From a bacterium HR40 (lineage in GTDB: Bacteria > Pseudomonadota > Alphaproteobacteria > Geminicoccales > Geminicoccaceae): a DNA stretch of 64,000 bases. The stretch is taken from contig BEIQ01000005.1 of the NCBI GenBank assembly GCA_002898275.1, forward strand, positions 62,001 through 126,000. The letters run 5' to 3'. Within the stretch, counting starts at the first letter, position 1; the number at the start of each line of letters is the position of its first letter. Shown piece after piece: positions 1 through 64,000 of the stretch. The notes beneath the pieces are model-generated. The model was not told the origin of the DNA. It made no database searches and saw nothing but the letters and a program-made list of their open reading frames with translations. Position numbers and translations under genes: made by a program.

Positions 1-215
1 TTGCGGCCCGAAGCGCCAACGGCGATCCGCTCGGCCTCGCACAGCACCACCTCCCGGCCGACGCCGCGCTCGGCCAAAGAGAGAGCCGTGGAGAGCCCCG
101 CGAGCCCACCTCCGACCACCGCAAAAGCCGCCTCGAGCCGGCCCTCGGCGGCGGGCCAGGGCTGGCGCGCGCGGCTACGGGCTTCGTACCAAGTGGGACA
201 GGTGGAGGGTGGCAC
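1..215 (-). CDS. FAD-dependent oxidoreductase (DAO family), 5' part only
   Basis: This is the N-terminus of a flavoprotein whose remainder lies before the window. From a GTG at 215 the product has a WYEA element near residue 10, as in glycine/D-amino-acid-oxidase-like proteins. It is followed by the dinucleotide-binding stretch VVGGGLAGLSTALSLAERG and then an EAERIAVGASGR element, both typical of the FAD-binding Rossmann fold. The family oxidises amines or amino acids. The substrate cannot be read from this fragment. An AGGAG lies about 13 nt before the GTG, just after the DUF3553 stop, so the two genes are probably cotranscribed. The start is inferred. Confidence 0.75.
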   Translation of the reverse strand, partial: MPPSTCPTWYEARSRARQPWPAAEGRLEAAFAVVGGGLAGLSTALSLAERGVGREVVLCEAERIAVGASGR

Positions 216-232
216 GGCAGCGCCGGCGCTCC

Positions 233-433
233 TCAGCGCGGCGGCCGCGCCGGCTCCACGAGTTCGAGCCGGGCGTGGCGCAGATCGACGGTGACCTTGC
301 CCCGCTCCTCGAAATTGACCGTGACTCGACTGCCGTCGACCGACTGGACCTGGCCTTTCCCCCACTCCGGGGCGGCGGGAAGCCGTACAAAGGCACCCGG
401 AACGAGCGTGGCATCGGCGAACGGTTCCTGCAT
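233..433 (-). CDS. DUF3553 domain protein
   Basis: A 66-aa protein matching the small alphaproteobacterial DUF3553 family, with a G.FVR-P..PEWG.GQVQSV core followed by RVTVNFE..GKV.VDL. The fold is probably an SH3-like beta barrel, and the cellular role is unknown. I chose the ATG at 433 over an upstream start at 499 because a GGAGGAGG ribosome binding site precedes it at normal spacing and the conserved domain begins right after it. It lies 17 nt upstream of the oxidoreductase start, so an operon is likely. The divergent neighbour is the RHH-repA operon. Confidence 0.82.
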   Translation of the reverse strand: MQEPFADATLVPGAFVRLPAAPEWGKGQVQSVDGSRVTVNFEERGKVTVDLRHARLELVEPARPPR

Positions 434-502
434 CCCAGGCCTCCTCCGCTGGCGCGCGCGAAGATGCCATGGCGACGCGGCGTCGGCGAGGGGCGGCACG
501 GC

Positions 503-531
503 TTTACAGGGTTTACGGAGGTCCGTATTCT
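503..531 (+). promoter_or_regulatory. Sigma70-like promoter of the RHH-repA operon
   Basis: TTTACA at 503-508, a 17-bp spacer and TATTCT at 526-531 give a good housekeeping promoter. Transcription would start near 538, about 22 nt before the likely RHH start codon. A 9-bp-spaced direct repeat (TTTAC at 503 and 512) overlaps the -35 element and could be a repressor site. The assignment rests on sequence match only. Confidence 0.55.
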
Positions 532-559
532 ACCTGGGGTCGGAGAATGGCTTTGCGTC

Positions 560-790
560 TTGGATAGGGGCGATCGCAAGCTCACGGTGACCCTGCCGGC
601 TGCCGTGCTGCGGCAGCTGCGCGCTCGCACCGTGGCCCGCGAGACGACGATCCGCGCCCTTCTGCTCGAGGCCCTGGCCGCCGCCGGCTATGCGGTGCCG
701 GCCGCGGAGATCCGCGATCGCCGCCGGCCGCCGACGGATTCGGTACATCGTTCACGGCGTCGCACCCGCGCGGGGACGGAGGGAGCATGA
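560..790 (+). CDS. Small ribbon-helix-helix DNA-binding protein coupled to repA
   Basis: A 76-aa basic protein. Its first part (KLTVTLP strand, then two helices ending LLLEALAAAGY) fits the ribbon-helix-helix fold of CopG/Arc-type repressors. The C-terminal tail is arginine-rich. The reading frame ends in an ATGA overlap with repA, so translation is coupled and a copy-control or autorepressor role is likely (inference). One origin iteron (739-755) lies inside its 3' end. The start is uncertain: TTG at 560 is the first in-frame start after the predicted transcription start, with a CGGAG 14 nt upstream. No database family is claimed. Confidence 0.55.
   Translation: MDRGDRKLTVTLPAAVLRQLRARTVARETTIRALLLEALAAAGYAVPAAEIRDRRRPPTDSVHRSRRRTRAGTEGA
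739..755 (+). repeat. Isolated iteron upstream of repA
   Basis: One copy of the 17-bp iteron TTCGGTACATCGTTCAC, identical to those after repA and in the same orientation. It lies in the end of the RHH gene, 32 bp before the repA start. RepA binding here would be well placed for autorepression or origin handcuffing (inference). Confidence 0.85.
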
Positions 791-1680
791 CCGACAAACA
801 AGTCGATCTCTTCCTCGACAGCCTCATCAACGCGCCCTTCAAGGATGATCGGGCGCTCATGGAATTCCCGTTCTTCTCGCTGCAGAAGGCACCGCGCATG
901 AAGCCGCTCGTCTACGACGACGGCAAGGTGAAGATCGAGGTGCGTCCGGGGGAGCGCGGGATCGCGACCATCTGGGACAAGGACGTGCTGATCTACATCG
1001 CTTCGATCATCAACGATCGCATCGAGCGCGGTTTGCCGGTGGACAAGACGGTGCGCTTCAGCGCCCACAATTTCCTCAAGGTCACCGGTCGCGGCACCGG
1101 CAAACGGGCCTACGAATTGTTCCTCGATGCCATGTTCCGGTTGCGGTCGACCACCATCGTGACCACCATCGAGGCGGGGGAGATCAAAGAGCGGCGCGGA
1201 TTCGGCTGGATCGAGACGTTCCGGGTGATCGAGCGCAGCACGAAGAACGGCAAAAAGATCATGGGAGCCTGCGAGATCACCCTCAACGACTGGATGTTCC
1301 GGGCGATCGTCAAGGACCGGCGGGTACTCACCATCAACCAGGGCTATTTCGCCCTCTCGATGGGTCTCAAGCGTCGCCTCTACGAGCTCGCCCGCAAGCA
1401 CTGCGGCCACCAGGAGAAATGGGTGATCACCCTGCCCAAGCTCATCGAGAAGTGCGGCTCGGTGCTGGAGCCCCGCTTCTTCAAGCCGCAGCTGCGCAGG
1501 GTGGTGGAGGACGACGATCTCCCCGACTACCACATCGCCATGAGCTTCGACCCGCAGGACCGCGAGGAGATCGAGGAGAGCGGCTTCGACTCGCGCCGCT
1601 GGGCGACCAACGAGCGCATCCTCGTGAGTTTCTGGCCGCGCGGCCAACGGCCACCGGAGATCCTCGCCCCACTCGGCTGA
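787..1680 (+). CDS. repA: RPA-type replication initiator protein
   Basis: A 297-aa initiator of the RPA (replication protein A) family used by many alphaproteobacterial plasmids and chromids. It would bind the iterons on its 3' side (1688-2072) and open the adjacent AT-rich element. Visible family features are the MEFPFFSLQK start region, the KVTGRGTGKRAYELF segment and the YFALSMGLKRRLYELARKH helix typical of winged-helix initiators. The start is ATG 787 in an ATGA overlap with the RHH gene. Expression is probably set by the promoter at 503-531 and by translational coupling. The protein is full length with no frameshift. Identification is from sequence resemblance to the RPA family. Confidence 0.9.
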   Translation: MTDKQVDLFLDSLINAPFKDDRALMEFPFFSLQKAPRMKPLVYDDGKVKIEVRPGERGIATIWDKDVLIYIASIINDRIERGLPVDKTVRFSAHNFLKVTGRGTGKRAYELFLDAMFRLRSTTIVTTIEAGEIKERRGFGWIETFRVIERSTKNGKKIMGACEITLNDWMFRAIVKDRRVLTINQGYFALSMGLKRRLYELARKHCGHQEKWVITLPKLIEKCGSVLEPRFFKPQLRRVVEDDDLPDYHIAMSFDPQDREEIEESGFDSRRWATNERILVSFWPRGQRPPEILAPLG

Positions 1681-1687
1681 CCCGCCG

Positions 1688-2072
1688 TTCGGTACATCGT
1701 TCACACCCCCAGACCCCCGCTCCTCGCCCCAGCAGGACCTCCCGCTGCCTCGCATTCGGTACATCGTTCACGAGCGGCAGTCCCGAGACCGCGGGGTTCG
1801 GTACATCGTTCACGCGGCGGTCGCGGCGGCGGTTGCCGTTGCTCATTCGGTACATCGTTCACAGGTCCCGCCCGCTGTCGGACGCCACCCCTCCCCTACC
1901 CTCTGCCGACCGCTACGGCTGTCGGGCGGCGATGCCGGCTTCGGTACATCGTTCACGATCGCGGCGGCTGGCGGGAGGGATGCCGGCTTCGGTACATCGT
2001 TCACCAAAGCTCGGTACATCGTTCACGCTTCCATTCGGTACATCGTTCACCGAAATTCGGTACATCGTTCAC
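1688..2072 (+). repeat. Origin iteron array, nine copies
   Basis: Nine direct copies of TTCGGTACATCGTTCAC at 1688, 1755, 1797, 1846, 1940, 1988, 2010, 2034 and 2056. The copy at 2010 has C instead of the first T. All point the same way. The last four are spaced 22-24 bp, about two helical turns, while the first five are spaced irregularly at 42-94 bp. This is the expected binding array for the RepA initiator and marks the replication origin. Confidence 0.92.
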
Positions 2073-2082
2073 GATCTTGCCG

Positions 2083-2190
2083 CTTAACTCATTGAAAATA
2101 AAGGCAAATCGCCACCTCTAACTCTCTAACGGATTCTCTATTAACTCTCTAACGGCGGCGCCAGCCCCACCGCCTGTGGATAACTCCCAC
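2083..2190. other. AT-rich unwinding element with DnaA box (replication origin)
   Basis: Directly after the last iteron comes an AT-rich stretch (about 2083-2150) in otherwise GC-rich DNA. It contains two copies of the 14-mer TAACTCTCTAACGG at 2119-2132 and 2142-2155, 23 bp apart. A perfect DnaA box TTATCCACA lies on the minus strand at 2175-2183. Iterons, AT-rich direct repeats and a DnaA box in this order match the layout of iteron-type origins, so this is the probable duplex unwinding element. Confidence 0.78.
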
Positions 2191-2206
2191 CGCCGGTCGG
2201 CTGGCG

Positions 2207-3103
2207 CTAGCGGCGATCCTCGAGGGCTCGGCGAAGAAAAGCGTGGGTAGAGGCGTCGATCGCCGGTTCCGTTCCGCCCCAATGACGGAAGCCGGGAACC
2301 GCCTGACCGATGAGCATACCGAGACCGTCGACCACGGGATGACCCCGCAGACGGGCGCGAACGAGAAGGTCCGTGGCGAGCGGCACATAGACGATGTCGG
2401 CGACGATGGCGGAGAGCGGCAGAGGGTCGAGGGGCAGATCGAGCGGGGGCTTGCCTTGCATGCCGAGGCTCGTGGCATTGACGAGAAGACCTGCGCCCCG
2501 AAGGGCTTCGGCCCGATCCGGCCAAGGGACGACCGTGGGGCGATGCGCGAAGTGGCGGGACAGCCAATCGGCGAGAGCGTGAGCGCGTTCCGCTGTACGG
2601 TTGACGAGGCGCAGTTCCTCCACTCCGGCGTCGAGCAACGCCGCAGCGATGGCACGGGCGGCACCGCCGGCGCCGAGCAGCACCGCCGGCGCGGCATCGG
2701 GTCGGAAAGCCGGACAGGTCGCGCGGAGATGGAGGAGGAAGCCGCTGCCATCGGTGTTGCAGCCGAGGAGGCTGCCATCGGCGTGGACGAGAACCGTGTT
2801 GACGGCGCCGATGCGGGCGGCTGCCGGATCGTGCCGATCGACGAGAGCGAAGGCCGCTTCCTTGTGCGGGAGGGTGATGTTGAAGCCGAGAAAGCCGAGG
2901 CGCGGCAACAGGCGGAGGGTAGCGGCGAGGTCTCCGGCCGGGACCCGCAGGGCGAGGTAGAGGCCGTCGATGCGATGGCGAGCGAACCAGTGATTGTGGA
3001 GGCGGGGAGAGAGGGAGTGGGCGACGGGATCGCCGAGGAGAGCGGCGAGGCGTGCAGCGGCGGTGAACCACATGGCAGTCTCTGGCTGTTGGAACATGAT
3101 CAT
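2207..3103 (-). CDS. aroE: Shikimate dehydrogenase
   Basis: NADP-dependent reduction of 3-dehydroshikimate to shikimate in the chorismate pathway. The 298-aa product has the substrate-binding GDPVAHSLSPRLHN motif, the catalytic lysine in NITLPHK (K81) and the aspartate in NTDG (D118). It also has the nucleotide-binding GAGGAARA loop, the NRT motif, and NATSLGM near residue 210. The start is ambiguous: ATGs at 3103, 3097 and 3073 all lack a strong ribosome binding site, and 3073 would give 288 aa, closer to usual length. It lies between the origin and the partition genes. A quinate/shikimate paralogue cannot be excluded without phylogeny. Confidence 0.9.
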   Translation of the reverse strand: MIMFQQPETAMWFTAAARLAALLGDPVAHSLSPRLHNHWFARHRIDGLYLALRVPAGDLAATLRLLPRLGFLGFNITLPHKEAAFALVDRHDPAAARIGAVNTVLVHADGSLLGCNTDGSGFLLHLRATCPAFRPDAAPAVLLGAGGAARAIAAALLDAGVEELRLVNRTAERAHALADWLSRHFAHRPTVVPWPDRAEALRGAGLLVNATSLGMQGKPPLDLPLDPLPLSAIVADIVYVPLATDLLVRARLRGHPVVDGLGMLIGQAVPGFRHWGGTEPAIDASTHAFLRRALEDRR

Positions 3104-3144
3104 GGCACACGCGTAGGACAAGGGACGCGTAGACGGGTCGCCAC

Positions 3145-3825
3145 CTACCAAGCTCGCGGTTCGCCCTGAAACGACAGGAAACGGCCACTGTCGGCCGGGG
3201 TGAGGCGATCGATCACCGCGAGCATGCCAGCCACGCTCTCCTCCGGGGCGAGAGGCGCGGCCGGTCCGCCCATGTCGGTGCGCACCCATCCGGGATCGAG
3301 GAGCACGCAGACGATCCCCTCTCGCGCCACCTCGATGGCGAGATTGCGCCAAGCCATGTTGAGCGCGGCCTTGCTGCAGCGATAAGCCCACAGACCGCCG
3401 CTGCGATTGTCGGCGAGCGAGGCGAGGGCGCTGGAGATGGCGATCATCCGCCGCGCCCGACTGGCTGCGACCTGCCGGCGCAGAGCGGCAGCGAGCTGCA
3501 GGGGGGCGAGGCAATTCACGTGCAAGGCCTCGAACCAGCCCGGAATGTCGAGGGCCTCCGGGCGATCGCGCGGGCCGGTGACGGCGGCATTGGCCACGAG
3601 ATGGTCGATGGGTTCGCAGGCCAAAGCCTCGGCGAGCTGCCGGGTGGCGGTGGGATCGCGCGCGTCCCAGCGATGGAGGACGACATCGCCGGGGATGGCG
3701 CGCAGGAGGTGCGCCTGCTCCGGGCGCCGGCAGCAGGCATGGACGCGAAAACCGCGCTCGGCATAGGCGCGGGCGAAGGCGAGGCCGAGGCCGCGATTGG
3801 CGCCGGTGACGAGGGCGGTCGGCAC
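3145..3825 (-). CDS. Short-chain dehydrogenase/reductase (C-factor/sniffer-like)
   Basis: A 226-aa SDR. The NAD(P)-binding TGANRGLG motif is at residues 7-14, then NAAV and the catalytic Ser...YxxxK set (ISSA and Y-R-C-S-K). The ending DPGWVRTDMGG resembles the C-factor/sniffer carbonyl reductase group. The start is the GTG at 3825, 7 nt after GGAGG; the longer frame to 3954 lacks support. Substrate unknown. It is transcribed away from parA across a palindromic region (3994-4007) that may control both. It is followed by aroE in the same direction, about 40 nt away. Confidence 0.85.
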   Translation of the reverse strand: MPTALVTGANRGLGLAFARAYAERGFRVHACCRRPEQAHLLRAIPGDVVLHRWDARDPTATRQLAEALACEPIDHLVANAAVTGPRDRPEALDIPGWFEALHVNCLAPLQLAAALRRQVAASRARRMIAISSALASLADNRSGGLWAYRCSKAALNMAWRNLAIEVAREGIVCVLLDPGWVRTDMGGPAAPLAPEESVAGMLAVIDRLTPADSGRFLSFQGEPRAW

Positions 3826-3992
3826 GGGGGATCCTCCGCGAGGGTCCGTCGCGAGTGGTAGCCGAGGCCGAGCGAGGCGCAAACCCACTCGCCCGTGCCG
3901 TCCGAAAGAGGGCAGGAGGGACCGCAGGGTCGTGTCGGCCGCGGCGACGCGCAACTGCGGACGGAGGAGCGGACGGCGACCAGCGTGACCCC

Positions 3993-4038
3993 ATTATACG
4001 CGTATAAAACGATACGGTAGAAAAAGGATTGCCGTATC
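3993..4038. promoter_or_regulatory. Palindrome and inverted repeat upstream of parA: operator or centromere candidate
   Basis: A perfect 14-bp palindrome TTATACGCGTATAA (3994-4007) overlaps two divergent -10-like hexamers: TATAAT on the minus strand (3998-3993, toward the SDR) and TATAAA on the plus strand (4003-4008, toward parA). Immediately downstream, GATACGG (4011-4017) and CCGTATC (4032-4038) form a second inverted repeat. A protein bound here would block both promoters. In type Ib partition systems the RHH partner binds such a site, which also serves as the centromere. That role is inferred. Confidence 0.5.
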
Positions 4039-4111
4039 CCCGGCATTCATGCTACAGCCTCGGCGCCGGCGGAGGGAGCCGCCGGCGCCCTCCCTGGGGC
4101 CGGAGCCGGCG

Positions 4112-4774
4112 ATGCGCGTGATCACCTTCGTCACCCAGAAGGGTGGCAGCGGCAAAACCACCCTCTGTACCAATCTCGCCGTGGTCGCCGAGCGTCACGG
4201 CGTTCGCACCCTCCTCCTCGACCTCGACCCGCAGGCCAGTGCCGAGGCCTGGTACCAACTCCGCGACGCCCCGACCCCCAAACTCGTCCGTCTCGGTGCC
4301 GCCGACCTGCCGCGCGCGCTCGAGCTCGCCCGCGGTCAGGGTTTCGATTGGGTGCTCATCGACACTCCGGGCCGCGACGAGCCCGCTGTCGCGGCCGCGG
4401 TGCGCGCCGCCGATTTCTGCCTCGTCCCCTGTCGTCCCACCCCGCCCGATCTCACGGCCCAACCGGCCACCGTCGCCACCATCCGTCGCCTCGACCGTCC
4501 CTTCGCTTTCATCCTCAATCAAACGCCGCCGCGCGGTTTTCGCATCCGCGAGGCGCAAGCCGGTCTCGCCGTGCTCGGCCCCGTCGCGACGGTCACCGTG
4601 GTCGCCCGCAGTGTCTTCCAGGATGCCCACGGCGTCGGTCTCGGGGTGCTCGAATACGAGCCGGACGGCAAGGCTGCCGCCGACATCCTCGCCCTCTGGC
4701 AATGGGTCGTCCGTCGTCTGGAGAAGCTCGCCGATGAGCCGCAAGCGCACTTCGCTCGAGGCCCTGCTGCGTGA
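4112..4774 (+). CDS. parA: ParA-family partition ATPase
   Basis: A 220-aa ATPase that would position replicon copies before division. It carries the deviant Walker A motif KGGSGKTT (residues 10-17), Walker A' LLLDLDPQAS, and a Walker B-like VLIDTPG. There is no N-terminal HTH domain, so it is the short type Ib class that works with a small RHH partner. The start is ATG 4112 with GGAG 6-7 nt upstream. The next gene, an RHH protein, overlaps its 3' end by 41 bp, indicating coupled expression. Likely autoregulated through the palindromic region at 3993-4038. Confidence 0.9.
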   Translation: MRVITFVTQKGGSGKTTLCTNLAVVAERHGVRTLLLDLDPQASAEAWYQLRDAPTPKLVRLGAADLPRALELARGQGFDWVLIDTPGRDEPAVAAAVRAADFCLVPCRPTPPDLTAQPATVATIRRLDRPFAFILNQTPPRGFRIREAQAGLAVLGPVATVTVVARSVFQDAHGVGLGVLEYEPDGKAAADILALWQWVVRRLEKLADEPQAHFARGPAA

Positions 4775-5003
4775 CAGCGCCGAGCCGGCGCCGCCGCTTG
4801 TTCTCCCCGCTCCGCGGCCTGGTCGCCGGCCAGGCGTGCGCCAGCAGACCGTCTATCTGCCCATCCCCGTCTACGAGCAGCTGCGGCGTCTCGCCTTCGA
4901 GGAGAGGGTGAAGATGCACAGCCTGCTCATGGAGGGGCTGGATCGGGTGTTCCGCGACCGTGGGCTGCCGTCGATCGGCGAACTGCGCGCCCGCGCCGAC
5001 TAG
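4734..5003 (+). CDS. RHH centromere-binding partner of ParA
   Basis: An 89-aa protein with a basic, proline-rich N-terminal half. A C-terminal ribbon-helix-helix-like core follows: a QTVYLP strand at about 38-43, then helices spanning PVYEQLRRLAFEERV and KMHSLLMEGLDRVFRDRG. It starts inside parA in another frame, at ATG 4734. Its size, fold and position match the ParB/ParG/ParR-type adaptor that binds the centromere and stimulates the ATPase. That function is inferred from context. No similarity to large HTH-type ParB is seen. Confidence 0.72.
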   Translation: MSRKRTSLEALLRDSAEPAPPLVLPAPRPGRRPGVRQQTVYLPIPVYEQLRRLAFEERVKMHSLLMEGLDRVFRDRGLPSIGELRARAD

Positions 5004-5037
5004 CCCCGGGGCCGGGAGCGGCGGGGCATCCGACGAC

Positions 5038-5125
5038 TGGCGGATGGGGTGGGATTCGAACCCACGGGAGGTTGCCCCCCGGCGGTTTTCAAGACCGCTG
5101 CCTTAAACCCCTCGGCCACCCATCC
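5038..5125 (-). tRNA. tRNA-Ser(UGA)
   Basis: On the minus strand, acceptor arm GGATGGG (5125-5119) pairs with CCCATCC, discriminator G, with CCA encoded at 5040-5038. The D arm begins GCCGAG, the anticodon loop reads CTTGAAA with anticodon TGA, and the long variable arm (CCGGGGGGCAACCTCCC) is typical of class II serine tRNA. The T arm contains GGGTTCGAATCCC. It reads UCA and wobble UCN codons. Confidence 0.95.
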
Positions 5126-5220
5126 GCCGCCCCTACCGCGCGCTGCCGTCCCGGCCGCCCGAGACGCCGATCCGCTCCCGCGGCCAAGCTTGGCGGCAGC
5201 CCTCTCCGCAGCCGGGGTCA

Positions 5221-5296
5221 TGGTGGAGCCGAAGGGATTCGAACCCTCGACCCCCTGCTTGCAAAGCAGGTGCTCTCCCAGCTGAGCTACGGCCCC
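5221..5296 (-). tRNA. tRNA-Ala(UGC)
   Basis: A complete 76-nt tRNA on the minus strand. GGGGCCG pairs with CGGCTCC, discriminator A, CCA encoded at 5223-5221. It has the D arm TAGCTCAGCTGGGAGAGC, an anticodon loop with TGC, and the T arm GGGTTCGAATCCC. It is isolated from any rRNA operon, where this tRNA is often found. Confidence 0.96.
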
Positions 5297-5464
5297 ACGC
5301 CCCCGCATATGCCGCGCTCGCCGCAGCCCGGCAAGGCCCGCCCGCATCCCCGGGCAGGGGATGCCGAACCCCCCTTCTCCCGTTCTCGGCTCGTCCCAGT
5401 TTTCTCTCGCATCTCCGCGACCGGACCATCGTCCGGCTCGCGTGCCCCGACCGTCCGAGGATTC

Positions 5465-6115
5465 GTGACCCGCAGCCGCAGCGCCTCGTCCCAGCGCTGG
5501 CTTCGCCGCCAGCAGACCGACCCTTGGGTGGCTCGCGCCCGCGCCGAGGGCTTCCGCGCTCGCTCCGTCTACAAGCTGGCGGAGATCGACCACCGCTTCC
5601 AAGTGCTGCGACGCGGCCTCGCCGTGCTCGATCTCGGAGCGGCGCCCGGGAGTTGGAGCCAATATGCCGCCCGGCGCGGCTGCCGGGTGGTGGCGGTGGA
5701 CCGCCTGCCGATGGAGCCGATCCCCGGCGTCGAGATCGTCGCCGGCGACTTCCTCGAGGAGGAGACGCAGGCGCGGATCCGCGCCTGCTTCCCTGCCGGA
5801 GTCGATGTGATCTTGAGCGATCTCGCACCCGAGACCACCGGCCGACGCACCGTCGATCGCCTGCGCTCGGAGGCCGCTGGCGAGGAGATCCTCGCTTTCG
5901 CCCGCACCGTCCTCAAGCCCGGAGGCCATCTCCTCCTCAAGCTCCTCAAAGGTGCGGAGGCGGAGATCGCCGCCCGCGCCCGGCCGCTCTTTGCCAAAAT
6001 CCGCTTCCTCCGTCCCGCGGCGACCCGCAAAGAGTCCTCCGAGACCTATCTCTTGGCGACGGGCTTCCGCTCCTCTTCCGCCGCCGGCGAATCTGGCGGA
6101 GCGGGGAAGGACTAG
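5465..6115 (+). CDS. rlmE: 23S rRNA (uridine-2'-O-)-methyltransferase RlmE (FtsJ)
   Basis: A SAM-dependent 2'-O-methyltransferase for 23S rRNA (U2552 in E. coli numbering). In the 216-aa product, the RlmE start region [20 protein letters not shown] is followed by the SAM motif [12 protein letters not shown]. Then come DFLE, the catalytic-region SDLAPETTG and [12 protein letters not shown]. The K-D-K-E tetrad can be placed at SVYKLAE, LSDLAP, LLLKLL and SSETYL. I chose GTG 5465, preceded by GAGG, because upstream frame to 5310 has no conserved residues. It overlaps the convergent dtd gene through a shared CTAG. Confidence 0.93.
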
Positions 6116-6576
6116 CCGGCGTGCAGCTTGCCGAGGACCCGCGAGTCGACCCAGATGGTCACCGGTCCGTCGTTGACGAGATGCACTCGCATACGGGCCG
6201 CGAAGCGGCCGGTCGCCACCGACAATCCTTGCCGGGCCAGCTCGGCGCAGAACAGTCGGTAAAGACACTCGGCGCGAGCGGGTGGTGCCGCCTGGGCGAA
6301 ATCCGGCCGGTTGCCGCGGCGGATGTCGGCGGCGAGGGTGAACTGGCTGACCACCAGCGCCGCCCCGCCCACATCCGCGAGCGAGAGGTTCATGCGGCCT
6401 GTGGCATCCTCGAAGATCCGCAGGCGTGCCACCTTGCCAGCGAGCCGCGGGACGATCTCCTCCCGATCCTCGGCTTCCGCACAGAAAAAGACGAGAAGGC
6501 CGCGGCCGATGGCACCCACGAGGGTGCCTTCCACCTCGACCTTGGCCTCGAGCACCCGCTGCAGCAAGAGTCTCAT
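6112..6576 (-). CDS. dtd: D-aminoacyl-tRNA deacylase
   Basis: Hydrolyses D-amino acids wrongly attached to tRNA, acting in the cytoplasm as a dimer. The 154-aa product has the MRLLLQRV start, the SQFTL motif (residues 77-81) that houses the active site, and the cross-dimer NDGPVT motif (Gly-cisPro) near residue 135. The length matches the family (about 145-155 aa). ATG 6576 has GGGAG 8 nt upstream. The stop codon shares a CTAG with the convergent rlmE stop, giving a 4-bp tail-to-tail overlap. Confidence 0.95.
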
Positions 6577-7035
6577 CTCCAAGCTCCCGACCCGTACCGG
6601 AAGCGCGCGGTGCGGCGATGACGCACACCCCCTGGCGCCCCCCGAGAACGCGCTTGCGAGCGGCTGCCCGCCGAGGAGGACAACAGGATCGGGCCTCCTC
6701 TCCGGTCTCGCTCGGTGATCGAGGCAGCGCCCCCCGAGACCCCTCCGCCCTTTCGGAGCGAACCCTCGACATCGCCGCCGCCCCGGCACGTCTTGCCTCG
6801 CGGACGGGGCCTCGAGGGGAGGTCCGTTCGAAGACTCGGGCTCGTGGGAGAGGAAGCGAGAAGGGGCGGGCAGTTGACAGGGAGTGGACCGCCGCCTATG
6901 GCGGCGCCATGGTGCGATCGGGGCTGCGACGATCCCTTCCAGTTCGACGACGAGGCGGCTGAGACCGTCCCGTCGCTGCCGCGTGTCCGCTCCCGGACGG
7001 TGGCTCTCCCGCATCCCGCTCGCGAGATCGCACCC
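6577..7035. other. Intergenic region, no gene recognised
   Basis: About 460 bp between divergent dtd and the GNAT gene. Open frames cross it on both strands, but none shows family motifs or a convincing ribosome binding site. A short GC dyad (GCCGCC-TAT-GGCGGC, near 6890-6905) is visible. The GNAT frame is open upstream to 6898, so a longer N-terminus is possible but unsupported by homology. Confidence 0.5.
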
Positions 7036-7599
7036 GTGCTCCGCATTCGCCCCGAACAGCCACTCGATCTCCCCGTCATCGAGGATCTCCTCGACCGCGC
7101 CTTCGGGCTCCGCCGCCGGCTCCGCATTTCCTACCGCTATCGCATCGGCATCCCGCCGGTGTACGATCTCTGCCTCGTCGCCGAGACCGCAGCCGGGCTC
7201 GTGGGCTCGATTCGCTATTGGCCCATCCGTCTCGATGGTCGGCAGGCCCTTCTGCTCGGACCTCTCGCCATCGAACCGGCCCTTCGCGGCCGCGGCATCG
7301 GTGCCGCCCTGGTCGAGACCTCGCTCGCCCGCGCCGCTGCGATGGGGTCCTGCCTCGTCTTCCTCGTCGGGGATTGCGCCTATTACGCCCGTTTCGGCTT
7401 CGCGCCGGCACCTCCTTCGGTGATCATGCCGGGAGAGGATCCGGCACGGCTGCTGTTGCGGCGGCTCGATGACACGGGCGAGCCGCTTTCAGGAGTCCTC
7501 CTGCGCGCTGATGCCGTCATCGGCCGACGGGTCGCGCTGCCGGAGGCCGCCGTCGCGTCGTTGCGCGTCCCGCGCCGTCTCGGGCTGTCGTCGGAATAG
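7036..7599 (+). CDS. GNAT-family N-acetyltransferase (YhbS-like)
   Basis: A 187-aa acetyl-CoA-dependent N-acyltransferase of the YhbS type, acting on an unknown substrate. It begins [22 protein letters not shown] and has the central acetyl-CoA-binding region [21 protein letters not shown] (R/Q-x-x-G-x-G/A pattern as RGRGIG). [17 protein letters not shown] follows, matching the family's hallmark V-LVG---YY-RFGF. GTG 7036 is taken as start. Its 3' part overlaps by 217 bp with the antisense C-terminal extension of the Zn-type dehydrogenase. Confidence 0.85.
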
Positions 7600-8576
7600 G
7601 CGATGCGGTGGCAGAGCACGCCGCTCGCATCGCGCGCGAGCCGCGGCAGCACCTCCGGCAAGTCCTCGAACCGACTCTCGCCGGTGATGAGCTGGTCGAG
7701 AGCCGGATCGGCGAGCAGTTCGAGGGCTTTCGCCATGCGTCGCTGGCGGTCCCAGCGCGGGCGCTGGGAGGCGGCGACCTGACCCACCTGCGAGGACTGG
7801 AGGGTGAGTCTGCGGCTGTGGAAGGCGGAACCGAGCGGCAACGGTACGGGGGCGTTGCCGTACCAGGAAAGCTCGATCAGCCGGCCCTCCAAGCCGAGCC
7901 AGGAGAGGGCCCGGGCGAGGGCCTCGGGCGCCCCGCTGGCGTGGATCACGAGATCGGCTTCGCCGGAGACCTCTTCGGGAAGCGCGAAGGGAATGCCGAG
8001 CGCGAGGATGCGTCGGCGGCGTTCGGGATCGATGTCGACGAGCCTGAGCTCGATGCCCGGAATGCGGCAGGCGAGCCAGGCAACGAGGGTCCCGACCACG
8101 CCCGCGCCCACCACGAGCATGCGATCGCCGATGCGCGGGGCAGCATCCCAGAGTCCATTGAGGGCCGTTTCCATGGCTGCGGCCAGCACCGCCCGTCCAG
8201 GTGGCAACTCCGCTGGCAGGGGATGGACGGCCTCTGCCGGGACCACGAAACGGGTTTGGTGGGGAAAGAGGGTGAAGACGAGGCGGCCGAGGAGCTCCGG
8301 CGGTCCCTCGATCACCCGGCCGACGTTGCTGTAGCCATATTTGACGGGGAAGGGGAACTCGCCTGCCTGGAACGGACAGCGCATCGCCGCATGCTGGTCG
8401 GGCGGGACTCGCCCCGCACAGACGATCGCCTCGGTGCCGCGGCTGATCGCCGTGTAGAGGGTCTCGACCAGGACTTCCCCCGGCCCCGGCGGGGCGAGAC
8501 GTTCGCTGCGGATTTCGCCGGCAAACGGTGCTACCGCCCAGTAGGCACGCGCCGGCAGGGGACGTCCCGCGGCCAT
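7383..8576 (-). CDS. Zinc-type alcohol dehydrogenase-like protein
   Basis: A 397-aa MDR-superfamily oxidoreductase. The N-terminal GroES-like part has [17 protein letters not shown] and a GYSNVGRV segment. The Rossmann part has [14 protein letters not shown], and residues LVDIDPERR follow. The classical cysteine set for structural zinc is not evident. This subfamily is often found near pyruvoyl-tetrahydropterin-synthase-like genes, as here at 10143. The conserved protein ends near [10 protein letters not shown], but the frame continues about 60-70 residues antisense to the GNAT gene, so the tail is either an extension or the result of a lost stop. ATG 8576 lies 17 nt after the hydrolase gene stop. 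Confidence 0.8.
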
Positions 8577-8593
8577 CCGTCGAGGACTCCCGC

Positions 8594-9385
8594 TCAGATG
8601 GCTCCGATCTCGGCGAAGAAGCGCCCCAGGGCGTCGTTGAAAGCGGTCCGCGCCTCGATGTTGACGAGATGGGCCGCCTCGAGGACGACCAAACGGGCAT
8701 TCGCGATGCGGCCGGCTAGAGCCTCCATGACCTCGGGCGGCGTCGCCGGATCGTAGCGTCCGGCGATGCACAGGGTGGGGAGAGCGATCCGCTCGAGCCC
8801 CGCGCACAGGTCGGCGTCGCGCACCGCGGCGCAGCAGGCGGCATAGCCGGCAGGCGAAGTGTCGAGCAGCATGCGGGCCACCTGTTCCACCGTGCGCGGT
8901 TCGCGGCGGCGGAAGTTCTCGGTGAACCAGCGCTGCAGCACCGAATCCACGATCGCTGTCATCCCGCGGCTGCGCACCAGTGCGATGCGTTCGTCCCACA
9001 GCTCCGGCGTTCCGATGCGGCAGGCGGTGGCACACAGCACGAGGGAGGAGAGCCGCTGTCCGTGGTTCTGGGCAAGCCATTGGCCGACCATGCCCCCGAG
9101 CGACAGGCCGCAGAAATGCACCCGGTCGATGCCGAGAGCATCGAGAAGGCCCAGGGCATCTCGGCCGAGATCGTCGATCCGGCACTCGCCGGGCGCTTCC
9201 GAGGACTTGCCGTGGCCACGCATGTCATAGCGCAGGATGCGGAACAGCGCCCCGAATTCCGGCGTCTGCCCGTCCCACAGGTCGAGATCGGTGCCGAGGG
9301 AATTGGCGAACATCAGCACCGGGGCCTTCTCCGGGCCGTCGAAAATATAGTGGAGGGAGACCCCGTTGACGGCGATCTGCGGCAT
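8594..9385 (-). CDS. Alpha/beta hydrolase, 3-oxoadipate enol-lactonase-like
   Basis: A 263-aa alpha/beta-hydrolase that closely resembles PcaD, which opens 3-oxoadipate enol-lactone in the beta-ketoadipate pathway. It has the MPQIAVNGVSLHY start, NSLGTDLDLWDGQ, RYDMRGHG, the nucleophile elbow GLSLGG, the acid in GRYDPATP and the histidine in AAHLVN. Length and motifs match PcaD (about 260 aa), but no other pca genes are nearby, so a different lactone or ester substrate is possible. ATG 9385 is chosen over 9484 because similarity begins there. It forms an operon with the downstream dehydrogenase. Confidence 0.82.
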   Translation of the reverse strand: MPQIAVNGVSLHYIFDGPEKAPVLMFANSLGTDLDLWDGQTPEFGALFRILRYDMRGHGKSSEAPGECRIDDLGRDALGLLDALGIDRVHFCGLSLGGMVGQWLAQNHGQRLSSLVLCATACRIGTPELWDERIALVRSRGMTAIVDSVLQRWFTENFRRREPRTVEQVARMLLDTSPAGYAACCAAVRDADLCAGLERIALPTLCIAGRYDPATPPEVMEALAGRIANARLVVLEAAHLVNIEARTAFNDALGRFFAEIGAI

Positions 9386-9576
9386 GGTTTTCCCATCCCC
9401 GGTTGCAAGGGCGGCGGACAGTCCGCCGGCGGGCATGCTTTGGTCCCGCGTGAGGAGATGAGACCGCCCGCCGGCTATCGTCAATCGTGCCGGAGGAGGT
9501 CCACCGGTGGCGTCGTGCCTGCCGCCTCATGGCGGAGAGGGCGGCAAGGGCGGAAGATTGGTTGGGGAGGAAGAGC

Positions 9577-10146
9577 GTGAGCCGCGACGATGGAGAGCGC
9601 TGGGAGGTCCGCTGGCGGGAACGCCCGCCTGGTCCCGCGGACCCCGAACCCTTTCTCGTCCGCCACCACGGTTGGCTGCGCCCGGGTCATGTCCTCGATG
9701 TCGCCTGCGGTGCCGGACGCAACGCCCTGTGGCTGGCCCGGCGCGGCTTTGCGGTCACCGCCATCGACATCGCCCCTTCCGCCCTCGCGCGGCTCGAGGA
9801 GGCGGCGCGCCGCGAGCAGCTCGGCCTCGTCCTCCGCCAGGCCGATTTGGACGATCCGGACGCGCTTTCCGGCCTCGGACCGTTCGACGATCTGGTGGTG
9901 ATCCGCTACAATCCCTCCGACGCCCAGTGGGCGCGGCTGCTCGTCCGGCTGCGACCGGGCGGGAGGATCTTGCTGTGTGGCTTTGCTCTCGCCGATCACT
10001 TCCGCCATGGCACGCGGCGCGCGTATTGTCTCGAGCCGGAACGGGTCGAGGCCGCGCTTGCCGGCATGCGGCTTTTGGTGCACGAAACTTTCGACGACAG
10101 AGGCCGGTCGCTCGCGGGGTTCGTGTGGGAGAAGGCGGAGGGGTGA
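9577..10146 (+). CDS. Class I SAM-dependent methyltransferase
   Basis: A 189-aa methyltransferase with the SAM-binding motif VLDVACGAGRNALWLA, an acidic end of strand 2 (AIDIAP), and LRPGGRILLCGF after strand 5. This pattern resembles TehB/thiopurine-type enzymes. Start GTG 9577 has GGAGG 6 nt upstream, which is better than the open frame from 9487. The stop overlaps the next gene's start (GTGA), so it is translationally coupled to the pterin-synthase-like gene. Substrate unknown; a pterin-like product is an inference from the coupling. Confidence 0.82.
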   Translation: MSRDDGERWEVRWRERPPGPADPEPFLVRHHGWLRPGHVLDVACGAGRNALWLARRGFAVTAIDIAPSALARLEEAARREQLGLVLRQADLDDPDALSGLGPFDDLVVIRYNPSDAQWARLLVRLRPGGRILLCGFALADHFRHGTRRAYCLEPERVEAALAGMRLLVHETFDDRGRSLAGFVWEKAEG

Positions 10147-10583
10147 GTGCGGTTCGGCGGCCAGCGGCCGCGGAGGGGACGTATTGGGTTCGGGTGCGCG
10201 ACCGGGTGATGGTCGCGCACAGTCTCACCGGCGAGCTCTTCGGCCCGGCCCAGGGCCGACACGGGGCGACCTTCGTGGTCGAGGTGGAATTGCGGGGCAA
10301 CCGCTTGCTTCCCGAGGGTGTGCTCGTCGATATCGGCCGGGCACGCGAGCTCCTCGCCACCATCCTCGCCGGGCTCCACCTCCGCGATCTCGACGAGCAT
10401 CCCGAGTTCCGCGGCCGCAACAGCACGAGCGAGGTAGTGGCGCGTTGGATTTTCGACCGGCTGGCGGCAGCGATCGCCGCCGGCCATCTCGGACCGGGCG
10501 GCGAGGCGATCACCGAGGTGGCGGTCGAGATCCGCGAATCCGATGTGGCGCGGGCAGGCTTTTGCGCCTCCCTGCGGGATTGA
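10143..10583 (+). CDS. 6-pyruvoyl-tetrahydropterin synthase / QueD-like protein, degenerate active site
   Basis: A 146-aa T-fold protein of the PTPS/6-carboxytetrahydropterin synthase family, with VAHSL near the N-terminus, LVDIGRARELL, LDEHPEF and the NSTSEVVARWIF segment. Family enzymes bind zinc with an AH.L histidine and an HGH pair and use a cysteine. Here the second site reads GRHGATF, so one histidine is replaced by alanine, and no cysteine precedes it. It is therefore probably an altered-function subfamily. The GTG start overlaps the methyltransferase stop. Similar variants occur beside Zn-type dehydrogenases in other alphaproteobacteria, from memory. Confidence 0.78.
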   Translation: MSAVRRPAAAEGTYWVRVRDRVMVAHSLTGELFGPAQGRHGATFVVEVELRGNRLLPEGVLVDIGRARELLATILAGLHLRDLDEHPEFRGRNSTSEVVARWIFDRLAAAIAAGHLGPGGEAITEVAVEIRESDVARAGFCASLRD

Positions 10584-10598
10584 GGGAGGAGGGGATGG

Positions 10599-11960
10599 TC
10601 ATCGCAACCGGGGCAGGGAGGCGAGGGAGCGGGCGAGTTCCTCCGCCGTGAGCTCGCGGTCCTCGAGCCGGCCGGCGAAGAAGTCGGCATAGGCCTGCAT
10701 GTCGAAATGGCCGTGGCCGCAGAGGTTGAAGAGGATCACCCGGGGCTCTCGAGCCTCGCGCGCGGCCTCCGCCTCGCGAATCGCGGCCCGGACCGCATGC
10801 GTCGCCTCTGGCGCCGGCACGATGCCCTCGCTGCGCGCGAACAGCACGCCGGCCTCGAAGCACTCGCGCTGACCGAGGGCGACCGCCTCGATCAGGCCGA
10901 GCTCGCGCAGATGGCTCACCATGGGCGCCATGCCGTGATAGCGCAGACCGCCGGCGTGGAAACCGGGCGGCACGAAGCCGGAGCCCAGGGTGTGCATCTT
11001 CATGAGCGGCGTGGTGCCGGCACTGTCGCCGAAATCCCAGGCGTAGACGCCGCGGGTGAGGGAGGGGCAGGCAGCGGGCTCGGCCGCCACCACCCGCAGT
11101 CGGCGACCCTCGCGCAGGCTCCTGCCGAGGAACGGGAAGACGAGGCCGGCGAAATTGGAACCCCCGCCGGTGCAGCCCACCAGGACATCGGGCCATTCCC
11201 CGGCCATCTCCATCTGGCGCATCGCCTCGAGGCCGATCACCGTCTGGTGCAGCAGCACATGATTGAGCACCGAGCCGAGCGCATATTTGGCGTCGGGATT
11301 CTGGGCCGCGACCTCGACCGCTTCGGAGATGGCGATGCCGAGGGAGCCTGGATGGTCCGGATCCTCGGCGAGGAAGCGCCGGCCGGCGGCGGTCTCGGGC
11401 GAGGGGCTCGGGAGGCAGCGGGCGCCGTAGGTCTCCATGAGCGCCTTGCGGTAGGGCTTCTGCTGGTAGCTCACCCGCACCATGAACACCTGCACCTCGA
11501 GCCCGAACATGGCGCCGGCGAAGGCGAGGGAGCTGCCCCACTGGCCGGCGCCGGTCTCGGTGACGAGCCGACGTACGCCTTCGGCGCGGTTGTAGAAGGC
11601 CTGGGCGACAGCGGTGTTCGGCTTGTGGCTGCCGGTTGGGCTGACACCCTCGTATTTGTAGTAGATGTGGGCCGGAGTCCCGAGCCTCTGTTCGAGGTTG
11701 CGCGCCCGCAGGAGAGGGGTCGGCCGCCACAGTCGGTAGACGCTGCGCACCTCCTCGGGAATGGGGATCCAGCGCTCGCTCGCCATTTCCTGCGCGATCA
11801 GGGCGTGCGGGAAGAGCGGGGCCAGGGTGGCAGGATCGAGGGGGCGACCGGTTGCGGGATCGAGCGGCGGCGGTGGCGGCGACGGCAGATCGGCGGCGAG
11901 ATTGTACCAACTCTCGGGGATCTCGCGTTCGGCGAGCAAAAACTTCGTGGTCTCGGACAC
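10599..11960 (-). CDS. TrpB2-type tryptophan synthase beta-like protein
   Basis: A 453-aa PLP enzyme of the TrpB2 class that condenses indole with serine. The PLP lysine is in GSHKPNTA (K113), preceded by GRPTPLL-like [12 protein letters not shown]. It has the ETGAGQWG loop, the phosphate-binding GCTGGGSNF and the family's long N-terminal extension. TrpB2 proteins often work without a TrpA partner, and no trpA is nearby. GTG 11960 has GGAGG 6 nt upstream. The gene ends tail-to-tail with the PTPS-like gene, 15 nt apart. The usual TrpB of this organism is presumably elsewhere. Confidence 0.9.
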
Positions 11961-12033
11961 GGCATCCCTCCCGGTCGGTGATGACGGCTCCCGCTTGTGG
12001 CAGATCCGGTGGAGAGCGTCGAGGGGCACCCAA

Positions 12034-14568
12034 TCATTGCTCATCGACGAGGCGGAGCTCATCGGTTTTCGGATTCCACTGCGCAAGCTGCCAATCCCCG
12101 TGACCCATGTCGATCGCTCGCGCGGCGATCCGCCGCGTTCCTCCGTCCATCTCGATCTCGTAACCCGGCTCCCGAATACCATATTCCGGCAGGTCGATGA
12201 TGCAGGGTCTGCGTACCGTCACCTCATGCAGCAGACCATTGGGGTCGCGATAGAGGACATGACTTCCGGGTGCATAGACTTCGATCCAATCCCCGTCAGC
12301 TCCGATGGGCCGCTCTCCAGCCAGCAGGCCGCCACGACCGGGCGAAAGATTAGCATACCAAGTCTGCAACGGCTCGGCAAAGGGTGAGCGAGCAGCCTTG
12401 AGGGCCGCGAGCAACTCGGGGAAGCGGGTATAGATCGGCTCGGTGAGCCGCAGACCACCGACGGTGGTGTCATAGACGGCGATAGCTCGGGAGAGAGTTT
12501 GCCTTCGCCCGATGCGTTGGATGGCGATGCGGCTTGTGGTGATTTCGATATCTGCCGGGGAAATGCCAAAAATATGTGGAATGATTTCTGATAAAAAATC
12601 TCTTACAGAGACTCTAGCGTTTCTATCGAACCAATTTTCATCGACATTGAAGATGACACCGGTCGTGCGCATGTCGCGAGTTTTCGTTTTGAACGAAGGA
12701 TGTTCGTACTCCATTTCTTTGTACTTTTTCGCTTCTTTCCCATAATATATACCGATAACTCTCTCGATAACGAGAAGATTAGCTTCGACAATAAATCCAT
12801 TTTCTGAACTCAGAGCGTGCCCATTAATGATCCCTCCATTCCTCTCATCTGTCATGTCGAGATTGACGTAGATTTCGAGCATAGGTTGCGTCGGAATCGC
12901 CTTTGACATCTTGGCAACGAAAATCTCGCCCTGTTGGATTCCGCTTTTCCATTGCTCCACCCGATAGGGTTGACCGAGATAGAGGTAACAGGCTCCGGGA
13001 TAGGCCTCGCGAATGGCCTGCTTGAGATCCATGTTACCGAGTTTCCTGTTTTCCAAGCGTTCGACAATCTGGAGCTGGGTCTCGACATTGGCCCGCAGGC
13101 CGTAGGTGAGGTGTGGGTCGTCGCCACCGAGACGGTGCACGGAGTCGAACTCCGCCGGTCTACCGGCCCCTGGGAGCGCGTACTGATAGATATCGGCAAA
13201 ACCTTCCGGCCAATCTTGCGATGGGAGTTTTCGGTTTTCCTTGTCTTCGAGTTCGCGGACGAGGCAACGCGCGTGCGCATATTGCACGAAGCGATTGTGT
13301 AGGTAGATGGTCGTAGGTTCTGGGGGCAGCTCATAGTAGGTTTTGAGGTCCAGCCCTGTCTTGGCGAACTGATCGAATGGGGCGAGAATGCAAAAACAAC
13401 CCCGCGATTGTCGACCGATTCGGCCGAGCCGCTGGTGGAAGGCACGCCGCGACCAGGGAAGGCCGAGATTGAGGCCGAGCTCGAGCTCGTGAATGTCGAG
13501 ACCGAGCTCGAGGGCCGAAGTGCTCACCACACCCCGCAACCGGCCCGACTGCAGTGCCCTCAGGATCTCCTCCCGGTCCTTCTCCTCGAGCCCGGCGCGG
13601 TAGGGGAACACCGAACCCTCGATCGATCGCCAGTGAGCGGCGGTGCGACTGACCTTCTCCACTCCCTGGCGGGAATCGGCAAAGGCGATGAAACGTGTGT
13701 CCGGCAGAGCCTCGAGAATGGCTGCGAGAAGTTTGCCGAAGGCGTCGTAGGCATTATTCCCGCGGGAATCGAAACTGATGTGCAAGATGTCGCGACCGGC
13801 ATGTGGTGCACCATTTTTTGACTCGTCGATCACTGTGAAATCGTGCCCGGTGAGCCTGCGCATGTGGTCGCGAGCACCGACCATGGTGGCACTGGCAGCG
13901 ATGAAACGGGGCTCCGCAATCCTGCGCGACGCCAGTTTAGCGCGCAGAGAGAGCAAGCGCCGCAAGAGAAAGGCGGTGTTGGTACCAAAGAGGGCATCGT
14001 AGACATGCGCCTCATCGAGTCCGATGAGCGCGATATGAGCGAGGAACTCCTTTTGCACCATTCCCGAAGCCTGGCGCAGCAGCCAGTGGTGCGCGATATC
14101 GGGGGTGAGCAGGGCGATGCGGGCGTGGGCGAGCAGGGCTTCGCGTTGTGTCGCCGCGATGCTGCCATCGATGCGGCAGAGGATCTCCTCCGGCAGGCCG
14201 AAGGAGCGGATCGCCTCCCGCCACTTGTTTTCCTGATCTTGCGAGAGGGCCTTGAGAGGATAGAAGATGAGCACCCGTGCCTGATTGTCGTCGAGCACGG
14301 TGCGCAGGGCCGCGAGGATGAAAACGAGCGATTTGCCCGAAGCCGTGGCGGTCGAGAGGACGACATGCGCACCACGCTCGAGATAGGCGAGGGCCTCCGT
14401 CTGGTGCACCCACAGTTGACCGGCGAAGCGATCGACGAGCCGGGCGACCGGATGAGAGGCCCATGAAGGCGGTAGCGGCGCGAAGCGGGCAGGCCGAGGT
14501 TCTAGCTCGAGGCGATCGATGACCTCGTAGCGCAAATCCTTCAGCAGTGCATGGAGCTGCTCTTGCAT
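12034..14568 (-). CDS. DEAD/DEAH-box superfamily 2 helicase (MrfA/Hrq1-like, no DUF1998)
   Basis: An 844-aa SF2 helicase. Walker A is TASGKS (K79), Walker B is LDEAHVYD (D185-H188), motif III is SATM, and the C-terminal RecA lobe has [11 protein letters not shown] and QRLGRIGRQ. The arrangement resembles the MrfA/YprA and Hrq1 families of DNA-repair helicases. The C-terminal four-cysteine DUF1998 domain of those proteins is missing, as there is no CxxC cluster. The middle region, about 12500-13050, is visibly more AT-rich than its neighbours, suggesting transfer or recombination. ATG 14568 follows GGGAGGAAGG. A DNA-repair or defence role is inference only. Confidence 0.85.
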
Positions 14569-14615
14569 GTCCGGCCTTCCTCCCTGAAAAGCTTGTCGCA
14601 TTTTCGGCCATTCTG

Positions 14616-14627
14616 ATGACTCGTCAT
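14616..14627. promoter_or_regulatory. Small dyad in the divergent helicase/ABC intergenic region
   Basis: ATGAC-TC-GTCAT lies between two divergent genes and could be an operator. It is short, and its significance is uncertain. Confidence 0.25.
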
Positions 14628-14752
14628 GACGCGCGTCAAGCCTTGCGCTCCGTGATCCGGTGCGCAAGCGACCGGCCGGTCACCCTCCAGCATCGCCCTG
14701 GAAAGCCGGTGGCGATGTGCCAGATCGGCCGCGGATGCGAAGCGGAAGCGTC

Positions 14753-16504
14753 ATGCCTCTCAAGGACCGGATCGCCCGCCTCCGCCTGCTGCCGGGGGAG
14801 CTCCGCAGCTTCTTCGGCATGCCCGGCAGTCGACCGTGGCTCGTCCTGGCGTGTCTGTTCCTGGCGAGCTCGGCCGAAGGGGTGGGGCTCGCCTCGCTTT
14901 TGCCGGTGCTCGCCGTCATCACCGGCGAGGGCGGATCCTCCGGGCTCGGGGCGAGAGTGCTCGCCCTCTTCGCCCACTTCGGCCTAGCCGCGGAGTTCGG
15001 GGTGCTGCTCGCGGTGGTCGTGGCCGCCCTGCTGGTCAAGGCGGCGCTCATGATCCTGTCCTACCGGATCATCACCGGCACCGCCACGGCAGTGACGGCG
15101 GAACTGCGCAAGAGCCTGCTCGCCGCCCTGCTCGCCGCCCGCTGGCCGCACTTCGTCCGCCAGCCGGTGGGTCGCCTCGCCAATGCCATGGGGGTCGAGG
15201 CCCTGCGCTGTGGCGACGGCTATGTGGTGGCCGCCAACCTTTTCGTCTTTGCCATCCAGAGCCTCGCCTATCTCACCCTCGCCTTCCTCGTCTCCTGGCG
15301 TCTTGCCCTGCTCGCCCTTGCGGTGGGTGGGCTGCTCATCCTCTTGCTCTCGGGCTTCGTCCGCCGGGCGCGGCGTGAGGGGCGCAAGAGTACCCGCCAT
15401 TCCGCCGGCATGAGCGCGCTGTTCGCCGACACCTTGGCCGGCATCAAGGCGATCCGGGCGATGGGGCGGGAGACGGTGTTTCTGGCCTGCATCAATCGGC
15501 ACATCGACCGTGCGCGCCGGGCCCTGCGCCGGCAGGCCGCCGACCGCGAAACCCTCGCCAGTCTCCAGGAAGGGGTCCTGGCCCTGCTGCTCGGCCTCGG
15601 CCTGTTCGTCGCCCATCGCCATTTCGGCCTGTCGGGAGCCGAACTCGTGGTGAGCGCCCTCGTGCTGCTGCGGGCGGTCGCCACCATCAACAAGGTGCAG
15701 AAAGCCTGGCAGGCGACCAGTCAGTATCGGGCGAGCCTCGAACATCTCGAGGAGCTGATCGCCGAGGCGCGGGCGATGGCCGAGCCCGTAGGCGGCCTGC
15801 CGCCGCCACCCCTCGCCCGCGAACTGCGCCTGGAGCGAGTGGGCTTTGCCTATCCGGGCAGCGAGCCGGTGTTGCGCGAAATCGAGCTCGTCATCCCCGC
15901 GGGCCGCGTCACCGTCGTCATCGGCCCCTCGGGTGCCGGCAAGACCACCCTCGTCGATCTCGTCCTCGGCTTGCTGGATCCGACGACCGGTCGCATCCTC
16001 GTCGACGGCCTGCCGCTCTCGGACATCGATCGCCAGGCCTGGCGCCGGCTCGTCGGCTACGTGCCGCAGGATCCGGTTCTGCTGCACGCGAGTGTGCGCG
16101 AGAACCTCACCTTCGGCGATCCGGAAGTCCAGGAAGCGGAGATCCTCGAGGCGCTGGAACGGGCCGAGGCCCTCGCTTTCGTGCGCGCCCTGCCAGAAGG
16201 GCTCGACACTCTGGTGGGCGAACGGGGTGCTGCCCTCTCCGGCGGTCAGCGTCAACGGCTGGCACTCGCCCGGGCGCTGATCGGACGGCCCCGACTGCTG
16301 GTACTCGACGAGGTGACGAGCGCCCTTGATGGCGCGACGGAACGGCGCATCTGCGACAACCTCCGCAGTCTCCCCCAGCGACCCACCATCCTCGCTGTCA
16401 CCCACCGTCCGGCCTGGCTCGCGGTGGCCGATCAGATCGTGGAGGTCATCGACGGGCGGGCCGTGTCGAGAGGCGTGGCGGCAGCCGCAGGGAATCGCGA
16501 TTGA
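14753..16504 (+). CDS. ABC transporter, fused membrane and ATPase domains (exporter type)
   Basis: A 583-aa half-transporter. An N-terminal six-helix membrane domain (about residues 20-320) is followed by a nucleotide-binding domain. That domain has Walker A GPSGAGKTT, Q-loop YVPQDPVLL, signature LSGGQRQRLALARAL, Walker B LLVLDEVTSALD and an H-loop AVTHRP. It would work as a homodimer that exports lipids, glycans or peptides. Start ATG 14753 is preceded by GCGGAAGCG. It lies directly upstream of a sulfotransferase, which fits export of a sulfated or polysaccharide-linked product (inference). Confidence 0.9.
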   Translation: MPLKDRIARLRLLPGELRSFFGMPGSRPWLVLACLFLASSAEGVGLASLLPVLAVITGEGGSSGLGARVLALFAHFGLAAEFGVLLAVVVAALLVKAALMILSYRIITGTATAVTAELRKSLLAALLAARWPHFVRQPVGRLANAMGVEALRCGDGYVVAANLFVFAIQSLAYLTLAFLVSWRLALLALAVGGLLILLLSGFVRRARREGRKSTRHSAGMSALFADTLAGIKAIRAMGRETVFLACINRHIDRARRALRRQAADRETLASLQEGVLALLLGLGLFVAHRHFGLSGAELVVSALVLLRAVATINKVQKAWQATSQYRASLEHLEELIAEARAMAEPVGGLPPPPLARELRLERVGFAYPGSEPVLREIELVIPAGRVTVVIGPSGAGKTTLVDLVLGLLDPTTGRILVDGLPLSDIDRQAWRRLVGYVPQDPVLLHASVRENLTFGDPEVQEAEILEALERAEALAFVRALPEGLDTLVGERGAALSGGQRQRLALARALIGRPRLLVLDEVTSALDGATERRICDNLRSLPQRPTILAVTHRPAWLAVADQIVEVIDGRAVSRGVAAAAGNRD

Positions 16505-16526
16505 GGCCATGATCGGGGGATGGACC

Positions 16527-17336
16527 ATGCGAAGAGCGTGGGAACGCTGGTGGCACCTTCACCGCGCCGATCTCCTTCTCGTCTCGCCGCCCAAATGCGG
16601 GCGGAGCTGGCTGCGGGTGATGCTCGCCCACCATTGGCACGAGCGCTTCGGCACGCCATTAGACGAGCTGCCCGGCTCCTCTCGTTGGTACCGGCTTCCT
16701 CGCCACATCCCCCGCCTCTTCCACACCCATGTATTGAACGAACCGGCCTCGCTGCGCCGGCTCTTCGGTCCGCGTCTCGCAGGGCGCCGGCCAGTGCTCC
16801 TCCTCGTGCGCGATCCGCGCGATGCCCTTCTCTCCCTTCACCGTCACTTTCGCTTCCGCTCTCGCCGCACCGAATGGCAACGCTTCGGTCTCGGGGAGGA
16901 TCCCGGACAGCTTTCGCTCGAGCGTTTCCTCCGCCATCCACGAATAGGCCTGCCCGCCTTCCTCGCCCTCTACGATCGGCTCGCGGCTTTTCTCGATCGT
17001 CATCCGCGTTGCCTTCTGCTGCGCTACGAGGATCTGCGGGCCGATCCCGCTGCCTCCTTCGCCCGCCTGCTCGGCTTTCTTGGCGAACCGACAGAGCCGC
17101 AGGCGGTCGCTCGTACCGTTGCCTTCGCCTCTCTTGAGCACATGCGCGCTCTCGAAGCCGAGGGGTTCTTTCGATCCGAGGTGCTCCGACCGGCGGATCC
17201 GGCCGAAGGTCGGTCGTTCAAGGTCGGGCTGGGCAAAAGCGGGAGGTGGCGAGAGGAGTTGCCGGCAGAGCTCGGCGCGGAGCTCGCGGCGATGATCGGA
17301 GGCCGTCTCGATCCCCGTTTCGGCTACGGTTCCTAG
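16527..17336 (+). CDS. Sulfotransferase (PAPS-dependent)
   Basis: A 269-aa sulfotransferase. The 5'-phosphosulfate loop is VSPPKCGRSWLRVM near residues 24-37. The 3'-phosphate-binding region is VRDPRDALLS, and RYEDLRADP follows, with FKVGLGKSGRW near the C-terminus. These motifs match the Sulfotransfer_1 family. The loop has P-P-K-C rather than the usual Y-P-K-S. Start ATG 16527 has GGGGGA 8 nt upstream; ATG 16509 is poorly spaced. The gene is close downstream of the ABC transporter. Its stop shares CTAG with the convergent FkbM gene. The acceptor is unknown, probably a glycan or lipid. Confidence 0.88.
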   Translation: MRRAWERWWHLHRADLLLVSPPKCGRSWLRVMLAHHWHERFGTPLDELPGSSRWYRLPRHIPRLFHTHVLNEPASLRRLFGPRLAGRRPVLLLVRDPRDALLSLHRHFRFRSRRTEWQRFGLGEDPGQLSLERFLRHPRIGLPAFLALYDRLAAFLDRHPRCLLLRYEDLRADPAASFARLLGFLGEPTEPQAVARTVAFASLEHMRALEAEGFFRSEVLRPADPAEGRSFKVGLGKSGRWREELPAELGAELAAMIGGRLDPRFGYGS

Positions 17337-18334
17337 CTCCTGGCGAGCGCCCGATCGAAGCTCCCCGGCACCGCGGGCAGGGCGAAGAGCGCATAGCCCG
17401 CTTCGATAGGGCGTTCCGCCTCGGCCAGGGCGGCAGCGTCGTGGATGCGGCAGAGACCGGCGGGTTCGAGCCGGAAGACGCGCAGGCCGCGAGCGAGGGC
17501 CGCGGTGGTCGCGGCGAAGGCGTGCTCCCCGCCATGGTCCTCGAACAGCAATGCCACTTCGCCGAGCGCGGCGAAGGGGGTATGGCGGATGATCTCGGCC
17601 TCCATGCCCTCGACATCGAGCTTGACGAGCAGGGGCACGCCCGGCCGGGCGAAATCGCGGACGAGGGAATCGAGGGTGCAGGCCTCGACCTCGACCACGG
17701 CCTCTGGCTCTGCTGCCCATGCCTTGCTGCCGAGGACGTGTCGACCCCAGTGGCCACCGGAAGCGGTGAAGGTGACCGAACGGCGCTCCCGCCCCACCAC
17801 CGCACAGGCACGGATGGCGAAGCGACCGGCATTGGCGGCCCGGGTGCGCTCGAGCAGCGGCAAGACCTCGGGAGCGGCCTCGACCGCGAGCACCGGATGG
17901 TTGCCGAGTCCAGGGCCGCTCACGAGCGCACTCCAGTAGCCGAAATTGGCGCCGCAGTCGAGGAAGCGGAAGGGGAGGTGGCGCAGTCGCCACAGAAGGG
18001 CATAGAGGGCCGGCTCGTAGACGGCCCCGCACAGCAGCCGCTTGCCCCAATAGCGGTCGTAACAGGGAAAGAGGAAGCGGCTGCCGTCCTCGAAAATCGC
18101 AGCAAGCAGCGTGCTGTGGGCACCGGGCAAGCGCCGCAGCAGCCGCCGCAACCGGCCGGCACCGCGGCCGGCGCGCTCGAGGCGGGCCCACAGCAGGGCG
18201 AGGTGGCGGTGGAGATCGCCGCCACAGGCGGTTTCGATTCGCCAAGAAGGCCGGGCAGGAGGGAGCGGCACCCAGTCGGTCACCGGGATCGCGGCCGCCG
18301 CGGTCGATCCGCAGGGCGCCTGGTCGTCGCTCAT
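17333..18334 (-). CDS. FkbM-family methyltransferase
   Basis: A 333-aa SAM-dependent methyltransferase. The SAM motif is FLDCGANFGYWS, then VLAVEAAPE, and a C-terminal VKLDVEGMEAEII typical of FkbM proteins, which O-methylate sugars and polyketides. ATG 18334 overlaps the upstream sulfotransferase stop as ATGA, so the pair is coupled. The N-terminal 110 residues are arginine-rich and not conserved. Together with the adjacent sulfotransferases, a role in decorating a surface glycan is likely. Confidence 0.85.
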   Translation of the reverse strand: MSDDQAPCGSTAAAAIPVTDWVPLPPARPSWRIETACGGDLHRHLALLWARLERAGRGAGRLRRLLRRLPGAHSTLLAAIFEDGSRFLFPCYDRYWGKRLLCGAVYEPALYALLWRLRHLPFRFLDCGANFGYWSALVSGPGLGNHPVLAVEAAPEVLPLLERTRAANAGRFAIRACAVVGRERRSVTFTASGGHWGRHVLGSKAWAAEPEAVVEVEACTLDSLVRDFARPGVPLLVKLDVEGMEAEIIRHTPFAALGEVALLFEDHGGEHAFAATTAALARGLRVFRLEPAGLCRIHDAAALAEAERPIEAGYALFALPAVPGSFDRALARS

Positions 18335-19272
18335 CCGCCCCATCCCTCGGCGGCGACGGGCAAGGCCAGCTCTCCTTCCTCCTCCGGCCGATAGCCGAAC
18401 CCCTCGGGCATGCGGGCAGCCATCGTCCGGGTGATCCAGGCGATATCCTCGGGGCCAAAGTGCCGCCGCCATCCACCGATCTCGCCGGCGCGCACCTTGA
18501 AGGCATCCGGATGGGCGACCGGAGCGCCCAACCTCCGGCTCCCTCCGGCAAAGGCGCCGCTGCGCTCCCGCTCGCGCAGACGGGCGAAAGAGGCCTCGGC
18601 CACCGCCCGCGCCACCGCCTGTGGCTGCGGTTCCTCACCGAGGAAGCGGAGGATGCGGACGAACTCTCCCGCGGTGTCGCGGCGGAGATCCTCGTAGCGC
18701 ACGAGCAGCACCCGGGGGAGCCGGTGGAGCCGCTGCCGCCAGCGGCTCAAGAAGGCGAGGATGCGCGACAACCCCCATCGGGGATCGCGCAAAAAGCCGG
18801 AAAGATCCTGCAGCTGGGGGGCGTCGAGACCGTGCAGTCGCTTCTTGTGAGGGTCGCTGCGCCAGCGCAGGTGGTGGAAGGCGGAGACCACGACATCGCG
18901 TGGATCGCGCACGAGCAGGATCACGGGTCGTGCCGCATACAGCCGTTCGAGGGCGGGCTCGCCGAGCGCGTCGACGAGATAGTTATCGTGGGTGAAGAGA
19001 ATCTTCGGGATCGAGGGATCGCGCGCATGATAGTTGTCGAAGCCGAGAAGCTCCGCGGTCGCAAGGCCGCGGGCAGTGGCATAGTAGAAAGAGAGGAAAG
19101 CGCGCAGCCAGGTACGGCCGCTTTTGGGATAGGACACGACGACGGCATCGGCTCGTCGCAGCTTACGCGCTTCTCGCGCCCCGCGCAACCAACGGTCGAA
19201 GGCAAGGGCGAGGGGCGGCGACAGCGGCGCCAGCACGAGGTAGAGCAGGCGGCGTAGGTACTTGCGGGTCAA
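18331..19272 (-). CDS. Sulfotransferase (PAPS-dependent), second copy
   Basis: A 313-aa member of Sulfotransfer_1. It has a hydrophobic N-terminus, the PAPS loop VVSYPKSGRTWLRAF near residues 46-60, LLVRDPRDVVVSAFHH, RYEDLRRDT and a C-terminal FKVRAGEIGGWRRHF. The canonical YPKSGRTW loop is intact. The start appears to be TTG at 19272, with GGAACG just upstream, because no ATG occurs before the PAPS loop. Its stop overlaps the FkbM start. It is only moderately similar to the copy at 16527, so the two probably modify different positions. Confidence 0.87.
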   Translation of the reverse strand: MTRKYLRRLLYLVLAPLSPPLALAFDRWLRGAREARKLRRADAVVVSYPKSGRTWLRAFLSFYYATARGLATAELLGFDNYHARDPSIPKILFTHDNYLVDALGEPALERLYAARPVILLVRDPRDVVVSAFHHLRWRSDPHKKRLHGLDAPQLQDLSGFLRDPRWGLSRILAFLSRWRQRLHRLPRVLLVRYEDLRRDTAGEFVRILRFLGEEPQPQAVARAVAEASFARLRERERSGAFAGGSRRLGAPVAHPDAFKVRAGEIGGWRRHFGPEDIAWITRTMAARMPEGFGYRPEEEGELALPVAAEGWGG

Positions 19273-19688
19273 GATCGTTCCATTCCCGTTACGGTTGCGC
19301 GTTTCCTAGCGGGCTTGGGGCTCGGATGCCAGTCTCGGGCGAAGGTGCCCGGCAACCGCTGCGGAAATGGGGCGACGAGACCGCCTCGGCAGGGCAGAAG
19401 CCAACATCCACGGCCCATCGATGCCACCGATGGGCGCGGTGCGGAACATCGACCGGTCACCGACGGCACGATCGAAAGCACGACGTCCACGGTCTCGCTG
19501 CCGGGCCTTGGCGATGCCCTGCCTGGGTGGCGAGCCCGGATCGCGATTTGCCGATCACCGATTCCGGCTCTCGTGGGCGTCCGACTTGTGCGCAGGCACC
19601 GACCCGACCCGGGTGCTGCCCGGTCTGCGGCGGTGTGGGATCGCTTCGGCTCCTCGTGTCCCCTGGCGGCGATCCGGCCAGGGTGCGG
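19273..19688. other. Intergenic region, no gene recognised
   Basis: About 415 bp between the cyclase stop and the sulfotransferase start, both on the minus strand. Open frames cross it, but none has motifs or a ribosome binding site that I trust. It presumably contains the promoter of the sulfotransferase-FkbM operon. No clear hairpin or RNA gene is seen. Confidence 0.5.
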
Positions 19689-21452
19689 TCAGTCGAGGCC
19701 GGCGAGGCGCAGTCCCTCGACGAAGCGTTCGAGGGGTTCGGGATCGCGATAGGGGGGGACCTGACGCCAATGGTCGAGGGAAAAACCGGGTTGTACGCGT
19801 TTCACCGCATACGCGTGCAAGCGTGCTTTTTCCATCTGTCCCAGCAGGGCCCAGGCTGCCGCCGCCATGCGGTGGGCCTGAGAGGGATCCCGCATGCGCG
19901 CGAGGGCCTCGAGGGTGCCCTTGTAGTCGCCGAGGGTGAAACGCGCGTCCGCGAGCACCCAGAGATACCAATCGGGATGGAAAGGGTTGCGCGCCATCGC
20001 CCGCTCGATGAGGGCGATCGCCCGCTGCGGTTCGCCAGCATAAGTCAGGGCATCGGCCTTCTCGACCATGATGTCGGCATCGTTGGGATTGAGTTCGCTC
20101 GCCTCCTCATAGGCAGCGATGGCCGCCTCGTGCTGCTTTCGGTAGAGCTCGGCAAAGCCGAGCTCGGCAAAGCCGCGGGCGTCGAAGGGATCCCGCGCGA
20201 TCGCCTCGCGGGCGAGTTCCACAGCCCGCAGCAGGCTGCCCTCGGGATCCGGCTCGAAGCGGTAACGCCAGGAGATGTTGAAGGTTCGCGATAGACCGGC
20301 GAAGGCGCGGCCGTACTCGGGATCGAGCTCGCGGGCACGGTCGAAGAGCCGGCGCGCATGGAGGGTCTCGTCCCGCCGCCAGGTCAGCGTCAGTTCCCAG
20401 CCGCGCAGCACGAGACCGTAGGCGGCAAGCTCGTGCGGTTGACGCAGACGGGCCCGCTGCCGTTCCCGTTCCCCGATGTGGACGGCGAGTCGGCTCGCGA
20501 TCGCCGTCACCACTTCGTCCTCGAAGGCGAAGATGTCGTCGAGCCGGCCGTCGTAGCGCTCGCGCCACAACGCCCGCCCGTTTTCCGCCTCGTCGAGCTC
20601 GACCTCGAGCCGGATGCGCGGGCCGGAGCGCCGCAGGCTGCCCGAGAGCACATAGCGCACCCCGAGCTGGCGGGCGATGTCGACCGGATCGCCCGTCGCC
20701 TCGCGCAGCCGGAAGGCACTGTGGCGGGCGATCACGAAGAGATCGCGGAAACGCGAGAGATGGCCGATGAGATCGCCGGTGAGCCCGTCCACGACATGGC
20801 GGTCGGCGGGATCGGCCGAGAGGGGGGTGATCGGCAGCACGAGGACCGAAGCAAGCTCTGCGATCGCCACCGGCTGAGAGGGGAGTTCCGGCATCGCCGG
20901 CACCGTCTCGCCGGAGGCTTCGTCCATGACCAGGAAGACCTCGAGCGGCTCCTCGATGTGCCGCAGCCGCGCTCGGCCGAGACTGCGGAAGACGAGGCCG
21001 GGCTCGCCAGCCACCGCCCGGCGCACCGGCTCGGTGACGCAGATGCCGCCGGGCGGAGCGAGGACCTCGATTCGCGCCGCGACATTGACGTGATGGCCAG
21101 CCACTTGGGGCCCGGCCACCAGCACCTCGCCCTCGTGGATACCGATGCGAAAGGCGAGTCGCTCGCCGGCCACCGACCAGACCGCTTGGTCGCGGAACTC
21201 GCGCTGCACCGCGAGGGCGAAGCGCAGCGCCGCTGGCGCTCGGTCGAAGACGGCGAACACCCCGTCTCCGGCGGTATCGACGAGCCGGCCGCCGTAGTCG
21301 CCGACCAGCATCCGCACGAGCGCGAGCGCTTGCTGCACCCGCTGCCAGGTGCCGAGTTCGTCGCGCTGCATGGAGCGGCTGTAGCCGGCAATATCGGCGA
21401 ACAGCAGCGCCCTGCGGCGTCGCTCGGGGGTGAAGTCCGCGCCCTGCCCCAT
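19689..21452 (-). CDS. Class III adenylate/guanylate cyclase with TPR repeats
   Basis: A 587-aa protein. Residues 1-175 form a class III cyclase domain with both metal aspartates (FADIAGYS, D20; DTAGDGVFAVF, D63) and a transition-state Asn/Arg pair in NVAARIE, so it should be active. Residues about 200-330 resemble the TolB/FlgO-type domain (SVLVLPITPLSADP...) common in this class. TPR repeats follow to the C-terminus (LDPEYGRAFAGL, ELNPNDADIMVEKADALTYAG). It has no membrane segment. It probably makes cAMP in response to an unknown signal. No strong ribosome binding site precedes ATG 21452. Confidence 0.9.
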   Translation of the reverse strand: MGQGADFTPERRRRALLFADIAGYSRSMQRDELGTWQRVQQALALVRMLVGDYGGRLVDTAGDGVFAVFDRAPAALRFALAVQREFRDQAVWSVAGERLAFRIGIHEGEVLVAGPQVAGHHVNVAARIEVLAPPGGICVTEPVRRAVAGEPGLVFRSLGRARLRHIEEPLEVFLVMDEASGETVPAMPELPSQPVAIAELASVLVLPITPLSADPADRHVVDGLTGDLIGHLSRFRDLFVIARHSAFRLREATGDPVDIARQLGVRYVLSGSLRRSGPRIRLEVELDEAENGRALWRERYDGRLDDIFAFEDEVVTAIASRLAVHIGERERQRARLRQPHELAAYGLVLRGWELTLTWRRDETLHARRLFDRARELDPEYGRAFAGLSRTFNISWRYRFEPDPEGSLLRAVELAREAIARDPFDARGFAELGFAELYRKQHEAAIAAYEEASELNPNDADIMVEKADALTYAGEPQRAIALIERAMARNPFHPDWYLWVLADARFTLGDYKGTLEALARMRDPSQAHRMAAAAWALLGQMEKARLHAYAVKRVQPGFSLDHWRQVPPYRDPEPLERFVEGLRLAGLD

Positions 21453-21611
21453 GCCGACAAGGATGATCCGCCACTCCGTTCGCGAGCATAGAACAGCCCG
21501 GTGACGGCGGCGAGAGTGCAGCCGCTCGTCTCTTTCCGCTTCGCCGCTCGGGCACTATTGTCCCGCCCGTCGCCCCACAGGGGTGCAGGCACGATCCCGG
21601 AAACGCCGGAC

Positions 21612-22760
<1,149 letters not shown>

Positions 22761-23488
22761 GCGGCTGGCCTCGGGCGAGCTCTGGGGCCTCCTGCGCTCG
22801 CAGCTGCTCTACCGGTTCCCACCCTTCGCCCACCGCCGACTCGTCCGCTTCTACCGAGGATTCCTGCCCGCTGGCGGACTGGCCTTCGACATCGGCGCCC
22901 ATCTCGGCAACCGCAGCCTGGCGCTGCTCGCCGCGGGCCTGCGGGTGGTGGCCCTGGAACCGCAGCCCCTCTTCGCCCGCCGGCTTGCGGTTCTCGCTCG
23001 CCGCCATCCCAAGCTCACCGTTCTGCCGGTGGCGGCAGCCGCAGCGCCTGGGCGTCTCACCCTGGCTCTTTCCCCGCGCACCCCCACAGTGGCGACCGCC
23101 TCTCCCGACTTCCGCGCCCTCATGGAGCAAGCGGGGGTGCGCTATGCCGGCACCCTCGCCGTCGAGGCCGTCACCCTCGACCAGCTCGTCGCCCGCTTCG
23201 GGCTTCCCGACTTCGTCAAGATCGATGCCGAGGGGATGGAGAGGGAGATCCTCCTCGGCCTCTCCGCGCCCCCCGCGGTCGTCGCCTTCGAACATCTGCC
23301 GCAGCGGCTGCAGGCGAGCCGGGATTGCCTCGCCCGTCTCCTCGCTCTCGGTCCCTTCCGTTTCAACGCGGTGACGGGCGAAGGGCGTCGATTCCACTTT
23401 CCCTCCCCCCTCGATCCCGAGGAGTTCGGAGCTGCCCTCGCCCGGCCGCCGCTTTCCCGTCGGGCCGGCGACATCTACGCCTTTCGAA

Positions 23489-24679
23489 TCACCCGCTGTG
23501 CGGGCGAGGAAACCGCGGTCCGCCCGGCAGATGGGGATCCGGCAGCAGCCCCGGGACCACCATCCGCACCACCGGAATGCCCACCTCCGGGCGGCTGAGA
23601 TCGACCCGCAGGACCTGGCGAAAGCCGGCATTCGGAAGAGCGGCGACGAGGGCTGCGAGATCGGCGGCGGGATCTCCCCGCCCGATATCCGGTACGGCAG
23701 CCAGGGGAAGCCCGGGCGGATCGGCGAACAAGAGCGCCTGGATCCGGGCACGATCGGCCCGCGCTTGATCGGAAAAGGCCGCGGGCTCGAGATCGTCTCG
23801 CGCCCCGGCAATGGCTGTCAGCCGGACCTGTGCCGCCTCGAGAAGGGCCTGGACGAGCGCCACCCGCGCCGAGGGGTGGCAGCCGGCGCCGATCGCTGCA
23901 TGTCCCCGAGGATCCTCGCGATCGCGCAGCAGGCAGAGGAAGGAGGCAATCGGGACCACTGCGGGTGTCCGCCAGAGGGCGATCTCGATACCAGCCCTTC
24001 CCAAGCGATCGAGGAGGTTGCCGGCTACGGGGTCGGCGATAGAGGTGAGATCGAGCCGCAGCTCTCTCCGCCGCTCGGGCGGCAGGTGGTAGAAGCGGCA
24101 GCTCGCATCGCGCTCGAGGAGTTCGCACAGAGCGTGAAGGGTGGCTTCGGCGGGCCGATTGCCCGCCCCGAGTCCGCTCGTGCTGGCGCGAAACCATCGG
24201 GCCTCGGGAGGCAAGGGCAGAGTCCAGTCGGTGTGCACGAGGGCCAAGGGAACGAGCCGCGGCGGGCCGCCTGCCAGGTCTTCGGCCTCGATCCAAGGAA
24301 GGCGCAGTTGCGGGGGCACTCGGCCGAGACCGCTCGCGGCAAGGGCGGCAAGGTCGACGAGCGGGATCTCTGCCGCCGTCAGATCGCCGAGCCGGGCGAT
24401 CTGGACCGGTCGCAGGATCCGTTCGGCGTGCCAGGTCTCGAGGGCCTCCATCACCGCCGAGACGAAGGCGGCGTCGCGATCCACACCCTTGCCCAGGGAG
24501 ACCGCCACCGATCGGGAGAGCGGGCGGATGGCCGCTGCCACCTCGATCCCGATGCGATCGAGTCCGCCAAGGAACGCCACCCGAGTGATGCCGAAGCGGG
24601 CGAGCTCGGGCTCGAGCCGAGTGCGGGTGACCGCCGGAGGCAATCCCCGCTCGCCGTCGCTGCCCGAGCCGCAGGACAC
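23489..24679 (-). CDS. YcaO-domain protein (ATP-dependent amide-activating family)
   Basis: YcaO enzymes phosphorylate backbone amides with ATP to make azolines, thioamides or amidines, or act on other substrates. Here FGITRVAFLGGLDRIGI, SLGKGVDRDAAFVSAVMEALE and GLGAGNRPAEATLHALCELLERDA carry the glutamates of the ATP/Mg site. The C-terminal VVRMVVPGL segment is typical. The start is uncertain: GTG 24679 (396 aa) is chosen; TTG 24643 and GTG 24841 are alternatives, the last adding a low-complexity stretch overlying DnaA-box-like sites. No TfuA, RiPP precursor or E1-like partner is seen next to it. The end overlaps fkbM tail-to-tail. Confidence 0.83.
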   Translation of the reverse strand: MSCGSGSDGERGLPPAVTRTRLEPELARFGITRVAFLGGLDRIGIEVAAAIRPLSRSVAVSLGKGVDRDAAFVSAVMEALETWHAERILRPVQIARLGDLTAAEIPLVDLAALAASGLGRVPPQLRLPWIEAEDLAGGPPRLVPLALVHTDWTLPLPPEARWFRASTSGLGAGNRPAEATLHALCELLERDASCRFYHLPPERRRELRLDLTSIADPVAGNLLDRLGRAGIEIALWRTPAVVPIASFLCLLRDREDPRGHAAIGAGCHPSARVALVQALLEAAQVRLTAIAGARDDLEPAAFSDQARADRARIQALLFADPPGLPLAAVPDIGRGDPAADLAALVAALPNAGFRQVLRVDLSRPEVGIPVVRMVVPGLLPDPHLPGGPRFPRPHSG

Positions 24680-24693
24680 GGTCGTCGGTGAGG

Positions 24694-24833
24694 TTATCCC
24701 CGGGACATCCGACGAACCTTCCCGCTTTGCCGAGTTATCCCCGCAACCGTCACCGAAGCCCGTTTCCTCGACTGCCGCATCCGCCGCCCTTCCCCCGGGT
24801 TGCGAACAGCCCTTTCCCCGATTCTGTGGATAA
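24694..24833. promoter_or_regulatory. Cluster of DnaA-box-like sites
   Basis: Two copies of TTATCCCCG (24694-24702 and 24735-24743, plus strand) and one perfect DnaA box TTATCCACA on the minus strand (24833-24825) lie within 140 bp between the DsbA-like and YcaO genes. The two TTATCCCCG copies differ from consensus at two positions. There is no AT-rich element, so this could be a DnaA-regulated promoter or a titration site, not an origin. Confidence 0.4.
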
Positions 24834-24848
24834 ACCGTCACCGCTCCG

Positions 24849-25634
24849 TCATCGGCCGGTCGCCTGCTCCGCAGTCGGCGAGCCGCCAGCCCCGGCGGTC
24901 GTCCGTCGGCCGGCGCGGACGCTGGCGACGAGCTCCTCGAGCGTGGCCCGATCGGCCATGCCCGGCACCAGCCGATCGCCGATGACGAAGGCGGGGGTGC
25001 CGCTGATCCCGAGCTCGCGGGCGAGCCGGTTGCTGTCGTCGAGATGGCGTTGGATTTCCGGTGCCTGCATGTCGGCCTCGAGACGGGCGAGATCGAGGCC
25101 GAGGCTACGGGCACTGGCCCGCACCGAATCGGGCGTGAGCGGCTCGAGGCGCATGAGCGCCATGTGAAATTCCGCATAGCGGCCCTGGCGCGCGGCGGCC
25201 AAGGCGGCGCGCGCTGCGAACTCCGATTCCGGACTCAGGATCGGCCACTCCCGGAACACCAGGCGAAGTCCCGGGTCGCTCGCCGCGAGGGCCATCACCA
25301 CGGGTGCGATCGTCCGACAGTAGGGACAGCGATAGTCGAAGAACTCGACGAGGGTCACGTCCCCTTGCGGATTGCCGACCACCGGTGCGTGCGGGTCACG
25401 CTCGAGCAGGTCGCGATAGCGGGCGAGAGCCTGGCGCTGCCGCGCCGCCTCGGCTTGCTGCTGGCGGGCGCGCAGGGTCTCGAGGGCCCGCAGCACGAGC
25501 TCTGGCTCCTCGCGCAAGAGCTCGCGCACCATCTCGCGGATGGCGGCGCGCGCGTCGGCATCGAAAGGCTCGGCGGCAGCGGGTGGAAGGAAGGGACAAA
25601 CGACGAGCGGCAGGACCAGGAGGAGGAAACGCAC
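24849..25634 (-). CDS. Periplasmic DsbA/ScsC-like thiol-disulfide oxidoreductase
   Basis: A 261-aa thioredoxin-fold protein with a cleavable signal peptide (residues 1-21). An N-terminal charged helical stalk (about 25-80) follows, then VEFFDYRCPYCRTIAP with the CPYC active site (C103, C106), a FREWPIL segment and the cis-proline loop SGTPAFVIG. The stalk plus catalytic domain matches Com1/ScsC-type isomerases, which can form trimers. It would introduce or shuffle disulfides in exported proteins. The gene precedes ycaO in the same direction. Confidence 0.9.
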   Translation of the reverse strand: MRFLLLVLPLVVCPFLPPAAAEPFDADARAAIREMVRELLREEPELVLRALETLRARQQQAEAARQRQALARYRDLLERDPHAPVVGNPQGDVTLVEFFDYRCPYCRTIAPVVMALAASDPGLRLVFREWPILSPESEFAARAALAAARQGRYAEFHMALMRLEPLTPDSVRASARSLGLDLARLEADMQAPEIQRHLDDSNRLARELGISGTPAFVIGDRLVPGMADRATLEELVASVRAGRRTTAGAGGSPTAEQATGR

Positions 25635-25709
25635 GGGAAAGGACTCCGCTTGAGGCGACTCGGGTTGTGGCCGAAGGGCAGGCGGCGGGCAAGCGCAGGC
25701 ACCGCTCGC

Positions 25710-26588
25710 TCAGGCGGCGACGGGACGGGGGGCGGGCCGGGCGAAGCTTTCCCGAATGTGTTCGCGCAGGCGGGCGATGGCCGGCAGATCCCGCGACGGG
25801 CCATCGAGGAGCAGGATCTCGGCAGGTGGCAGCGGCGGCAATCCCTCCCGCTCGCCCAGGATGCGGAAGCCCGGACGCAGGGTGTTGGCGGTGACCGGAG
25901 CGATCGCGAGGCCGGCATCGAGGGCGGCATAGATGCCGGCGACGCTCAGACTAGTATAGGCGATACGATAGCGCCGGCCGATGGCGGTGAGCCGCTCCGT
26001 CGCCGCCCGACGGAAGCAACAGTCGGCGGCAAAGCAGGCGAGGGGCAACGGGTCCTCGAGGTGGACCTCGTGGCGAGCGGAGCCGACCCACACCACGGGC
26101 TCGCGGTGCAAGAGCTCTCCCTCCCGTTCGCCGGAGCCGCGGGTGATGAGAGCGAGATCGAGGCTCCCCGCGGCGAGGCGAGGGAGCAGTTGCGGGGAAG
26201 GTTCGCAGACGAGTTCGACCCGTACCCGCGGATGGCTCTCGGCGAAGCGTGCGAGGATACGCGGCAGGAAGCTGCTGGCATAGTCGTCGGGAGCGCCGAT
26301 GCGCACGTCGCCCGAGAGGGGATCGTCGGCAAACGCGGCGAGGGCCTCGGCATGGACCCGCAGGATCCGGCGAGCGTGTTCGAGCAAGAGGAGGCCATCG
26401 GCGGTGAGCTCGAGGCCGCGACCGCGGCGGCGAAAGAGGGTGCGGCCGACCGTCTCCTCGAGCCGCTGCATCTGCATGCTCAATGCCGACTGGCTGCGGC
26501 CCACCCGCGAAGCGGCAGCGCTGAGGCTGCCATGATCGGCCATGGCGACGAAACTGCGAAGCAGCTCGGGATCGAGGAGGCGGGGCAT
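25710..26588 (-). CDS. LysR-family transcriptional regulator
   Basis: A 292-aa LysR regulator. It has an N-terminal winged HTH (LRSFVAMADHGSLSAAASRVGRSQSALSMQMQRLE, about residues 9-43) and a periplasmic-binding-protein-like effector domain. A cysteine pair, ACFAADCCFRR, lies near residue 190. ATG 26588 has AAGGGACGG upstream and is preferred to ATG 26621. It is divergent from a DUF1127 gene, a recurrent alphaproteobacterial arrangement, and probably controls that gene through the dyad at 26624-26636. Confidence 0.92.
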   Translation of the reverse strand: MPRLLDPELLRSFVAMADHGSLSAAASRVGRSQSALSMQMQRLEETVGRTLFRRRGRGLELTADGLLLLEHARRILRVHAEALAAFADDPLSGDVRIGAPDDYASSFLPRILARFAESHPRVRVELVCEPSPQLLPRLAAGSLDLALITRGSGEREGELLHREPVVWVGSARHEVHLEDPLPLACFAADCCFRRAATERLTAIGRRYRIAYTSLSVAGIYAALDAGLAIAPVTANTLRPGFRILGEREGLPPLPPAEILLLDGPSRDLPAIARLREHIRESFARPAPRPVAA

Positions 26589-26623
26589 GGCCGTCCCTTC
26601 AGGAACGTTGAACGATCCCATTA

Positions 26624-26636
26624 AAACTATTCGTTT
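26624..26636. promoter_or_regulatory. Dyad in the LysR/DUF1127 intergenic region
   Basis: AAAC-TATTC-GTTT lies in the only AT-rich part of the 105-bp divergent intergenic space, about 36 bp from lysR and 57 bp from the DUF1127 start. It is the best candidate for the LysR binding site, although the T-N11-A form is imperfect. Confidence 0.4.
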
Positions 26637-26693
26637 GTCCGGTCAATCGGCGCGTGTCATGCGGGGATCGTCTTTGGCTCGTGGAGAGCTCGC

Positions 26694-26984
26694 ATGCACC
26701 AGCCCCTCACCTCGGCTCCCGTCCGTTCCGGCTTCCTCGGCCGTTTGCTGCGAGGGGGAATGGCGCTGACCGCGATGGGCTGTCGTCTGTTGCGGGATGC
26801 GCGCGACCGGCGGCAGCTCGCCCGGCTCTCCGACCGGCAGCTCGCCGACATCGGGCTCGCACGGGCTGACATCGAGCGGGAACTGGGTCGTCCGTTCTGG
26901 CAGCCGGTCGACTGGACGGCTCTCGACCGGCAGCGCCGGCGCCGGGCGCGCCAGCTCCCGCTCGCGAGGGAGCTCGGAGGCTGA
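26694..26984 (+). CDS. DUF1127 small protein
   Basis: A 96-aa protein with the DUF1127 motif RRQLARLSDRQLADIGLARADI (about residues 38-59), found in many small arginine-rich alphaproteobacterial proteins, some of which affect RNA turnover and phosphate or stress responses. This one has an N-terminal hydrophobic/basic extension and an arginine-rich C-terminus. ATG 26694 is preceded by GGAGAG. It is likely regulated by the divergent LysR protein. Confidence 0.88.
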   Translation: MHQPLTSAPVRSGFLGRLLRGGMALTAMGCRLLRDARDRRQLARLSDRQLADIGLARADIERELGRPFWQPVDWTALDRQRRRRARQLPLARELGG

Positions 26985-27049
26985 AGGTGGGTCAAGGGGG
27001 TGGTGGCAATCCGCGGGTTGGCCGCCGCTCCCCGCCATCCCGTTTCGGC

Positions 27050-27985
27050 TCAGGAGATTTCGAGCCGTTCTTGGTCCTCGAGCCGCTTGGGGCGTTCGAT
27101 CCGCGGTTCCTGCCCCCCGCGCAGGATGGTGTTGCCCATATAGAGGGTCCGCTGGTCGATGGGCGGCGGATCGAGCCAGTCCGCTTCTCGCATCTCGCCG
27201 GAGAGGCCGTAGACCGTGAGCGCATTGGCATAGGTCACCTTGCGGATCCAGTCCTCGGGAATGCCGCGCCGGCGCATGAGTTCCGCCGTCTTGGGCACCG
27301 CCAAGGGATCGGAAATTCCCCAATCGCAGGCGGAATCGACGATGATCCGCTCGGGGCCGTAGCGGCGCACGATCTCGGTCATGCGCTCGTTGCCCATCTT
27401 GGTGTGCGGATAGATGGAGAAGGCAGCCCAATAGCCGCGCTCCAAGACCTCCTCGACGGTCTCTTCGTTGTTATGGTCGATCACCACGCGTGCCGGGTCC
27501 ATCCCATGTTCCTCGAGCACGTCCATGGTCCGGCGGGTGCCGCGTTTCTTGTCGCGGTGCGGGGTGTGGATCAGGATCGGCAGAGAGAGTTCCTTGGCCA
27601 GCTCGATCTGGCGGCGGAAATAGCGATCCTCGAGCTCCGTTTGTTCGTCGTAGCCGATCTCGCCGATCGCCACGACGCCCTCCTTGAGGGCAAAGCGCGG
27701 CAGGATCTCGAGCACCGCCTCGGCGAGGGCTTCGTGATTGGCTTCCTTGCTGTTGAGGCCGACGCAACAATAGTGACGGATGCCGAATTGGCCGGCGCGG
27801 AAACGTTCGAAGCCGCAGATGAGGGCGAGATAGTCGATATAGGTGCCGACATGCGTCCGCGGCTGACCGATCCAGAAGGCGGGCTCGATCACCGCCACCA
27901 CGCCAGCCGCCGCCATCCGCTCGTAGTCATCGGTGGTGCGGGAGATCATGTGGGCGTGGGGATCGATATAGAGGGTCCGGGTCAC
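27050..27985 (-). CDS. eboB: TatD-like metal-dependent hydrolase, EboB-type
   Basis: A 311-aa TIM-barrel hydrolase with the metal-binding start YIDPHAHM (H-x-H), GEIGYDEQTE, ILIHTPHRDK, VIDHNNEET and IIVDSACDWG. This places it in the TatD/amidohydrolase superfamily, but it is longer than DNase TatD. It is coupled (GTGA) to eboA, and the eboA-TatD-hydrolase pair is the core of the ebo cluster known from cyanobacteria and other bacteria, where it supports transport of a precursor to the periplasm. eboC-F are absent here. The reaction is unknown. Start GTG 27985. Confidence 0.8.
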   Translation of the reverse strand: MTRTLYIDPHAHMISRTTDDYERMAAAGVVAVIEPAFWIGQPRTHVGTYIDYLALICGFERFRAGQFGIRHYCCVGLNSKEANHEALAEAVLEILPRFALKEGVVAIGEIGYDEQTELEDRYFRRQIELAKELSLPILIHTPHRDKKRGTRRTMDVLEEHGMDPARVVIDHNNEETVEEVLERGYWAAFSIYPHTKMGNERMTEIVRRYGPERIIVDSACDWGISDPLAVPKTAELMRRRGIPEDWIRKVTYANALTVYGLSGEMREADWLDPPPIDQRTLYMGNTILRGGQEPRIERPKRLEDQERLEIS

Positions 27986-28869
27986 GGCAGTCGCTCCCGT
28001 GCCGACAGTTGACGACCGAGTTCCGCCCAGTCGAGGCGACCGCTGCGGGCTGCCGCCGCCAGCTCGGGGGCCCGGGCGAGCAGGGTGGTGGCCTCGGGAT
28101 CCGGGCTCTCGCTCAACGCCAGTACGGCCGCTGCCCGCTCGAGGGGATCCGAGGAATCGAGGGCGCGGGCGAGATCGGCAAGGGCGGGTCCAGTGGCGAA
28201 GGGCCCGACACCGCGCCAGAGTTCCGGATCTACCGGACGGCCTGCCGCCCGACGCTCATGGGCGTAGTCGAGGAGCATGCGGGCGAGCTCGGGATTGCGC
28301 CGCTCGTCCAGCCGCTGGATCGGCCACAATCGACTGCCGATGAACAGGGCCTTGAGGATCATCTGGTTCCAAGCGGCTTCGTCGAAATGCTCGGCGGGAT
28401 AGGGATTGCGGTGGGCCACCGCCTCGAACACCGGCCGCATGCTGGTGCGCGCTCCCTCGCGGGCGCGGGCGAGCAAAAGCTGCGGGCCGGGATAGAGGGG
28501 CAGACCGCGGTAGAAACAGACGAGCTCGCCGATATCGGCCGTCACGAACAGCGTCTCGAGCAGCCGGGCGAAGGCGGCCTCGTCGCCGTCGAACCGGGCA
28601 AGCAGGAAGGCGAGACGGGCCGCTTGGTCGATCGACCAGTCGGAAGGATCCCAACCCGGCCGGACGGCGGCTGCCTGCGCGAGCTCCTCTTCGCCAAGGG
28701 CGAGGTCGGCCTTGCCCAGCCGCCGCGGCGCAAAACCGAGAGCGAAATAGAGGGCGCGATCGCTGGGATGGTGGAGAAGAGCCGCGAGGGTTTCGGCGAA
28801 CCACGCCGCCCCTTCCGGCGAGGCCCGGCGCAGCACCCAGGAACGGAGCAGCTCGGCAGCCGCGGTCAC
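27982..28869 (-). CDS. eboA: EboA-domain protein
   Basis: A 295-aa helical protein of the EboA family, recognisable by WNQMILKALFIGS, LWPIQRLDER and NPELARMLLDYAHERRAAGR. The biochemical role of EboA is not established. GTG 28869 has GGGAGG 7 nt upstream and is preferred to the ATG at 28884 that directly follows the cytochrome stop. It overlaps eboB by GTGA and lies directly downstream of a c-type cytochrome and a PQQ dehydrogenase, suggesting a shared periplasmic process. Confidence 0.82.
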   Translation of the reverse strand: MTAAAELLRSWVLRRASPEGAAWFAETLAALLHHPSDRALYFALGFAPRRLGKADLALGEEELAQAAAVRPGWDPSDWSIDQAARLAFLLARFDGDEAAFARLLETLFVTADIGELVCFYRGLPLYPGPQLLLARAREGARTSMRPVFEAVAHRNPYPAEHFDEAAWNQMILKALFIGSRLWPIQRLDERRNPELARMLLDYAHERRAAGRPVDPELWRGVGPFATGPALADLARALDSSDPLERAAAVLALSESPDPEATTLLARAPELAAAARSGRLDWAELGRQLSARERLP

Positions 28870-28884
28870 CGTCCGTCCTCCCAT

Positions 28885-29238
28885 TCAGGGTGAGAACTCG
28901 GGGCTCAGCACCCAGGCCACCACCGCCATTCGCTCCTCTTCACTATAGACGTCTTTCCATGGCGGCATGCCACGAAAACCGTAGGTGACCCGATGATAGA
29001 CGAAGGCCGGGGTGTACCGATGCGGCGTGAGTTTCGGCGCCTTGCCAGGGTAGGCGTCCTTGCCGTGGCAGTGGCGGCATTGCTCCTCCCACACCCGGCG
29101 CCCCACCTCGATGTTGCGCGGATCCTTGAGGAAGGCCTCGGTGAACTCGGGAATCGGCTGCTCCTCTCCGGCCTGCACCATGATGCCGGCCGCCAGAGCG
29201 AACAGGGTGAGCGCGCAGAACACCAGACCACGCGGCAC
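28885..29238 (-). CDS. Monoheme c-type cytochrome
   Basis: A 117-aa exported cytochrome. A signal peptide (about residues 1-24) is followed by one heme site CRHCH (C54, C57, H58) and a probable axial methionine in FRGMPPW. GTG 29238 has GGAGGG 5 nt upstream and begins directly with the signal sequence, so the longer frame from 29349 is rejected. It lies between the PQQ dehydrogenase and eboA and is the likely electron acceptor of that dehydrogenase in the periplasm. Confidence 0.9.
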   Translation of the reverse strand: MPRGLVFCALTLFALAAGIMVQAGEEQPIPEFTEAFLKDPRNIEVGRRVWEEQCRHCHGKDAYPGKAPKLTPHRYTPAFVYHRVTYGFRGMPPWKDVYSEEERMAVVAWVLSPEFSP

Positions 29239-29273
29239 GAATACCCTCCACCTGCGGGGCGACACGACCGGGA

Positions 29274-29308
29274 CATGGCCCTTCCCCGCCGAGCGGGGAA
29301 GGGCCATG
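29274..29308. other. Perfect 15-bp hairpin between the PQQ dehydrogenase and cytochrome genes
   Basis: CATGGCCCTTCCCCG (29274-29288) pairs perfectly with CGGGGAAGGGCCATG (29294-29308) around a 5-nt loop. No U-tract follows on either strand, so it is more likely an mRNA-stability or processing element setting the ratio of the two gene products than a terminator. Confidence 0.7.
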
Positions 29309-29345
29309 GGTATCCGTCGGAGACCAGGTTCCGGCGAGGCCGATG

Positions 29346-30644
29346 TCACTCGGCCGGGGCGATCCGATAGATGGTGTCGAGCCCGCCAACGGGGCCGGTG
29401 GTGAGCGAAGTCAGCACGTACACTTCACCCGAAGCATCCTGGGCGAAGGCGAGCACATAGGGCAGGGGCCCGTCCATGTTGACCACCTGGATGGGCTCCA
29501 TGGTCCATTTGCCGTCCGCCCCCTCGGTTGCCATGAACAGCTGGCCGTTGCGGGTGGCGAAGGTCTTGCTCCAGTCGCCGAAGATGTACTTGCCCTGCCA
29601 GGGCTTGTGGCTGCCGCGGTAGACGTAGCCGCCCGTGACGGAAATGCCCATGCAGCCATCGGGCTTGGCTGTGCAGTTCTTGTACTCGAGGATTGGCAGG
29701 ATCAGCCCGTTCTTGTCGCAGTTCGCCGGATGATCGTTGGGCTTCACATAGTCGAAGCAGTGGGTGGCCTCCATCTTGCGCCAGCCGTAGTTGCCACCCT
29801 TGACGATGATGTCGACTTCCTCGTAGCTGTTCTGCTGTACGTCGCCGCAGAACAGGCGGTGATCCCCGCCCATGTCGAACGAGCAACGCCAAGGATTGCG
29901 CAGACCATAGGCCCAGATCTCGGGCAGCGCGTCCATGCGGCCGACGAAGGGATTGTCGGCAGGAATGGCATAGGGATGGCCACCGTCGACGTCGATCCGC
30001 AGGATCTTGCCGTGGAGCGACATCAGATCCTGGCCGTTGCCCTCGGTGACATTGTGGCCGATGCCCCAGTCGTTGGCGTAGCCACCATCGCCGGTCGAAA
30101 TATAAAGCATACCGTCCGGCCCGAAGCCGATCCAATGGCCGTTGTGGTTGAACTGCGGCCAGTCGATGGCCGTCACGATGCGCTCGTAGTTGGGGTCGGC
30201 TTTGTTGGGATCGTCAGCCGAGACGCGGTATTCGGCGACAATGTTGGTGTGGCTCCACCAGAACTGCTTGGCGAGATCGGCCTCGAACGAGATGGGAGCG
30301 CTGTAGGCGATGTAGAACCGCCCGTTCTCCTTGAATTTCGGATGGAAGGCGATGCCGAGAAGACCCTTCTCGTCGAAGTCCGACCACTGGGGTTTGAGCT
30401 TGTGGCGGATGTCGAGGAAGGGCTCGGGCAACAGTTTCCCGTCCTTGGTGAGGATCTTCACCCGGCCGTCCTGTTCGATGATGAACCTGCGGTCGTCGCC
30501 ATTCGGCTGCACCATCGCGAGTGGCGCGGTGAGACCACTCGCCACCGGCTCGAGCTTGGCCTTGACCGCAGCGTCGGCAGGAGCCGCCGAGGCGGAAGCG
30601 AGGGCGATCGTGGAAACGGATGCGAGCGCGAGGGTGCGCCACAT
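29346..30644 (-). CDS. PQQ-dependent soluble sugar/aldose dehydrogenase-like protein
   Basis: A 432-aa secreted beta-propeller of the GSDH family (soluble glucose dehydrogenase/YliI). It has a signal peptide (1-26), GLTAPLAMVQPNGDDRRFIIEQDG, the KGLLGIAFHPKF motif, NHNGHWIGFGPDGMLYISTGDGG with the catalytic-region histidine, GKILRIDVDGG, YGLRNPWR and GDVQQNSYEEVD. Cysteines near 250 and 300 may form disulfides. It would oxidise a sugar or alcohol with PQQ and pass electrons to the adjacent cytochrome c. ATG 30644 follows GGGGAGG. Substrate not deducible. Confidence 0.88.
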   Translation of the reverse strand: MWRTLALASVSTIALASASAAPADAAVKAKLEPVASGLTAPLAMVQPNGDDRRFIIEQDGRVKILTKDGKLLPEPFLDIRHKLKPQWSDFDEKGLLGIAFHPKFKENGRFYIAYSAPISFEADLAKQFWWSHTNIVAEYRVSADDPNKADPNYERIVTAIDWPQFNHNGHWIGFGPDGMLYISTGDGGYANDWGIGHNVTEGNGQDLMSLHGKILRIDVDGGHPYAIPADNPFVGRMDALPEIWAYGLRNPWRCSFDMGGDHRLFCGDVQQNSYEEVDIIVKGGNYGWRKMEATHCFDYVKPNDHPANCDKNGLILPILEYKNCTAKPDGCMGISVTGGYVYRGSHKPWQGKYIFGDWSKTFATRNGQLFMATEGADGKWTMEPIQVVNMDGPLPYVLAFAQDASGEVYVLTSLTTGPVGGLDTIYRIAPAE

Positions 30645-30813
30645 GCTCGGACCTCCCCGAACGGTTTGGTGTGTCGCGGCCGGACCCTTCCGGCCGCGCG
30701 CGATGGTAGCGAGGCGGCGAGGTTTGTCGAGTCCGCTCGTGACCGAACGGCCGCGGCCCGGTGGTGTCGGCACCGCGCGATCGCCGATGGAGGAGGGGGA
30801 TCCGGGCGAGAGA

Positions 30814-30888
30814 TGGAGCGGGAGACGGGATTCGAACCCGCGACCCCAACCTTGGCAAGGTTGTGCTCTACCCCTGAGCTACTCCCGC
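30814..30888 (-). tRNA. tRNA-Gly(GCC)
   Basis: Minus strand: GCGGGAG (30888-30882) pairs with CTCCCGC, discriminator T, CCA encoded at 30816-30814. The D arm has TAGCTCAGGGGTAGAGC, the anticodon loop TTGCCAA gives GCC, and the T arm is CGGGTTCGAATCCCG. It decodes GGC and GGU. Confidence 0.96.
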
Positions 30889-30988
30889 AGGGCGGCGGCC
30901 CTGGCCACCGGCCGCCGACATAGGCGGATGCCGAGGTCTTGGCAAGATGGACGACGGGGCGGGAGCGCGTCCGCGCGGAGGAGAGCCG

Positions 30989-31885
30989 ATGAGCCTGCTG
31001 GTCATTGGTCCCGCTGCCCTCGACCGGGTGCTGACTGTCGACCGCCTGCCGCAGGCCGGCCAGTCGGTCCTCGCCCGCAGCCTGCGTCTGGATGTCGGCG
31101 GTAGGGGAGCCAACCAGGCGGTCGCGGCCGCGCGCGCCGGCGCTCGCGTGCGGCTGCTGGCATCGATCGGGGCCGATCCGGCAGGGGAGCGCATTCGCGC
31201 CACATTGGCCGCAGAGGGGGTGGAGACGGGCTTTCTTTTGTGCGAGCCCAAGGCGACGCCGCAGTCGCTCGTGTTCGTGCTGCCGGGCGGCGAGAAGACC
31301 GTCGTGGCCGTGGCCGAAGCCGCCGCCTTGGCGGAGGAGCATGTGACCGCGGCGATGGCCGGGCTCGGGGCCGGCGACCGGCTCTTGGTCTCGGGTCATC
31401 TCGACCGCGAGGGACTCGCCCGGGCGCTGGGCGAGGCGCGCATCCGCGGTCTTGCCACCGCCGTCAATCTCGCGCCGGTTCCCTTCCCCCATAGCGACCT
31501 GTGGCCGCTCATCGACCTCGTCATCGCCAATGCCGCGGAGCTCGCCCTCCATGCCGGCGAGGGAGCGGTGGAGAGGGCGGTCCGGCGGCTTCTGGCCCTA
31601 GGGGTGAGGGAAGTGCTCGTCACCCTGGGGGCAGAGGGTGCGCTGCTCGCCAGTCCGGAGGGCGAAGTGCGGGTGCCAGCCCCGACGGTAGCGGCGGTCG
31701 ACACCACCGGTGCCGGCGACCTCCTGGCCGGCATCTTCCTCGCCCTGCGCGACCGTCGCGTCGAGCCGGAGAGAGCGCTTGCCGCGGCGGTCGCCGCCGC
31801 TGCGCGCAAGGTCCGACATCCGGGCACCCTCTCCGCCTTCCCGCAGCGGGCGGAGATCGCCGCTCTGCTGGGGGGCAGCGACTAA
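30989..31885 (+). CDS. PfkB-family sugar kinase (ribokinase-like)
   Basis: A 298-aa ATP-dependent sugar kinase. PfkB signature 1 is VGGRGANQAVAAARAG near residue 37, and signature 2 is VDTTGAGDLLAGIF with the catalytic aspartate. A ribokinase-type NLAP motif is near residue 160. ATG 30989 has GGAGGAGAG upstream. It probably phosphorylates ribose or another pentose or nucleoside, but no transporter or isomerase is next to it, so substrate is open. Confidence 0.88.
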   Translation: MSLLVIGPAALDRVLTVDRLPQAGQSVLARSLRLDVGGRGANQAVAAARAGARVRLLASIGADPAGERIRATLAAEGVETGFLLCEPKATPQSLVFVLPGGEKTVVAVAEAAALAEEHVTAAMAGLGAGDRLLVSGHLDREGLARALGEARIRGLATAVNLAPVPFPHSDLWPLIDLVIANAAELALHAGEGAVERAVRRLLALGVREVLVTLGAEGALLASPEGEVRVPAPTVAAVDTTGAGDLLAGIFLALRDRRVEPERALAAAVAAAARKVRHPGTLSAFPQRAEIAALLGGSD

Positions 31886-31893
31886 AGGGGAGC

Positions 31894-32268
31894 TCAGCTC
31901 GCGGCCTTCATCTGGTCGAAGCACTCCAGCGCCACGGCTCCGTAGACCGAGGCCGGGCCGCCGCCCATCTCGATCGCCACCCCGATGGTCTCGAGGATCT
32001 CCTCGCGGCTCGCGCCGAGCCGCACGAGGGCGCGGGTGTGGAAGACGATGCAGCCCTCGCAGCGCGTGGCGATGGCGATTCCGAGAGCGATCAGCTCTTT
32101 GTGACGATGGGTAAGGGCGCCGTCACTGCCGGTCGCCCGCACCAGTTCGCGAAAGGCGGCGCAGGCGGCCCCGCCGTCGCGGTGCAGCAGGCGGGAGCGG
32201 GCGACATACTCCTTTTCGAGCGCGAGCCAGTCGATGGACACGGAGTGATCTCCCGGGCTGGGATCCAT
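31894..32268 (-). CDS. Carboxymuconolactone decarboxylase family protein (AhpD-like)
   Basis: A 124-aa CMD-family protein with the CEGCIVFHTRAL motif, the AhpD-like CxxC-x3-H set that can reduce peroxiredoxins or bind a cofactor. Family members are often alkylhydroperoxidase-like antioxidants. ATG 32268 has GGAGCG upstream; a GTG at 32241 is possible. It is near the PQQ genes and tail-to-tail with the sugar kinase. Confidence 0.85.
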   Translation of the reverse strand: MDPSPGDHSVSIDWLALEKEYVARSRLLHRDGGAACAAFRELVRATGSDGALTHRHKELIALGIAIATRCEGCIVFHTRALVRLGASREEILETIGVAIEMGGGPASVYGAVALECFDQMKAAS

Positions 32269-32349
32269 GGGTCGCTCCAAACCCCGAGGGCGAGCGGTTG
32301 GCGAGCGGACGGATGCGCGCACGGGTCCCCTCTAGGTGCGGCCGCCGCC

Positions 32350-33345
32350 TTAGCGATCGTCGATGAGAAAACCGTAAGGCACCTGGCCCGCCGGGACGGA
32401 CTTGAGTACGGTCAGACTCTCGGTGTCGACGATGGAGACATCGTCGGAGAGGCCGTTGGCGACGAACAGTCGCTTCTCGTCGGCGGTGAGGGCGAGTCCC
32501 CAGGCGCGCGCCCCGACGAGGATGTATTTCTCCACCTTCCGGCTGGGCACGTCCACCACCGCCACATGGTTGGCCCGTCCGAGCGCCACATAGGCGCGCC
32601 GGCCATCGGCGGTGATCACGATATCGACCGGAGTCACCTGCTCGCGCCGGAAACCGGGAGGCAGGAAATCGACGCTCTCTTTCACCGTGAGGGTGGGGAC
32701 GTCGATGATGTTGACCCGCCCGGCGAGCTCGGCCGACACCCAGAGCTCCTTCTCGTCCGGAGTGATGGCGAAGCGGCGCGGACGGGTGTCGGTGACGATG
32801 TCGGCGATCACTTCGTCCTTCTCCACGTCCACCACATGGACGAGATTGGCGGCTTCGGAAGCGGCAAACACGAGTCGGCCGTCGCGGGTGACGAGCACCC
32901 CCTCGGGCTCCTCGCCGGTCGGATAGGCGGTGAGGAATTCGCGTGTCTGGATATCGTAGACGGAGAGGGTGGCATCCTCCTCGTTCGAGACGTAGAGCCG
33001 GCGGCCATCGGGATGGAGGTCGAAGGTTTCGGGGTCGGGCACCCCGGTGATGCGACCGACGAGGGCACGGGTTTGGACATCGTAGATGGCGATCTGGTCG
33101 TCGTCGCCGCAGGCGACGTAGAACTGGCTCCGGTCGGCGCTGAAATGCATGCCGCGCGGTCGGCCGCAGGCAGCGATGGTATCGACGATCTCGCCGTCGC
33201 GAGTCATCACCGTGATGGTGCTGCTCTTTTCGTTGGAGACGAAGACGAGGCCGGTGCCGGCAGCGCGTGCGCCGGCTGTCAACGACGCCATGGCGGCAAG
33301 TGCCAGGACGATGGCCCGAGTCGAGATGGCAGAACGGCCCCCCAT
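32350..33345 (-). CDS. PQQ-dependent-catabolism-associated beta-propeller protein
   Basis: A 331-aa exported protein with a signal peptide (1-28) and YVTN/SMP-30-like repeats. Examples are QFYVACGDDDQIAIYDVQTR, RLYVSNEEDATLSVYDIQT, RAYVALGRANHVAVVDV and RLFVANGLSDDVSIVDT. It matches the beta-propeller family commonly linked with PQQ-dependent alcohol oxidation. It is divergent from the XoxF-type gene, sharing a 138-bp promoter region. Its role may be binding or delivery rather than catalysis; no catalytic residues are apparent. Confidence 0.88.
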   Translation of the reverse strand: MGGRSAISTRAIVLALAAMASLTAGARAAGTGLVFVSNEKSSTITVMTRDGEIVDTIAACGRPRGMHFSADRSQFYVACGDDDQIAIYDVQTRALVGRITGVPDPETFDLHPDGRRLYVSNEEDATLSVYDIQTREFLTAYPTGEEPEGVLVTRDGRLVFAASEAANLVHVVDVEKDEVIADIVTDTRPRRFAITPDEKELWVSAELAGRVNIIDVPTLTVKESVDFLPPGFRREQVTPVDIVITADGRRAYVALGRANHVAVVDVPSRKVEKYILVGARAWGLALTADEKRLFVANGLSDDVSIVDTESLTVLKSVPAGQVPYGFLIDDR

Positions 33346-33414
33346 CTGAGTGCTCCTTGCGCGTCCGGCGCCTTTCTAACAGCTGGACTCCGATTCGGCC
33401 AGTCGGCTCCGCCC

Positions 33415-33443
33415 TTGACGCGGGCTTCCGGCAGGTCTAGAGG
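33415..33443 (+). promoter_or_regulatory. Candidate promoter of the XoxF-type gene
   Basis: TTGACG at 33415-33420, a 17-bp spacer and TAGAGG at 33438-33443, placed 41 bp before the start codon. The -10 element is weak, so an activator may be needed, as expected for lanthanide- or alcohol-responsive genes. Confidence 0.4.
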
Positions 33444-33483
33444 CCGGCCTTAATCAGTCGACTTGAAAACGGGAGGATGAACG

Positions 33484-35220
33484 ATGCGGGGGAAACACGT
33501 CTCCGGCTATCGGCTGGCCGGAGGGGTTGCCGCTGTCGCCCTTGTCGCGCTGACCTCGGGCGTCGCGGCTCAGGAGACTGGGAAGACCACCCTCTATGGC
33601 GATCTGCGCGTCGTCACCCAGGACATGTTGTTGCGAGCAGCGGACGACGGTAACAATTTCCTGCACCCGCAGCACAATTACGCCCAGACCCGCTTCTATC
33701 CGAACCGCCAGATCAATACCACCAACGTCCACCAGCTGCGGCCGGCCTGGATTTTCCAGACAGAGGTCGTCGACACTATGGAAGTCGCGCCGATCGTCGT
33801 CGACGGCGTCATGTACGTGACCACTGCCTTCAATCACGTCTATGCCCTGGATGCGGAGACCGGCGCCCAGATCTGGCACTATAAGCACCGCATGGGGCCG
33901 ATCACCACCTACTGCTGCGGCCCCAACAACCGCGGCGTGGCGGTTGCGGGCGACCGGGTGTACATGGGCACCCTCGACGCCAAGCTGGTGGCCCTCGACG
34001 CCAAGACCGGCAAGCTCGTGTGGGAGGCCGAAGTCGGCGATCCGGAGCTCGGCTATTCGGAGACGATGGCGCCCATCGTGGTCGAGGATAAGGTCATCAT
34101 CGGCACCAACGGCGGCGAGTACGGCATCCGCGGCTTCGTCAAGGCGTTCAGCGCCGCCGACGGCAAGCTGCTGTGGACCTTCTACACCATTTCCGATGGC
34201 GACCGGCATCTCGGCACTTGGCGCGAGACCGATCCCATGGGCCGCTCCCTCAACCGCGACATCGCTGCCGAGAAGAAGCGGCTCGCCGAGATGAAGGCGG
34301 CAGGCAAAGACGATTTCTGGCAGAGGCTTGGCGGCGGCGTGTGGCAGACTCCTGCCTACGATCCGGAAACCCGCCGGCTCTATTTCGTGGTGGGCAACCC
34401 CTCGCCCGATCTCGACGGTTCCAATCGTCCGGGTGACAATCTCTATACCGACAGCCTCGTGTCGATCTCCGTCGACACGGGCGAATATGTCTGTCACTAC
34501 CAGTACATCCCGCACGATGTGTGGGATCTCGATGCGGTGAGCCCGCCGATCCTCGCCACCGTCAAGGACAAGGACGGCAAGGAGGTGAAGGGGGTCCTGC
34601 ACGGCAGCAAACTGCCCTACGTCTTCGTCCACCGCGCTGACGACTGCAGCCTGATCCGCTGGTCGGAGCCGATGGTGCCGATCGAAAACCTGTGGGCGCT
34701 GCCGACCCCGGCCGGCACGCGCATGCTGCCGGGAGCCAACGGCGGTGTCGAATGGTCGGCGATGGCGATCCATCCGGGGCTGCACCTCGCCTATGCCGCC
34801 AATCTGCACCAGCCGATGACCTACCATGTCGAGAGCACGCCCTATCCGGGGGGCAAGCTGTGGCTGGGCGGCGCCTTCAAGGTGATCCCCACCGAAGAAC
34901 AGTGGGGGAACATCACCGCTGTCGACTACGATACCGGCAAGATCCGCTGGCAGGTCCGCACCCAGCAGCCGATGATCGGCGGCCTGCTCGCAACCGCCGG
35001 CGGTCTGGTCTTCGCCGGCGAGGGCAACGGCTGGTTCAAGGCCTATGATGCCGCGACCGGGGCCGTCCTCTGGCAGTTCCAGCTGGGGGCCGGGGTCAAC
35101 GCCCCAGCTTCCTCCTACACGGTCAAGGGCAAACAGTACATCGTCGTCGGGGCTGGCGGCAACGCCCAGCTCGACTACAAGCGGGGCAACGACATCGTCG
35201 CCTTCACCTTGGCCGATTGA
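33484..35220 (+). CDS. PQQ-dependent alcohol dehydrogenase, XoxF/lanthanide type
   Basis: A 578-aa quinoprotein with signal peptide (1-29) that oxidises methanol or other short alcohols in the periplasm. The vicinal Cys pair CC (144-145) that stacks on PQQ is present. So are a likely metal ligand in GGEYGIRG (E212), [16 protein letters not shown] and the catalytic HDVWDLD (D348). Residue D350, two after the catalytic Asp, is the extra aspartate that distinguishes lanthanide-using enzymes from calcium MxaF-type ones. ATG 33484 follows GGGAGG. A diheme cytochrome c follows. No xoxJ-like binding protein is adjacent. Family assignment is strong; metal is predicted. Confidence 0.92.
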
Positions 35221-35240
35221 AGTCCCCATCGGGGCTCGGG

Positions 35241-35267
35241 AAGGCCGCCACGGGCGGCCTTCTTTTT
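35241..35267 (+). terminator. Rho-independent terminator after the XoxF-type gene
   Basis: AAGGCCGCC-ACG-GGCGGCCTT forms a 9-bp stem with a 3-nt loop, followed by CTTTTT. It lies between the dehydrogenase and its cytochrome, so cytochrome expression would depend on read-through or its own promoter. Confidence 0.88.
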
Positions 35268-35284
35268 GCCGAAATGGAGCGAAC

Positions 35285-35851
35285 ATGCGGAAATGGTTCG
35301 TGGTGTTCCTCGCCGTCGTCGGCACCGGTGGCGCCGCCACCGCCGGCACGGTCGAGGAACTGGCCCAGACCTGCACCGCCTGTCACGGCGATTCTCGCCA
35401 ACTCCCGACCGATCCCGCCTTTCCCATCATCGCCGGTCAGCAGTTCTATTACCTCTATGTGCAGCTCCGGGATTTCGCTTCTGGCCTCCGCCAGAACGAG
35501 ATCATGCAGGGGATCGTGGCGGGCATGGACAAGGCCACGATGCAGGCGGTGGCTCAGTACTGGTCGGAGCAGCCATGGCCGACCACGGCCTTTCCCGGTC
35601 CCACGGCCGAGGAGCGGGAACGCGCCGAGCGGGTCATCGCCTCCGGCCAGTGCAGCGCTTGCCATCTCGGGGGTTTCGAGGGCAATAGCCGCGTGCCGCG
35701 GCTCAGGAACCAGCAGCCGGGTTATCTCGAGAAGATCATGCTCGACTTCAAGTTCAAGCGGCGCATGAACGCCCCCGACATGAGCGCGCTCTTTACCGAT
35801 GTGGCGGAAGCCGACATCACCGCCCTTGCCCACTATCTCGCCGGGCTCTGA
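35285..35851 (+). CDS. Diheme c-type cytochrome (c4/c553-like)
   Basis: A 188-aa exported cytochrome with signal peptide (1-21) and two heme sites, CTACH (C30-H34) and CSACH (C123-H127). Likely methionine ligands are among M74, M154 and M157. Two-domain cytochromes of this type carry electrons between periplasmic dehydrogenases and the oxidase. Directly downstream of the XoxF-type dehydrogenase, it is the best candidate for its acceptor, in place of the usual XoxG. A terminator separates the two. Confidence 0.9.
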   Translation: MRKWFVVFLAVVGTGGAATAGTVEELAQTCTACHGDSRQLPTDPAFPIIAGQQFYYLYVQLRDFASGLRQNEIMQGIVAGMDKATMQAVAQYWSEQPWPTTAFPGPTAEERERAERVIASGQCSACHLGGFEGNSRVPRLRNQQPGYLEKIMLDFKFKRRMNAPDMSALFTDVAEADITALAHYLAGL

Positions 35852-35860
35852 GCTCCAGCT

Positions 35861-36787
35861 CTAATTGCCATCGGCGAGCAGCGCCTGGCGGGTGGCCTCG
35901 TCAGCGGCGAGGGCGAAGGCCGTGCGCCCGGCGGCGTCGCGCAGCTGCGGATCGGCACCAAAGCGGCGCAGCCGGGCCACGATCGCGGCATGACCGCGTT
36001 CGGCGGCGATCATGAGGGCGGTCATGCCGCGATCGTCGCGCGCTTCGAGCGGAGCTCCGGCGGCGAGCAGGCGCTCGATGGTGGCCATCGCCTCGTCCTC
36101 CGGCACATCGTTGCCGTGCCCGGCCGCCCACATGAGGGCGGTGAGTCCGTGGCCATAGCGGCGGGTGGGATCGACCCCGGCGGCGAGCAGGCGGGTGACG
36201 ATGCCGGCGAAGCCGCGGGCGGCGGCGTAGACGATGGGACTCTTGCCAGTGGCATCGACGGGGTCGGGATCGGCGCCGGTAGCCAGCAGCATGTCCACCA
36301 ACCGCGCATCGCCGACGAAGGCGGCGACCGTGAGGGGTGTGAGGCCTTGGTGATCGGCGATAGCCGGGGCGGCGCCGCGGGCGAGCAGCAGTCGCACTGC
36401 CCCATGGCGCCGTTCTTCCGTGGCGGCGAAGAGAGGGGTACGGCCCTGCAGATTGGCGCTGTCGACCGCCGCCCCGCGATCGAGCAAAAGGGCGAGGAGG
36501 TCCACATGGCCGGCTGCCGCCGCCAGGTGCAAGGGCGTGTTGCCCATGCGGTTGCGGGCAGCCGGTGAGGCCCCGGCCTGGAGCAGAGCGGCTGCCACCT
36601 CGGCACAGCCCTTGCGGGCGGCTTCGAACAGGGCGAAGTCGCGTTGCCGGCGGTCCTCGAGCAGTTGCGGCTGCAGGCGGGTTCGCGCGAGTTCGGTGCA
36701 GAGTTCGGCGTGCGGGTCCATCGGCGCCGCCCGGACGGCGGCCGCGAGAAGGGCGAGGGGAGCGGCGAGACGCAGCAGGCGGAACAT
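35861..36787 (-). CDS. Exported ankyrin-repeat protein
   Basis: A 308-aa protein with a signal peptide (1-20) and about six to seven ankyrin repeats. Examples are GNTPLHLAAAAGHVDLLALLL, GRTPLFAATEERR, GLTPLTVAAFVGDARLVDMLL, GLTALMWAAGHGN and GMTALMIAAERGHAAIV. ATG 36787 follows GGAGG. Ankyrin proteins mediate protein contacts. In the periplasm some protect catalase or act in adhesion; function here is unknown. It is tail-to-tail with the diheme cytochrome, 9 bp apart. Confidence 0.88.
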   Translation of the reverse strand: MFRLLRLAAPLALLAAAVRAAPMDPHAELCTELARTRLQPQLLEDRRQRDFALFEAARKGCAEVAAALLQAGASPAARNRMGNTPLHLAAAAGHVDLLALLLDRGAAVDSANLQGRTPLFAATEERRHGAVRLLLARGAAPAIADHQGLTPLTVAAFVGDARLVDMLLATGADPDPVDATGKSPIVYAAARGFAGIVTRLLAAGVDPTRRYGHGLTALMWAAGHGNDVPEDEAMATIERLLAAGAPLEARDDRGMTALMIAAERGHAAIVARLRRFGADPQLRDAAGRTAFALAADEATRQALLADGN

Positions 36788-36868
36788 GGGGCCTCCGTTT
36801 TCCCTCGGCATTCTGGGACGGCCGAGGGAGGGTCGCAAGACGGGCGAGAGGGACGGGAGAGGGTGCGG

Positions 36869-37279
36869 ATGTGGTGGGACACCGATCTCGAATGCGTTGC
36901 CCTGAGAAAAGTGGGGGTGCGGCTGCGGGTCGGGGTGGAAGAGGGCGAGCGGCAGCGGCGGCAGCGGGTGGTGATCGATGTCGAACTCTGGCGGCGGCAT
37001 GCCGGCGGCCGGCGCGGGGAGCTCGCGGCCTGCCTCGACTACGCCCGTCTGTTCCGGCATCTGACGGAAGAGCTGCCGGAGCGGCCGCACGTCGCCCTGC
37101 TCGAGGACCTGGCCGAGGAGCTCGTCACCTTCTGTCTCGCCGATCCGCGGGTCGAGGCCTGTCGGGTGGTGGTGCGCAAACCGGACATCTTCGCCGGTCG
37201 AGGCGTCCCCGAAGTTGCCCTCTATCGTCGACGTTCATGCCGCGAGGGGCCGCTGCCACCGCCCGCCGACCCCTCGTGA
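36869..37279 (+). CDS. Dihydroneopterin aldolase-like protein (FolB family)
   Basis: A 136-aa T-fold protein with GVRLRVGVEEGERQRRQRVVIDVEL near the N-terminus, containing the acidic residue and Q region of FolB. LLEDLAEELV follows, and VVRKPDIF carries the conserved lysine. FolB cleaves dihydroneopterin in folate synthesis, but T-fold relatives act on other pterins. The unconserved C-terminal tail overlaps the convergent GGDEF gene by 58 bp. ATG 36869 has GGGAGA upstream; GTG 36863 is possible. Confidence 0.8.
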   Translation: MWWDTDLECVALRKVGVRLRVGVEEGERQRRQRVVIDVELWRRHAGGRRGELAACLDYARLFRHLTEELPERPHVALLEDLAEELVTFCLADPRVEACRVVVRKPDIFAGRGVPEVALYRRRSCREGPLPPPADPS

Positions 37280-39054
37280 ACCACCGCGCACACCCGATTG
37301 CGGCCCTCGTGCTTTGCCCGATAGAGGGCGCGATCGGCAGCCGCGAGACAGGCCTCGAGATCCTCCCGTCCGGCCTCCGGCACGGCGATGCCGACGCTGA
37401 TGGTGACCGCGAGCCGGTGCTCCCCGTAGCGGATGTCGGCGGTGGCAATGGCCGTGCGCAGTCGTTCGGCGACGGCAAGCGCCTCCTCTCGATCGGTATC
37501 GATGAGCAGCACCGCGAATTCCTCGCCGCCCAGACGCGCCACGAGATCGTGCGACCGCAGGGTGCTCCGGCAGATGTCGGCGACCCGGCGCAGGACCAGA
37601 TCGCCGGCGGCATGGCCGTGGCTATCGTTGATCTGTTTGAAATGATCGAGATCGAACAGCAGCAAGGCCACCCGTTGGTCGTGGCGACGGGCGCGCTCCA
37701 GCAGTCGGCGGCCGCGGTCGAAGAACTGCCGGCGGTTGGCGAGCTCGGTGAGCTCGTCGATGGTGGCGAGCCGGCGGAGGTCGCGTTCGATCTGCTTGAG
37801 GTGGGTGACCTCGGTCTGCAGCAGCACGGTGTGGCCATCCGGTAGCCGGTGCTCGCGCACCACATAGTGGCGCTCGCCCACTGCGAGATCGAAGGGTGTG
37901 CCATCGGCACGCGCGTGCAGGGCGAGCCGAGCGGCGAGTTCGCGCGCCCGCGCCTCGGGATCGAGTCCGGGCCGGTGGCGGTCGAGGTGGCTCCGGGCGA
38001 GCTCGGCGAAGCACCGGCCTTCGAGCGCCTGGGGCGTGGTCCCCTCGAGGGCGGCGAAGGCATGGTTGCAGAGGCGGAGCCGGTCATCGGGGCCGAAGAG
38101 GGCGAAGCCGTCGGAGAGCACGTCGGTGGCCGCCCGCAACAGGGCATGGGCGGCCTCGGCGGCGTGGCGGGCGCGAGCGAAGGCCTGGGCGAGGCTGCGG
38201 AGATTCTCTTCGGTGCGCTTGAGGGCGGTGATGTCGGTGCGACAGAGCACGATCGATCCGTCGCGAAGCCGCCGCTCCTGCACCCAGAAACAGAGATCGC
38301 CGCCCCGGACCTCGCGCGGGATACCCGAGGCCTCGCGGTGCCGCTGCAGGCGCTCGGCGAGCCAGCGGGCGAAAGCCGTCTCGTCGAGATGGGCGAGACC
38401 GAAGCGGTGGCGGAACGCCGGAAGCCGCTGCAACTCCTCGAAACTGCGGCCAGCGAGGGCTTCTGGTTCCTCGCCGTAGAGCGCGGCAAAGGCGCGATTG
38501 CAGAGGACGAGTCGGTCCTCGGGATCGAACAGGGCAAAGCCGTCGAACAGCACTTCGGTGGCCGTCTGCAGCAGGGCGCGGTCGGCCTCGGCCTGACGGA
38601 TCGCCTCCTCGAGGCGGCGTTCGTTCTCGATCCGCTCGGTGATGTCCTGCAGGATGCCGAAATAGCCTGCCACCTCGCCCCGTTCGTCGAGCCGGCACAG
38701 GCCCCGGGTTTCGACATGGCGGATGCTGCCATCGGGTCGTATCACCCGCGCCCGATGGTCGAAGTCGCGCTTGGCCGCGATCGCCTCGGCCCAAGCCCGC
38801 CGGCGCGCCTCGCGGTCCTCGGGATGGAAGATGGCGAGCCGGGATTCGGCATCGAGGCGGAAGGCATCGGGTTCGAGCCCGGCGATCCGCCAGATCTCCT
38901 CCGACCACCAGAAGCGGCCCGTGGTGAAGTCGTAGTCCCAAAAACCGATGCCGGCGATGCGGCCGGCGAGCTCGAGCTGACGGATCCGGCGCGCGAGGAC
39001 GGCCGCCGGCGATTCCGACGGCTCGGATGGCGGAGAGGGGTGGGGCCCGGACAA
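37222..39054 (-). CDS. Multi-PAS diguanylate cyclase (GGDEF)
   Basis: A ~610-aa cytoplasmic sensor. Three PAS-type domains (about 25-145, with a PAC segment RPDGSIRHVETRG; 165-290; 310-420) are followed by a C-terminal GGDEF domain. The active site is RLGGEEFAVLL, with an intact inhibitory site RSHD five residues upstream, so it should make cyclic-di-GMP and be product-inhibited. No EAL domain is present. The start is uncertain: no ATG lies in frame, and TTG 39054 is the best candidate. Cyclic-di-GMP commonly controls exopolysaccharide, which fits the downstream locus. Confidence 0.87.
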   Translation of the reverse strand: MSGPHPSPPSEPSESPAAVLARRIRQLELAGRIAGIGFWDYDFTTGRFWWSEEIWRIAGLEPDAFRLDAESRLAIFHPEDREARRRAWAEAIAAKRDFDHRARVIRPDGSIRHVETRGLCRLDERGEVAGYFGILQDITERIENERRLEEAIRQAEADRALLQTATEVLFDGFALFDPEDRLVLCNRAFAALYGEEPEALAGRSFEELQRLPAFRHRFGLAHLDETAFARWLAERLQRHREASGIPREVRGGDLCFWVQERRLRDGSIVLCRTDITALKRTEENLRSLAQAFARARHAAEAAHALLRAATDVLSDGFALFGPDDRLRLCNHAFAALEGTTPQALEGRCFAELARSHLDRHRPGLDPEARARELAARLALHARADGTPFDLAVGERHYVVREHRLPDGHTVLLQTEVTHLKQIERDLRRLATIDELTELANRRQFFDRGRRLLERARRHDQRVALLLFDLDHFKQINDSHGHAAGDLVLRRVADICRSTLRSHDLVARLGGEEFAVLLIDTDREEALAVAERLRTAIATADIRYGEHRLAVTISVGIAVPEAGREDLEACLAAADRALYRAKHEGRNRVCAVVHEGSAGGGSGPSRHERRR

Positions 39055-39225
39055 GGCGCGACCCGAAGGCTGGCGGTTCCTGCAACCTCGGGTAGATAGT
39101 CGGGCCAGGCCTTCCCGCCAGACGGATCCCTGCTCCGGCTTCGGGATTCGCCAACATGCCGTCCCCGCAAGCTTGCCGAAGCCGGAGGCTTCTGGAATAT
39201 GGCCGCTGCTGGGAGAGAGGCAGGG

Positions 39226-40482
39226 ATGGCTGCGGATCCGGGGCTTTTGCGCAACGCCTTCGCCTTCGTGCTCGCCGGAGGCCGCGGCTCGCGGCTCATG
39301 GAGCTCACCGCGAGACGGGCCAAGCCGGCGGTCTACTTTGGGGGCAAGGCGCGGATCATCGATTTCGCCCTTTCGAATGCCTGGAATTCCGGCATCCGGC
39401 GCATCGGCGTCGCCACCCAATACAAGGCGCACAGCCTGATTCGCCACCTGCAGCGGGCTTGGAGCTTCCTGCGACCCGAGCGCAACGAAACCTTCGACAT
39501 CCTGCCGGCGAGCCAGCGGGTCTCGGAGGAGCTCTGGTACCGGGGCACGGCCGATGCCGTCTACCAGAACATCGACATCCTCGAGAGCTACGGCGTCGAG
39601 CACATCGTGGTGCTGGCCGGTGACCATGTCTACAAGATGGACTATGGGCGTATGCTCGCAGACCATGTCGCCCGCGGCGCCGACGTCACCGTGGGTTGCG
39701 TCGAGGTACCGCGCAGCGAGGCGAGCGCATTTGGGGTCATGCGGGTAGACGCCGCCGATCGCATCGTCGAATTTCTCGAAAAGCCGCCCGAGCCGCCCGC
39801 TCTGCCGGACCGCCCGGAGCGTGCCCTCGCCAGCATGGGGATCTATGTCTTCGACGCCGCCTTTCTCTTCGACCTGCTGCGCCGCGACGCCGAGGATCCC
39901 CATTCCCGGCACGACTTCGGGCACGACATCGTGCCCTATGTCGTCCGTCATGGCACGGCGATCGCCCATCGCTTCGAGACCTCCTGCGTCAAGGCGGAGA
40001 GCGAGGCGGAGGCCTATTGGCGCGACGTCGGCACGATCGACGCCTATTTCGAGGCCAACATCGATCTCACCCGGGTGGTGCCGGCCCTCGACCTCTATGA
40101 CACCGGCTGGCCGATCTGGACCTATGCCGAGCTCACGCCGCCCGCCAAGTTCGTGCACGACGAGGAAGGACGGCGGGGGCTCGGCATCAGCTCGCTCGTC
40201 TGCGGCGGCTGCATCGTCTCCGGCGCCGAGATCCGCCGCTCCCTGCTCTTTACCGGGGTGCACGTGCATTCCTACGCCCGGCTCGAGGAGGCGGTGGTGC
40301 TGCCCTATTGCGACATCGGCCGCGGCGCCCGCCTGAGGAGGGTGGTGATCGATCACGGCGTGCGGGTTCCCGCTGGGCTCGTGGTCGGCGAGGATCCGGA
40401 AGCGGACGCGCGCCGGTTCCGACGGACCGAGAAGGGGGTGTGCCTCATCACCCAGGAGATGGTCGATCGGCTCAGCTCATGA
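39226..40482 (+). CDS. glgC: Glucose-1-phosphate adenylyltransferase
   Basis: Makes ADP-glucose from ATP and glucose-1-phosphate, the committed step of bacterial glycogen synthesis. The 418-aa protein has the [13 protein letters not shown] nucleotide motif, [44 protein letters not shown], a glucose-phosphate site VEFLEKP and the C-terminal beta-helix. ATG 39226 follows GAGAGG; the ATG at 39199 adds nine unconserved residues. It is followed 85 bp later by glgA. glgB, glgX and glgP are not in the window. Confidence 0.95.
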
Positions 40483-40567
40483 CCAACACCGGCCGGCGCG
40501 CGAGAGGCGGAGCAGATGGGAGGCGGGAGCGGGCGCCGCCGGCCCGCCTGCGGAAAGGGGCCAGGGA

Positions 40568-42019
40568 ATGAACGACCTGCGGGTCCTGTCGGTCGCCTCG
40601 GAATGCTCCCCTCTGGTGAGAACCGGTGGCCTTGGGGAGGTCGTCGGGAGCCTGCCGGCCGCGCTCGCCCGCCACGGCATCGCGATGCGGGTGCTGCTGC
40701 CGCGCTACCGGGGCCTCGGACCCGGGCTCGGCGACGTGCGGGAAGTGGCGCATTGGACCGATCTGCCGGGAGGAGAGGGACGCCTTTTGCGCGCCCGGCA
40801 CGCCTGCGGCCTCGAGCTCTACCTGCTCGACATGCCCCAGCTCTTCGACCGGCCGGGCGGACCCTATCGGGACGCCGACGGTCACGACCATCCCGACAAT
40901 GCCCTGCGCTTTGCCGCCCTCGGCATGGCGGCGGCACGGATAGCGCGGGAAGGGGTGGCGGGCTTTCCCGTCGACGTTCTCCACGCCCACGACTGGCAGG
41001 CGGGGCTCGCTCCGGCCTTCCTCGCCCTGGGCCCCGAGCCGCGACCCAAGAGCCTGTTCACCATCCACAATCTCGCCTATCAGGGATGGTTCGAGGCCGC
41101 TTGGCTGCCGCAGCTGCAGCTGCCGCCCGCCAGCTTTTCGATCCATGGGGTCGAGTACTATGGGGGGATCGGCTTTCTCAAGGCTGGGCTGTTCTACGCC
41201 GATCGCATCACCACGGTGAGTCCGACCTATGCCCGCGAGATCGCGACTCCTGCCCAGGGCATGGGGCTCGACGGCCTCCTGCGCGCACGGGCGGCGGATC
41301 TCGAGGGCATCCTGAACGGACTCGACACCACGGTCTGGGATCCGACTGCCGATCGCTTCCTCGCCGAGACCTATGATGCCGGCTGCCTCGAGTTGCGGCA
41401 GGAGAACCGGCGGGTGCTGGAACGGCGGTTCCGTCTCGAGGCCGACCACGGATCTCCGCTTTTTGCCGCCATCGGCCGGCTCGTTCATCAAAAGGGGTTC
41501 GATCTCCTGCTCGCCCGTCTGCCTTCTCTCGTCGCCCGCGGTGGCCGGTTGATCCTTCTCGCAAGTGGGGATCCCGAGCTCGAGGCGGCGTTCAAAGAGG
41601 CGGTTCGCCGCTATCCCGGGCAGGTCGGCTGCATCTTCGCCCATGACGAGGAGGTAGCGCACCAGATCCAAGGCGGGGCGGATGCGCTGCTCGTTCCCTC
41701 GCGCTTCGAGCCCTGCGGCCTCGTCCAGCTCGCTGCCCTACGCTATGGCTGTGTCCCGGTGGTGGCGCGCACGGGTGGGCTTGCCGACACGGTGGTGGAC
41801 GCTTCGCCCATGGCGCTTGCGCGCGACGCTGCGACCGGCATCCAGTTTTCGGCCGGTGACGAGTGGGGGCTCGAGATCGGCCTGCAGCGCGCCTTCGAGT
41901 TATGGCGGCGACCCGAGCTGTGGCAGCGGCTGCAGACGGTCGGAATGGCCGAGCCGGTGGGTTGGGAGCGTCCGGCTGCCGCCTACGCCCGCCTCTACCG
42001 CGAGCTCGTCGCCGCATAG
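40568..42019 (+). CDS. glgA: Glycogen synthase (ADP-glucose type, GT5)
   Basis: Transfers glucose from ADP-glucose to the growing alpha-1,4-glucan. The 483-aa protein has SVASECSPLVRTGGLGEVVGSLP at the N-terminus, HAHDWQAGL, TIHNLAYQG, SRFEPCGLVQL and ARTGGLADTV, all GT5 hallmarks. The N-terminal K-T-G-G-L nucleotide motif reads R-T-G-G-L, with Arg replacing the usual lysine. Length is normal. It overlaps the convergent GT4 gene by 25 bp. Confidence 0.94.
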   Translation: MNDLRVLSVASECSPLVRTGGLGEVVGSLPAALARHGIAMRVLLPRYRGLGPGLGDVREVAHWTDLPGGEGRLLRARHACGLELYLLDMPQLFDRPGGPYRDADGHDHPDNALRFAALGMAAARIAREGVAGFPVDVLHAHDWQAGLAPAFLALGPEPRPKSLFTIHNLAYQGWFEAAWLPQLQLPPASFSIHGVEYYGGIGFLKAGLFYADRITTVSPTYAREIATPAQGMGLDGLLRARAADLEGILNGLDTTVWDPTADRFLAETYDAGCLELRQENRRVLERRFRLEADHGSPLFAAIGRLVHQKGFDLLLARLPSLVARGGRLILLASGDPELEAAFKEAVRRYPGQVGCIFAHDEEVAHQIQGGADALLVPSRFEPCGLVQLAALRYGCVPVVARTGGLADTVVDASPMALARDAATGIQFSAGDEWGLEIGLQRAFELWRRPELWQRLQTVGMAEPVGWERPAAAYARLYRELVAA

Positions 42020-43206
42020 AAGGCGAGGCAGGCCCGGGCATAGGCCCGCCAGTCGCCGAGCTCGGCAGCGAGACCGGCCGCCCGGCGGGCCAGGGCGGCA
42101 CGGGCTGCAGGATCGGCGAGCAGGCGATCGAGCACGGCGGCGAGTCCGTCGACATCCTCCGGTTCCACCAGTGCCACCCGGTCCGCTACCGGTGGTTCGG
42201 CAAACACACCGATCCGGCTCGCCACGATCGCCTTGCCATAGGAGGCGGCGAGGGCGAGGGCACCCGAACCGTCGATCTCCCGATAGGGAAAGACCACGAG
42301 ATCGGCCTGCCGCAAAAGCCCATCGAGCCGCTCGTCCGGCACATAGTCGAGCTCGAAACGGAAGCGGTCTCGGGCCCCGGCGGCTTGGACGCGCGCGAGG
42401 AGGGGGGCGAGATCGAAATAGGGCCGGCCGGCGAGGGTGAGGGTGAAGAGACGACCGCGGGCGACCAGTCGCAAGGCCGCCTCGACCAGCACATCGACCC
42501 CCTTATAGGGCTTGATCGCGCCAAAAAAGAGGATGTGCGGGGGACCGTCCGCCTTGCCGGTTGCCGCCAGGAGTCCCGGGGCGAGGGCCAGCGGCGGATG
42601 CGGCAGGAGCAGGATGCGACGGCGCTCGATCCCGAGCCGCGAGAGATGGTCCGTGGTCTTCTCGGTGTGGGCAATGAAGCCATCGAACAGGGCGAGCAGC
42701 TCCCTGCGGCCGACTGCCTGCAAGAGGCGGACGAACCGTCCCGCCACCACCTCGACACTGTGGGCGAGCAGATCGGCATTGTGGACGGTGAGGAAGAGGC
42801 GGACCCGTGACCGCAGGCGGGAGAGGAGGGGGCGATCGAGCAGGGGCAGGAGCAGCCACTGCACATGCAGGACACCGATCCCGGTGCCGGCGATGAGGCG
42901 CGCGAGCCGGAGATAGCCGAAGAGATGTTCGAGACCCTTGAGGGCGCGACGGGCCTGCGAGGGATGCCAACCCACCGCGCCGCGCTCGCCGAGACGGTAG
43001 AAGAGGGGGTGGAAGATCAAGGGTTCGCCTGCGAGCCGTTCGTAGGGTCTGAGGGGGCGGCCGGCGAGATGGACCTCGGCTCCCTCAGCGGCGAGGCCGC
43101 GGGCGAAGTGGATGTCGAAGGGCAGGGTGAAGAGCGAGGGATCGAGGAGGAGGATCGGGGGGTGGGGCATGGGGGCGAGGGGGGAGGGGGGCGCTTGCGG
43201 GGTCAC
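41995..43206 (-). CDS. Glycosyltransferase family 4 protein
   Basis: A 403-aa GT-B enzyme. The C-terminal half has the GT4 pattern ILFFGAIKPYKGVDVLVEA, FELDYVPDERL, ADLVVFPYREIDGSGALALAASYGKAIVAS with the E-x7-E-like donor site, and LVEPEDVDGLA. It would add a sugar from a nucleotide donor at the cytoplasmic membrane face. GTG 43206 overlaps the sulfotransferase stop as GTGA and has GAGG 8 nt upstream; ATG 43170 is an alternative. It is the last gene of a three-gene operon. Confidence 0.88.
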   Translation of the reverse strand: MTPQAPPSPLAPMPHPPILLLDPSLFTLPFDIHFARGLAAEGAEVHLAGRPLRPYERLAGEPLIFHPLFYRLGERGAVGWHPSQARRALKGLEHLFGYLRLARLIAGTGIGVLHVQWLLLPLLDRPLLSRLRSRVRLFLTVHNADLLAHSVEVVAGRFVRLLQAVGRRELLALFDGFIAHTEKTTDHLSRLGIERRRILLLPHPPLALAPGLLAATGKADGPPHILFFGAIKPYKGVDVLVEAALRLVARGRLFTLTLAGRPYFDLAPLLARVQAAGARDRFRFELDYVPDERLDGLLRQADLVVFPYREIDGSGALALAASYGKAIVASRIGVFAEPPVADRVALVEPEDVDGLAAVLDRLLADPAARAALARRAAGLAAELGDWRAYARACLAFYAATSSR

Positions 43207-44111
43207 GCCGGGTTCCTCACCGTCCGTTCCGGCGCTGCCGTCGCGGCGGTGGAGAGCCAGGGCGGGGTATGGCCGAGCAATTGGGCGAGCCGCTGTTGGT
43301 CTGCGGCGAAGAACTGGCGCATGGTCTCGCGCAGCGCCGGATCGGGCAAGGGATAGCGGGAGCGGCTGGCGAGGCGGGCGAGACCCTCGAGGATCCCGAG
43401 CCCTGTCGGGGGGAGCGGCAGAGCGCGGCGCACCCCGTGCAGGATTCGGAAGAGGCGGGCCACGGCCGGGGAAGCGAAGGTGCCGCCGACATTCTCCGCC
43501 GCGAAGGTGGTGCGTCCGTCGTCGGGAACACCGAGAAAGCGCAGGGTCTCGAGATAGACCGCCCGGGGGTCGCGGCGCAGATCGTCCGAAAACAGCACGA
43601 GCACCCGCTCCCGCGGCACATGGGTGAAGAGGAAGGCGAGATGTTCGCCGAGCAGACACGCCCGCCGATAGTCGAGGTTCACCGAATAGCCGGGTTCGTC
43701 CGGCGACCACGAGGCGCAGCGTTCCCAGGCTTCGGCGAAGGACATGGCCGTCTCTCGCCCGGAACGGAGGTTCTGATGGTAGAGGGAGACGGCCATGTCC
43801 ACGGGATCGCGCAGCAGGACGATGTAGCGCGGTTTGCCGGAGCGTGCCTCGATGGCCGGGATGGCGACGCGCGATAGCAGGTAGGTAGCGGAGGCCTCGC
43901 CCACCGCCAGATGCTGGGCTGTGGCGCCGGCAAAGAGACGGGCATAGGCTTCGGCATCCCCGATCCGCGAGATGATCAGATCGGTGTTGTAGAAATTGGG
44001 TTCCTTGATGTGGGGCATATAGATCGCCGGATGCCGACGCAGCCACGCGGCGAGAGTGGTGGTGCCGCATTTGGGCGCGCCGATGATGAAGAAGTCGGGC
44101 TCGCGAATCAC
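43203..44111 (-). CDS. Sulfotransferase, third copy (heparan-type)
   Basis: A 302-aa sulfotransferase with the PAPS loop FFIIGAPKCGTTTLAAWL near residue 9, typical of the heparan-sulfate/NodH-like group. IKEPNFY, VLLRDPVDMAVSLYHQ (the 3'-phosphate site) and FLGVPDD follow. It differs from the two Sulfotransfer_1-like copies at 16527 and 18331. It starts with GTG 44111, overlapping the GT39 stop, and ends overlapping the GT4 start, so it sits between two glycosyltransferases. Sulfation of a glycan intermediate is the most economical reading. Confidence 0.88.
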   Translation of the reverse strand: MIREPDFFIIGAPKCGTTTLAAWLRRHPAIYMPHIKEPNFYNTDLIISRIGDAEAYARLFAGATAQHLAVGEASATYLLSRVAIPAIEARSGKPRYIVLLRDPVDMAVSLYHQNLRSGRETAMSFAEAWERCASWSPDEPGYSVNLDYRRACLLGEHLAFLFTHVPRERVLVLFSDDLRRDPRAVYLETLRFLGVPDDGRTTFAAENVGGTFASPAVARLFRILHGVRRALPLPPTGLGILEGLARLASRSRYPLPDPALRETMRQFFAADQQRLAQLLGHTPPWLSTAATAAPERTVRNPA

Positions 44112-45781
44112 GGCCGGAACACCGGAAGGTCGGTACAACGCGAGGGATCGAGCCTGGGTTCGGCGTGCTGCCAGATCCAGGCGAGGGCGTGGGCCCGTTC
44201 GGGAAGCGACAGCCGCTCGGCCCGGGTCGCCAGCAAGGCGAGGACCTCCGGGCCGAGCTGATGCGGGACGCCGAGGTGATAGGCAGGTGCCAGCATCAAG
44301 CCCGAGGGATAGCAGTCGAGAACCCGCTCGAGAGCCTCGAGACTGCCGATCACCGGCCGGCCGGTACGCGGGTCGCGGCCGAAATCGCGTCGCTCGGTGG
44401 CCGGCAGCTCGTTCAGCTTGGAGCGGCTGTGGACGATGTCGGCACGGCCCAGGAAATAGAGCGGAGCCAGTTCTTCGGTGGCGACCACCACATCGACCCG
44501 GGCGATCCACGGTGCCAGGGCCGAGGCGGCAAGCCGCCAGTCGGTCGAGGGTTTCTCCGGCGGCACCGGGATGTCGGCGATGACGGTCGCGGTCCGCAGC
44601 CAGAAGGGGTTGACCGCGACCAGCACACCGAGGGCGCAGGCGACGACGAAGGAGGCGAGACGCGCCGCCTGCAGGTTCAGGAAGGCGAATGTCCCGGTCA
44701 TTGCCCGGCGCAGCTCGGCGGTCCAGGCGCGCAGCGCCGGAAACAGAGCGGCAAGGCCGATGCCCCAGATCACGAACAGCAGCGGCTGGGCATAGGCGAT
44801 GTAGCGCAGACTCTTGGGACCGGCGAAGGAGTTGAGGAGAAAGGCGATGGCGAAGACCACCGTAGCGAGACTGCCGAGCAGCGGGCTGCGAATCCAGGCG
44901 AGGAGGGCGAGGAGACCGGTGGCCGGCCACAGGGTCGGATAGAGCAACACGTACCAGAAGTGGTAGAACCAGAAGGCGTCGCGAGTTTCGGCGTTGAACA
45001 CCGGCACCGCACGGTACTGCTGCCAGAGGGTGGCGATGAGACCGAGCGCCCAGGCTGTCGCGAGGAGGACCAGAGCGGCCGCCGCGACGACCGCTAGGAG
45101 GAGGATTCGCCCCCTGTGCGAGAGCGGTGTCGCGAGTCGCCACAGCAGGATCGGTGCCACCCAACTGGCGAGGGCGAGGAGGCCCAAGAGGGTGGTGGGC
45201 TGGAGGAGGGTCGCGAGGACGACGAGGGCGGCGGCGAGGAGGAGTCGCAACAACCCCCTCGGCCATGGAGCGAGGGTGCGGAAGAAGTCGTGCACCAGCC
45301 ACAGGGCGAGGATGAAGGCCAGGGTCTGCAGGGCGTAGAAACGGCAGAACTGGGCGATCAGGACGGCAAAGGGGGAAATCGCGTAGAGACCGGCGGCAAG
45401 CCCGGCGGCGAGGTCTCCCGCCTCGCGTCGTACCCAGACGAACAACACGAGGACGAGGAGGGAGGTGGCGAGCACCGACGGCAGGCGAGCAGTCGCCAGG
45501 CCTTCGCCGAACAGGCGAAAGCTCTGGGCGACCAGCCAGGTGAAGAGGAAGCCGCGCGGATAGAGACCCTCGCCAATACGCGGTTCGCCCGTCTCCAGCA
45601 GGCCGCGAGCGGCGAGGATGTGGTAGAGCTCGTCGGGATGCGGTGCCCGATCGAGATGCAGGAGATAGAGGAGCAGAGCGGCGAGCGGCAACAGAGACGG
45701 CAGAACGAGCCGCGACCATCCGCGGGAAGAAAGCGGCGGCGCCACCGCGACCCAACGCTCAAGCTCGGAGGACATGGGCAT
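44108..45781 (-). CDS. GT39/PMT-like membrane glycosyltransferase
   Basis: A 557-aa integral membrane protein with about 10-12 hydrophobic segments and the catalytic Asp-Glu in the first periplasmic loop (HLDRAPHPDELYH, D50-E51). These are typical of GT-C enzymes that use polyprenyl-phosphate sugars. The C-terminal ~150 residues form a soluble domain containing VVATEELAPLYFLGR. ATG 45781 has GAGAGAG upstream. First gene of the GT39-sulfotransferase-GT4 operon, transcribed divergently from the flippase gene. Confidence 0.83.
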   Translation of the reverse strand: MPMSSELERWVAVAPPLSSRGWSRLVLPSLLPLAALLLYLLHLDRAPHPDELYHILAARGLLETGEPRIGEGLYPRGFLFTWLVAQSFRLFGEGLATARLPSVLATSLLVLVLFVWVRREAGDLAAGLAAGLYAISPFAVLIAQFCRFYALQTLAFILALWLVHDFFRTLAPWPRGLLRLLLAAALVVLATLLQPTTLLGLLALASWVAPILLWRLATPLSHRGRILLLAVVAAAALVLLATAWALGLIATLWQQYRAVPVFNAETRDAFWFYHFWYVLLYPTLWPATGLLALLAWIRSPLLGSLATVVFAIAFLLNSFAGPKSLRYIAYAQPLLFVIWGIGLAALFPALRAWTAELRRAMTGTFAFLNLQAARLASFVVACALGVLVAVNPFWLRTATVIADIPVPPEKPSTDWRLAASALAPWIARVDVVVATEELAPLYFLGRADIVHSRSKLNELPATERRDFGRDPRTGRPVIGSLEALERVLDCYPSGLMLAPAYHLGVPHQLGPEVLALLATRAERLSLPERAHALAWIWQHAEPRLDPSRCTDLPVFRP

Positions 45782-46060
45782 GGACTCTCTCGCTCGCGGG
45801 GTACTGGCGGCCGCCTCTGTGGCAGCGCAGCTCTTCGGTCGGAGCGAGGCCGACTGCCGCCCCGTTTGCCACGATGCGCGCCACCTCGGTGGACGGGACC
45901 GTACCGTGAGGCGAGGATTGGCCTATGTCGCACCGGGTTAGGGGTCAAGTCGATTGCCGCGCCGAACATCCACGGCTATGGCCGCGCTGCGGCGGCCTGA
46001 GCCGACACTAGGGTGGCTCGCGGGCAGGTCCGCATGCGGCCTGCGCGACAGAGGTCGATC

Positions 46061-47407
46061 ATGCGACGATCGGGAGTGCCTTCCCGTTTCCTTGGATGGC
46101 TCAGGCGGCTGGTCGGTGCCGGGGAGGTCAGTCGCCGCCTCCTGACCATGGTCTTCGGCGGCGTCGGCGGCCAGCTCGTCCTGGTCCTCGCCGCACCGCT
46201 GCTGACCCGTCTCTACGATCCGGCGGCCTTCGGCATCTTCGGGGTCATCAGCGGGATCGCGCTGGTGCTCGGGCCTCTCGCGCATGGGGGGTTCAACCAG
46301 GCGGTCGTGGTGGTGCGCAGGCAGGGCGAGGCCCTCAATCTGCTCGCGCTCTGCGCCCTCTCGGCGGTCTTCTGGACCGTTCTGACGAGCGGTGTGTTGC
46401 TGCTCGCCGGAGAGACCATGGCGCGCGCCCTCGATCTCGTGGCCGCGCCGCAGCTCCTCTGGTTGCTCCCCCTCGAGATCCTGATCCTCGCCCTCGCCCT
46501 CGCCCTCGAATTCTGGGTCTTGCGACACAACCGGTTCGGCTTGGCGGCGATGGCTCTCGGCCTGCGCTCGGTAGGCCAGCTCGCCGTGCAGCTGATCTCC
46601 TTCCCGCTCGCCGCCGGAGCCGGACTCGTCCTGGGCTATGTGGCGGGGGATCTGGTGCGCCTCCTGTGTCTGTTGCCCCTCGATCGGGAAGAGCTGAAGC
46701 GTCTGCGGAAACGAGTGAGGTGGCGACGGATCCTGGCGATGGCCCGTCGACACAGGGCCTATCTCGTTTTCAACACACCGGCGGTGTTCTTGCAGAATCT
46801 CAACCGGATGCTGCCGATGACCTGCCTCGCCTTGTTCTACGGGGCGACGGCAGCCGGCCTCTACGCCTTGGTGCAGAAGATCCTCATGCTGCCGGCGCAG
46901 CTCGTCGCCAATGCGGCGGCCAAGGTGGCGGTGCTGGAATTGGTCCAGCGCGAACGCCGGCATCATCCGACCTTGGTGCGCAAGATCGTCGTCACCTCCC
47001 TGCTCTGGAACAGCCTGGCCTTTCTTCCAGTCCTGCTGTTCGGCGGCCCGATCTTCGCCATGGTGTTCGGCGAGTCTTGGCGAGAGGCCGGTCTCTATGC
47101 CGCGTGGCTGGTGCCGTTCGCCGTGCTCCGGTTCGCCAATCTCGCTCTCTCCCAGACCCTCAACATCTACGCCCGTCAGGATGTGAATTTGCTCTGGTCA
47201 TCGACGGCCTTGCTGTCCTCGGCTGTCGTGCTCGGACTGGCGGTAGCCCTGGGATGGGAGCCCATCGTTCTGGTCGCCGTGCACGGGCTCGTCGCAGCTG
47301 CAGTGCAGGGCGGGCACCTGCTGGCGACCTGGCGCGTGGTGACCGGCGGTCGGGAGATCGAGGCGATATTGGGGATGGAAGACAGCAGCGGGAAGAAGGG
47401 GACATGA
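46061..47407 (+). CDS. Polysaccharide flippase (Wzx/MATE-like)
   Basis: A 448-aa membrane protein with around 12 transmembrane helices. The start, LLTMVFGGVGGQLVLVLAAPLLTRLYDPAAFGIFG, matches the RfbX/Wzx polysaccharide transporter family, which moves lipid-linked repeat units across the inner membrane. ATG 46061 has GAGG 6 nt upstream. Its stop overlaps the next gene's start as ATGA, coupling it to the asparagine-synthase-like protein. With the Wzy-type protein (54130) and Wzz-kinase (62096), a Wzx/Wzy pathway is nearly complete. Confidence 0.88.
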   Translation: MRRSGVPSRFLGWLRRLVGAGEVSRRLLTMVFGGVGGQLVLVLAAPLLTRLYDPAAFGIFGVISGIALVLGPLAHGGFNQAVVVVRRQGEALNLLALCALSAVFWTVLTSGVLLLAGETMARALDLVAAPQLLWLLPLEILILALALALEFWVLRHNRFGLAAMALGLRSVGQLAVQLISFPLAAGAGLVLGYVAGDLVRLLCLLPLDREELKRLRKRVRWRRILAMARRHRAYLVFNTPAVFLQNLNRMLPMTCLALFYGATAAGLYALVQKILMLPAQLVANAAAKVAVLELVQRERRHHPTLVRKIVVTSLLWNSLAFLPVLLFGGPIFAMVFGESWREAGLYAAWLVPFAVLRFANLALSQTLNIYARQDVNLLWSSTALLSSAVVLGLAVALGWEPIVLVAVHGLVAAAVQGGHLLATWRVVTGGREIEAILGMEDSSGKKGT

Positions 47408-49074
47408 CGACAGCGACCCATTCTCCCGGGGACGTCGCCCTCGCTCCGCACACGATGCCGGAGGCGGTCGCCACGCGGTTTCGCTTGCCCCATGTCGAGA
47501 CCTCCCGGTTCATCGCCTTCTGGTTGGGGCTGCCGATGCGAACGGGAGCGGAGGATTCGAGCGCAGCGGTGGCGGCGGCTCTGGCGGACGTCGACGATGT
47601 TGCGGACCGCGGGATCGCGGATCTGGACGGGATGTTCGTCCTTCTCGTCTACGACAAGCGCGGCAAGACCTGGTCGGTTTATGGCGATTCCAATGGAATC
47701 CTGCCGTTGTATTATGACGATATCGGATGTTCGACGTCGATCCTCGGCATGCTGTCGGATCGGACATACACGATAGATGATTTGGACCGTCGGGCGGTGG
47801 TCGATTTCTATCTCCACGGGGTGGTGCTTTCGCGCCGGACGCTGTTGCGTTCCGTTCATCGTCTCCCGCGACGCACCGTCCTCGTCCTGAGGAGGGAGGG
47901 AGGGGCAGCGGTGCGACCGCTGCAGGACGTGGCGAGGGCGGCGGAGGACTCCGAGACCTGCGTCGAGCGGTACTTCGCCGACCATGCCCGGCTGCTCGGC
48001 CAGCGACGGGTCACCGTGCTGCTGACGGGCGGCAGCGACAGCCGCTGGCTGTTTTGCCTGGCACGGCATCATCTCGCGCGCTTTCGGACGGTGATCGCCG
48101 GCGAGCCGCATTCGGCCGAGGTCGCGGTTGCCGAAAAGGTGGCGGCGACGGCGGAGGTGAGCCTCGATGTCGTTCCGGAGACAGTCGCGAACATCGACGA
48201 AGACCTCGAGACGATGTTTCTCGATGGGGACGGTGTCGTCAATCTCGTTCAGCATCATCGGACGTGGCAGATGGCTTGCCACGAGAGTGCGCTAGGTCAA
48301 GATGTCTTGATCCATGGTGGGGGAGGTGAATTTTTCCGCGATACGTTTAGTTACCAGGATATACCGATATACGTCGGTAAACCTAACATCGAAAAATTCT
48401 ATCGCTTGAGGCTTTCGCTATCGTCTGCCGTCCCGCCTTTCACCGAACCGGTATACGTTCGAGAGATCAGGAGAGAGGTACTGGATAGGATGCACGGCAT
48501 AGCCAGTGCCGACAAGCACAGGACCTACAACGAGATCTACCTGATCATGAAGGCGCCCTGGATATTCGGCGGCGTTTACGCCATGTACCGGCGCAGAGGG
48601 CTCCACGTCTTTGCCCCGTTCCTCGACGGGAGGAATGTCGCCGTCGCCCTCGCCCGACCGATTGCGCAAAAGATGCTCCATCGTTGGCATCGGCGTGTTG
48701 TCTCCCGCCGATGCCCGCAACTTGCGCGTATTCCCATGACCACCGGCATGACCCTCTCGGATGCCCCGCTCGACATGCTCGTCGATGCCGCGGCCTATAT
48801 GCGCGACGTCTCGCTTCGGGTCGTCAACAAGCTCGCCCGCCGGTGGTGGGGACGGTCGCCATTCGCGATGGGAGCCAGCGCCGTGGGCCGCCATCCCGAT
48901 CTCGCCGAGGCCGTGCGGGGCGCCCGGGTCACGGAACGGGCCCTCGGGGCGCTCGCCGCGGCAGGAATCCTGCACCGTGACCAGGCGCGGGAACGAGCTC
49001 TGGCGGTCGAGGAATTGGGGCGGCTCGTCACCGTGGGACTGCTGGTCGAGCGGTTGACCGTCGGCACGCCGTGA
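47404..49074 (+). CDS. Asparagine-synthase-like protein lacking the glutaminase cysteine
   Basis: A 556-aa protein. Residues about 70-110 (LDGMFVLLVYDKRGKTWSVYGDSNGILPLYY) match the class II glutaminase core of AsnB. The protein begins M-T-T, so the essential Cys at position 2 is missing and glutaminase activity is unlikely. The synthase half has the pyrophosphatase loop LLTGGSDSR (S211-x-S213), where AsnB usually has SGGxDS. It probably adenylates a carboxylate for amide formation on a sugar or peptide, using free ammonia or an amine. Part of it (48300-48560) is AT-richer than flanking DNA. Coupled to the flippase. Confidence 0.8.
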   Translation: MTTATHSPGDVALAPHTMPEAVATRFRLPHVETSRFIAFWLGLPMRTGAEDSSAAVAAALADVDDVADRGIADLDGMFVLLVYDKRGKTWSVYGDSNGILPLYYDDIGCSTSILGMLSDRTYTIDDLDRRAVVDFYLHGVVLSRRTLLRSVHRLPRRTVLVLRREGGAAVRPLQDVARAAEDSETCVERYFADHARLLGQRRVTVLLTGGSDSRWLFCLARHHLARFRTVIAGEPHSAEVAVAEKVAATAEVSLDVVPETVANIDEDLETMFLDGDGVVNLVQHHRTWQMACHESALGQDVLIHGGGGEFFRDTFSYQDIPIYVGKPNIEKFYRLRLSLSSAVPPFTEPVYVREIRREVLDRMHGIASADKHRTYNEIYLIMKAPWIFGGVYAMYRRRGLHVFAPFLDGRNVAVALARPIAQKMLHRWHRRVVSRRCPQLARIPMTTGMTLSDAPLDMLVDAAAYMRDVSLRVVNKLARRWWGRSPFAMGASAVGRHPDLAEAVRGARVTERALGALAAAGILHRDQARERALAVEELGRLVTVGLLVERLTVGTP

Positions 49075-49082
49075 GGCGGCAG

Positions 49083-49111
49083 GCCGGGGGCGGCGGCCAG
49101 CCGCCCCCGGC
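49083..49111. terminator. Bidirectional GC hairpin between convergent genes
   Basis: GCCGGGGGCGGC pairs with GCCGCCCCCGGC around a 5-nt loop, between the asparagine-synthase-like and lyase genes. There is no long U-tract, but its position between converging 3' ends supports a terminator. Confidence 0.65.
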
Positions 49112-49117
49112 AAGAGG

Positions 49118-52100
49118 TCATGGAGCGAAGGGACCGACGTCGCTGCGGCCGAGCTTGACTGGCGTATAGGGCGGGATGTCCGAAGTCGGACGCACGACAG
49201 TGCCGGTGTGCAGCTCGTATTGAATGGCACCGGTGTGGGCCTCGATCACGCAATCCTTGGCAGGGTAGGTCTCCGTCGCCACCCATTTTTTGCCGACGAC
49301 CACCGATCCCTGGTTGTGCGCTACCCGTACCCGCAACGCCCGCCCGCGTTCATCGTCCGAGATGTTGGCCTCGCGATTGCCGGCCATGAGGAATATACCT
49401 TGCGAATTGACGAAACGGTTGTTCGCAATGATATGGTCGGAATCTCTCACCGTGATGTATCTCCAGTCTTCGAACCAGTTGCCGACGACCTTGCTCTCCC
49501 AACCACATCTGAGCTCGAGGAAACCCTGGCTGTTGATGAATGTGTTGTACTGGAACGTCGTCTTCGTCCCCTTCGTCGCCACCGATGCGCCGAGGCTGTC
49601 CAAGAAATTCTCGAAACGGTTGTATTCGATGAGCGCATAGGTCGGGATGTGCGACCTCAACCCGGTTGTCGTCACGACCAGTGCCGTGTTGAATCCGGAC
49701 CAGTAGTCGTTGGGATTGGGTTTGGTCCCGAAATCGTGGATCCAGTTGCGATCGATCCGAGCATAGGTGTGCGTCCGATCGCTTCTCGTGTCCACCACGA
49801 TGGCCCGTCGGACGGTTCCCGCAGGCTCGGAGCCATCGAACGGCCGCACCGTCACATCGCAGTGATCGAGGCGCCCTCGCGTCCCGTCATAGCGGAACTG
49901 AATGACCGCATTGCGCGTGCTGTCGCGGAAGGTGCAGCGGGTCACCCGATTGTCGGAGCCGGCGATCACCACCCCGCTGTCAGGGCCCGCAAAGGCCAGG
50001 CCATAGAGCACCCCGCAAGAGCCGGAAAGGGTGAAGCTGCCGCTGAATGTGGCGCCCAGCAGGGATTGCGCCCGGACGACGATCGGTCGGTCAGCGGTCG
50101 CCTGGGCCTGCAGCTCGAAGTTCCCGGCATAGAGACCGTTCGCCAGTCGGATGAGATCGCCCGGTCGCGCCGCGGCGAGGGCCGCTTGCAGCTGCGCCGC
50201 GGTCGCCACCTCGACCGTCCGCAGCGGTGGAGGCAGCTCGTTCGCCGGAGCCGGAGTGACTTGCACCCGCACGCGTCCCGATGCCACATGGCCAGCGGCG
50301 TCGCGGATCGTGAACGGGACGACATCCTCCCCGACGAAGCCGGCGAACGGCGCATAGCGCAGGCGGTTGTCGACGATCGAGGCGACACCGTGCGTCGGGA
50401 CGCCGACGCCGGTCAGGCGCAGCGGCAACCCTTCGGGGTCGTGAGCGGCCGCGACCACGTCGATATCGACGGTGAGGCCGGTCGGAGTCGCGGCTTCGAG
50501 GGTGCGGGCGAGGGGCGGAAAATCGGCCATCTCCGGCCGTTCCTCCTCGCCCGCCACATAGAGCCGCCACGGGGTATGGACATTGTCGGCCTCGAGGGCG
50601 AGGCGGGTGGCGGACGGCACCGAGGCGGACAGGCGCACCGTATCGATGAGTCCCACCCACGAGCGCGCCGTGTTGAGACGGCCGAGACCCACGCTCAGAG
50701 GCTCTCCCACAACCATCCGGGTCCGTCCGGTAGCCGCCACTCCCGGCTGTCCACCCGTGCCCGTGTCGAGCCCCACCCAGCTTGGCGCGGCGGCTCGCCC
50801 GTCGATCCACAGGGTCGGGAGCTCGCCACTGCGCCAGGAGCCCGCCACGACCATCGGGGTCGGACGTTGTGCATCCGCCGGTCCCTCCACCTGCGCGCTG
50901 CCGGCGGTGGTGAGGACGCTGAACTTGATGGTCTTGGGCGCCTGTCCGAAGTAGCCGGGGTTGGTGTAGAGCAAGGAAAGGCCGAGGCTGCCCACGGATG
51001 CCGTCGGGCTGCCTTGCTGGAGGATCCGTGCCGGGCGGGGGCTATCGACGAGGGTCGCGTCCGCCTGGACGATCGCACTCACACAGATGGCGTCGAGGCC
51101 ATCGAGGAAAGTGGCGTCGGCGAGGCGTAGATCTCCCGTACCGTCGAACCTCCCCGCCGGACCCACCAGTTCCGCCGCGGTCACCCCGCTCGCCACGAGA
51201 TCCCGCCCATGGCCACTGCGATCCCGGCCGGTCACGGGATCCCATACGGCGAGATAGTCCTGCCAAGTGGCGGCAGGATCCGCCTCGCTCGCAGCGAGTT
51301 CGGGTTTGCCATAGTAAAGGAAGAGGGTGAGGTTCCGGGCGATGTCCCAGCTCGGAATGCGGACCCAGGCGACGAGCGTTCCGGTCGCGGGATCGTAATG
51401 CTCGAGGTCGTGGGGGAGCCGGGTGCCGTCCGCATCCTCGAAGCGCAGATCGAACCCTTGCGGACTCTCCACTTGGCCGCCGCGGGCGACGTCCTTGAGC
51501 CAGTCTCCCTGTTCGCGCACGAGCAGCACGAAACCCGAGACCGTCTCGTGCGCCGTTTGCCGGGCCGGCAGCAGGATGCGCCGGCGGCGGCGGAAACCAT
51601 TGGCGAAGGTGGCCATCGGCGGGCTCGCCGGCGTGACGGCGATCCGCACGGTGCCGGTGGCGACCCCCCCGCGGCCGTCACTGAGGGTGAAGGTGAAGGA
51701 ATCCTCGCCGGTGAATCCGGCATCGGGGGTATAGAGGAGGCGACCGTCGGCCTCGAGGGCAAGGCGACCGTGGCGCGGCAGGGAGAAGTGCGTCAGGCGG
51801 AGCGGGTCGCCATCGGGATCGCTCGCCCGCAGGCGCGGATCGAAGAGGAGCGGTGTGTCCTGCGGCGTGGAAAGCGCGTCATCGTTGGCCACCGGCGGCA
51901 GATTGGGCCGGTTGACCGTCACCCGCACGGTGCCGGTCGCCAATCCCCCGCGGCTATCGCTGACGGTGAAAGCGAAGGAGTCCTCGCCGACGAACCCGGC
52001 ACGAGGGGTGTAGGTGAGGGTGCGATCGGCGTTCACCACGAGCCGGCCGTGGGCGGGAACGCTCAGGGCCTCGAGGCGCAGCGGATCGCCGTCGGGATCC

Positions 52101-52726
52101 CGGGCACAGGCGAGGGGGGCGAAGAGCGCTGGAGTGTCGGTTGTCACCTCGAGGGTGGCGTCGTCCACCACCGGCGGCTGGTTGGCGGTACCGACCCGCA
52201 CCGTCACCGTGCCCGTCGCCACCTCGCCACGGCCATCGCCGACCGTGTAGGTGAAGCGGTCGATGCCGGAAAAGCCGGCGGGCGGGCGATAGCGGATGCG
52301 GTCGGGAGCGAGGAAAGTGGCCGTACCGTGCGCCGGCGCGCCGATGGCGAGCAGCTGCAGGGGATCGCCATCGGGATCCCCATCGTTGGCCAGCACCGGG
52401 ATGTCGATGGAGGAGCCGTCGGAGCTCGCCGCTTCGTCGTCGCGGGCCACAGGTGGCGCATTGGGGGCGAGCACCGAGATGGTGACGGTGGCGGTGGCCG
52501 TAGCCCCTCCGGCGTCGCGGACGGTGTAGGTGAAGGAATCGACGCCGACAAAGCCGGGTGCCGGGGTGTAGGTGAGGGTGGAATCGGGATTGGCAACCAC
52601 TCTCCCCCGCGCCGGCTGGGTGAAGCCGTCGAGGACGAGCCCCGCGCCCGTGTCATTGGCGAGGGGGGCGATGATCACGGCGGTGTCGACGGGGGTGAGG
52701 GCGATGTCGGGAGCGGCAATGGGCAA
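49118..52726 (-). CDS. Large multidomain protein with PL6-type (chondroitinase-B/alginate lyase) domain
   Basis: A 1202-aa protein. Residues about 1-380 hold four cadherin/Ig-like repeats (each ending TLTYTP.AGFVGVDSFTYTV or similar, separated by DPDGDPL). Then come a DUF2341-like segment (about 385-490), a LamG-like segment (about 500-720) and a fifth Ig-like repeat (about 730-840). A C-terminal parallel beta-helix (850-1200) begins VATAAQLQAALAAARPGDLIRLANG as in PL6 lyases. It would cleave a uronic-acid polysaccharide. No classical signal peptide is seen; the start is TTG 52726 with GGGAGA upstream. Repeats and calcium-type DPDGD motifs suggest type I secretion. Confidence 0.82.
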   Translation of the reverse strand: MPIAAPDIALTPVDTAVIIAPLANDTGAGLVLDGFTQPARGRVVANPDSTLTYTPAPGFVGVDSFTYTVRDAGGATATATVTISVLAPNAPPVARDDEAASSDGSSIDIPVLANDGDPDGDPLQLLAIGAPAHGTATFLAPDRIRYRPPAGFSGIDRFTYTVGDGRGEVATGTVTVRVGTANQPPVVDDATLEVTTDTPALFAPLACARDPDGDPLRLEALSVPAHGRLVVNADRTLTYTPRAGFVGEDSFAFTVSDSRGGLATGTVRVTVNRPNLPPVANDDALSTPQDTPLLFDPRLRASDPDGDPLRLTHFSLPRHGRLALEADGRLLYTPDAGFTGEDSFTFTLSDGRGGVATGTVRIAVTPASPPMATFANGFRRRRRILLPARQTAHETVSGFVLLVREQGDWLKDVARGGQVESPQGFDLRFEDADGTRLPHDLEHYDPATGTLVAWVRIPSWDIARNLTLFLYYGKPELAASEADPAATWQDYLAVWDPVTGRDRSGHGRDLVASGVTAAELVGPAGRFDGTGDLRLADATFLDGLDAICVSAIVQADATLVDSPRPARILQQGSPTASVGSLGLSLLYTNPGYFGQAPKTIKFSVLTTAGSAQVEGPADAQRPTPMVVAGSWRSGELPTLWIDGRAAAPSWVGLDTGTGGQPGVAATGRTRMVVGEPLSVGLGRLNTARSWVGLIDTVRLSASVPSATRLALEADNVHTPWRLYVAGEEERPEMADFPPLARTLEAATPTGLTVDIDVVAAAHDPEGLPLRLTGVGVPTHGVASIVDNRLRYAPFAGFVGEDVVPFTIRDAAGHVASGRVRVQVTPAPANELPPPLRTVEVATAAQLQAALAAARPGDLIRLANGLYAGNFELQAQATADRPIVVRAQSLLGATFSGSFTLSGSCGVLYGLAFAGPDSGVVIAGSDNRVTRCTFRDSTRNAVIQFRYDGTRGRLDHCDVTVRPFDGSEPAGTVRRAIVVDTRSDRTHTYARIDRNWIHDFGTKPNPNDYWSGFNTALVVTTTGLRSHIPTYALIEYNRFENFLDSLGASVATKGTKTTFQYNTFINSQGFLELRCGWESKVVGNWFEDWRYITVRDSDHIIANNRFVNSQGIFLMAGNREANISDDERGRALRVRVAHNQGSVVVGKKWVATETYPAKDCVIEAHTGAIQYELHTGTVVRPTSDIPPYTPVKLGRSDVGPFAP

Positions 52727-52912
52727 GGCGGATCTCCCGGATGTCTTAGGTCCACATTCCTACTATAGGTTTTTCAACCGAAGGTCAAGCGATGCCGGGC
52801 GATGCGGCAAGCGGCGGTGGAAAAGAGGAGAAGGGGAGGGGTCGGCCGAGGGAATAAGGAGAGAAGCAGCCCGTCTTGGCTGTGGATCCTGCGACCGAAA
52901 GGCGGGTTGCCG

Positions 52913-53908
52913 ATGACGGTTCTCAACCCAGACAAGCGGCGCGCGCGGAGTGGGGCCATCCTCGCGCGCGCGGCCATGGCCTCGGCGCTCTTGGTTGCGG
53001 CCCATGCCCCGGCTGCCACCCGAGCGGCATCGACGGACCCGTCGGCCGTGCCGTGGAATTCCGGCGTCTCCTGTTTTTACCAGTCGGGTTTCGACCTCGC
53101 GGCCTTCGCCGCTTGGCGGGGCAGTCCGGTGCGGGCGCTGCACGGCTGGGCCGGCAAGGATCTGGCGGCCGCACCGGCCTATTTCGCGGGCGGCTCCTAT
53201 GGTCAGTTCCTGCGCCGCAATCCGGCGGTGATCGCCATCAGCACGCCGCTGCTGCCCGCTGGCGGCACCCTCGGGCAGTGCGCAGCTGGCGCCTACGACT
53301 CCCTCTTCCGGCAGATCGGCGAGATCATCGCCCGTCGGGGCCGCCCGGACACGATCTTGCGCCTCGGCTGGGAGATGAACCTCCGATGGGCTTCGTGGAG
53401 TGCGGTGCCCGATCCGGAAGCCTATAAGGCCTGTTTTCGTCGGGCCGTTCAGGCCATCCGTTCCACCCTTCCCGGAGCGCGCATCGATTGGACCTTGGGC
53501 CGCGGCAACAAGATGACGGACTGGACCCTCGCCTATCCGGGCGACGACGTCGTCGATATCATCGGCCTGTCCTACTACGATCGAGCCCCGTCCATCAAAA
53601 CCGAAGCCGATTGGGACAAATATGCCCGGATGTCGCCGACGGCACGGACCACGGGGATCCTCACCGTGATCGATTTCGCCCGTGCTCGCGGCAAAAAGGT
53701 AGCTGTGGGCGAATGGGCCGTTTCCGACGGCATATACGACGGTTTCGACAATCCCCTATTCGTGACGAAAATGCACGAGACATTCATGGCGAACAAAGAT
53801 ATCATCGCATACGAGACATATTACAATTGCGGGAGCAATGGTGTCTACAAGATCTATCCAGAATTCCACAATCCCAAGGCCGCTGCGGCCTATCGTCAGC
53901 TTTGGTGA
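52913..53908 (+). CDS. Secreted GH26-like glycoside hydrolase
   Basis: A 331-aa exported hydrolase with a signal peptide (about 1-39). LRLGWEMNLRW supplies the acid/base glutamate E154 followed by Asn, and VAVGEWAV supplies the nucleophile E267. DIIGLSYYD lies between. This matches GH26-type (beta-mannanase/xylanase-like) enzymes, here used in an exopolysaccharide locus to trim or release polymer. It is divergent from the PL6-type lyase. Its 3' end is AT-richer than the start. ATG 52913 is chosen because the signal peptide begins there. Confidence 0.83.
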   Translation: MTVLNPDKRRARSGAILARAAMASALLVAAHAPAATRAASTDPSAVPWNSGVSCFYQSGFDLAAFAAWRGSPVRALHGWAGKDLAAAPAYFAGGSYGQFLRRNPAVIAISTPLLPAGGTLGQCAAGAYDSLFRQIGEIIARRGRPDTILRLGWEMNLRWASWSAVPDPEAYKACFRRAVQAIRSTLPGARIDWTLGRGNKMTDWTLAYPGDDVVDIIGLSYYDRAPSIKTEADWDKYARMSPTARTTGILTVIDFARARGKKVAVGEWAVSDGIYDGFDNPLFVTKMHETFMANKDIIAYETYYNCGSNGVYKIYPEFHNPKAAAAYRQLW

Positions 53909-53973
53909 ACCGGAACGGGTGGATTGCGCCCGGCAGGCAGCGACGAGAACGCGCGCGAGGAATCCTGCTATCC

Positions 53974-54071
53974 CCCGCCGCCCTCGGCGGCGGGCGGACC
54001 GGTGGGGGGCGCCTCTCTCTCCTTTCCTGCACCGCACGCCCGATGCCAGGCGAGGGGTTTTTGGCCTCGCC
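53974..54071. terminator. Two hairpins between convergent genes
   Basis: A 9-bp stem CCCGCCGCC-CTC-GGCGGCGGG (53974-53994) and a 7-bp stem GGCGAGG (54049-54055)/CCTCGCC (54065-54071) with a T-rich loop lie in the 221 bp between the GH26-like and Wzy-type genes. They are probable transcription terminators, one for each direction. Confidence 0.55.
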
Positions 54072-54129
54072 AGGGGGATGGGCCTCTCGGCCGGGGCGAC
54101 GGTCCCCCTCCCGCTCTGACAGGGGGTGT

Positions 54130-55512
54130 CTACGAGCGGACGAATTTCGGCAGCACCGGCAGCGCCGAGCCACTCTCGGCGCGCCGCCGTCGGGAGGTGT
54201 CCAGCGAAGATCGTCGCGCCGGCGAGGGGGACTCGAGCGGTGGACAGGTCATGAGGGCGATGGACATCATGAGGACATCGTGGCGGATCAGATCCTGACT
54301 GCCCATACTGGCGACGAATGCAGTGAAGAACACTGCACCGACGATCATCATGACAGGATCGGTGGATAGGCGCCGAACCGACATATTGCGCAACCCCGTC
54401 CACACGAACAAACCGAAGAATATGAGGCCGATCACGCCATAGTTCACGAGAATCTCGAGTATGATATTGTGCGGATGTGCCCCGGGCATTTCGCCTCGTC
54501 CGTCGACCATGTTGAAGCCAGCCATCCCGAGCCCGATCCACGGCGAAGAGTACCAGTGCTCCAGGGCCGATGTGAAATACTGCACGCGATCCCTTCGCAG
54601 GCTTATCTCGGGATTTTCGAGATAGCGCAGATAGGACAACGCGCGATTGAGCGTCGTCAGCTCGACGCCAGCGTTCACGATGATGACGAGGCCGATCGCG
54701 ACGGCGACGACGACGACGAAGATGATGCCCTGCGATGTCCACAGGCGCGGACGGCCGCGAGCCGATGGCAGGTTCATCACCAGCATGACGAACAGGCAGC
54801 CCCCGAGGGCACTCAGCAGGGCGCCCCGGCTGCCGCCGACGAGCAGGAACAGGAAGCCGACGGCGCAGAGAGACGCCGAGAGCAGCTGCTTGGCCGACCA
54901 CAGGCGCGAGAGCGACGCGATTCCGAAGAGGACCACCGATCCGAACGCCACCGAATATCCGACACGATTGTACGCTCGGGAATTGGTCGTGCCCTCTATG
55001 GCAGTGGCCATAGTGTACTTGAAATTGCCATGAAAATACGAAATCCAAAGGCCAGCAAACGACAGCAGTACGGCCATGATCGCGAACACGATAATCATGC
55101 GGACGACACGCGTCCGATCCCGCGCGACGACGAATGACGTGGCGACGATGAACCACAGCAGGAACGTCAGTTCGTACATGAGGATCTGCTTGGCGAGCAC
55201 CCGCGACGGTGACCAGCCCATGCTGGCGATCGTCCAGGCCACGAACATCAAATAGGCGGATGCGGTCGCCATGCCGGGAAGATAGAGGCCGTGCCGCCAG
55301 ACGATGGCGGCGCCGATCGGTACGGCGATCGCCGCCGGGACGATGGCGAGGGGAAAGGGGGGATGCCAGGGGATGAAGAATTGCACGGCATCGGCGAAGG
55401 CGGACAGAATCACCAAGCACTCGAAGCTGAACAGGGCCGCCAGGATCTGCCGTGACCAATAGAGGCGCCCGGGCGCCGACGTCACGGGTGAGACGAAGGA
55501 CGGTCTCGACAT
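54130..55512 (-). CDS. O-antigen polymerase/ligase family membrane protein (Wzy-type)
   Basis: A 460-aa membrane protein with about 11-12 helices. The Wzy_C-type periplasmic loop contains R-rich residues and GLGMAGFNMVDG...GAHPHNIILEILVNYGVIG, the H-N-x-x-L-E signature of the O-antigen ligase/polymerase family. It would polymerise repeat units flipped by Wzx. The C-terminal 35 residues are polar and basic. Part of the gene (54280-55270) is AT-richer than its neighbours. ATG 55512 follows GGGGAGAG. Confidence 0.87.
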   Translation of the reverse strand: MSRPSFVSPVTSAPGRLYWSRQILAALFSFECLVILSAFADAVQFFIPWHPPFPLAIVPAAIAVPIGAAIVWRHGLYLPGMATASAYLMFVAWTIASMGWSPSRVLAKQILMYELTFLLWFIVATSFVVARDRTRVVRMIIVFAIMAVLLSFAGLWISYFHGNFKYTMATAIEGTTNSRAYNRVGYSVAFGSVVLFGIASLSRLWSAKQLLSASLCAVGFLFLLVGGSRGALLSALGGCLFVMLVMNLPSARGRPRLWTSQGIIFVVVVAVAIGLVIIVNAGVELTTLNRALSYLRYLENPEISLRRDRVQYFTSALEHWYSSPWIGLGMAGFNMVDGRGEMPGAHPHNIILEILVNYGVIGLIFFGLFVWTGLRNMSVRRLSTDPVMMIVGAVFFTAFVASMGSQDLIRHDVLMMSIALMTCPPLESPSPARRSSLDTSRRRRAESGSALPVLPKFVRS

Positions 55513-55755
55513 GCGACTCTCCCCACGGCGGCACCGGATGGCCACCGGCGGTGGACCATGGCGTTCGCGGTCGTCGGGTGCCGACGGCCGAGTGCCGGAC
55601 CGCGCACCCGAAGGAGGCGAGCTGCGGCGGCGACGGATGGCCGACCACCGTCGAGGCCGGAGACCGCGTAGGATCCCCCTCCCGCTGAGCCGAGGGCGAG
55701 CGGCGAGGAGGGGGGCGGGATCTGCGGCCACGGCACCCGAACGTGCCCCTCGAGC

Positions 55756-58176
55756 CTATTGCACATAGCCGAGTCCGCGCAGTTGTTCGAGGGTCGTCGG
55801 CTCGATCACCGTACCTCCGGCCTCGCCCCCGGTCACCTGCCGCCATAGCCTGATGTTCGCCTCGTGCAGGGCAGCCAGGGTGCGGCGATGGAGCCAGCGC
55901 GGGAAGAGACCGACGAGACTCGTCCCATGGATCCCGTCTTCTCCAGCCGCGCGCAGATGGGTGAACAGCAGCCCGAAGCCGTCATCGAAGCCGAACAGCC
56001 AGTCGCGCTTGAAGATCCAGGGCGAACCCAGAAGCTGGAGTCCGCCGCGGACGAGGGAGCCGCAAGAGGCACAGGGATCGGATCGCCGCATCGCTGTCGG
56101 TTCCTCCGACACCACCACCCGCCGCTGCCAGAACCCGAGGTCCTCGCCCCGCATCAACGGCCACAGGGAATCGCCGTGCAACAAGAGCCCGGAACGCTCG
56201 ACCCCGGCGGCCTCGAGGAGGGTGGGGACGAGATCGACGAGCCCGACGGGCTCGTCGATCCGCTTGGCCTGCGGCAGTCCCGCCGGCCACACCAGCATGA
56301 GCGGCACCCGGGTGACCCAGCCATAGCCGGGCGGCCGGTGGTCCCACAGCCGGTTACCGAGCAGTCCCCGCTCACCCAGGAATTCCCCGTGGTCCGCGGT
56401 CAGCACGAAAAGGGTGTCATGGGCCAGTCCGCGCTCTTCGAGCATCGCGAAGAAGCGCTCGAGGATCCGGTCATTGTGGCGGATCTCGGCCTCGTAGCGC
56501 TGCCGGCGGCCCTCGATCGTGGGCCGTTCCACCCATTCGGGATCGAGCACCGGATCGCGCCCGACGGCGGTGCCTTCCTCCGCCTGCCGCAGATCCTCGG
56601 GTGGATCGTAGGGCGCATGGGGGTCGAGCACGTGCAGGTAGAGGAAGAGATTGCGGTCGCGATGGCGTTCCAGCCAGTCGAACACCTGGGCATCGATGGT
56701 CACCTTCTCGATGCGTCCCTGCACGGCTGGCCCGGTGCGCATGGAATCGAAGCCCTGGTGGAGGCCAGCGTAGGGTCCGGCATTGCCGTTCTGCACGAAC
56801 GCCCCCGTGACATAGCCTTGGGCGCGCAGGATCTCGGCGAGGGTGAGGTGGCGTTCGGCGAGCACGTCCGAGAAGTGCCAGAGCCCGGTGGCGCTCGGAT
56901 AGAGTCCGGTCATCAAGGAGGCGATCGATGGTCGGGTCTTGGTCGCCTGGGAGAAGGCGTGGGCGAACACCACCGCCTGCGCGGCGAGCCGTTCCTTGAA
57001 AGGCGTGGTCGGCCGGTCGTGACCGTAGAGGGAGAGGGAAGCCGCCCGCTCGGCATCCTCGACCACCATCACGATCCGCAGCGGCCGGCGCGGTGCCGAG
57101 GACAACAGAGGGCTCGCCCACAGCGCGACATTCTCCGGCGGCCCTGACACCTCGAGGAGGAGTCGACCCTTCTGTCCGGCGAATGCCGCGAGATCGATCC
57201 GGATCTCTTGCCAGCGCGCACTCTCCCCCACCTCCTGGCGCCACAGTTCGACCGGCTCGCCGCCCTCGGGCCGAAAGCGCAGGGCGAACCCCACCGGGTG
57301 GTCGGGGCGCAGCACGGCCACCGCGGCATCAAAGCGCGGAGCCTGCTGGGGGATGGTCACCTCCCAGGCGAGACTCTGGTCGGGCCACATGAAGAGGACC
57401 GGCCGGGTATCCTCGGCGAGGCTCTCCGATTGGCTGCCGCGCAGCGCGTGGACGTAGCGGGCGGTGGGGCCGAGGATACGGATCCAGTCGATCTCGACCA
57501 CCGCCCCCGGCACATCTGCCGGCTGCACGAGCAGCCGCCGGATATGCTCGCCCGGGGCGAGGCCGCGCTTGAGCACGTTGCGGGCATCGATCACATAGGT
57601 GTGGAATTCACCGGTGCCGCGGAACGGCAAGTCGATGCGGTCGCGCCACAGGGACCGGCTGCGCCGATCGCTGCCCTCGCCCTGCCAGCCGAGGCGGAAA
57701 TGGGTGCCGGCGGTGGTGCGCATGCGGATCCACAGCTGGCCGATCTCGTCGCGCGGCAGATCGAGCCCGTCGAGCACGAGATAACCGCCAGGCGAGGCCG
57801 TCATTCGCATGACCCCGTCGGCCCGCTGCGGCGGTGCCATCCCCTCCGGGATCCAGGCGGGCTCGTCGCCTCCCTCGAATTCGAGGGCGAAGAGGGTCGA
57901 GACCTCGTCGCCAGGTGCGCGCTCCGGCGCCCGTTCCACCTCGGCCTCGGCGAGCGCCAGATCGAAGCGCAGAAACGGCCCGTTGAAGGGATTTTCCGGC
58001 AGGGTGGCGAGGGCGTGCTCCGGATATTCCGGGCGGGCGCGGGCGGCGAGGCTGCGCGCGCGTTCGACCACGCGGTTGGCGTCGTCGGCAAAGCCGAGCA
58101 GATCGAACCGCCAACCGTCGATCAGCTGGAGGAGCAGGAAGAGGGCGAAGAGAAGTAGCAGGAAACGTCGGATCAT
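55756..58176 (-). CDS. Sulfatase-like alkaline-phosphatase-superfamily protein, Thr at nucleophile position
   Basis: An 806-aa protein. It has an N-terminal hydrophobic anchor (residues 3-20), a beta-rich region (about 60-360) and a C-terminal sulfatase-type domain (365-806). The domain has metal residues around VVEDAERAASLSLYGHD and TADHGEFLGERG. At the formylglycine motif the sequence is TRPSIASLMTG: Thr414 replaces the modifiable Cys/Ser, and the motif Arg is Ile418. A threonine nucleophile is typical of phosphoethanolamine/phosphoglycerol transferases and phosphodiesterases, so true sulfatase activity is doubtful. ATG 58176. It forms an operon with the next gene upstream. Confidence 0.82.
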   Translation of the reverse strand: MIRRFLLLLFALFLLLQLIDGWRFDLLGFADDANRVVERARSLAARARPEYPEHALATLPENPFNGPFLRFDLALAEAEVERAPERAPGDEVSTLFALEFEGGDEPAWIPEGMAPPQRADGVMRMTASPGGYLVLDGLDLPRDEIGQLWIRMRTTAGTHFRLGWQGEGSDRRSRSLWRDRIDLPFRGTGEFHTYVIDARNVLKRGLAPGEHIRRLLVQPADVPGAVVEIDWIRILGPTARYVHALRGSQSESLAEDTRPVLFMWPDQSLAWEVTIPQQAPRFDAAVAVLRPDHPVGFALRFRPEGGEPVELWRQEVGESARWQEIRIDLAAFAGQKGRLLLEVSGPPENVALWASPLLSSAPRRPLRIVMVVEDAERAASLSLYGHDRPTTPFKERLAAQAVVFAHAFSQATKTRPSIASLMTGLYPSATGLWHFSDVLAERHLTLAEILRAQGYVTGAFVQNGNAGPYAGLHQGFDSMRTGPAVQGRIEKVTIDAQVFDWLERHRDRNLFLYLHVLDPHAPYDPPEDLRQAEEGTAVGRDPVLDPEWVERPTIEGRRQRYEAEIRHNDRILERFFAMLEERGLAHDTLFVLTADHGEFLGERGLLGNRLWDHRPPGYGWVTRVPLMLVWPAGLPQAKRIDEPVGLVDLVPTLLEAAGVERSGLLLHGDSLWPLMRGEDLGFWQRRVVVSEEPTAMRRSDPCASCGSLVRGGLQLLGSPWIFKRDWLFGFDDGFGLLFTHLRAAGEDGIHGTSLVGLFPRWLHRRTLAALHEANIRLWRQVTGGEAGGTVIEPTTLEQLRGLGYVQ

Positions 58177-58207
58177 TCGCCACGACTCCCATCCCGCGAT
58201 CGGCACC

Positions 58208-60916
58208 TCAGGCCAGCCGCCAGAGGCGCTTGAGAGCCAGCGACACCACCACCATGACCGTGAGCGTGGGCACGAGCCAGCCGGCGAGCCAGTCCGGGCC
58301 GAAGGGCAGGATCCGCGGCTGGGGCAGCTCGAGGGTGATGGTCGCGATCTCGCTCGGTGCCGGCAGATAACCCGCCGGATTGCCGATGAAGGCGTTCCAC
58401 CAGGCCCGCGGATGGAGGCTGCGCACCGGCGCGGCGGGGGGCAGCAGGGCGAGGGGATCGCCGGTGGAATCGCGGATCGCCACCTGGCCACCGGGTGGTG
58501 GCCAGAGGAGCTCGAAGCGGCCGGGCGCGAGCTCGCGGACTTCGGCACCCTCGAACACGAGCGGCGGCAGCTGTCGTCCGGCTTCGGCGGTGACCGTCAC
58601 CACCACCCGTTCTCCTGGCTGCGGCAGCCGGGCATCGAAGGCGTTGGAGAGGAAAGCGAGGACGAAGATCACCGGCAGACCGGCGAGCACAGCGGGTGGG
58701 AAGGTGAGGGCGAGTTGGCGCAGGCTCAGAGAAAGGTTGCGCCCGAGAAGGGGGAGCAGGGCTGCGAACTCGCCCTCGAAGCTGGCGAGCTGGCGGCGCA
58801 CCGCTGCCGCCTCGGCGCGCAGCGCCTGGAGCCGCCTTTGGGACGACAGCAGGCGATAGACCAGCATGGAGAGGACGGCGGCGAGAGAAGACCACAGCAC
58901 GACCCGCAGACCCTCCGGCAGCAAGCCGGCGAGCCCGCGGTCGACGGCGGTCAGCAGCGGCGCCGGGAGATCGAAGAGACCGAGTTCGCCGGCTGGCAGC
59001 AGCGGTCGGGCGAGTTCGGGATACTGGGCCGCGAGGGAGGCGCGCACCAGTCCGCCCACTTCCCAGATGCCGGCGGGTGGGGTGGGGAGGGGAAAAGAGG
59101 TGAAGAGCACACCCGGTACCGCCGGCGGGTCGATCAGGTGATCGCCGCTCCACTTGCGGTCGTTGTCCACCACCACCGGACCCTCCGGCACCCCGCCGAG
59201 GGCGGTCTGCCACGAAGCGCGGTAGTCCGGAGCGTAGCCGACGACGAGGTCGGGGGCGGTCTGTCCGTGCGGCCCGGGATAGGCTTCGGCCCCGTCGTAG
59301 ACGCGCGCCACCACGCGCCGTCCGCTCACCGGATCGACGAGCGCCTCGAGCCGCTGGCGGATGCGCTGCTTGAGCTCCGCCACCTCCTCCGGCCGCACGA
59401 TGCCGAGCGCCTCGCGTCCGCGGAGGTTGAGAAAGATGCCGTTGAAGCCGAGGGCGTAAGCGCGGGTGCGGGTCCAGTCGACATTGGAAAAGAGGCGTTC
59501 GCTCGCCGGTTGACCGGGCTTGGTGGCCATGAATCCTTCTTCCACCAGCCAGCGGTTGAGGTGAACGCTCCGGCGGTAGTTGGCAAAACCGTGGTCGCTC
59601 AGCACGATCAGCCGGTCCTCTGGCGTCGTCTCGGCCATGACCCGAGCGAGGATGCGGTCGGCCTCGCGGTAGACGGAACGGATCGCCTCGCGGTGTTCGG
59701 GAGCCATGTCGGCATGACGCGGATGGTCCCGGTCGAGGCCGCGCCAGAACATGTGGCTCACCCGGTCGGTCTGCACGAACACCATGACGATGAGACCGCG
59801 CTTCTGGCGCTCGAGGGTGTCGAGGAGCAGGCGTTCGCGCTCGGCGGTGAGGGTGCGCACCATCTCGAGCCAGGCGGCATCCGACATCACCTCGGCATTG
59901 AGGGAGGAGGTCTCCTCCGGCATGCCGATGGTATGGAAGAGGCCGATGCGGGCCGCGAGCTCGGCGGCATATTCATCGGGATGGGAGAGCGCCACGACCG
60001 GATCGCGCGGATCCGGCTGGATCGGCGACACATAGAGGAGGAGATCGGGAAAGCCCTGCACGAGATGCAGCCGCACGAGGCCGGAGAGGGAGAAGAGCCC
60101 GGCGAAGGGAAAGCGCAGCTCCATCCATTCCGACCAGCTGCCGGGAGCGAGCTCGACCCGTTTGCCGGCAAGCTCCACCCGCACTCTGCCCGCTCCCGCG
60201 TCCTCGATCGCGAGCGGCAAGGCGAGGGGATCGGGTGGGTTCGCCAGCGGATGCGGCGGCCCCTCGAAGCGGGTTTCGATCCGGCCGGCCACTGGGGTGA
60301 CGGTGAACCAGCGGCCCTGCTCGGTACCGGCCGGCGCCGGCCTGGTGGCGTAGATCGTCCAGGTGCCCTGAGTGCCGAGGAGATCCGGTACGCCCATGCC
60401 GGAGAGGACCGTGCCGCCGGCTTCCGGCGGCCAGGTGGTGGGGACCTGGAGGACCGTGGCGTCGAGCCCGCGGCGCACTGCGGCGAACCAGAACGGGGTG
60501 CCCGAGCGTCGGCTCTCGACCGTGCCGGCATCCAGCGGCAGGTGCCAACCGAAGAGGTCGATCGCATGCTGCGGCGGGTGGCTGCGGGCGATGGCATATT
60601 CCGGCGCGTAGGAGAGGGGGTTGCGAGCGAGGAAGTCGAACAGCCCGTGAGCGCCGGGTGCCAGGCCGGTGACGAAGCTGGCCCAGGCGACCGGCGACTG
60701 CGGCGGCAGAGTGGTGGGCAGGCGGTGATAGCTGCCCTGTCGGGCGAGTCGAGCGAAGTTCGGGAGCGTGCCGTCGGCCATCCAGGTCTCGGTGAGCTCC
60801 GGATCCATGCCGTCGAAGCCGAGCACGATGGTGCGGCCGTCGCTGCGGGCGATACCGGCGGAGAGGAGGAGCAGGCCGAGGACCGACGACAACAGAGCGG
60901 GGAAACGCAGGCGCAT
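58208..60916 (-). CDS. Alkaline-phosphatase-superfamily phosphodiesterase with C-terminal membrane domain
   Basis: A 902-aa protein. It has a signal/anchor (1-25), then a type I phosphodiesterase/nucleotide pyrophosphatase domain with metal aspartate in VLGFDGMDP, the nucleophile region PPQSPVAWASFVTG and SDHGFANYRRS. After residue about 650 comes a transmembrane helix, a coiled coil (SQRRLQALRAEAAAVRRQL), another helix (FPPAVLAGLPVIFVLAFL), a beta-rich stretch and a last helix, faintly resembling DUF106/EMC3-type proteins. It may transfer or hydrolyse phospho-groups on a lipid-linked glycan. ATG 60916. Confidence 0.82.
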   Translation of the reverse strand: MRLRFPALLSSVLGLLLLSAGIARSDGRTIVLGFDGMDPELTETWMADGTLPNFARLARQGSYHRLPTTLPPQSPVAWASFVTGLAPGAHGLFDFLARNPLSYAPEYAIARSHPPQHAIDLFGWHLPLDAGTVESRRSGTPFWFAAVRRGLDATVLQVPTTWPPEAGGTVLSGMGVPDLLGTQGTWTIYATRPAPAGTEQGRWFTVTPVAGRIETRFEGPPHPLANPPDPLALPLAIEDAGAGRVRVELAGKRVELAPGSWSEWMELRFPFAGLFSLSGLVRLHLVQGFPDLLLYVSPIQPDPRDPVVALSHPDEYAAELAARIGLFHTIGMPEETSSLNAEVMSDAAWLEMVRTLTAERERLLLDTLERQKRGLIVMVFVQTDRVSHMFWRGLDRDHPRHADMAPEHREAIRSVYREADRILARVMAETTPEDRLIVLSDHGFANYRRSVHLNRWLVEEGFMATKPGQPASERLFSNVDWTRTRAYALGFNGIFLNLRGREALGIVRPEEVAELKQRIRQRLEALVDPVSGRRVVARVYDGAEAYPGPHGQTAPDLVVGYAPDYRASWQTALGGVPEGPVVVDNDRKWSGDHLIDPPAVPGVLFTSFPLPTPPAGIWEVGGLVRASLAAQYPELARPLLPAGELGLFDLPAPLLTAVDRGLAGLLPEGLRVVLWSSLAAVLSMLVYRLLSSQRRLQALRAEAAAVRRQLASFEGEFAALLPLLGRNLSLSLRQLALTFPPAVLAGLPVIFVLAFLSNAFDARLPQPGERVVVTVTAEAGRQLPPLVFEGAEVRELAPGRFELLWPPPGGQVAIRDSTGDPLALLPPAAPVRSLHPRAWWNAFIGNPAGYLPAPSEIATITLELPQPRILPFGPDWLAGWLVPTLTVMVVVSLALKRLWRLA

Positions 60917-61091
60917 GAGCGGGTAGGATCCGGCGGGAGGGTCGGCAACGGACGAAGGAACCGCCGGCATTATCAGGTCGGGTGGACGGTCGGCAAGGCG
61001 CTACGGTCCGGAGGAGCCGGCGGACGGGCACTGGCGTGCATGCCAGCGCACATCGTGGCAGGAGGGAGAGGATCCTTCGGGGGAGGAGGGA

Positions 61092-61895
61092 ATGTCGGAT
61101 CTCTGGGAAGTCTATGCCCTGCGCTATGCGAGCTTCGCCGCTCGCACGCGTCGTCAGACCTTTCTCGGGGTCGATCCGCACGACGCAGCGCCCATGCCGA
61201 TCGATTACTATGTGTGGCTGCTGCGTTCGGAGGGACGTGACATCTTGGTCGATACCGGCTTTGACGGCGAAGAAGGGAAGCGGCGGGGGCGCCAGATCGA
61301 GCGGCTGCCGCGCGAGGCCCTCGCCCTGCTCGGGGTCGAGGCGCGGGCGATTGCGGACGTGATCCTCACCCATCTGCACTACGACCATGCCGGCACTCTC
61401 GACGACTTCCCGGCCGCCCGTTTCCACGTGCAAGAGGCCGAGATGGCCTATGCCACCGGCCGCTGCATGACCTATGCCCATCTCCGCGAAGTCTACAGCG
61501 TCGAACATGTCGTCGGCATGGTGCGGCGAGTGTTCGCCTCTCGGGTGGTGTTCCACGATGGCGACGGCGAGGTGGCTCCGGGGGTCACGGTGCACCGCAT
61601 CGGCGGTCATGCGAAGGGCATCCAGGTGGTGGTGGCGAAGACCGCCCGCGGTCCCGTGGTGCTCGCCTCGGATACCGCGCACTTCTACGAGAATGTCGAA
61701 CAGTACCGGCCTTTTCTCATCGTCCACGACGTCGAGGCCACCCTGCGGGGCTATGATCGCCTGCGGCAGCTCGCCGGAGGGGATGGCAGGCGCATCATTC
61801 CCGGCCATGATCCGCTCGTGATGCGGCGCTATCCGCCGCCCGCGCCAGGGCTTTCGGGTATCGCCGTACGACTGGACGTCCCCCCTCTCGAATGA
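61092..61895 (+). CDS. MBL-fold hydrolase, N-acyl-homoserine-lactonase-like
   Basis: A 267-aa metallo-beta-lactamase-fold protein. The di-metal motif HLHYDHAG (H-x-H-x-D-H) is intact, with further metal ligands in IGGHAKG, SDTAHFYEN and IPGHDP. The spacing matches AttM/AhlB-type lactonases that destroy AHL signals, but many relatives act on other lactones. ATG 61092 has GGAGGAGGG just upstream. It is divergent from the phosphodiesterase and lies before the Wzz-kinase. Confidence 0.88.
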   Translation: MSDLWEVYALRYASFAARTRRQTFLGVDPHDAAPMPIDYYVWLLRSEGRDILVDTGFDGEEGKRRGRQIERLPREALALLGVEARAIADVILTHLHYDHAGTLDDFPAARFHVQEAEMAYATGRCMTYAHLREVYSVEHVVGMVRRVFASRVVFHDGDGEVAPGVTVHRIGGHAKGIQVVVAKTARGPVVLASDTAHFYENVEQYRPFLIVHDVEATLRGYDRLRQLAGGDGRRIIPGHDPLVMRRYPPPAPGLSGIAVRLDVPPLE

Positions 61896-61956
61896 TGGAC
61901 GATTCGAGGCTGGAAAAGGCTCGCGACCACGGGTAAGTGAGAGTGGCCCGCGTCCG

Positions 61957-62012
61957 CACCGGTGCCGGCACACCGGTGAGGGGGCAAGGTCGTGCCAGGT
62001 CGTGACCACGGG
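61957..62012. promoter_or_regulatory. Repeat cluster upstream of the Wzz-kinase gene
   Basis: Two copies of the palindrome CACCGGTG (61957-61964, 61971-61978) lie 14 bp apart, followed by tandem AGGTCGTG (61987, 61997). A GACCACGGG direct repeat occurs at 61925 and 62004. This 200-bp intergenic region is the likely control region of the chain-length/kinase gene; which protein binds is unknown. Confidence 0.4.
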
Positions 62013-62095
62013 CGAGACGGCCGGGCGACGGCGGAACCGATGAGAGGGAAGGACGGGCCCGTGACCGTCGGCCCGGGTCGGCAGAGGGACTCCCG

Positions 62096-64000
62096 ATGAC
62101 GCGCGCGCAACCCGTGGATCTCGGCCAACGGCTCTTCGACGGTGGCGAGACCATCGATCTCGTGGCGGTCTTCCGCATCCTGTGGCGACGCAAATGGTTG
62201 GTGCTCGCGTTCGCGCTCCTGGGTGCGGTGGCGGCGAGCCTCTTCGCCCTGCAGCTGACCCCCACCTACACCGCCACCGTGACCCTGATGTTCGACCCGC
62301 GTCAGCCGAACTACGGCAATCTCGAGGAGGTGGTGAGCGGTCTGCCGAAGGACGCCCCGGTGATGGCGACCCAGATCCGGCTGCTGCAGTCGACCGCCTT
62401 CCACGCCCGAGTGATGGAGGATCTCAAGCTCTTCGAGGATCCCGAGTTCAATCCCTTCGTCGCGCTGCCGGAGGGAACGGCACCGGTGGTGCCGCGGGAA
62501 GGCCTCGAGAAACTCCTCTCCTTCGTTCCGCGCGACTGGCTCGTGGCGCTCGGCCTCGTCCCCGAGCCGCGGCCGCTGCTCGAGAGCGAGGTGGCCCTGC
62601 GGGCGCGCGAGATAGCGCTTCGGCTCTTCGCCGCGTCGATCGAGATCACCGCCGACCAGTCCTATGTGTTCCAGCTCTCCTTCACCTCGCAGGATCCGCA
62701 GAAGGCGGCGCTCGTCGCCAACCGCATCGCCGAGATGTTCGTGGACGACCAGCTCAAGAGCAAGCTCGTCACCACCACCCGGGTCAATGCCTGGCTCGAG
62801 GAACGGCTTGCTACCCTCAAGGACGAGGTGGCGCGGGCGGAAGCGGAGGTGCAACGTTTCCGGGTGGAGCACAATCTGGTCACGGCCAGCAGCGAACAGG
62901 GGCCGACCCTCTCCGACCAGGAGCTCGCCGATCTCAACCGCGAACTGATCGTCGCCCGCGCCCAGCTGGCGGAGCGGCAGGCGCGGTTGCGCGCCATGCA
63001 GGAGGCGCGCGCCCGCGGTGGCCTCGACTCGGTGCCGGAGGTGGCCGCCTCGCCGGTGATCTTGAATCTGCGCGCGCAGGAGGCGCAGCTCGCCCGCCAG
63101 GAGGCGGAGCTCTCCGGCCTCTATGGCGAGAAGCATCCGCGCATGCTGCAGCTGCAGCGCGAGAAGGAGGAACTGCGGGGGAAGATCGCAGCCGAGCTGG
63201 CTCGCGTCGCCCAGACCCTCGAGAATGAAGTGCGGGCGACGGCAGCGCGGGTGGCGGCGCTCGAGGCGCAGCTGTCGGGGGTGAAGGCGCGGACCGCAGT
63301 CAATCGCGAGGCCGAAGTGCGCCTGCGGGAGCTCGAGCGCCAGGCGGAGACCAGCCGCCAGCTCTACGAGGCCTTCCTGCAGCGCTACAAGGAGACGCGG
63401 GAGCAGCAGGAGATCGTGCAGCCGGACGTCCACATCGTCGCCAAGGCGAGCGTACCCACTGCACCGAGTTCCCCTGGCCCGCAGCTGTTCGGGGCGGCCG
63501 GCTTCGGCCTGTTCTTCGTGATCGGGGCCTTTGTCGCGCTGTTTCGCGACCGTCTCGATCGGACGCTGCGGAGCGCCAAGGAGGTGGAGACCCTGCTCGG
63601 CCTGCCGACCCTTGCCCGCATGCCGATTTTGAAACTCAAGCGCGGGATGACCCCGCACCGCTATCTCATCGAGAAACCGCTGTCGGCCTATGCCGAGTCG
63701 ATCCGCGCCGTCTACACCAGCCTCAAACTCGGCAGTGCCGATCGGCCGCCCAAGGTGGTGCTCGTCACCTCGGCCCTGCCGGAGGAGGGAAAGACCACCC
63801 TCGCGGTGAGCCTCGCCACCTTCGCCGCGCGCTCGCAGCGACGGGTGGTGCTGATCGATCTCGATCTGCGCCACCCCAATGTGCATCGCACCCTCGGTTG
63901 GCAGGTTTCGGCAGGCCTCGTGGAATATCTCGCCGGCGAGCGCACCCTCGAGGAGGTGATCTGCCACGATCTCGAGAGCGGGGTGCATTTCCTGCCGGTC
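62096..64000 (+). CDS. Wzz-type chain-length regulator fused to BY-kinase (3' end outside window)
   Basis: At least 635 aa; the frame is open to the window end. The N-terminal Wzz domain has helix 1 (WLVLAFALLGAVAASLFAL) and a long coiled-coil region (about 230-450). A GNVR-like periplasmic part precedes helix 2 (LFGAAGFGLFFVIGAFVALF, about 460-480). A CpsD/CapB-like ATPase follows, with Walker A SALPEEGKTT (K566) and Walker A' VVLIDLDLRHP. This bacterial tyrosine kinase sets chain length and export of exopolysaccharide. The tyrosine cluster, if present, lies beyond the window. ATG 62096 follows GAGGG. Confidence 0.92.
   Translation, partial: MTRAQPVDLGQRLFDGGETIDLVAVFRILWRRKWLVLAFALLGAVAASLFALQLTPTYTATVTLMFDPRQPNYGNLEEVVSGLPKDAPVMATQIRLLQSTAFHARVMEDLKLFEDPEFNPFVALPEGTAPVVPREGLEKLLSFVPRDWLVALGLVPEPRPLLESEVALRAREIALRLFAASIEITADQSYVFQLSFTSQDPQKAALVANRIAEMFVDDQLKSKLVTTTRVNAWLEERLATLKDEVARAEAEVQRFRVEHNLVTASSEQGPTLSDQELADLNRELIVARAQLAERQARLRAMQEARARGGLDSVPEVAASPVILNLRAQEAQLARQEAELSGLYGEKHPRMLQLQREKEELRGKIAAELARVAQTLENEVRATAARVAALEAQLSGVKARTAVNREAEVRLRELERQAETSRQLYEAFLQRYKETREQQEIVQPDVHIVAKASVPTAPSSPGPQLFGAAGFGLFFVIGAFVALFRDRLDRTLRSAKEVETLLGLPTLARMPILKLKRGMTPHRYLIEKPLSAYAESIRAVYTSLKLGSADRPPKVVLVTSALPEEGKTTLAVSLATFAARSQRRVVLIDLDLRHPNVHRTLGWQVSAGLVEYLAGERTLEEVICHDLESGVHFLPV

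Follow-up and report, generated by a model that had tools for sequence, protein, structure and literature searches.

Chromids and iteron-type origins

Chromids are replicons that combine plasmid-type replication and partition systems with a chromosome-like composition (GC within 1 point) and core genes (PMC12456017). According to a 2018 review, chromids with iteron origins occur in beta- and gammaproteobacteria and repABC chromids only in alphaproteobacteria, in which iteron origins are restricted to small plasmids; iteron chromids were argued to be SeqA-dependent and unable to provide the tight control that Alphaproteobacteria need (PMC6090056).

The window analysed here is a stretch of 64,000 bp (G000:C5:62001-126000) from contig C5 of a draft genome of the Geminicoccaceae (Alphaproteobacteria), comprising 2,892,134 bp in 8 contigs. 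It is interpreted, with a probability of about 0.9, as part of a chromid, namely an independent, circular and probably essential secondary replicon of ~188,472 bp. The C5 replicon contradicts the placement of iteron chromids outside the Alphaproteobacteria (PMC6090056), and large RPA plasmids of other Alphaproteobacteria, ranging from 84 to 908 kb, fit badly with the restriction of such origins to small plasmids in the same review. A search confined to the open-access literature, and thus not covering subscription papers, yielded no description of a chromid in the Geminicoccaceae.

Several described replicons share some of the features of C5. Chromosome 2 of Vibrio cholerae (RctB/ori2) likewise carries core genes and has its initiator gene beside direct iterons and an AT-rich stretch (PMC6090056). 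However, C5 encodes RPA (PF10134) instead of RctB, resides in an alphaproteobacterial host, and measures 188 kb rather than ~1 Mb. The alphaproteobacterial chromids of the repABC and DnaA-like types, such as Paracoccus aminophilus pAMI5, also reach hundreds of kb and have chromosome-like GC and housekeeping genes; pAMI5 is essential, and neither it nor pAMI6 carries tRNA genes (PMC3925955). The replication module of C5 differs from both types, since its origin region holds RPA, iterons and a ParA-RHH pair in place of a repABC module. The Rep_3 plasmids of Aureimonas and Persicobacteraceae are, like C5, plasmid-type replicons that have long been retained as the only carriers of translation RNA genes, but they carry rRNA operons at high copy number with a Rep_3 initiator (PMC10645730), whereas C5 has no rRNA and encodes RPA and a partition module. 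Finally, tRNA-Arg and engA of Sinorhizobium meliloti pSymB are essential (diCenzo 2013, as cited in PMC6090056). As far as that citation describes it, pSymB resembles C5 in that an essential tRNA formerly on the chromosome now resides on a secondary replicon, and differs in having one such tRNA on 1.7 Mb, unlike the five non-redundant tRNAs and the iteron origin on the 188 kb of C5. The replication module of pSymB is of the repABC type.

Relatives of RPA are present in 1,162 plasmid records, the best of them being mostly named replication initiator protein A. The nearest plasmid initiators outside the family belong to RPA plasmids of Acetobacteraceae/Rhodospirillales, with 61-63% identity to the C5 protein; such plasmids are found in Magnetospirillum sp. 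XM-1 (167 kb) and Komagataeibacter (190-336 kb). These replicons are recorded as plasmids, unlike C5, and the likeness rests on the initiator.

Circularity and composition of the replicon

Contig C5 is 188,571 bp long, and its first 99 bases are identical to its last 99. Exactly 99 bp are also common to the contig-end pairs C1/C4 and C1/C7, so that 99 bp is most likely the overlap length of the assembler. Self-overlap is confined to C5; within the genome the 99-mer is limited to its two ends and is not shared with the end of any other contig. Across the end-to-end join, an ORF of the O-antigen ligase type stays intact. On this assembly-overlap evidence, C5 is an independent circular replicon of ~188,472 bp. 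The only dnaA gene of the genome lies on C1, and no rRNA genes were found on C5 in searches that included Rfam. The initial annotation had offered two readings, a chromid or a chromosome that uses or carries an iteron origin, and had noted that a location of the window within a chromosome with its own canonical oriC would speak against this; the closed circle and the position of dnaA, together with the single-copy tRNA-Ser(UGA) and the weak skew switch described below, support the chromid.

The draft state of the assembly, with its 8 contigs, and the presence of tRNAs and core genes typical of chromosomes would also be compatible with C5 being a chromosomal segment containing an integrated RPA plasmid, the apparent circle then being a repeat artefact; in one relative, G014, the RPA gene is located ~30 kb from its iterons. 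The exclusive occurrence of the 99-mer at the C5 ends, the ORF spanning the join, and the fact that the orthologous replicon is a separate contig or circle in relatives make such an integration very unlikely.

The GC content of C5 is 68.76%, against 68.53% in a 420-kb chromosomal sample, which places the replicon within 1 point of the chromosome, as in chromids. The dinucleotide distance between C5 and the chromosome is 0.036, and 20-kb windows of C5 lie somewhat further out than chromosomal windows. This slight compositional separation would be expected if C5 had come from another organism and been misbinned, which is conceivable should the genome represent a metagenome bin. However, the GC difference is 0.23 points, the genome, scored as 100% complete, would lose tRNA-Phe and others without C5, and RPA and DnaA place the organism with the same relatives; misbinning is therefore scarcely credible, and C5 is regarded as a chromid of this organism. 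Within the window, GC falls to ~57% at 12000-14600, over a predicted helicase-like gene that may be a recent acquisition.

The initial annotation had named a skew switch near 2.1 kb as support for active use of the origin, and a GC-skew switch is present in its vicinity: the skew is weak but ordered, with the best antipodal origin at 59.1 kb of C5, compared with 64.1 kb for the iterons, and the detrended maximum (155.2 kb) lies close to the antipode (158.3 kb; block permutation, p=0.0012). Genes on C5 were called with a simple home-made model, and functions beyond the Pfam-scanned genes were mostly read by eye. Co-orientation of these genes was rejected as origin evidence, as the 92 co-oriented genes among 151 are equalled by 17% of rotations, which is not significant.

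The replication origin

The origin region consists of the following elements, in window coordinates:

560-790, + strand: small RHH-like ORF, 76 aa, read from the sequence and sharing 4 bp (ATGA) with the RPA start
739-755, + strand: iteron 1, inside the small RHH-like ORF, 47 bp upstream of the RPA start
787-1680, + strand: RPA, replication initiator protein A, 297 aa (PF10134, E=2e-73)
1688-2072, + strand: nine further iterons, the final four spaced 22/24/22 bp
about 2073-2153, + strand: AT-rich candidate unwinding element with 13-mers at 2118-2130 and 2141-2153
2175-2183, - strand: perfect DnaA box TGTGGATAA (TTATCCACA), one of only two on C5

The initiator, ten iterons, AT-rich element and DnaA box named in the initial annotation are all borne out. 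The iteron TCGGTACATCGTTCAC is present in ten exact copies, all on the + strand; the 2.89 Mb of the genome contain no further copy, even at one mismatch, and a reversed control pattern gave zero matches. The cognate direct repeats thus adjoin the initiator gene, as in iteron origins, and are conserved together with RPA. The two 13-mers of the AT-rich stretch are CTAACTCTCTAAC and TTAACTCTCTAAC, and the AT content of the stretch is within the top 0.1% of the 80-mers of C5. Iteron 1, located upstream of the RPA gene, is a candidate autoregulatory operator. The small ORF in which it lies gave no match in a Pfam scan of 587-790, and a similar small ORF was read from the sequence upstream of RPA in G014. 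A sequence search for a solved structure of an RPA relative returned none.

Judging from the families involved, RPA would bind the directly repeated iterons and open the adjoining AT-rich 13-mers, with DnaA at the single box helping, upon which replication would start. Copy number may be limited by the upstream iteron and by iteron pairing.

Control of the origin through GANTC (CcrM) sites was considered and rejected for this genome, in which the origin contains 1 site versus 1.1 expected and no RAMA-domain CcrM was found. GANTC sites are enriched at the origins of four relatives (G015, G011, G018 and G008), and in G015 and G011 they often overlap the iteron edges.

Partition genes and origin-proximal neighbours

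Beyond the DnaA box, the window continues with the following genes:

2207-3103, - strand: aroE, shikimate dehydrogenase (PF08501, E=8e-26), the gene adjoining the origin
3145-3825, - strand: short-chain dehydrogenase (PF00106), a passenger
4112-4774, + strand: ParA ATPase, 220 aa, without N-terminal HTH, type Ib-like (PF13614/PF01656)
4734-5003, + strand: RHH protein, 89 aa, candidate centromere-binding partner of ParA (PF20605, 31.6 bits)
5465-6115, + strand: rlmE (FtsJ) (PF01728, E=8e-45)
6112-6576, - strand: dtd, D-aminoacyl-tRNA deacylase (PF02580, E=6e-53)

Pfam matches confirmed the ParA-RHH pair as well as rlmE and dtd, all of which had been read near the origin in the initial annotation; aroE had been left unnamed. 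The short ParA lacking the N-terminal HTH and the overlapping small RHH protein downstream correspond to the type Ib (ParA-RHH) arrangement, and the two proteins may segregate the replicon copies. In both G014 and G011 the RPA contig carries a ParA with 72% identity, and the RHH gene is conserved beside it. A palindrome upstream of ParA, TTATACGCGTATAA, was discarded as a centromere, being conserved in neither G014 nor G011. The short-chain dehydrogenase gene also lies beside aroE in G015. With RPA, iterons, ParA and the RHH protein, C5 possesses the plasmid-type replication and partition genes that characterise chromids.

tRNA and core genes of C5

Three tRNA genes are located in the window:

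5038-5125, - strand: tRNA-Ser(UGA), single-copy in the assembly, found by both ARAGORN and Rfam
5221-5296, - strand: tRNA-Ala(UGC), found by ARAGORN and Rfam, copy number uncertain
30814-30888, - strand: tRNA-Gly(GCC), the only copy in the assembly

The first two, recognised from the outset, were thus recovered by both programs, and a genome-wide tRNA search answered the question of whether tRNA-Ser(UGA) is single-copy in the affirmative. A further candidate, tRNA-Ser(CGA) at 18141-18235, was dropped, as it was predicted by ARAGORN only, without support from Rfam, and a clear Ser(CGA) lies on C2. According to the genome-wide search, Phe(GAA), Gly(GCC), Ser(GCT), Ser(TGA), Leu(TAA), Lys(CTT) and Ala(TGC) are encoded on C5 only. 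Ile and Ala tRNAs usually sit in the rRNA operon spacer, which is missing from the assembly and makes the copy number of Ala(TGC) uncertain. With standard decoding the Phe, Gly(GCC) and Ser(GCT) tRNAs are irreplaceable, while UCA codons need Ser(TGA) and UUA codons need Leu(TAA).

The only folK gene of the genome is also found on C5, along with folP, cysN and cysD. The aroE gene on C5 is the canonical copy, a weaker aroE-like paralogue being located on C3.

The initiator of C5 belongs to the plasmid family described above, much of the cargo looks, as read by eye, to be of polysaccharide, glycogen and sulfotransferase type, and the Geminicoccus version of the replicon has no tRNAs. An ordinary, dispensable large plasmid that had picked up spare core genes could have these properties. 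However, C5 is the only source of five non-redundant tRNAs and of folK, so that its loss should be lethal, and the replicon is vertically inherited with aroE; dispensability is thus most improbable. The single-copy genes suggest instead that the C5 chromid is essential.

Conservation in the Geminicoccaceae

RPA is 79-91% identical in Marinimicrococcus, Arboricoccus, Geminicoccus and related MAGs, and the layout of the origin is conserved in ten Geminicoccaceae genomes. Every relative with iterons adjoining RPA has kept one iteron upstream of the gene and several downstream, and the spacing of the terminal iterons is near 22/24/22 bp in most of them. Two TTAACTCTCTAAC-like 13-mers following the iterons are visible in the ten genomes compared. 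The distance between the last iteron and the DnaA box is identical in four genomes, namely the present one, G015, G020 and L059. In G014 (contig C22) RPA is found at 6653, ~30 kb from the iteron cluster (37941-39673); the iterons still adjoin aroE, and a chemotaxis-receptor-like gene occupies the place of RPA.

Although the relatives are mostly represented by fragmented assemblies, two of them define the replicon as a unit. In Marinimicrococcus it is a contig of 141,304 bp whose ends overlap by 45 bp, with an ORF running across the join, and in G018, a genome of five contigs, it is a 128.7-kb contig beside a 5.42-Mb chromosome.

The pairwise distances of RPA and DnaA are correlated (Mantel r=0.76, p=1e-4) and both trees contain the same main groups, as expected for a chromid inherited vertically in the clade; RPA is the more conserved protein, with a mean identity of 81% versus 68% for DnaA. 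The aroE gene resides on the RPA contig in seven genomes, the remaining RPA genomes with a located aroE being fragmented assemblies. Judging from these comparisons, the replicon is ancestral to many Geminicoccaceae genera, with aroE aboard.

Two assemblies scored as 99-100% complete, G005 (a single contig of 3.8 Mb) and G001 (in 40 contigs), are each without RPA, canonical aroE and folK, a joint absence that looks like loss of the chromid during binning. Their completeness scores suggest that binning can lose an essential replicon unnoticed.

Acquisition of core genes, and a second initiator in one genus

The tRNA-Phe gene is chromosomal in G018, G003 and G005, and in G014 it is found on a 350-kb contig without RPA; its location on C5 is therefore derived and was gained later. 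No tRNA genes are present on the RPA contigs of G018, G011, G015, G026, G021 and G008, one is present on that of G014, and the RPA contig of Arboricoccus (G013:C12, 323 kb) carries six, including Ser(UGA). The tRNAs other than Phe probably also joined the replicon in the present lineage. The folK gene accompanies RPA on the same contig in the present genome, G014 and G015; in G018 it is chromosomal, and in G003 aroE and folK are both on a 4.97-Mb contig. Thus tRNA-Phe, aroE and folK are core genes of C5 that are chromosomal in other species, as is characteristic of chromid cargo.

Two genomes of another genus, g6, have no RPA. Their aroE, cysND, folK and folP genes are found on contigs measuring 66,001 and 66,242 bp, each a circular permutation of the other, and genes for RepA_C, ParA and ParB are located a few kb from aroE (G023:C54, stretch L295 9934-13407; G016:C54). 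Genes of the folate pathway and probably of the tetrahydromethanopterin pathway are located on the 66-kb circle as well. The occurrence of the shared core cargo on a RepA_C circle indicates that this cargo has met a second plasmid initiator, which may reflect either initiator exchange or cargo transfer.

Taken together, it is quite probable that an old RPA iteron chromid is common to the Geminicoccaceae, that its core cargo is carried by a RepA_C replicon in one genus, and that in the present lineage it has become the sole home of several essential tRNAs. The family represents a graded series of gene movement to a plasmid-type replicon, in which aroE has moved widely, folK in three genera and tRNA-Phe in one. 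Its chromid, a conserved alphaproteobacterial replicon of the iteron type whose compact origin is comparable in ten genomes, makes once-per-cell-cycle control of such a replicon directly testable.

Follow-up and report, generated by a model that had tools for sequence, protein, structure and literature searches.

Polysaccharide locus and the AsnB-like gene

The window analyzed herein, a 64,000-nucleotide stretch (C5:62001-126000) of the 2.9-Mb genome of bacterium HR40, carries the genes and features listed below, among which the gene at 47404-49074 encodes a protein of the asparagine synthetase B (AsnB) superfamily, hereafter the AsnB-like protein.

41995-43182 (-): GT4-type glycosyltransferase (PF13692, 5.6e-17)
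43203-44096 (-): sulfotransferase (PF00685, 1.2e-13)
44108-45781 (-): GT-C (PMT_2-like) membrane protein (PF13231, 1.9e-5, just under the cut-off)
46013-47407 (+): Wzx-type flippase (PF13440, 1.1e-11), with a 4-nt overlap with the AsnB-like gene
47404-49074 (+): AsnB-superfamily protein with a truncated glutaminase half and no Cys2 (556 aa, ATG start)
48025-48045 (+): PP-loop TGGSDS (residues 208-213, 48025-48042) and family-specific Arg214, by alignment
48313-48342 (+): motif HGGGGEFFRD (residues 304-313), with Gly306 in place of acidic residue 348 and Glu309 for Glu352, by alignment
48739-48741 (+): Thr446, in place of Lys449
49118-52726 (-): protein with Big_9/cadherin-like tandem repeats, DUF2341 and a C-terminal PL6 (chondroitinase B/alginate lyase) beta-helix (PF14592, 1.1e-13)
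52802-53908 (+): glycoside hydrolase family 26-like protein (PF02156, 9.4e-7)
54130-55731 (-): Wzy/O-antigen-ligase-type polymerase (PF04932, 2.5e-16)
55756-58173 (-): sulfatase-family protein (PF00884, 4.8e-45)
62096-64000 (+): Wzz/tyrosine-kinase chain-length protein (PF02706, 2.4e-14), running off the window

At 55756-60970 (-), two large sulfatase/phosphodiesterase-family proteins are encoded in tandem within the locus.

The start of the AsnB-like gene and the stop of the Wzx gene share the four nucleotides ATGA, and AAGGGG lies just 5' of this overlap. An earlier note on this DNA had reported that the product lacks the Cys2 nucleophile of the glutaminase, and had named an upstream start restoring that residue as grounds for rejecting this view. 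The reading frame is indeed open 5' as far as 46012; however, no Cys follows any of the six upstream ATG/GTG/TTG codons or the three later ones listed, and the stretch 5' of the start codes for Wzx in another frame. The protein scored 28.7 bits with PF00733 (Asn_synthase), over the Pfam gathering cut-off of 21, and its match to PF13537 (GATase_7) covered only profile positions 64-105 of 123 and fell under the respective cut-off. None of the NCBIfam models was reached at its cut-off, the scores being 44.9 of 267.1 bits for TIGR01536, 34.4 of 816.9 for TIGR03108, 30.8 of 570.1 for TIGR03104 and 24.5 of 525 for NF033535 (lasso peptide cyclase). The AsnB-like protein is a member of the superfamily that stands outside every named family tested. 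Since two canonical AsnBs bearing Cys2 are encoded elsewhere in the genome (C2:461 kb and C5:30 kb), the gene is not needed for asparagine.

Judging from its gene content, the locus probably makes a sulfated, uronic-acid-containing slime exopolysaccharide of the Wzx/Wzy type. About 6 kb past the window (C5:132-135 kb; L031:6197-9093) lie a gene for a fused CysN-APS kinase and a CysD-like gene with a PAPS_reduct domain, which would be fitting for a dedicated PAPS supply. The gene following the AsnB-like gene encodes a 1,202-aa protein, and its PL6 domain was aligned with those of the sister loci (alignment A3, comprising five PL6 domains: window, L007, two of L008, and L009), which matched solved PL6 lyase structures with a best E value of 1.7e-29. 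The predicted catalytic pair Lys222/Arg243 is kept in all five domains, and its spacing of 21 residues equals that of the catalytic Lys-249/Arg-270 in BcelPL6 (PMC6879350). On these sequence grounds, the 49118-52726 product is a PL6 uronate lyase, a beta-helix with putative catalytic Lys and Arg. As PL6 lyases act on sugars bearing a C6 carboxylate (PMC6879350), uronic acid is very probably a constituent of the polymer. In addition, the GT-C counterpart in each of three sister loci (L062, L063 and L064) has a UDP-glucose/GDP-mannose dehydrogenase next to it, and a nucleotide-sugar dehydrogenase lies near the AsnB-like gene in L020 and L056, although such dehydrogenases are near-universal, occurring in 14/14 genomes but also in 13/14 control genomes. 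A heparinase II/III protein is encoded in L008. In some sister loci, the Big_9/cadherin-like repeats lack PL6 and are found next to, or fused with, GH26-like or Laminin_G domains. The C-terminal enzyme of the repeat protein thus seems, from its domain composition, to be swapped between genomes.

Active-site residues and predicted fold

The window protein and 11 further relatives (12-row alignment, median pairwise identity 21%) were compared with three canonical AsnBs on the basis of the E. coli AsnB active-site residue list in PMC4659947, which includes C1, R49, N74, E76 and D98. The 1ct9 numbering was counted from the alignment, by which the Asp of PFLD is D405; the positions of the Lys449 and Tyr357 equivalents were taken from the sequence alignment rather than from superposed coordinates, and Arg387, which aligned only loosely, was left out. 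C1, R49, N74, E76 and D98 are gone in 12/12 relatives, the window protein included, the N-terminal Cys2 being absent from it and from the 11 others, whereas the canonical three retain them, save for a Cys that one of them has at the E76 position.

The ATP loop [ST]GGxDSR is intact in all 12 relatives, in each of which the PP-loop is followed by Arg, in contrast to Ser in 3/3 canonical AsnBs. The TGGSDS loop, which the earlier note had taken as altered, is present at residues 208-213; it differs, however, from a normal PP-loop only in the replacement of S by T, and is therefore no sign of change by itself. The invariant columns of the alignment are only G76, D95, G209, G210, D212, S213, R214, A243 and D276, five of the nine falling within the ATP loop, and this invariance in 12/12 at 21% median identity argues for selection on ATP use.

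Gly347 and Glu352 are likewise retained in 11/11 relatives reaching those columns, Glu309 being the counterpart of either D351 or E352 owing to a one-residue alignment gap near residue 351. The acidic position 348 is replaced by Gly, Ala or Ser in 11/11 relatives reaching the column, and Lys449, found in 3/3 canonical AsnBs, is present in 0/11 relatives with sequence at its column. The Tyr357 column holds Tyr in 2/11 relatives and Phe in 5/11, and reads T/A/N/N in the window protein (Thr) and its three nearest full-length relatives. Beyond the residue list used above, Lys449 and residue 348 are also important in AsnB. With Lys449, acidic 348 (11/11) and Tyr357 (9/11) lost, ordinary amide chemistry is therefore unsafe to assume. 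In PesC, the corresponding Glu-Tyr pair matters, Y368F being inactive and E363A impaired (PMC13060819). Because it lacks the residues used by characterized relatives, the AsnB-like protein could plausibly make amides only in some non-standard way.

A structural model built with AlphaFold2 from the 12-row alignment (pLDDT 86.9, pTM 0.89) displayed the two-domain AsnB/beta-lactam synthetase fold over residues 8-556 (Z 19-25). In VIA-align, the Z scores were 24.9 for TsnB9, 21.1 for AsnB, 20.8 for human ASNS, 20.5 for carbapenam synthetase and 20.1 for beta-lactam synthetase, followed by LarE as the next family (13.2) and other PP-loop enzymes at about 13; Foldseek ranked the same AsnB-group enzymes first. 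From these scores and the drop to LarE, the full two-domain AsnB fold is predicted to persist despite the truncated N-terminal half, in good agreement with the earlier note's claim that the synthase fold remains. A profile search of the PDB reached 1ct9 at 3.1e-5, and a single-sequence PDB search gave only weak matches (best E 0.13), none of them an AsnB enzyme.

The AsnB-like protein thus shares with AsnB (1ct9, TIGR01536) the fold, the PP-loop and the Gly347 and Glu352 equivalents, but lacks Cys1, the glutamine site, Lys449, Tyr357 and acidic 348, and lies far under the equivalog cut-off. TsnB9 hydroxyamidotransferase (7ylz), an enzyme with a role in natural-product synthesis, is the best structural match, although the identity in the structural alignment is 13%. 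Beta-lactam and carbapenam synthetases (1m1z and 1q15), which join a carboxylate to an amine of the same molecule, resemble the model over the whole length (Z about 20), yet their structural identity is 12-15% and their dyad and Lys are not kept in the AsnB-like protein. The amide-forming lasso peptide cyclases, to which it had been likened, have in common with it the AsnB superfamily; the likeness does not extend to NF033535 (24.5 of 525 bits).

Relatives and gene partners

The AsnB-like gene is found in 5/31 genomes of the order, with close relatives in 4/30 of the others, and its GT-C neighbor in 17/31; the gene is an accessory, dispensable part of the locus. One genome (G029) has one locus copy with it (L008) and one without it (L068). 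Single-sequence searches of the class (385 genomes, among them the own one) gave no further relatives, and those of genome contigs gave none, nor did the plasmid and phage records contain any match. Profile A1 searched against the genome contigs gave five loci, four already known from whole genomes and one of a Myxococcales MAG (L020), and profile searches found more divergent relatives in other proteobacterial families. In L007, the third-position GC of the AsnB-like gene is 0.56 vs 0.74-0.91 in its neighbors, which suggests, on compositional grounds, acquisition from elsewhere. A literature search of a partial collection, by title or abstract opening, returned no description of this family without glutaminase.

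The coupling to Wzx put forward in the earlier note holds for the ATGA overlap in the window and for adjacency in L007, but is not conserved in L008 and L009, where the co-directional neighbor is GT-C; the consistent partners are GT-C and the beta-helix/PL6 protein. The GT-C relatives are 46-60% identical and occur in 4/4 AsnB-like loci of the family with flanking sequence. GT-C itself (44108-45781, -), the most constant locus member (17/31 genomes, up to 60% identity), is without a specific family assignment and is not specific to the AsnB-like gene. No conserved uronate-activating or amine-donating partner was seen beside the AsnB-like gene.

PF13229 or PF14592 was found within 1.5 kb of 8/14 AsnB-like genes vs 1/36 canonical AsnB genes, with a Fisher value of 4e-5 that overstates the significance because the compared genes are related; the association was seen in two separate groups, namely the Geminicoccaceae-like loci and those of G031, G069, G042 and G667. 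For PF13229 alone, the counts were 5/14 vs 1/35. The 14-gene set is without G003, whose contig stops within the gene, G253, whose frame is disrupted, G283, where the match is a canonical AsnB, and G159 and L020, and includes G192 despite its broken frame; the 36 canonical genes are 34, with one G003 gene out and two G192 pieces joined, plus the two of the own genome. The L037 neighbor ORF, counted as beta-helix, scored 38.4 bits with Beta_helix in the genome search, whereas Hmmscan found no Pfam family in it.

PL6 domains are present in 4/4 AsnB-like loci of the family with flanking sequence, but also in 2/5 inspected loci without the AsnB-like gene (L067 and L068), being absent in L062, L064 and L066; L063, L065, L069 and L070, where no repeat/PL6 protein was picked out, were not counted. 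A strict linkage was thus rejected, and PL6 is independent of the AsnB-like gene.

Possible function of the AsnB-like protein

Possibly, the gene product is an enzyme of an unusual kind for the decoration of acid groups in the polymer. The best explanation, which we hold as a tentative one, is that it is a divergent ATP-pyrophosphatase, a carboxylate-activating accessory enzyme for polymer uronic acids that is unable to use glutamine. What the analysis shows of this is the predicted fold, the intact ATP loop, the loss of the glutaminase, the locus context and the accessory distribution. Such an enzyme would bind Mg-ATP through [ST]GGxDSR and activate a carboxylate as an acyl-adenylate, most likely at C6 of a uronic acid carried by a precursor that is linked to a nucleotide or lipid and has not yet been flipped out of the cytoplasm. 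The acyl group would then be passed to an amine not freshly derived from glutamine, such as free ammonia, an amino acid or an amino sugar, and the family-specific arginines Arg214 and Arg312 could stand in for Lys449 in pyrophosphate handling. A masked carboxylate would also restrict cleavage by the neighboring PL6 lyase. Against this reading stand the replacement of Lys449 and acidic 348 in 11/11 relatives, the retention of Tyr357 in only 2/11, and the lack of a conserved uronate-activating or amine-donating partner. By analogy, PesC would also speak against a carboxylate-activating role, since the Tyr-to-Phe change in its dyad abolished activity and the window protein has Thr there.

The main rival, doubtful on balance, is a pseudoenzyme, an AsnB descendant that still binds ATP but is without catalytic activity and regulates polymer assembly or serves as its scaffold. 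This would fit the loss of Lys449, Tyr357 and acidic 348 in the window protein and the relatives closest to it, and the dispensability of the gene relative to GT-C (5/31 vs 17/31 genomes). A mere scaffold, however, need not retain Mg-ATP-PPi handling, and both the whole ATP loop and Glu352 have been retained in Geminicoccaceae-like genomes, in the Myxococcales MAG and in several further families of proteobacteria. As for amidation of a uronate, the proposal of the earlier note, the uronic-acid polymer is supported by the PL6 lyase and the L062, L063 and L064 dehydrogenases, whereas the amide formation is not. WbpS makes uronamides (PMC3684757 and PMC7468200), and a WbpS-like synthetase with free ammonia replacing glutamine would share with WbpS (O-antigen and XrtA loci) the superfamily, the polysaccharide locus and the likely uronate substrate; related PesC is moreover able to use ammonia (PMC13060819). 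We nevertheless regard this reading as improbable, because the catalytic residues differ, WbpS has been described as a glutamine amidotransferase, and the AsnB-like protein, which lacks a glutaminase, reaches only 34.4 of the 816.9 bits of TIGR03108, the family in which PMC7468200 places WbpS.

The family-specific Arg after the PP-loop, the altered active site and the sulfation genes of the locus would also suit a PP-loop enzyme of other chemistry, e.g., sulfur or phosphate transfer on the sulfated polymer; this too has a low probability, as the best matches of the predicted model all belong to the AsnB group, well above LarE-like enzymes. An ordinary asparagine synthetase with its glutaminase supplied elsewhere, though of the same superfamily, is close to refuted given the two canonical Cys2 AsnBs of the same genome, the TIGR01536 score (44.9 of 267.1 bits), the lost catalytic residues and the polysaccharide locus; the earlier note had likewise set the protein apart from such synthetases.

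Returning to the carboxylate-activating enzyme, a bolder form of it, which we consider rather unlikely, is that glutaminase-less AsnB relatives with the signature [ST]GGxDSR ... G[GAS]xGE(F/I)(F/Y)R form a separate clade, paired in Wzx/Wzy loci with beta-helix uronate lyases. Its members would modify polymer uronic acids in a new ATP-dependent manner, e.g., by coupling them to an amine or alcohol, using an active site unlike that of known amide synthetases, and would thereby set the cut sites of the co-encoded lyase. If active, the protein would be an AsnB-type enzyme working on polysaccharide carboxylates without glutamine or the usual catalytic residues; it would test the minimal requirement of the AsnB active site and would open a genetic route to the question of how bacteria tune sulfated polymers with uronates against their own lyases. 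The paralogous loci of G029, with and without the gene, are a natural comparison.

In the Myxococcales MAG (L020:9986-17022), the relative adjoins genes resembling by eye those of cyanophycin synthetase and cyanophycinase, and the nucleotide-sugar dehydrogenase lies close to it.
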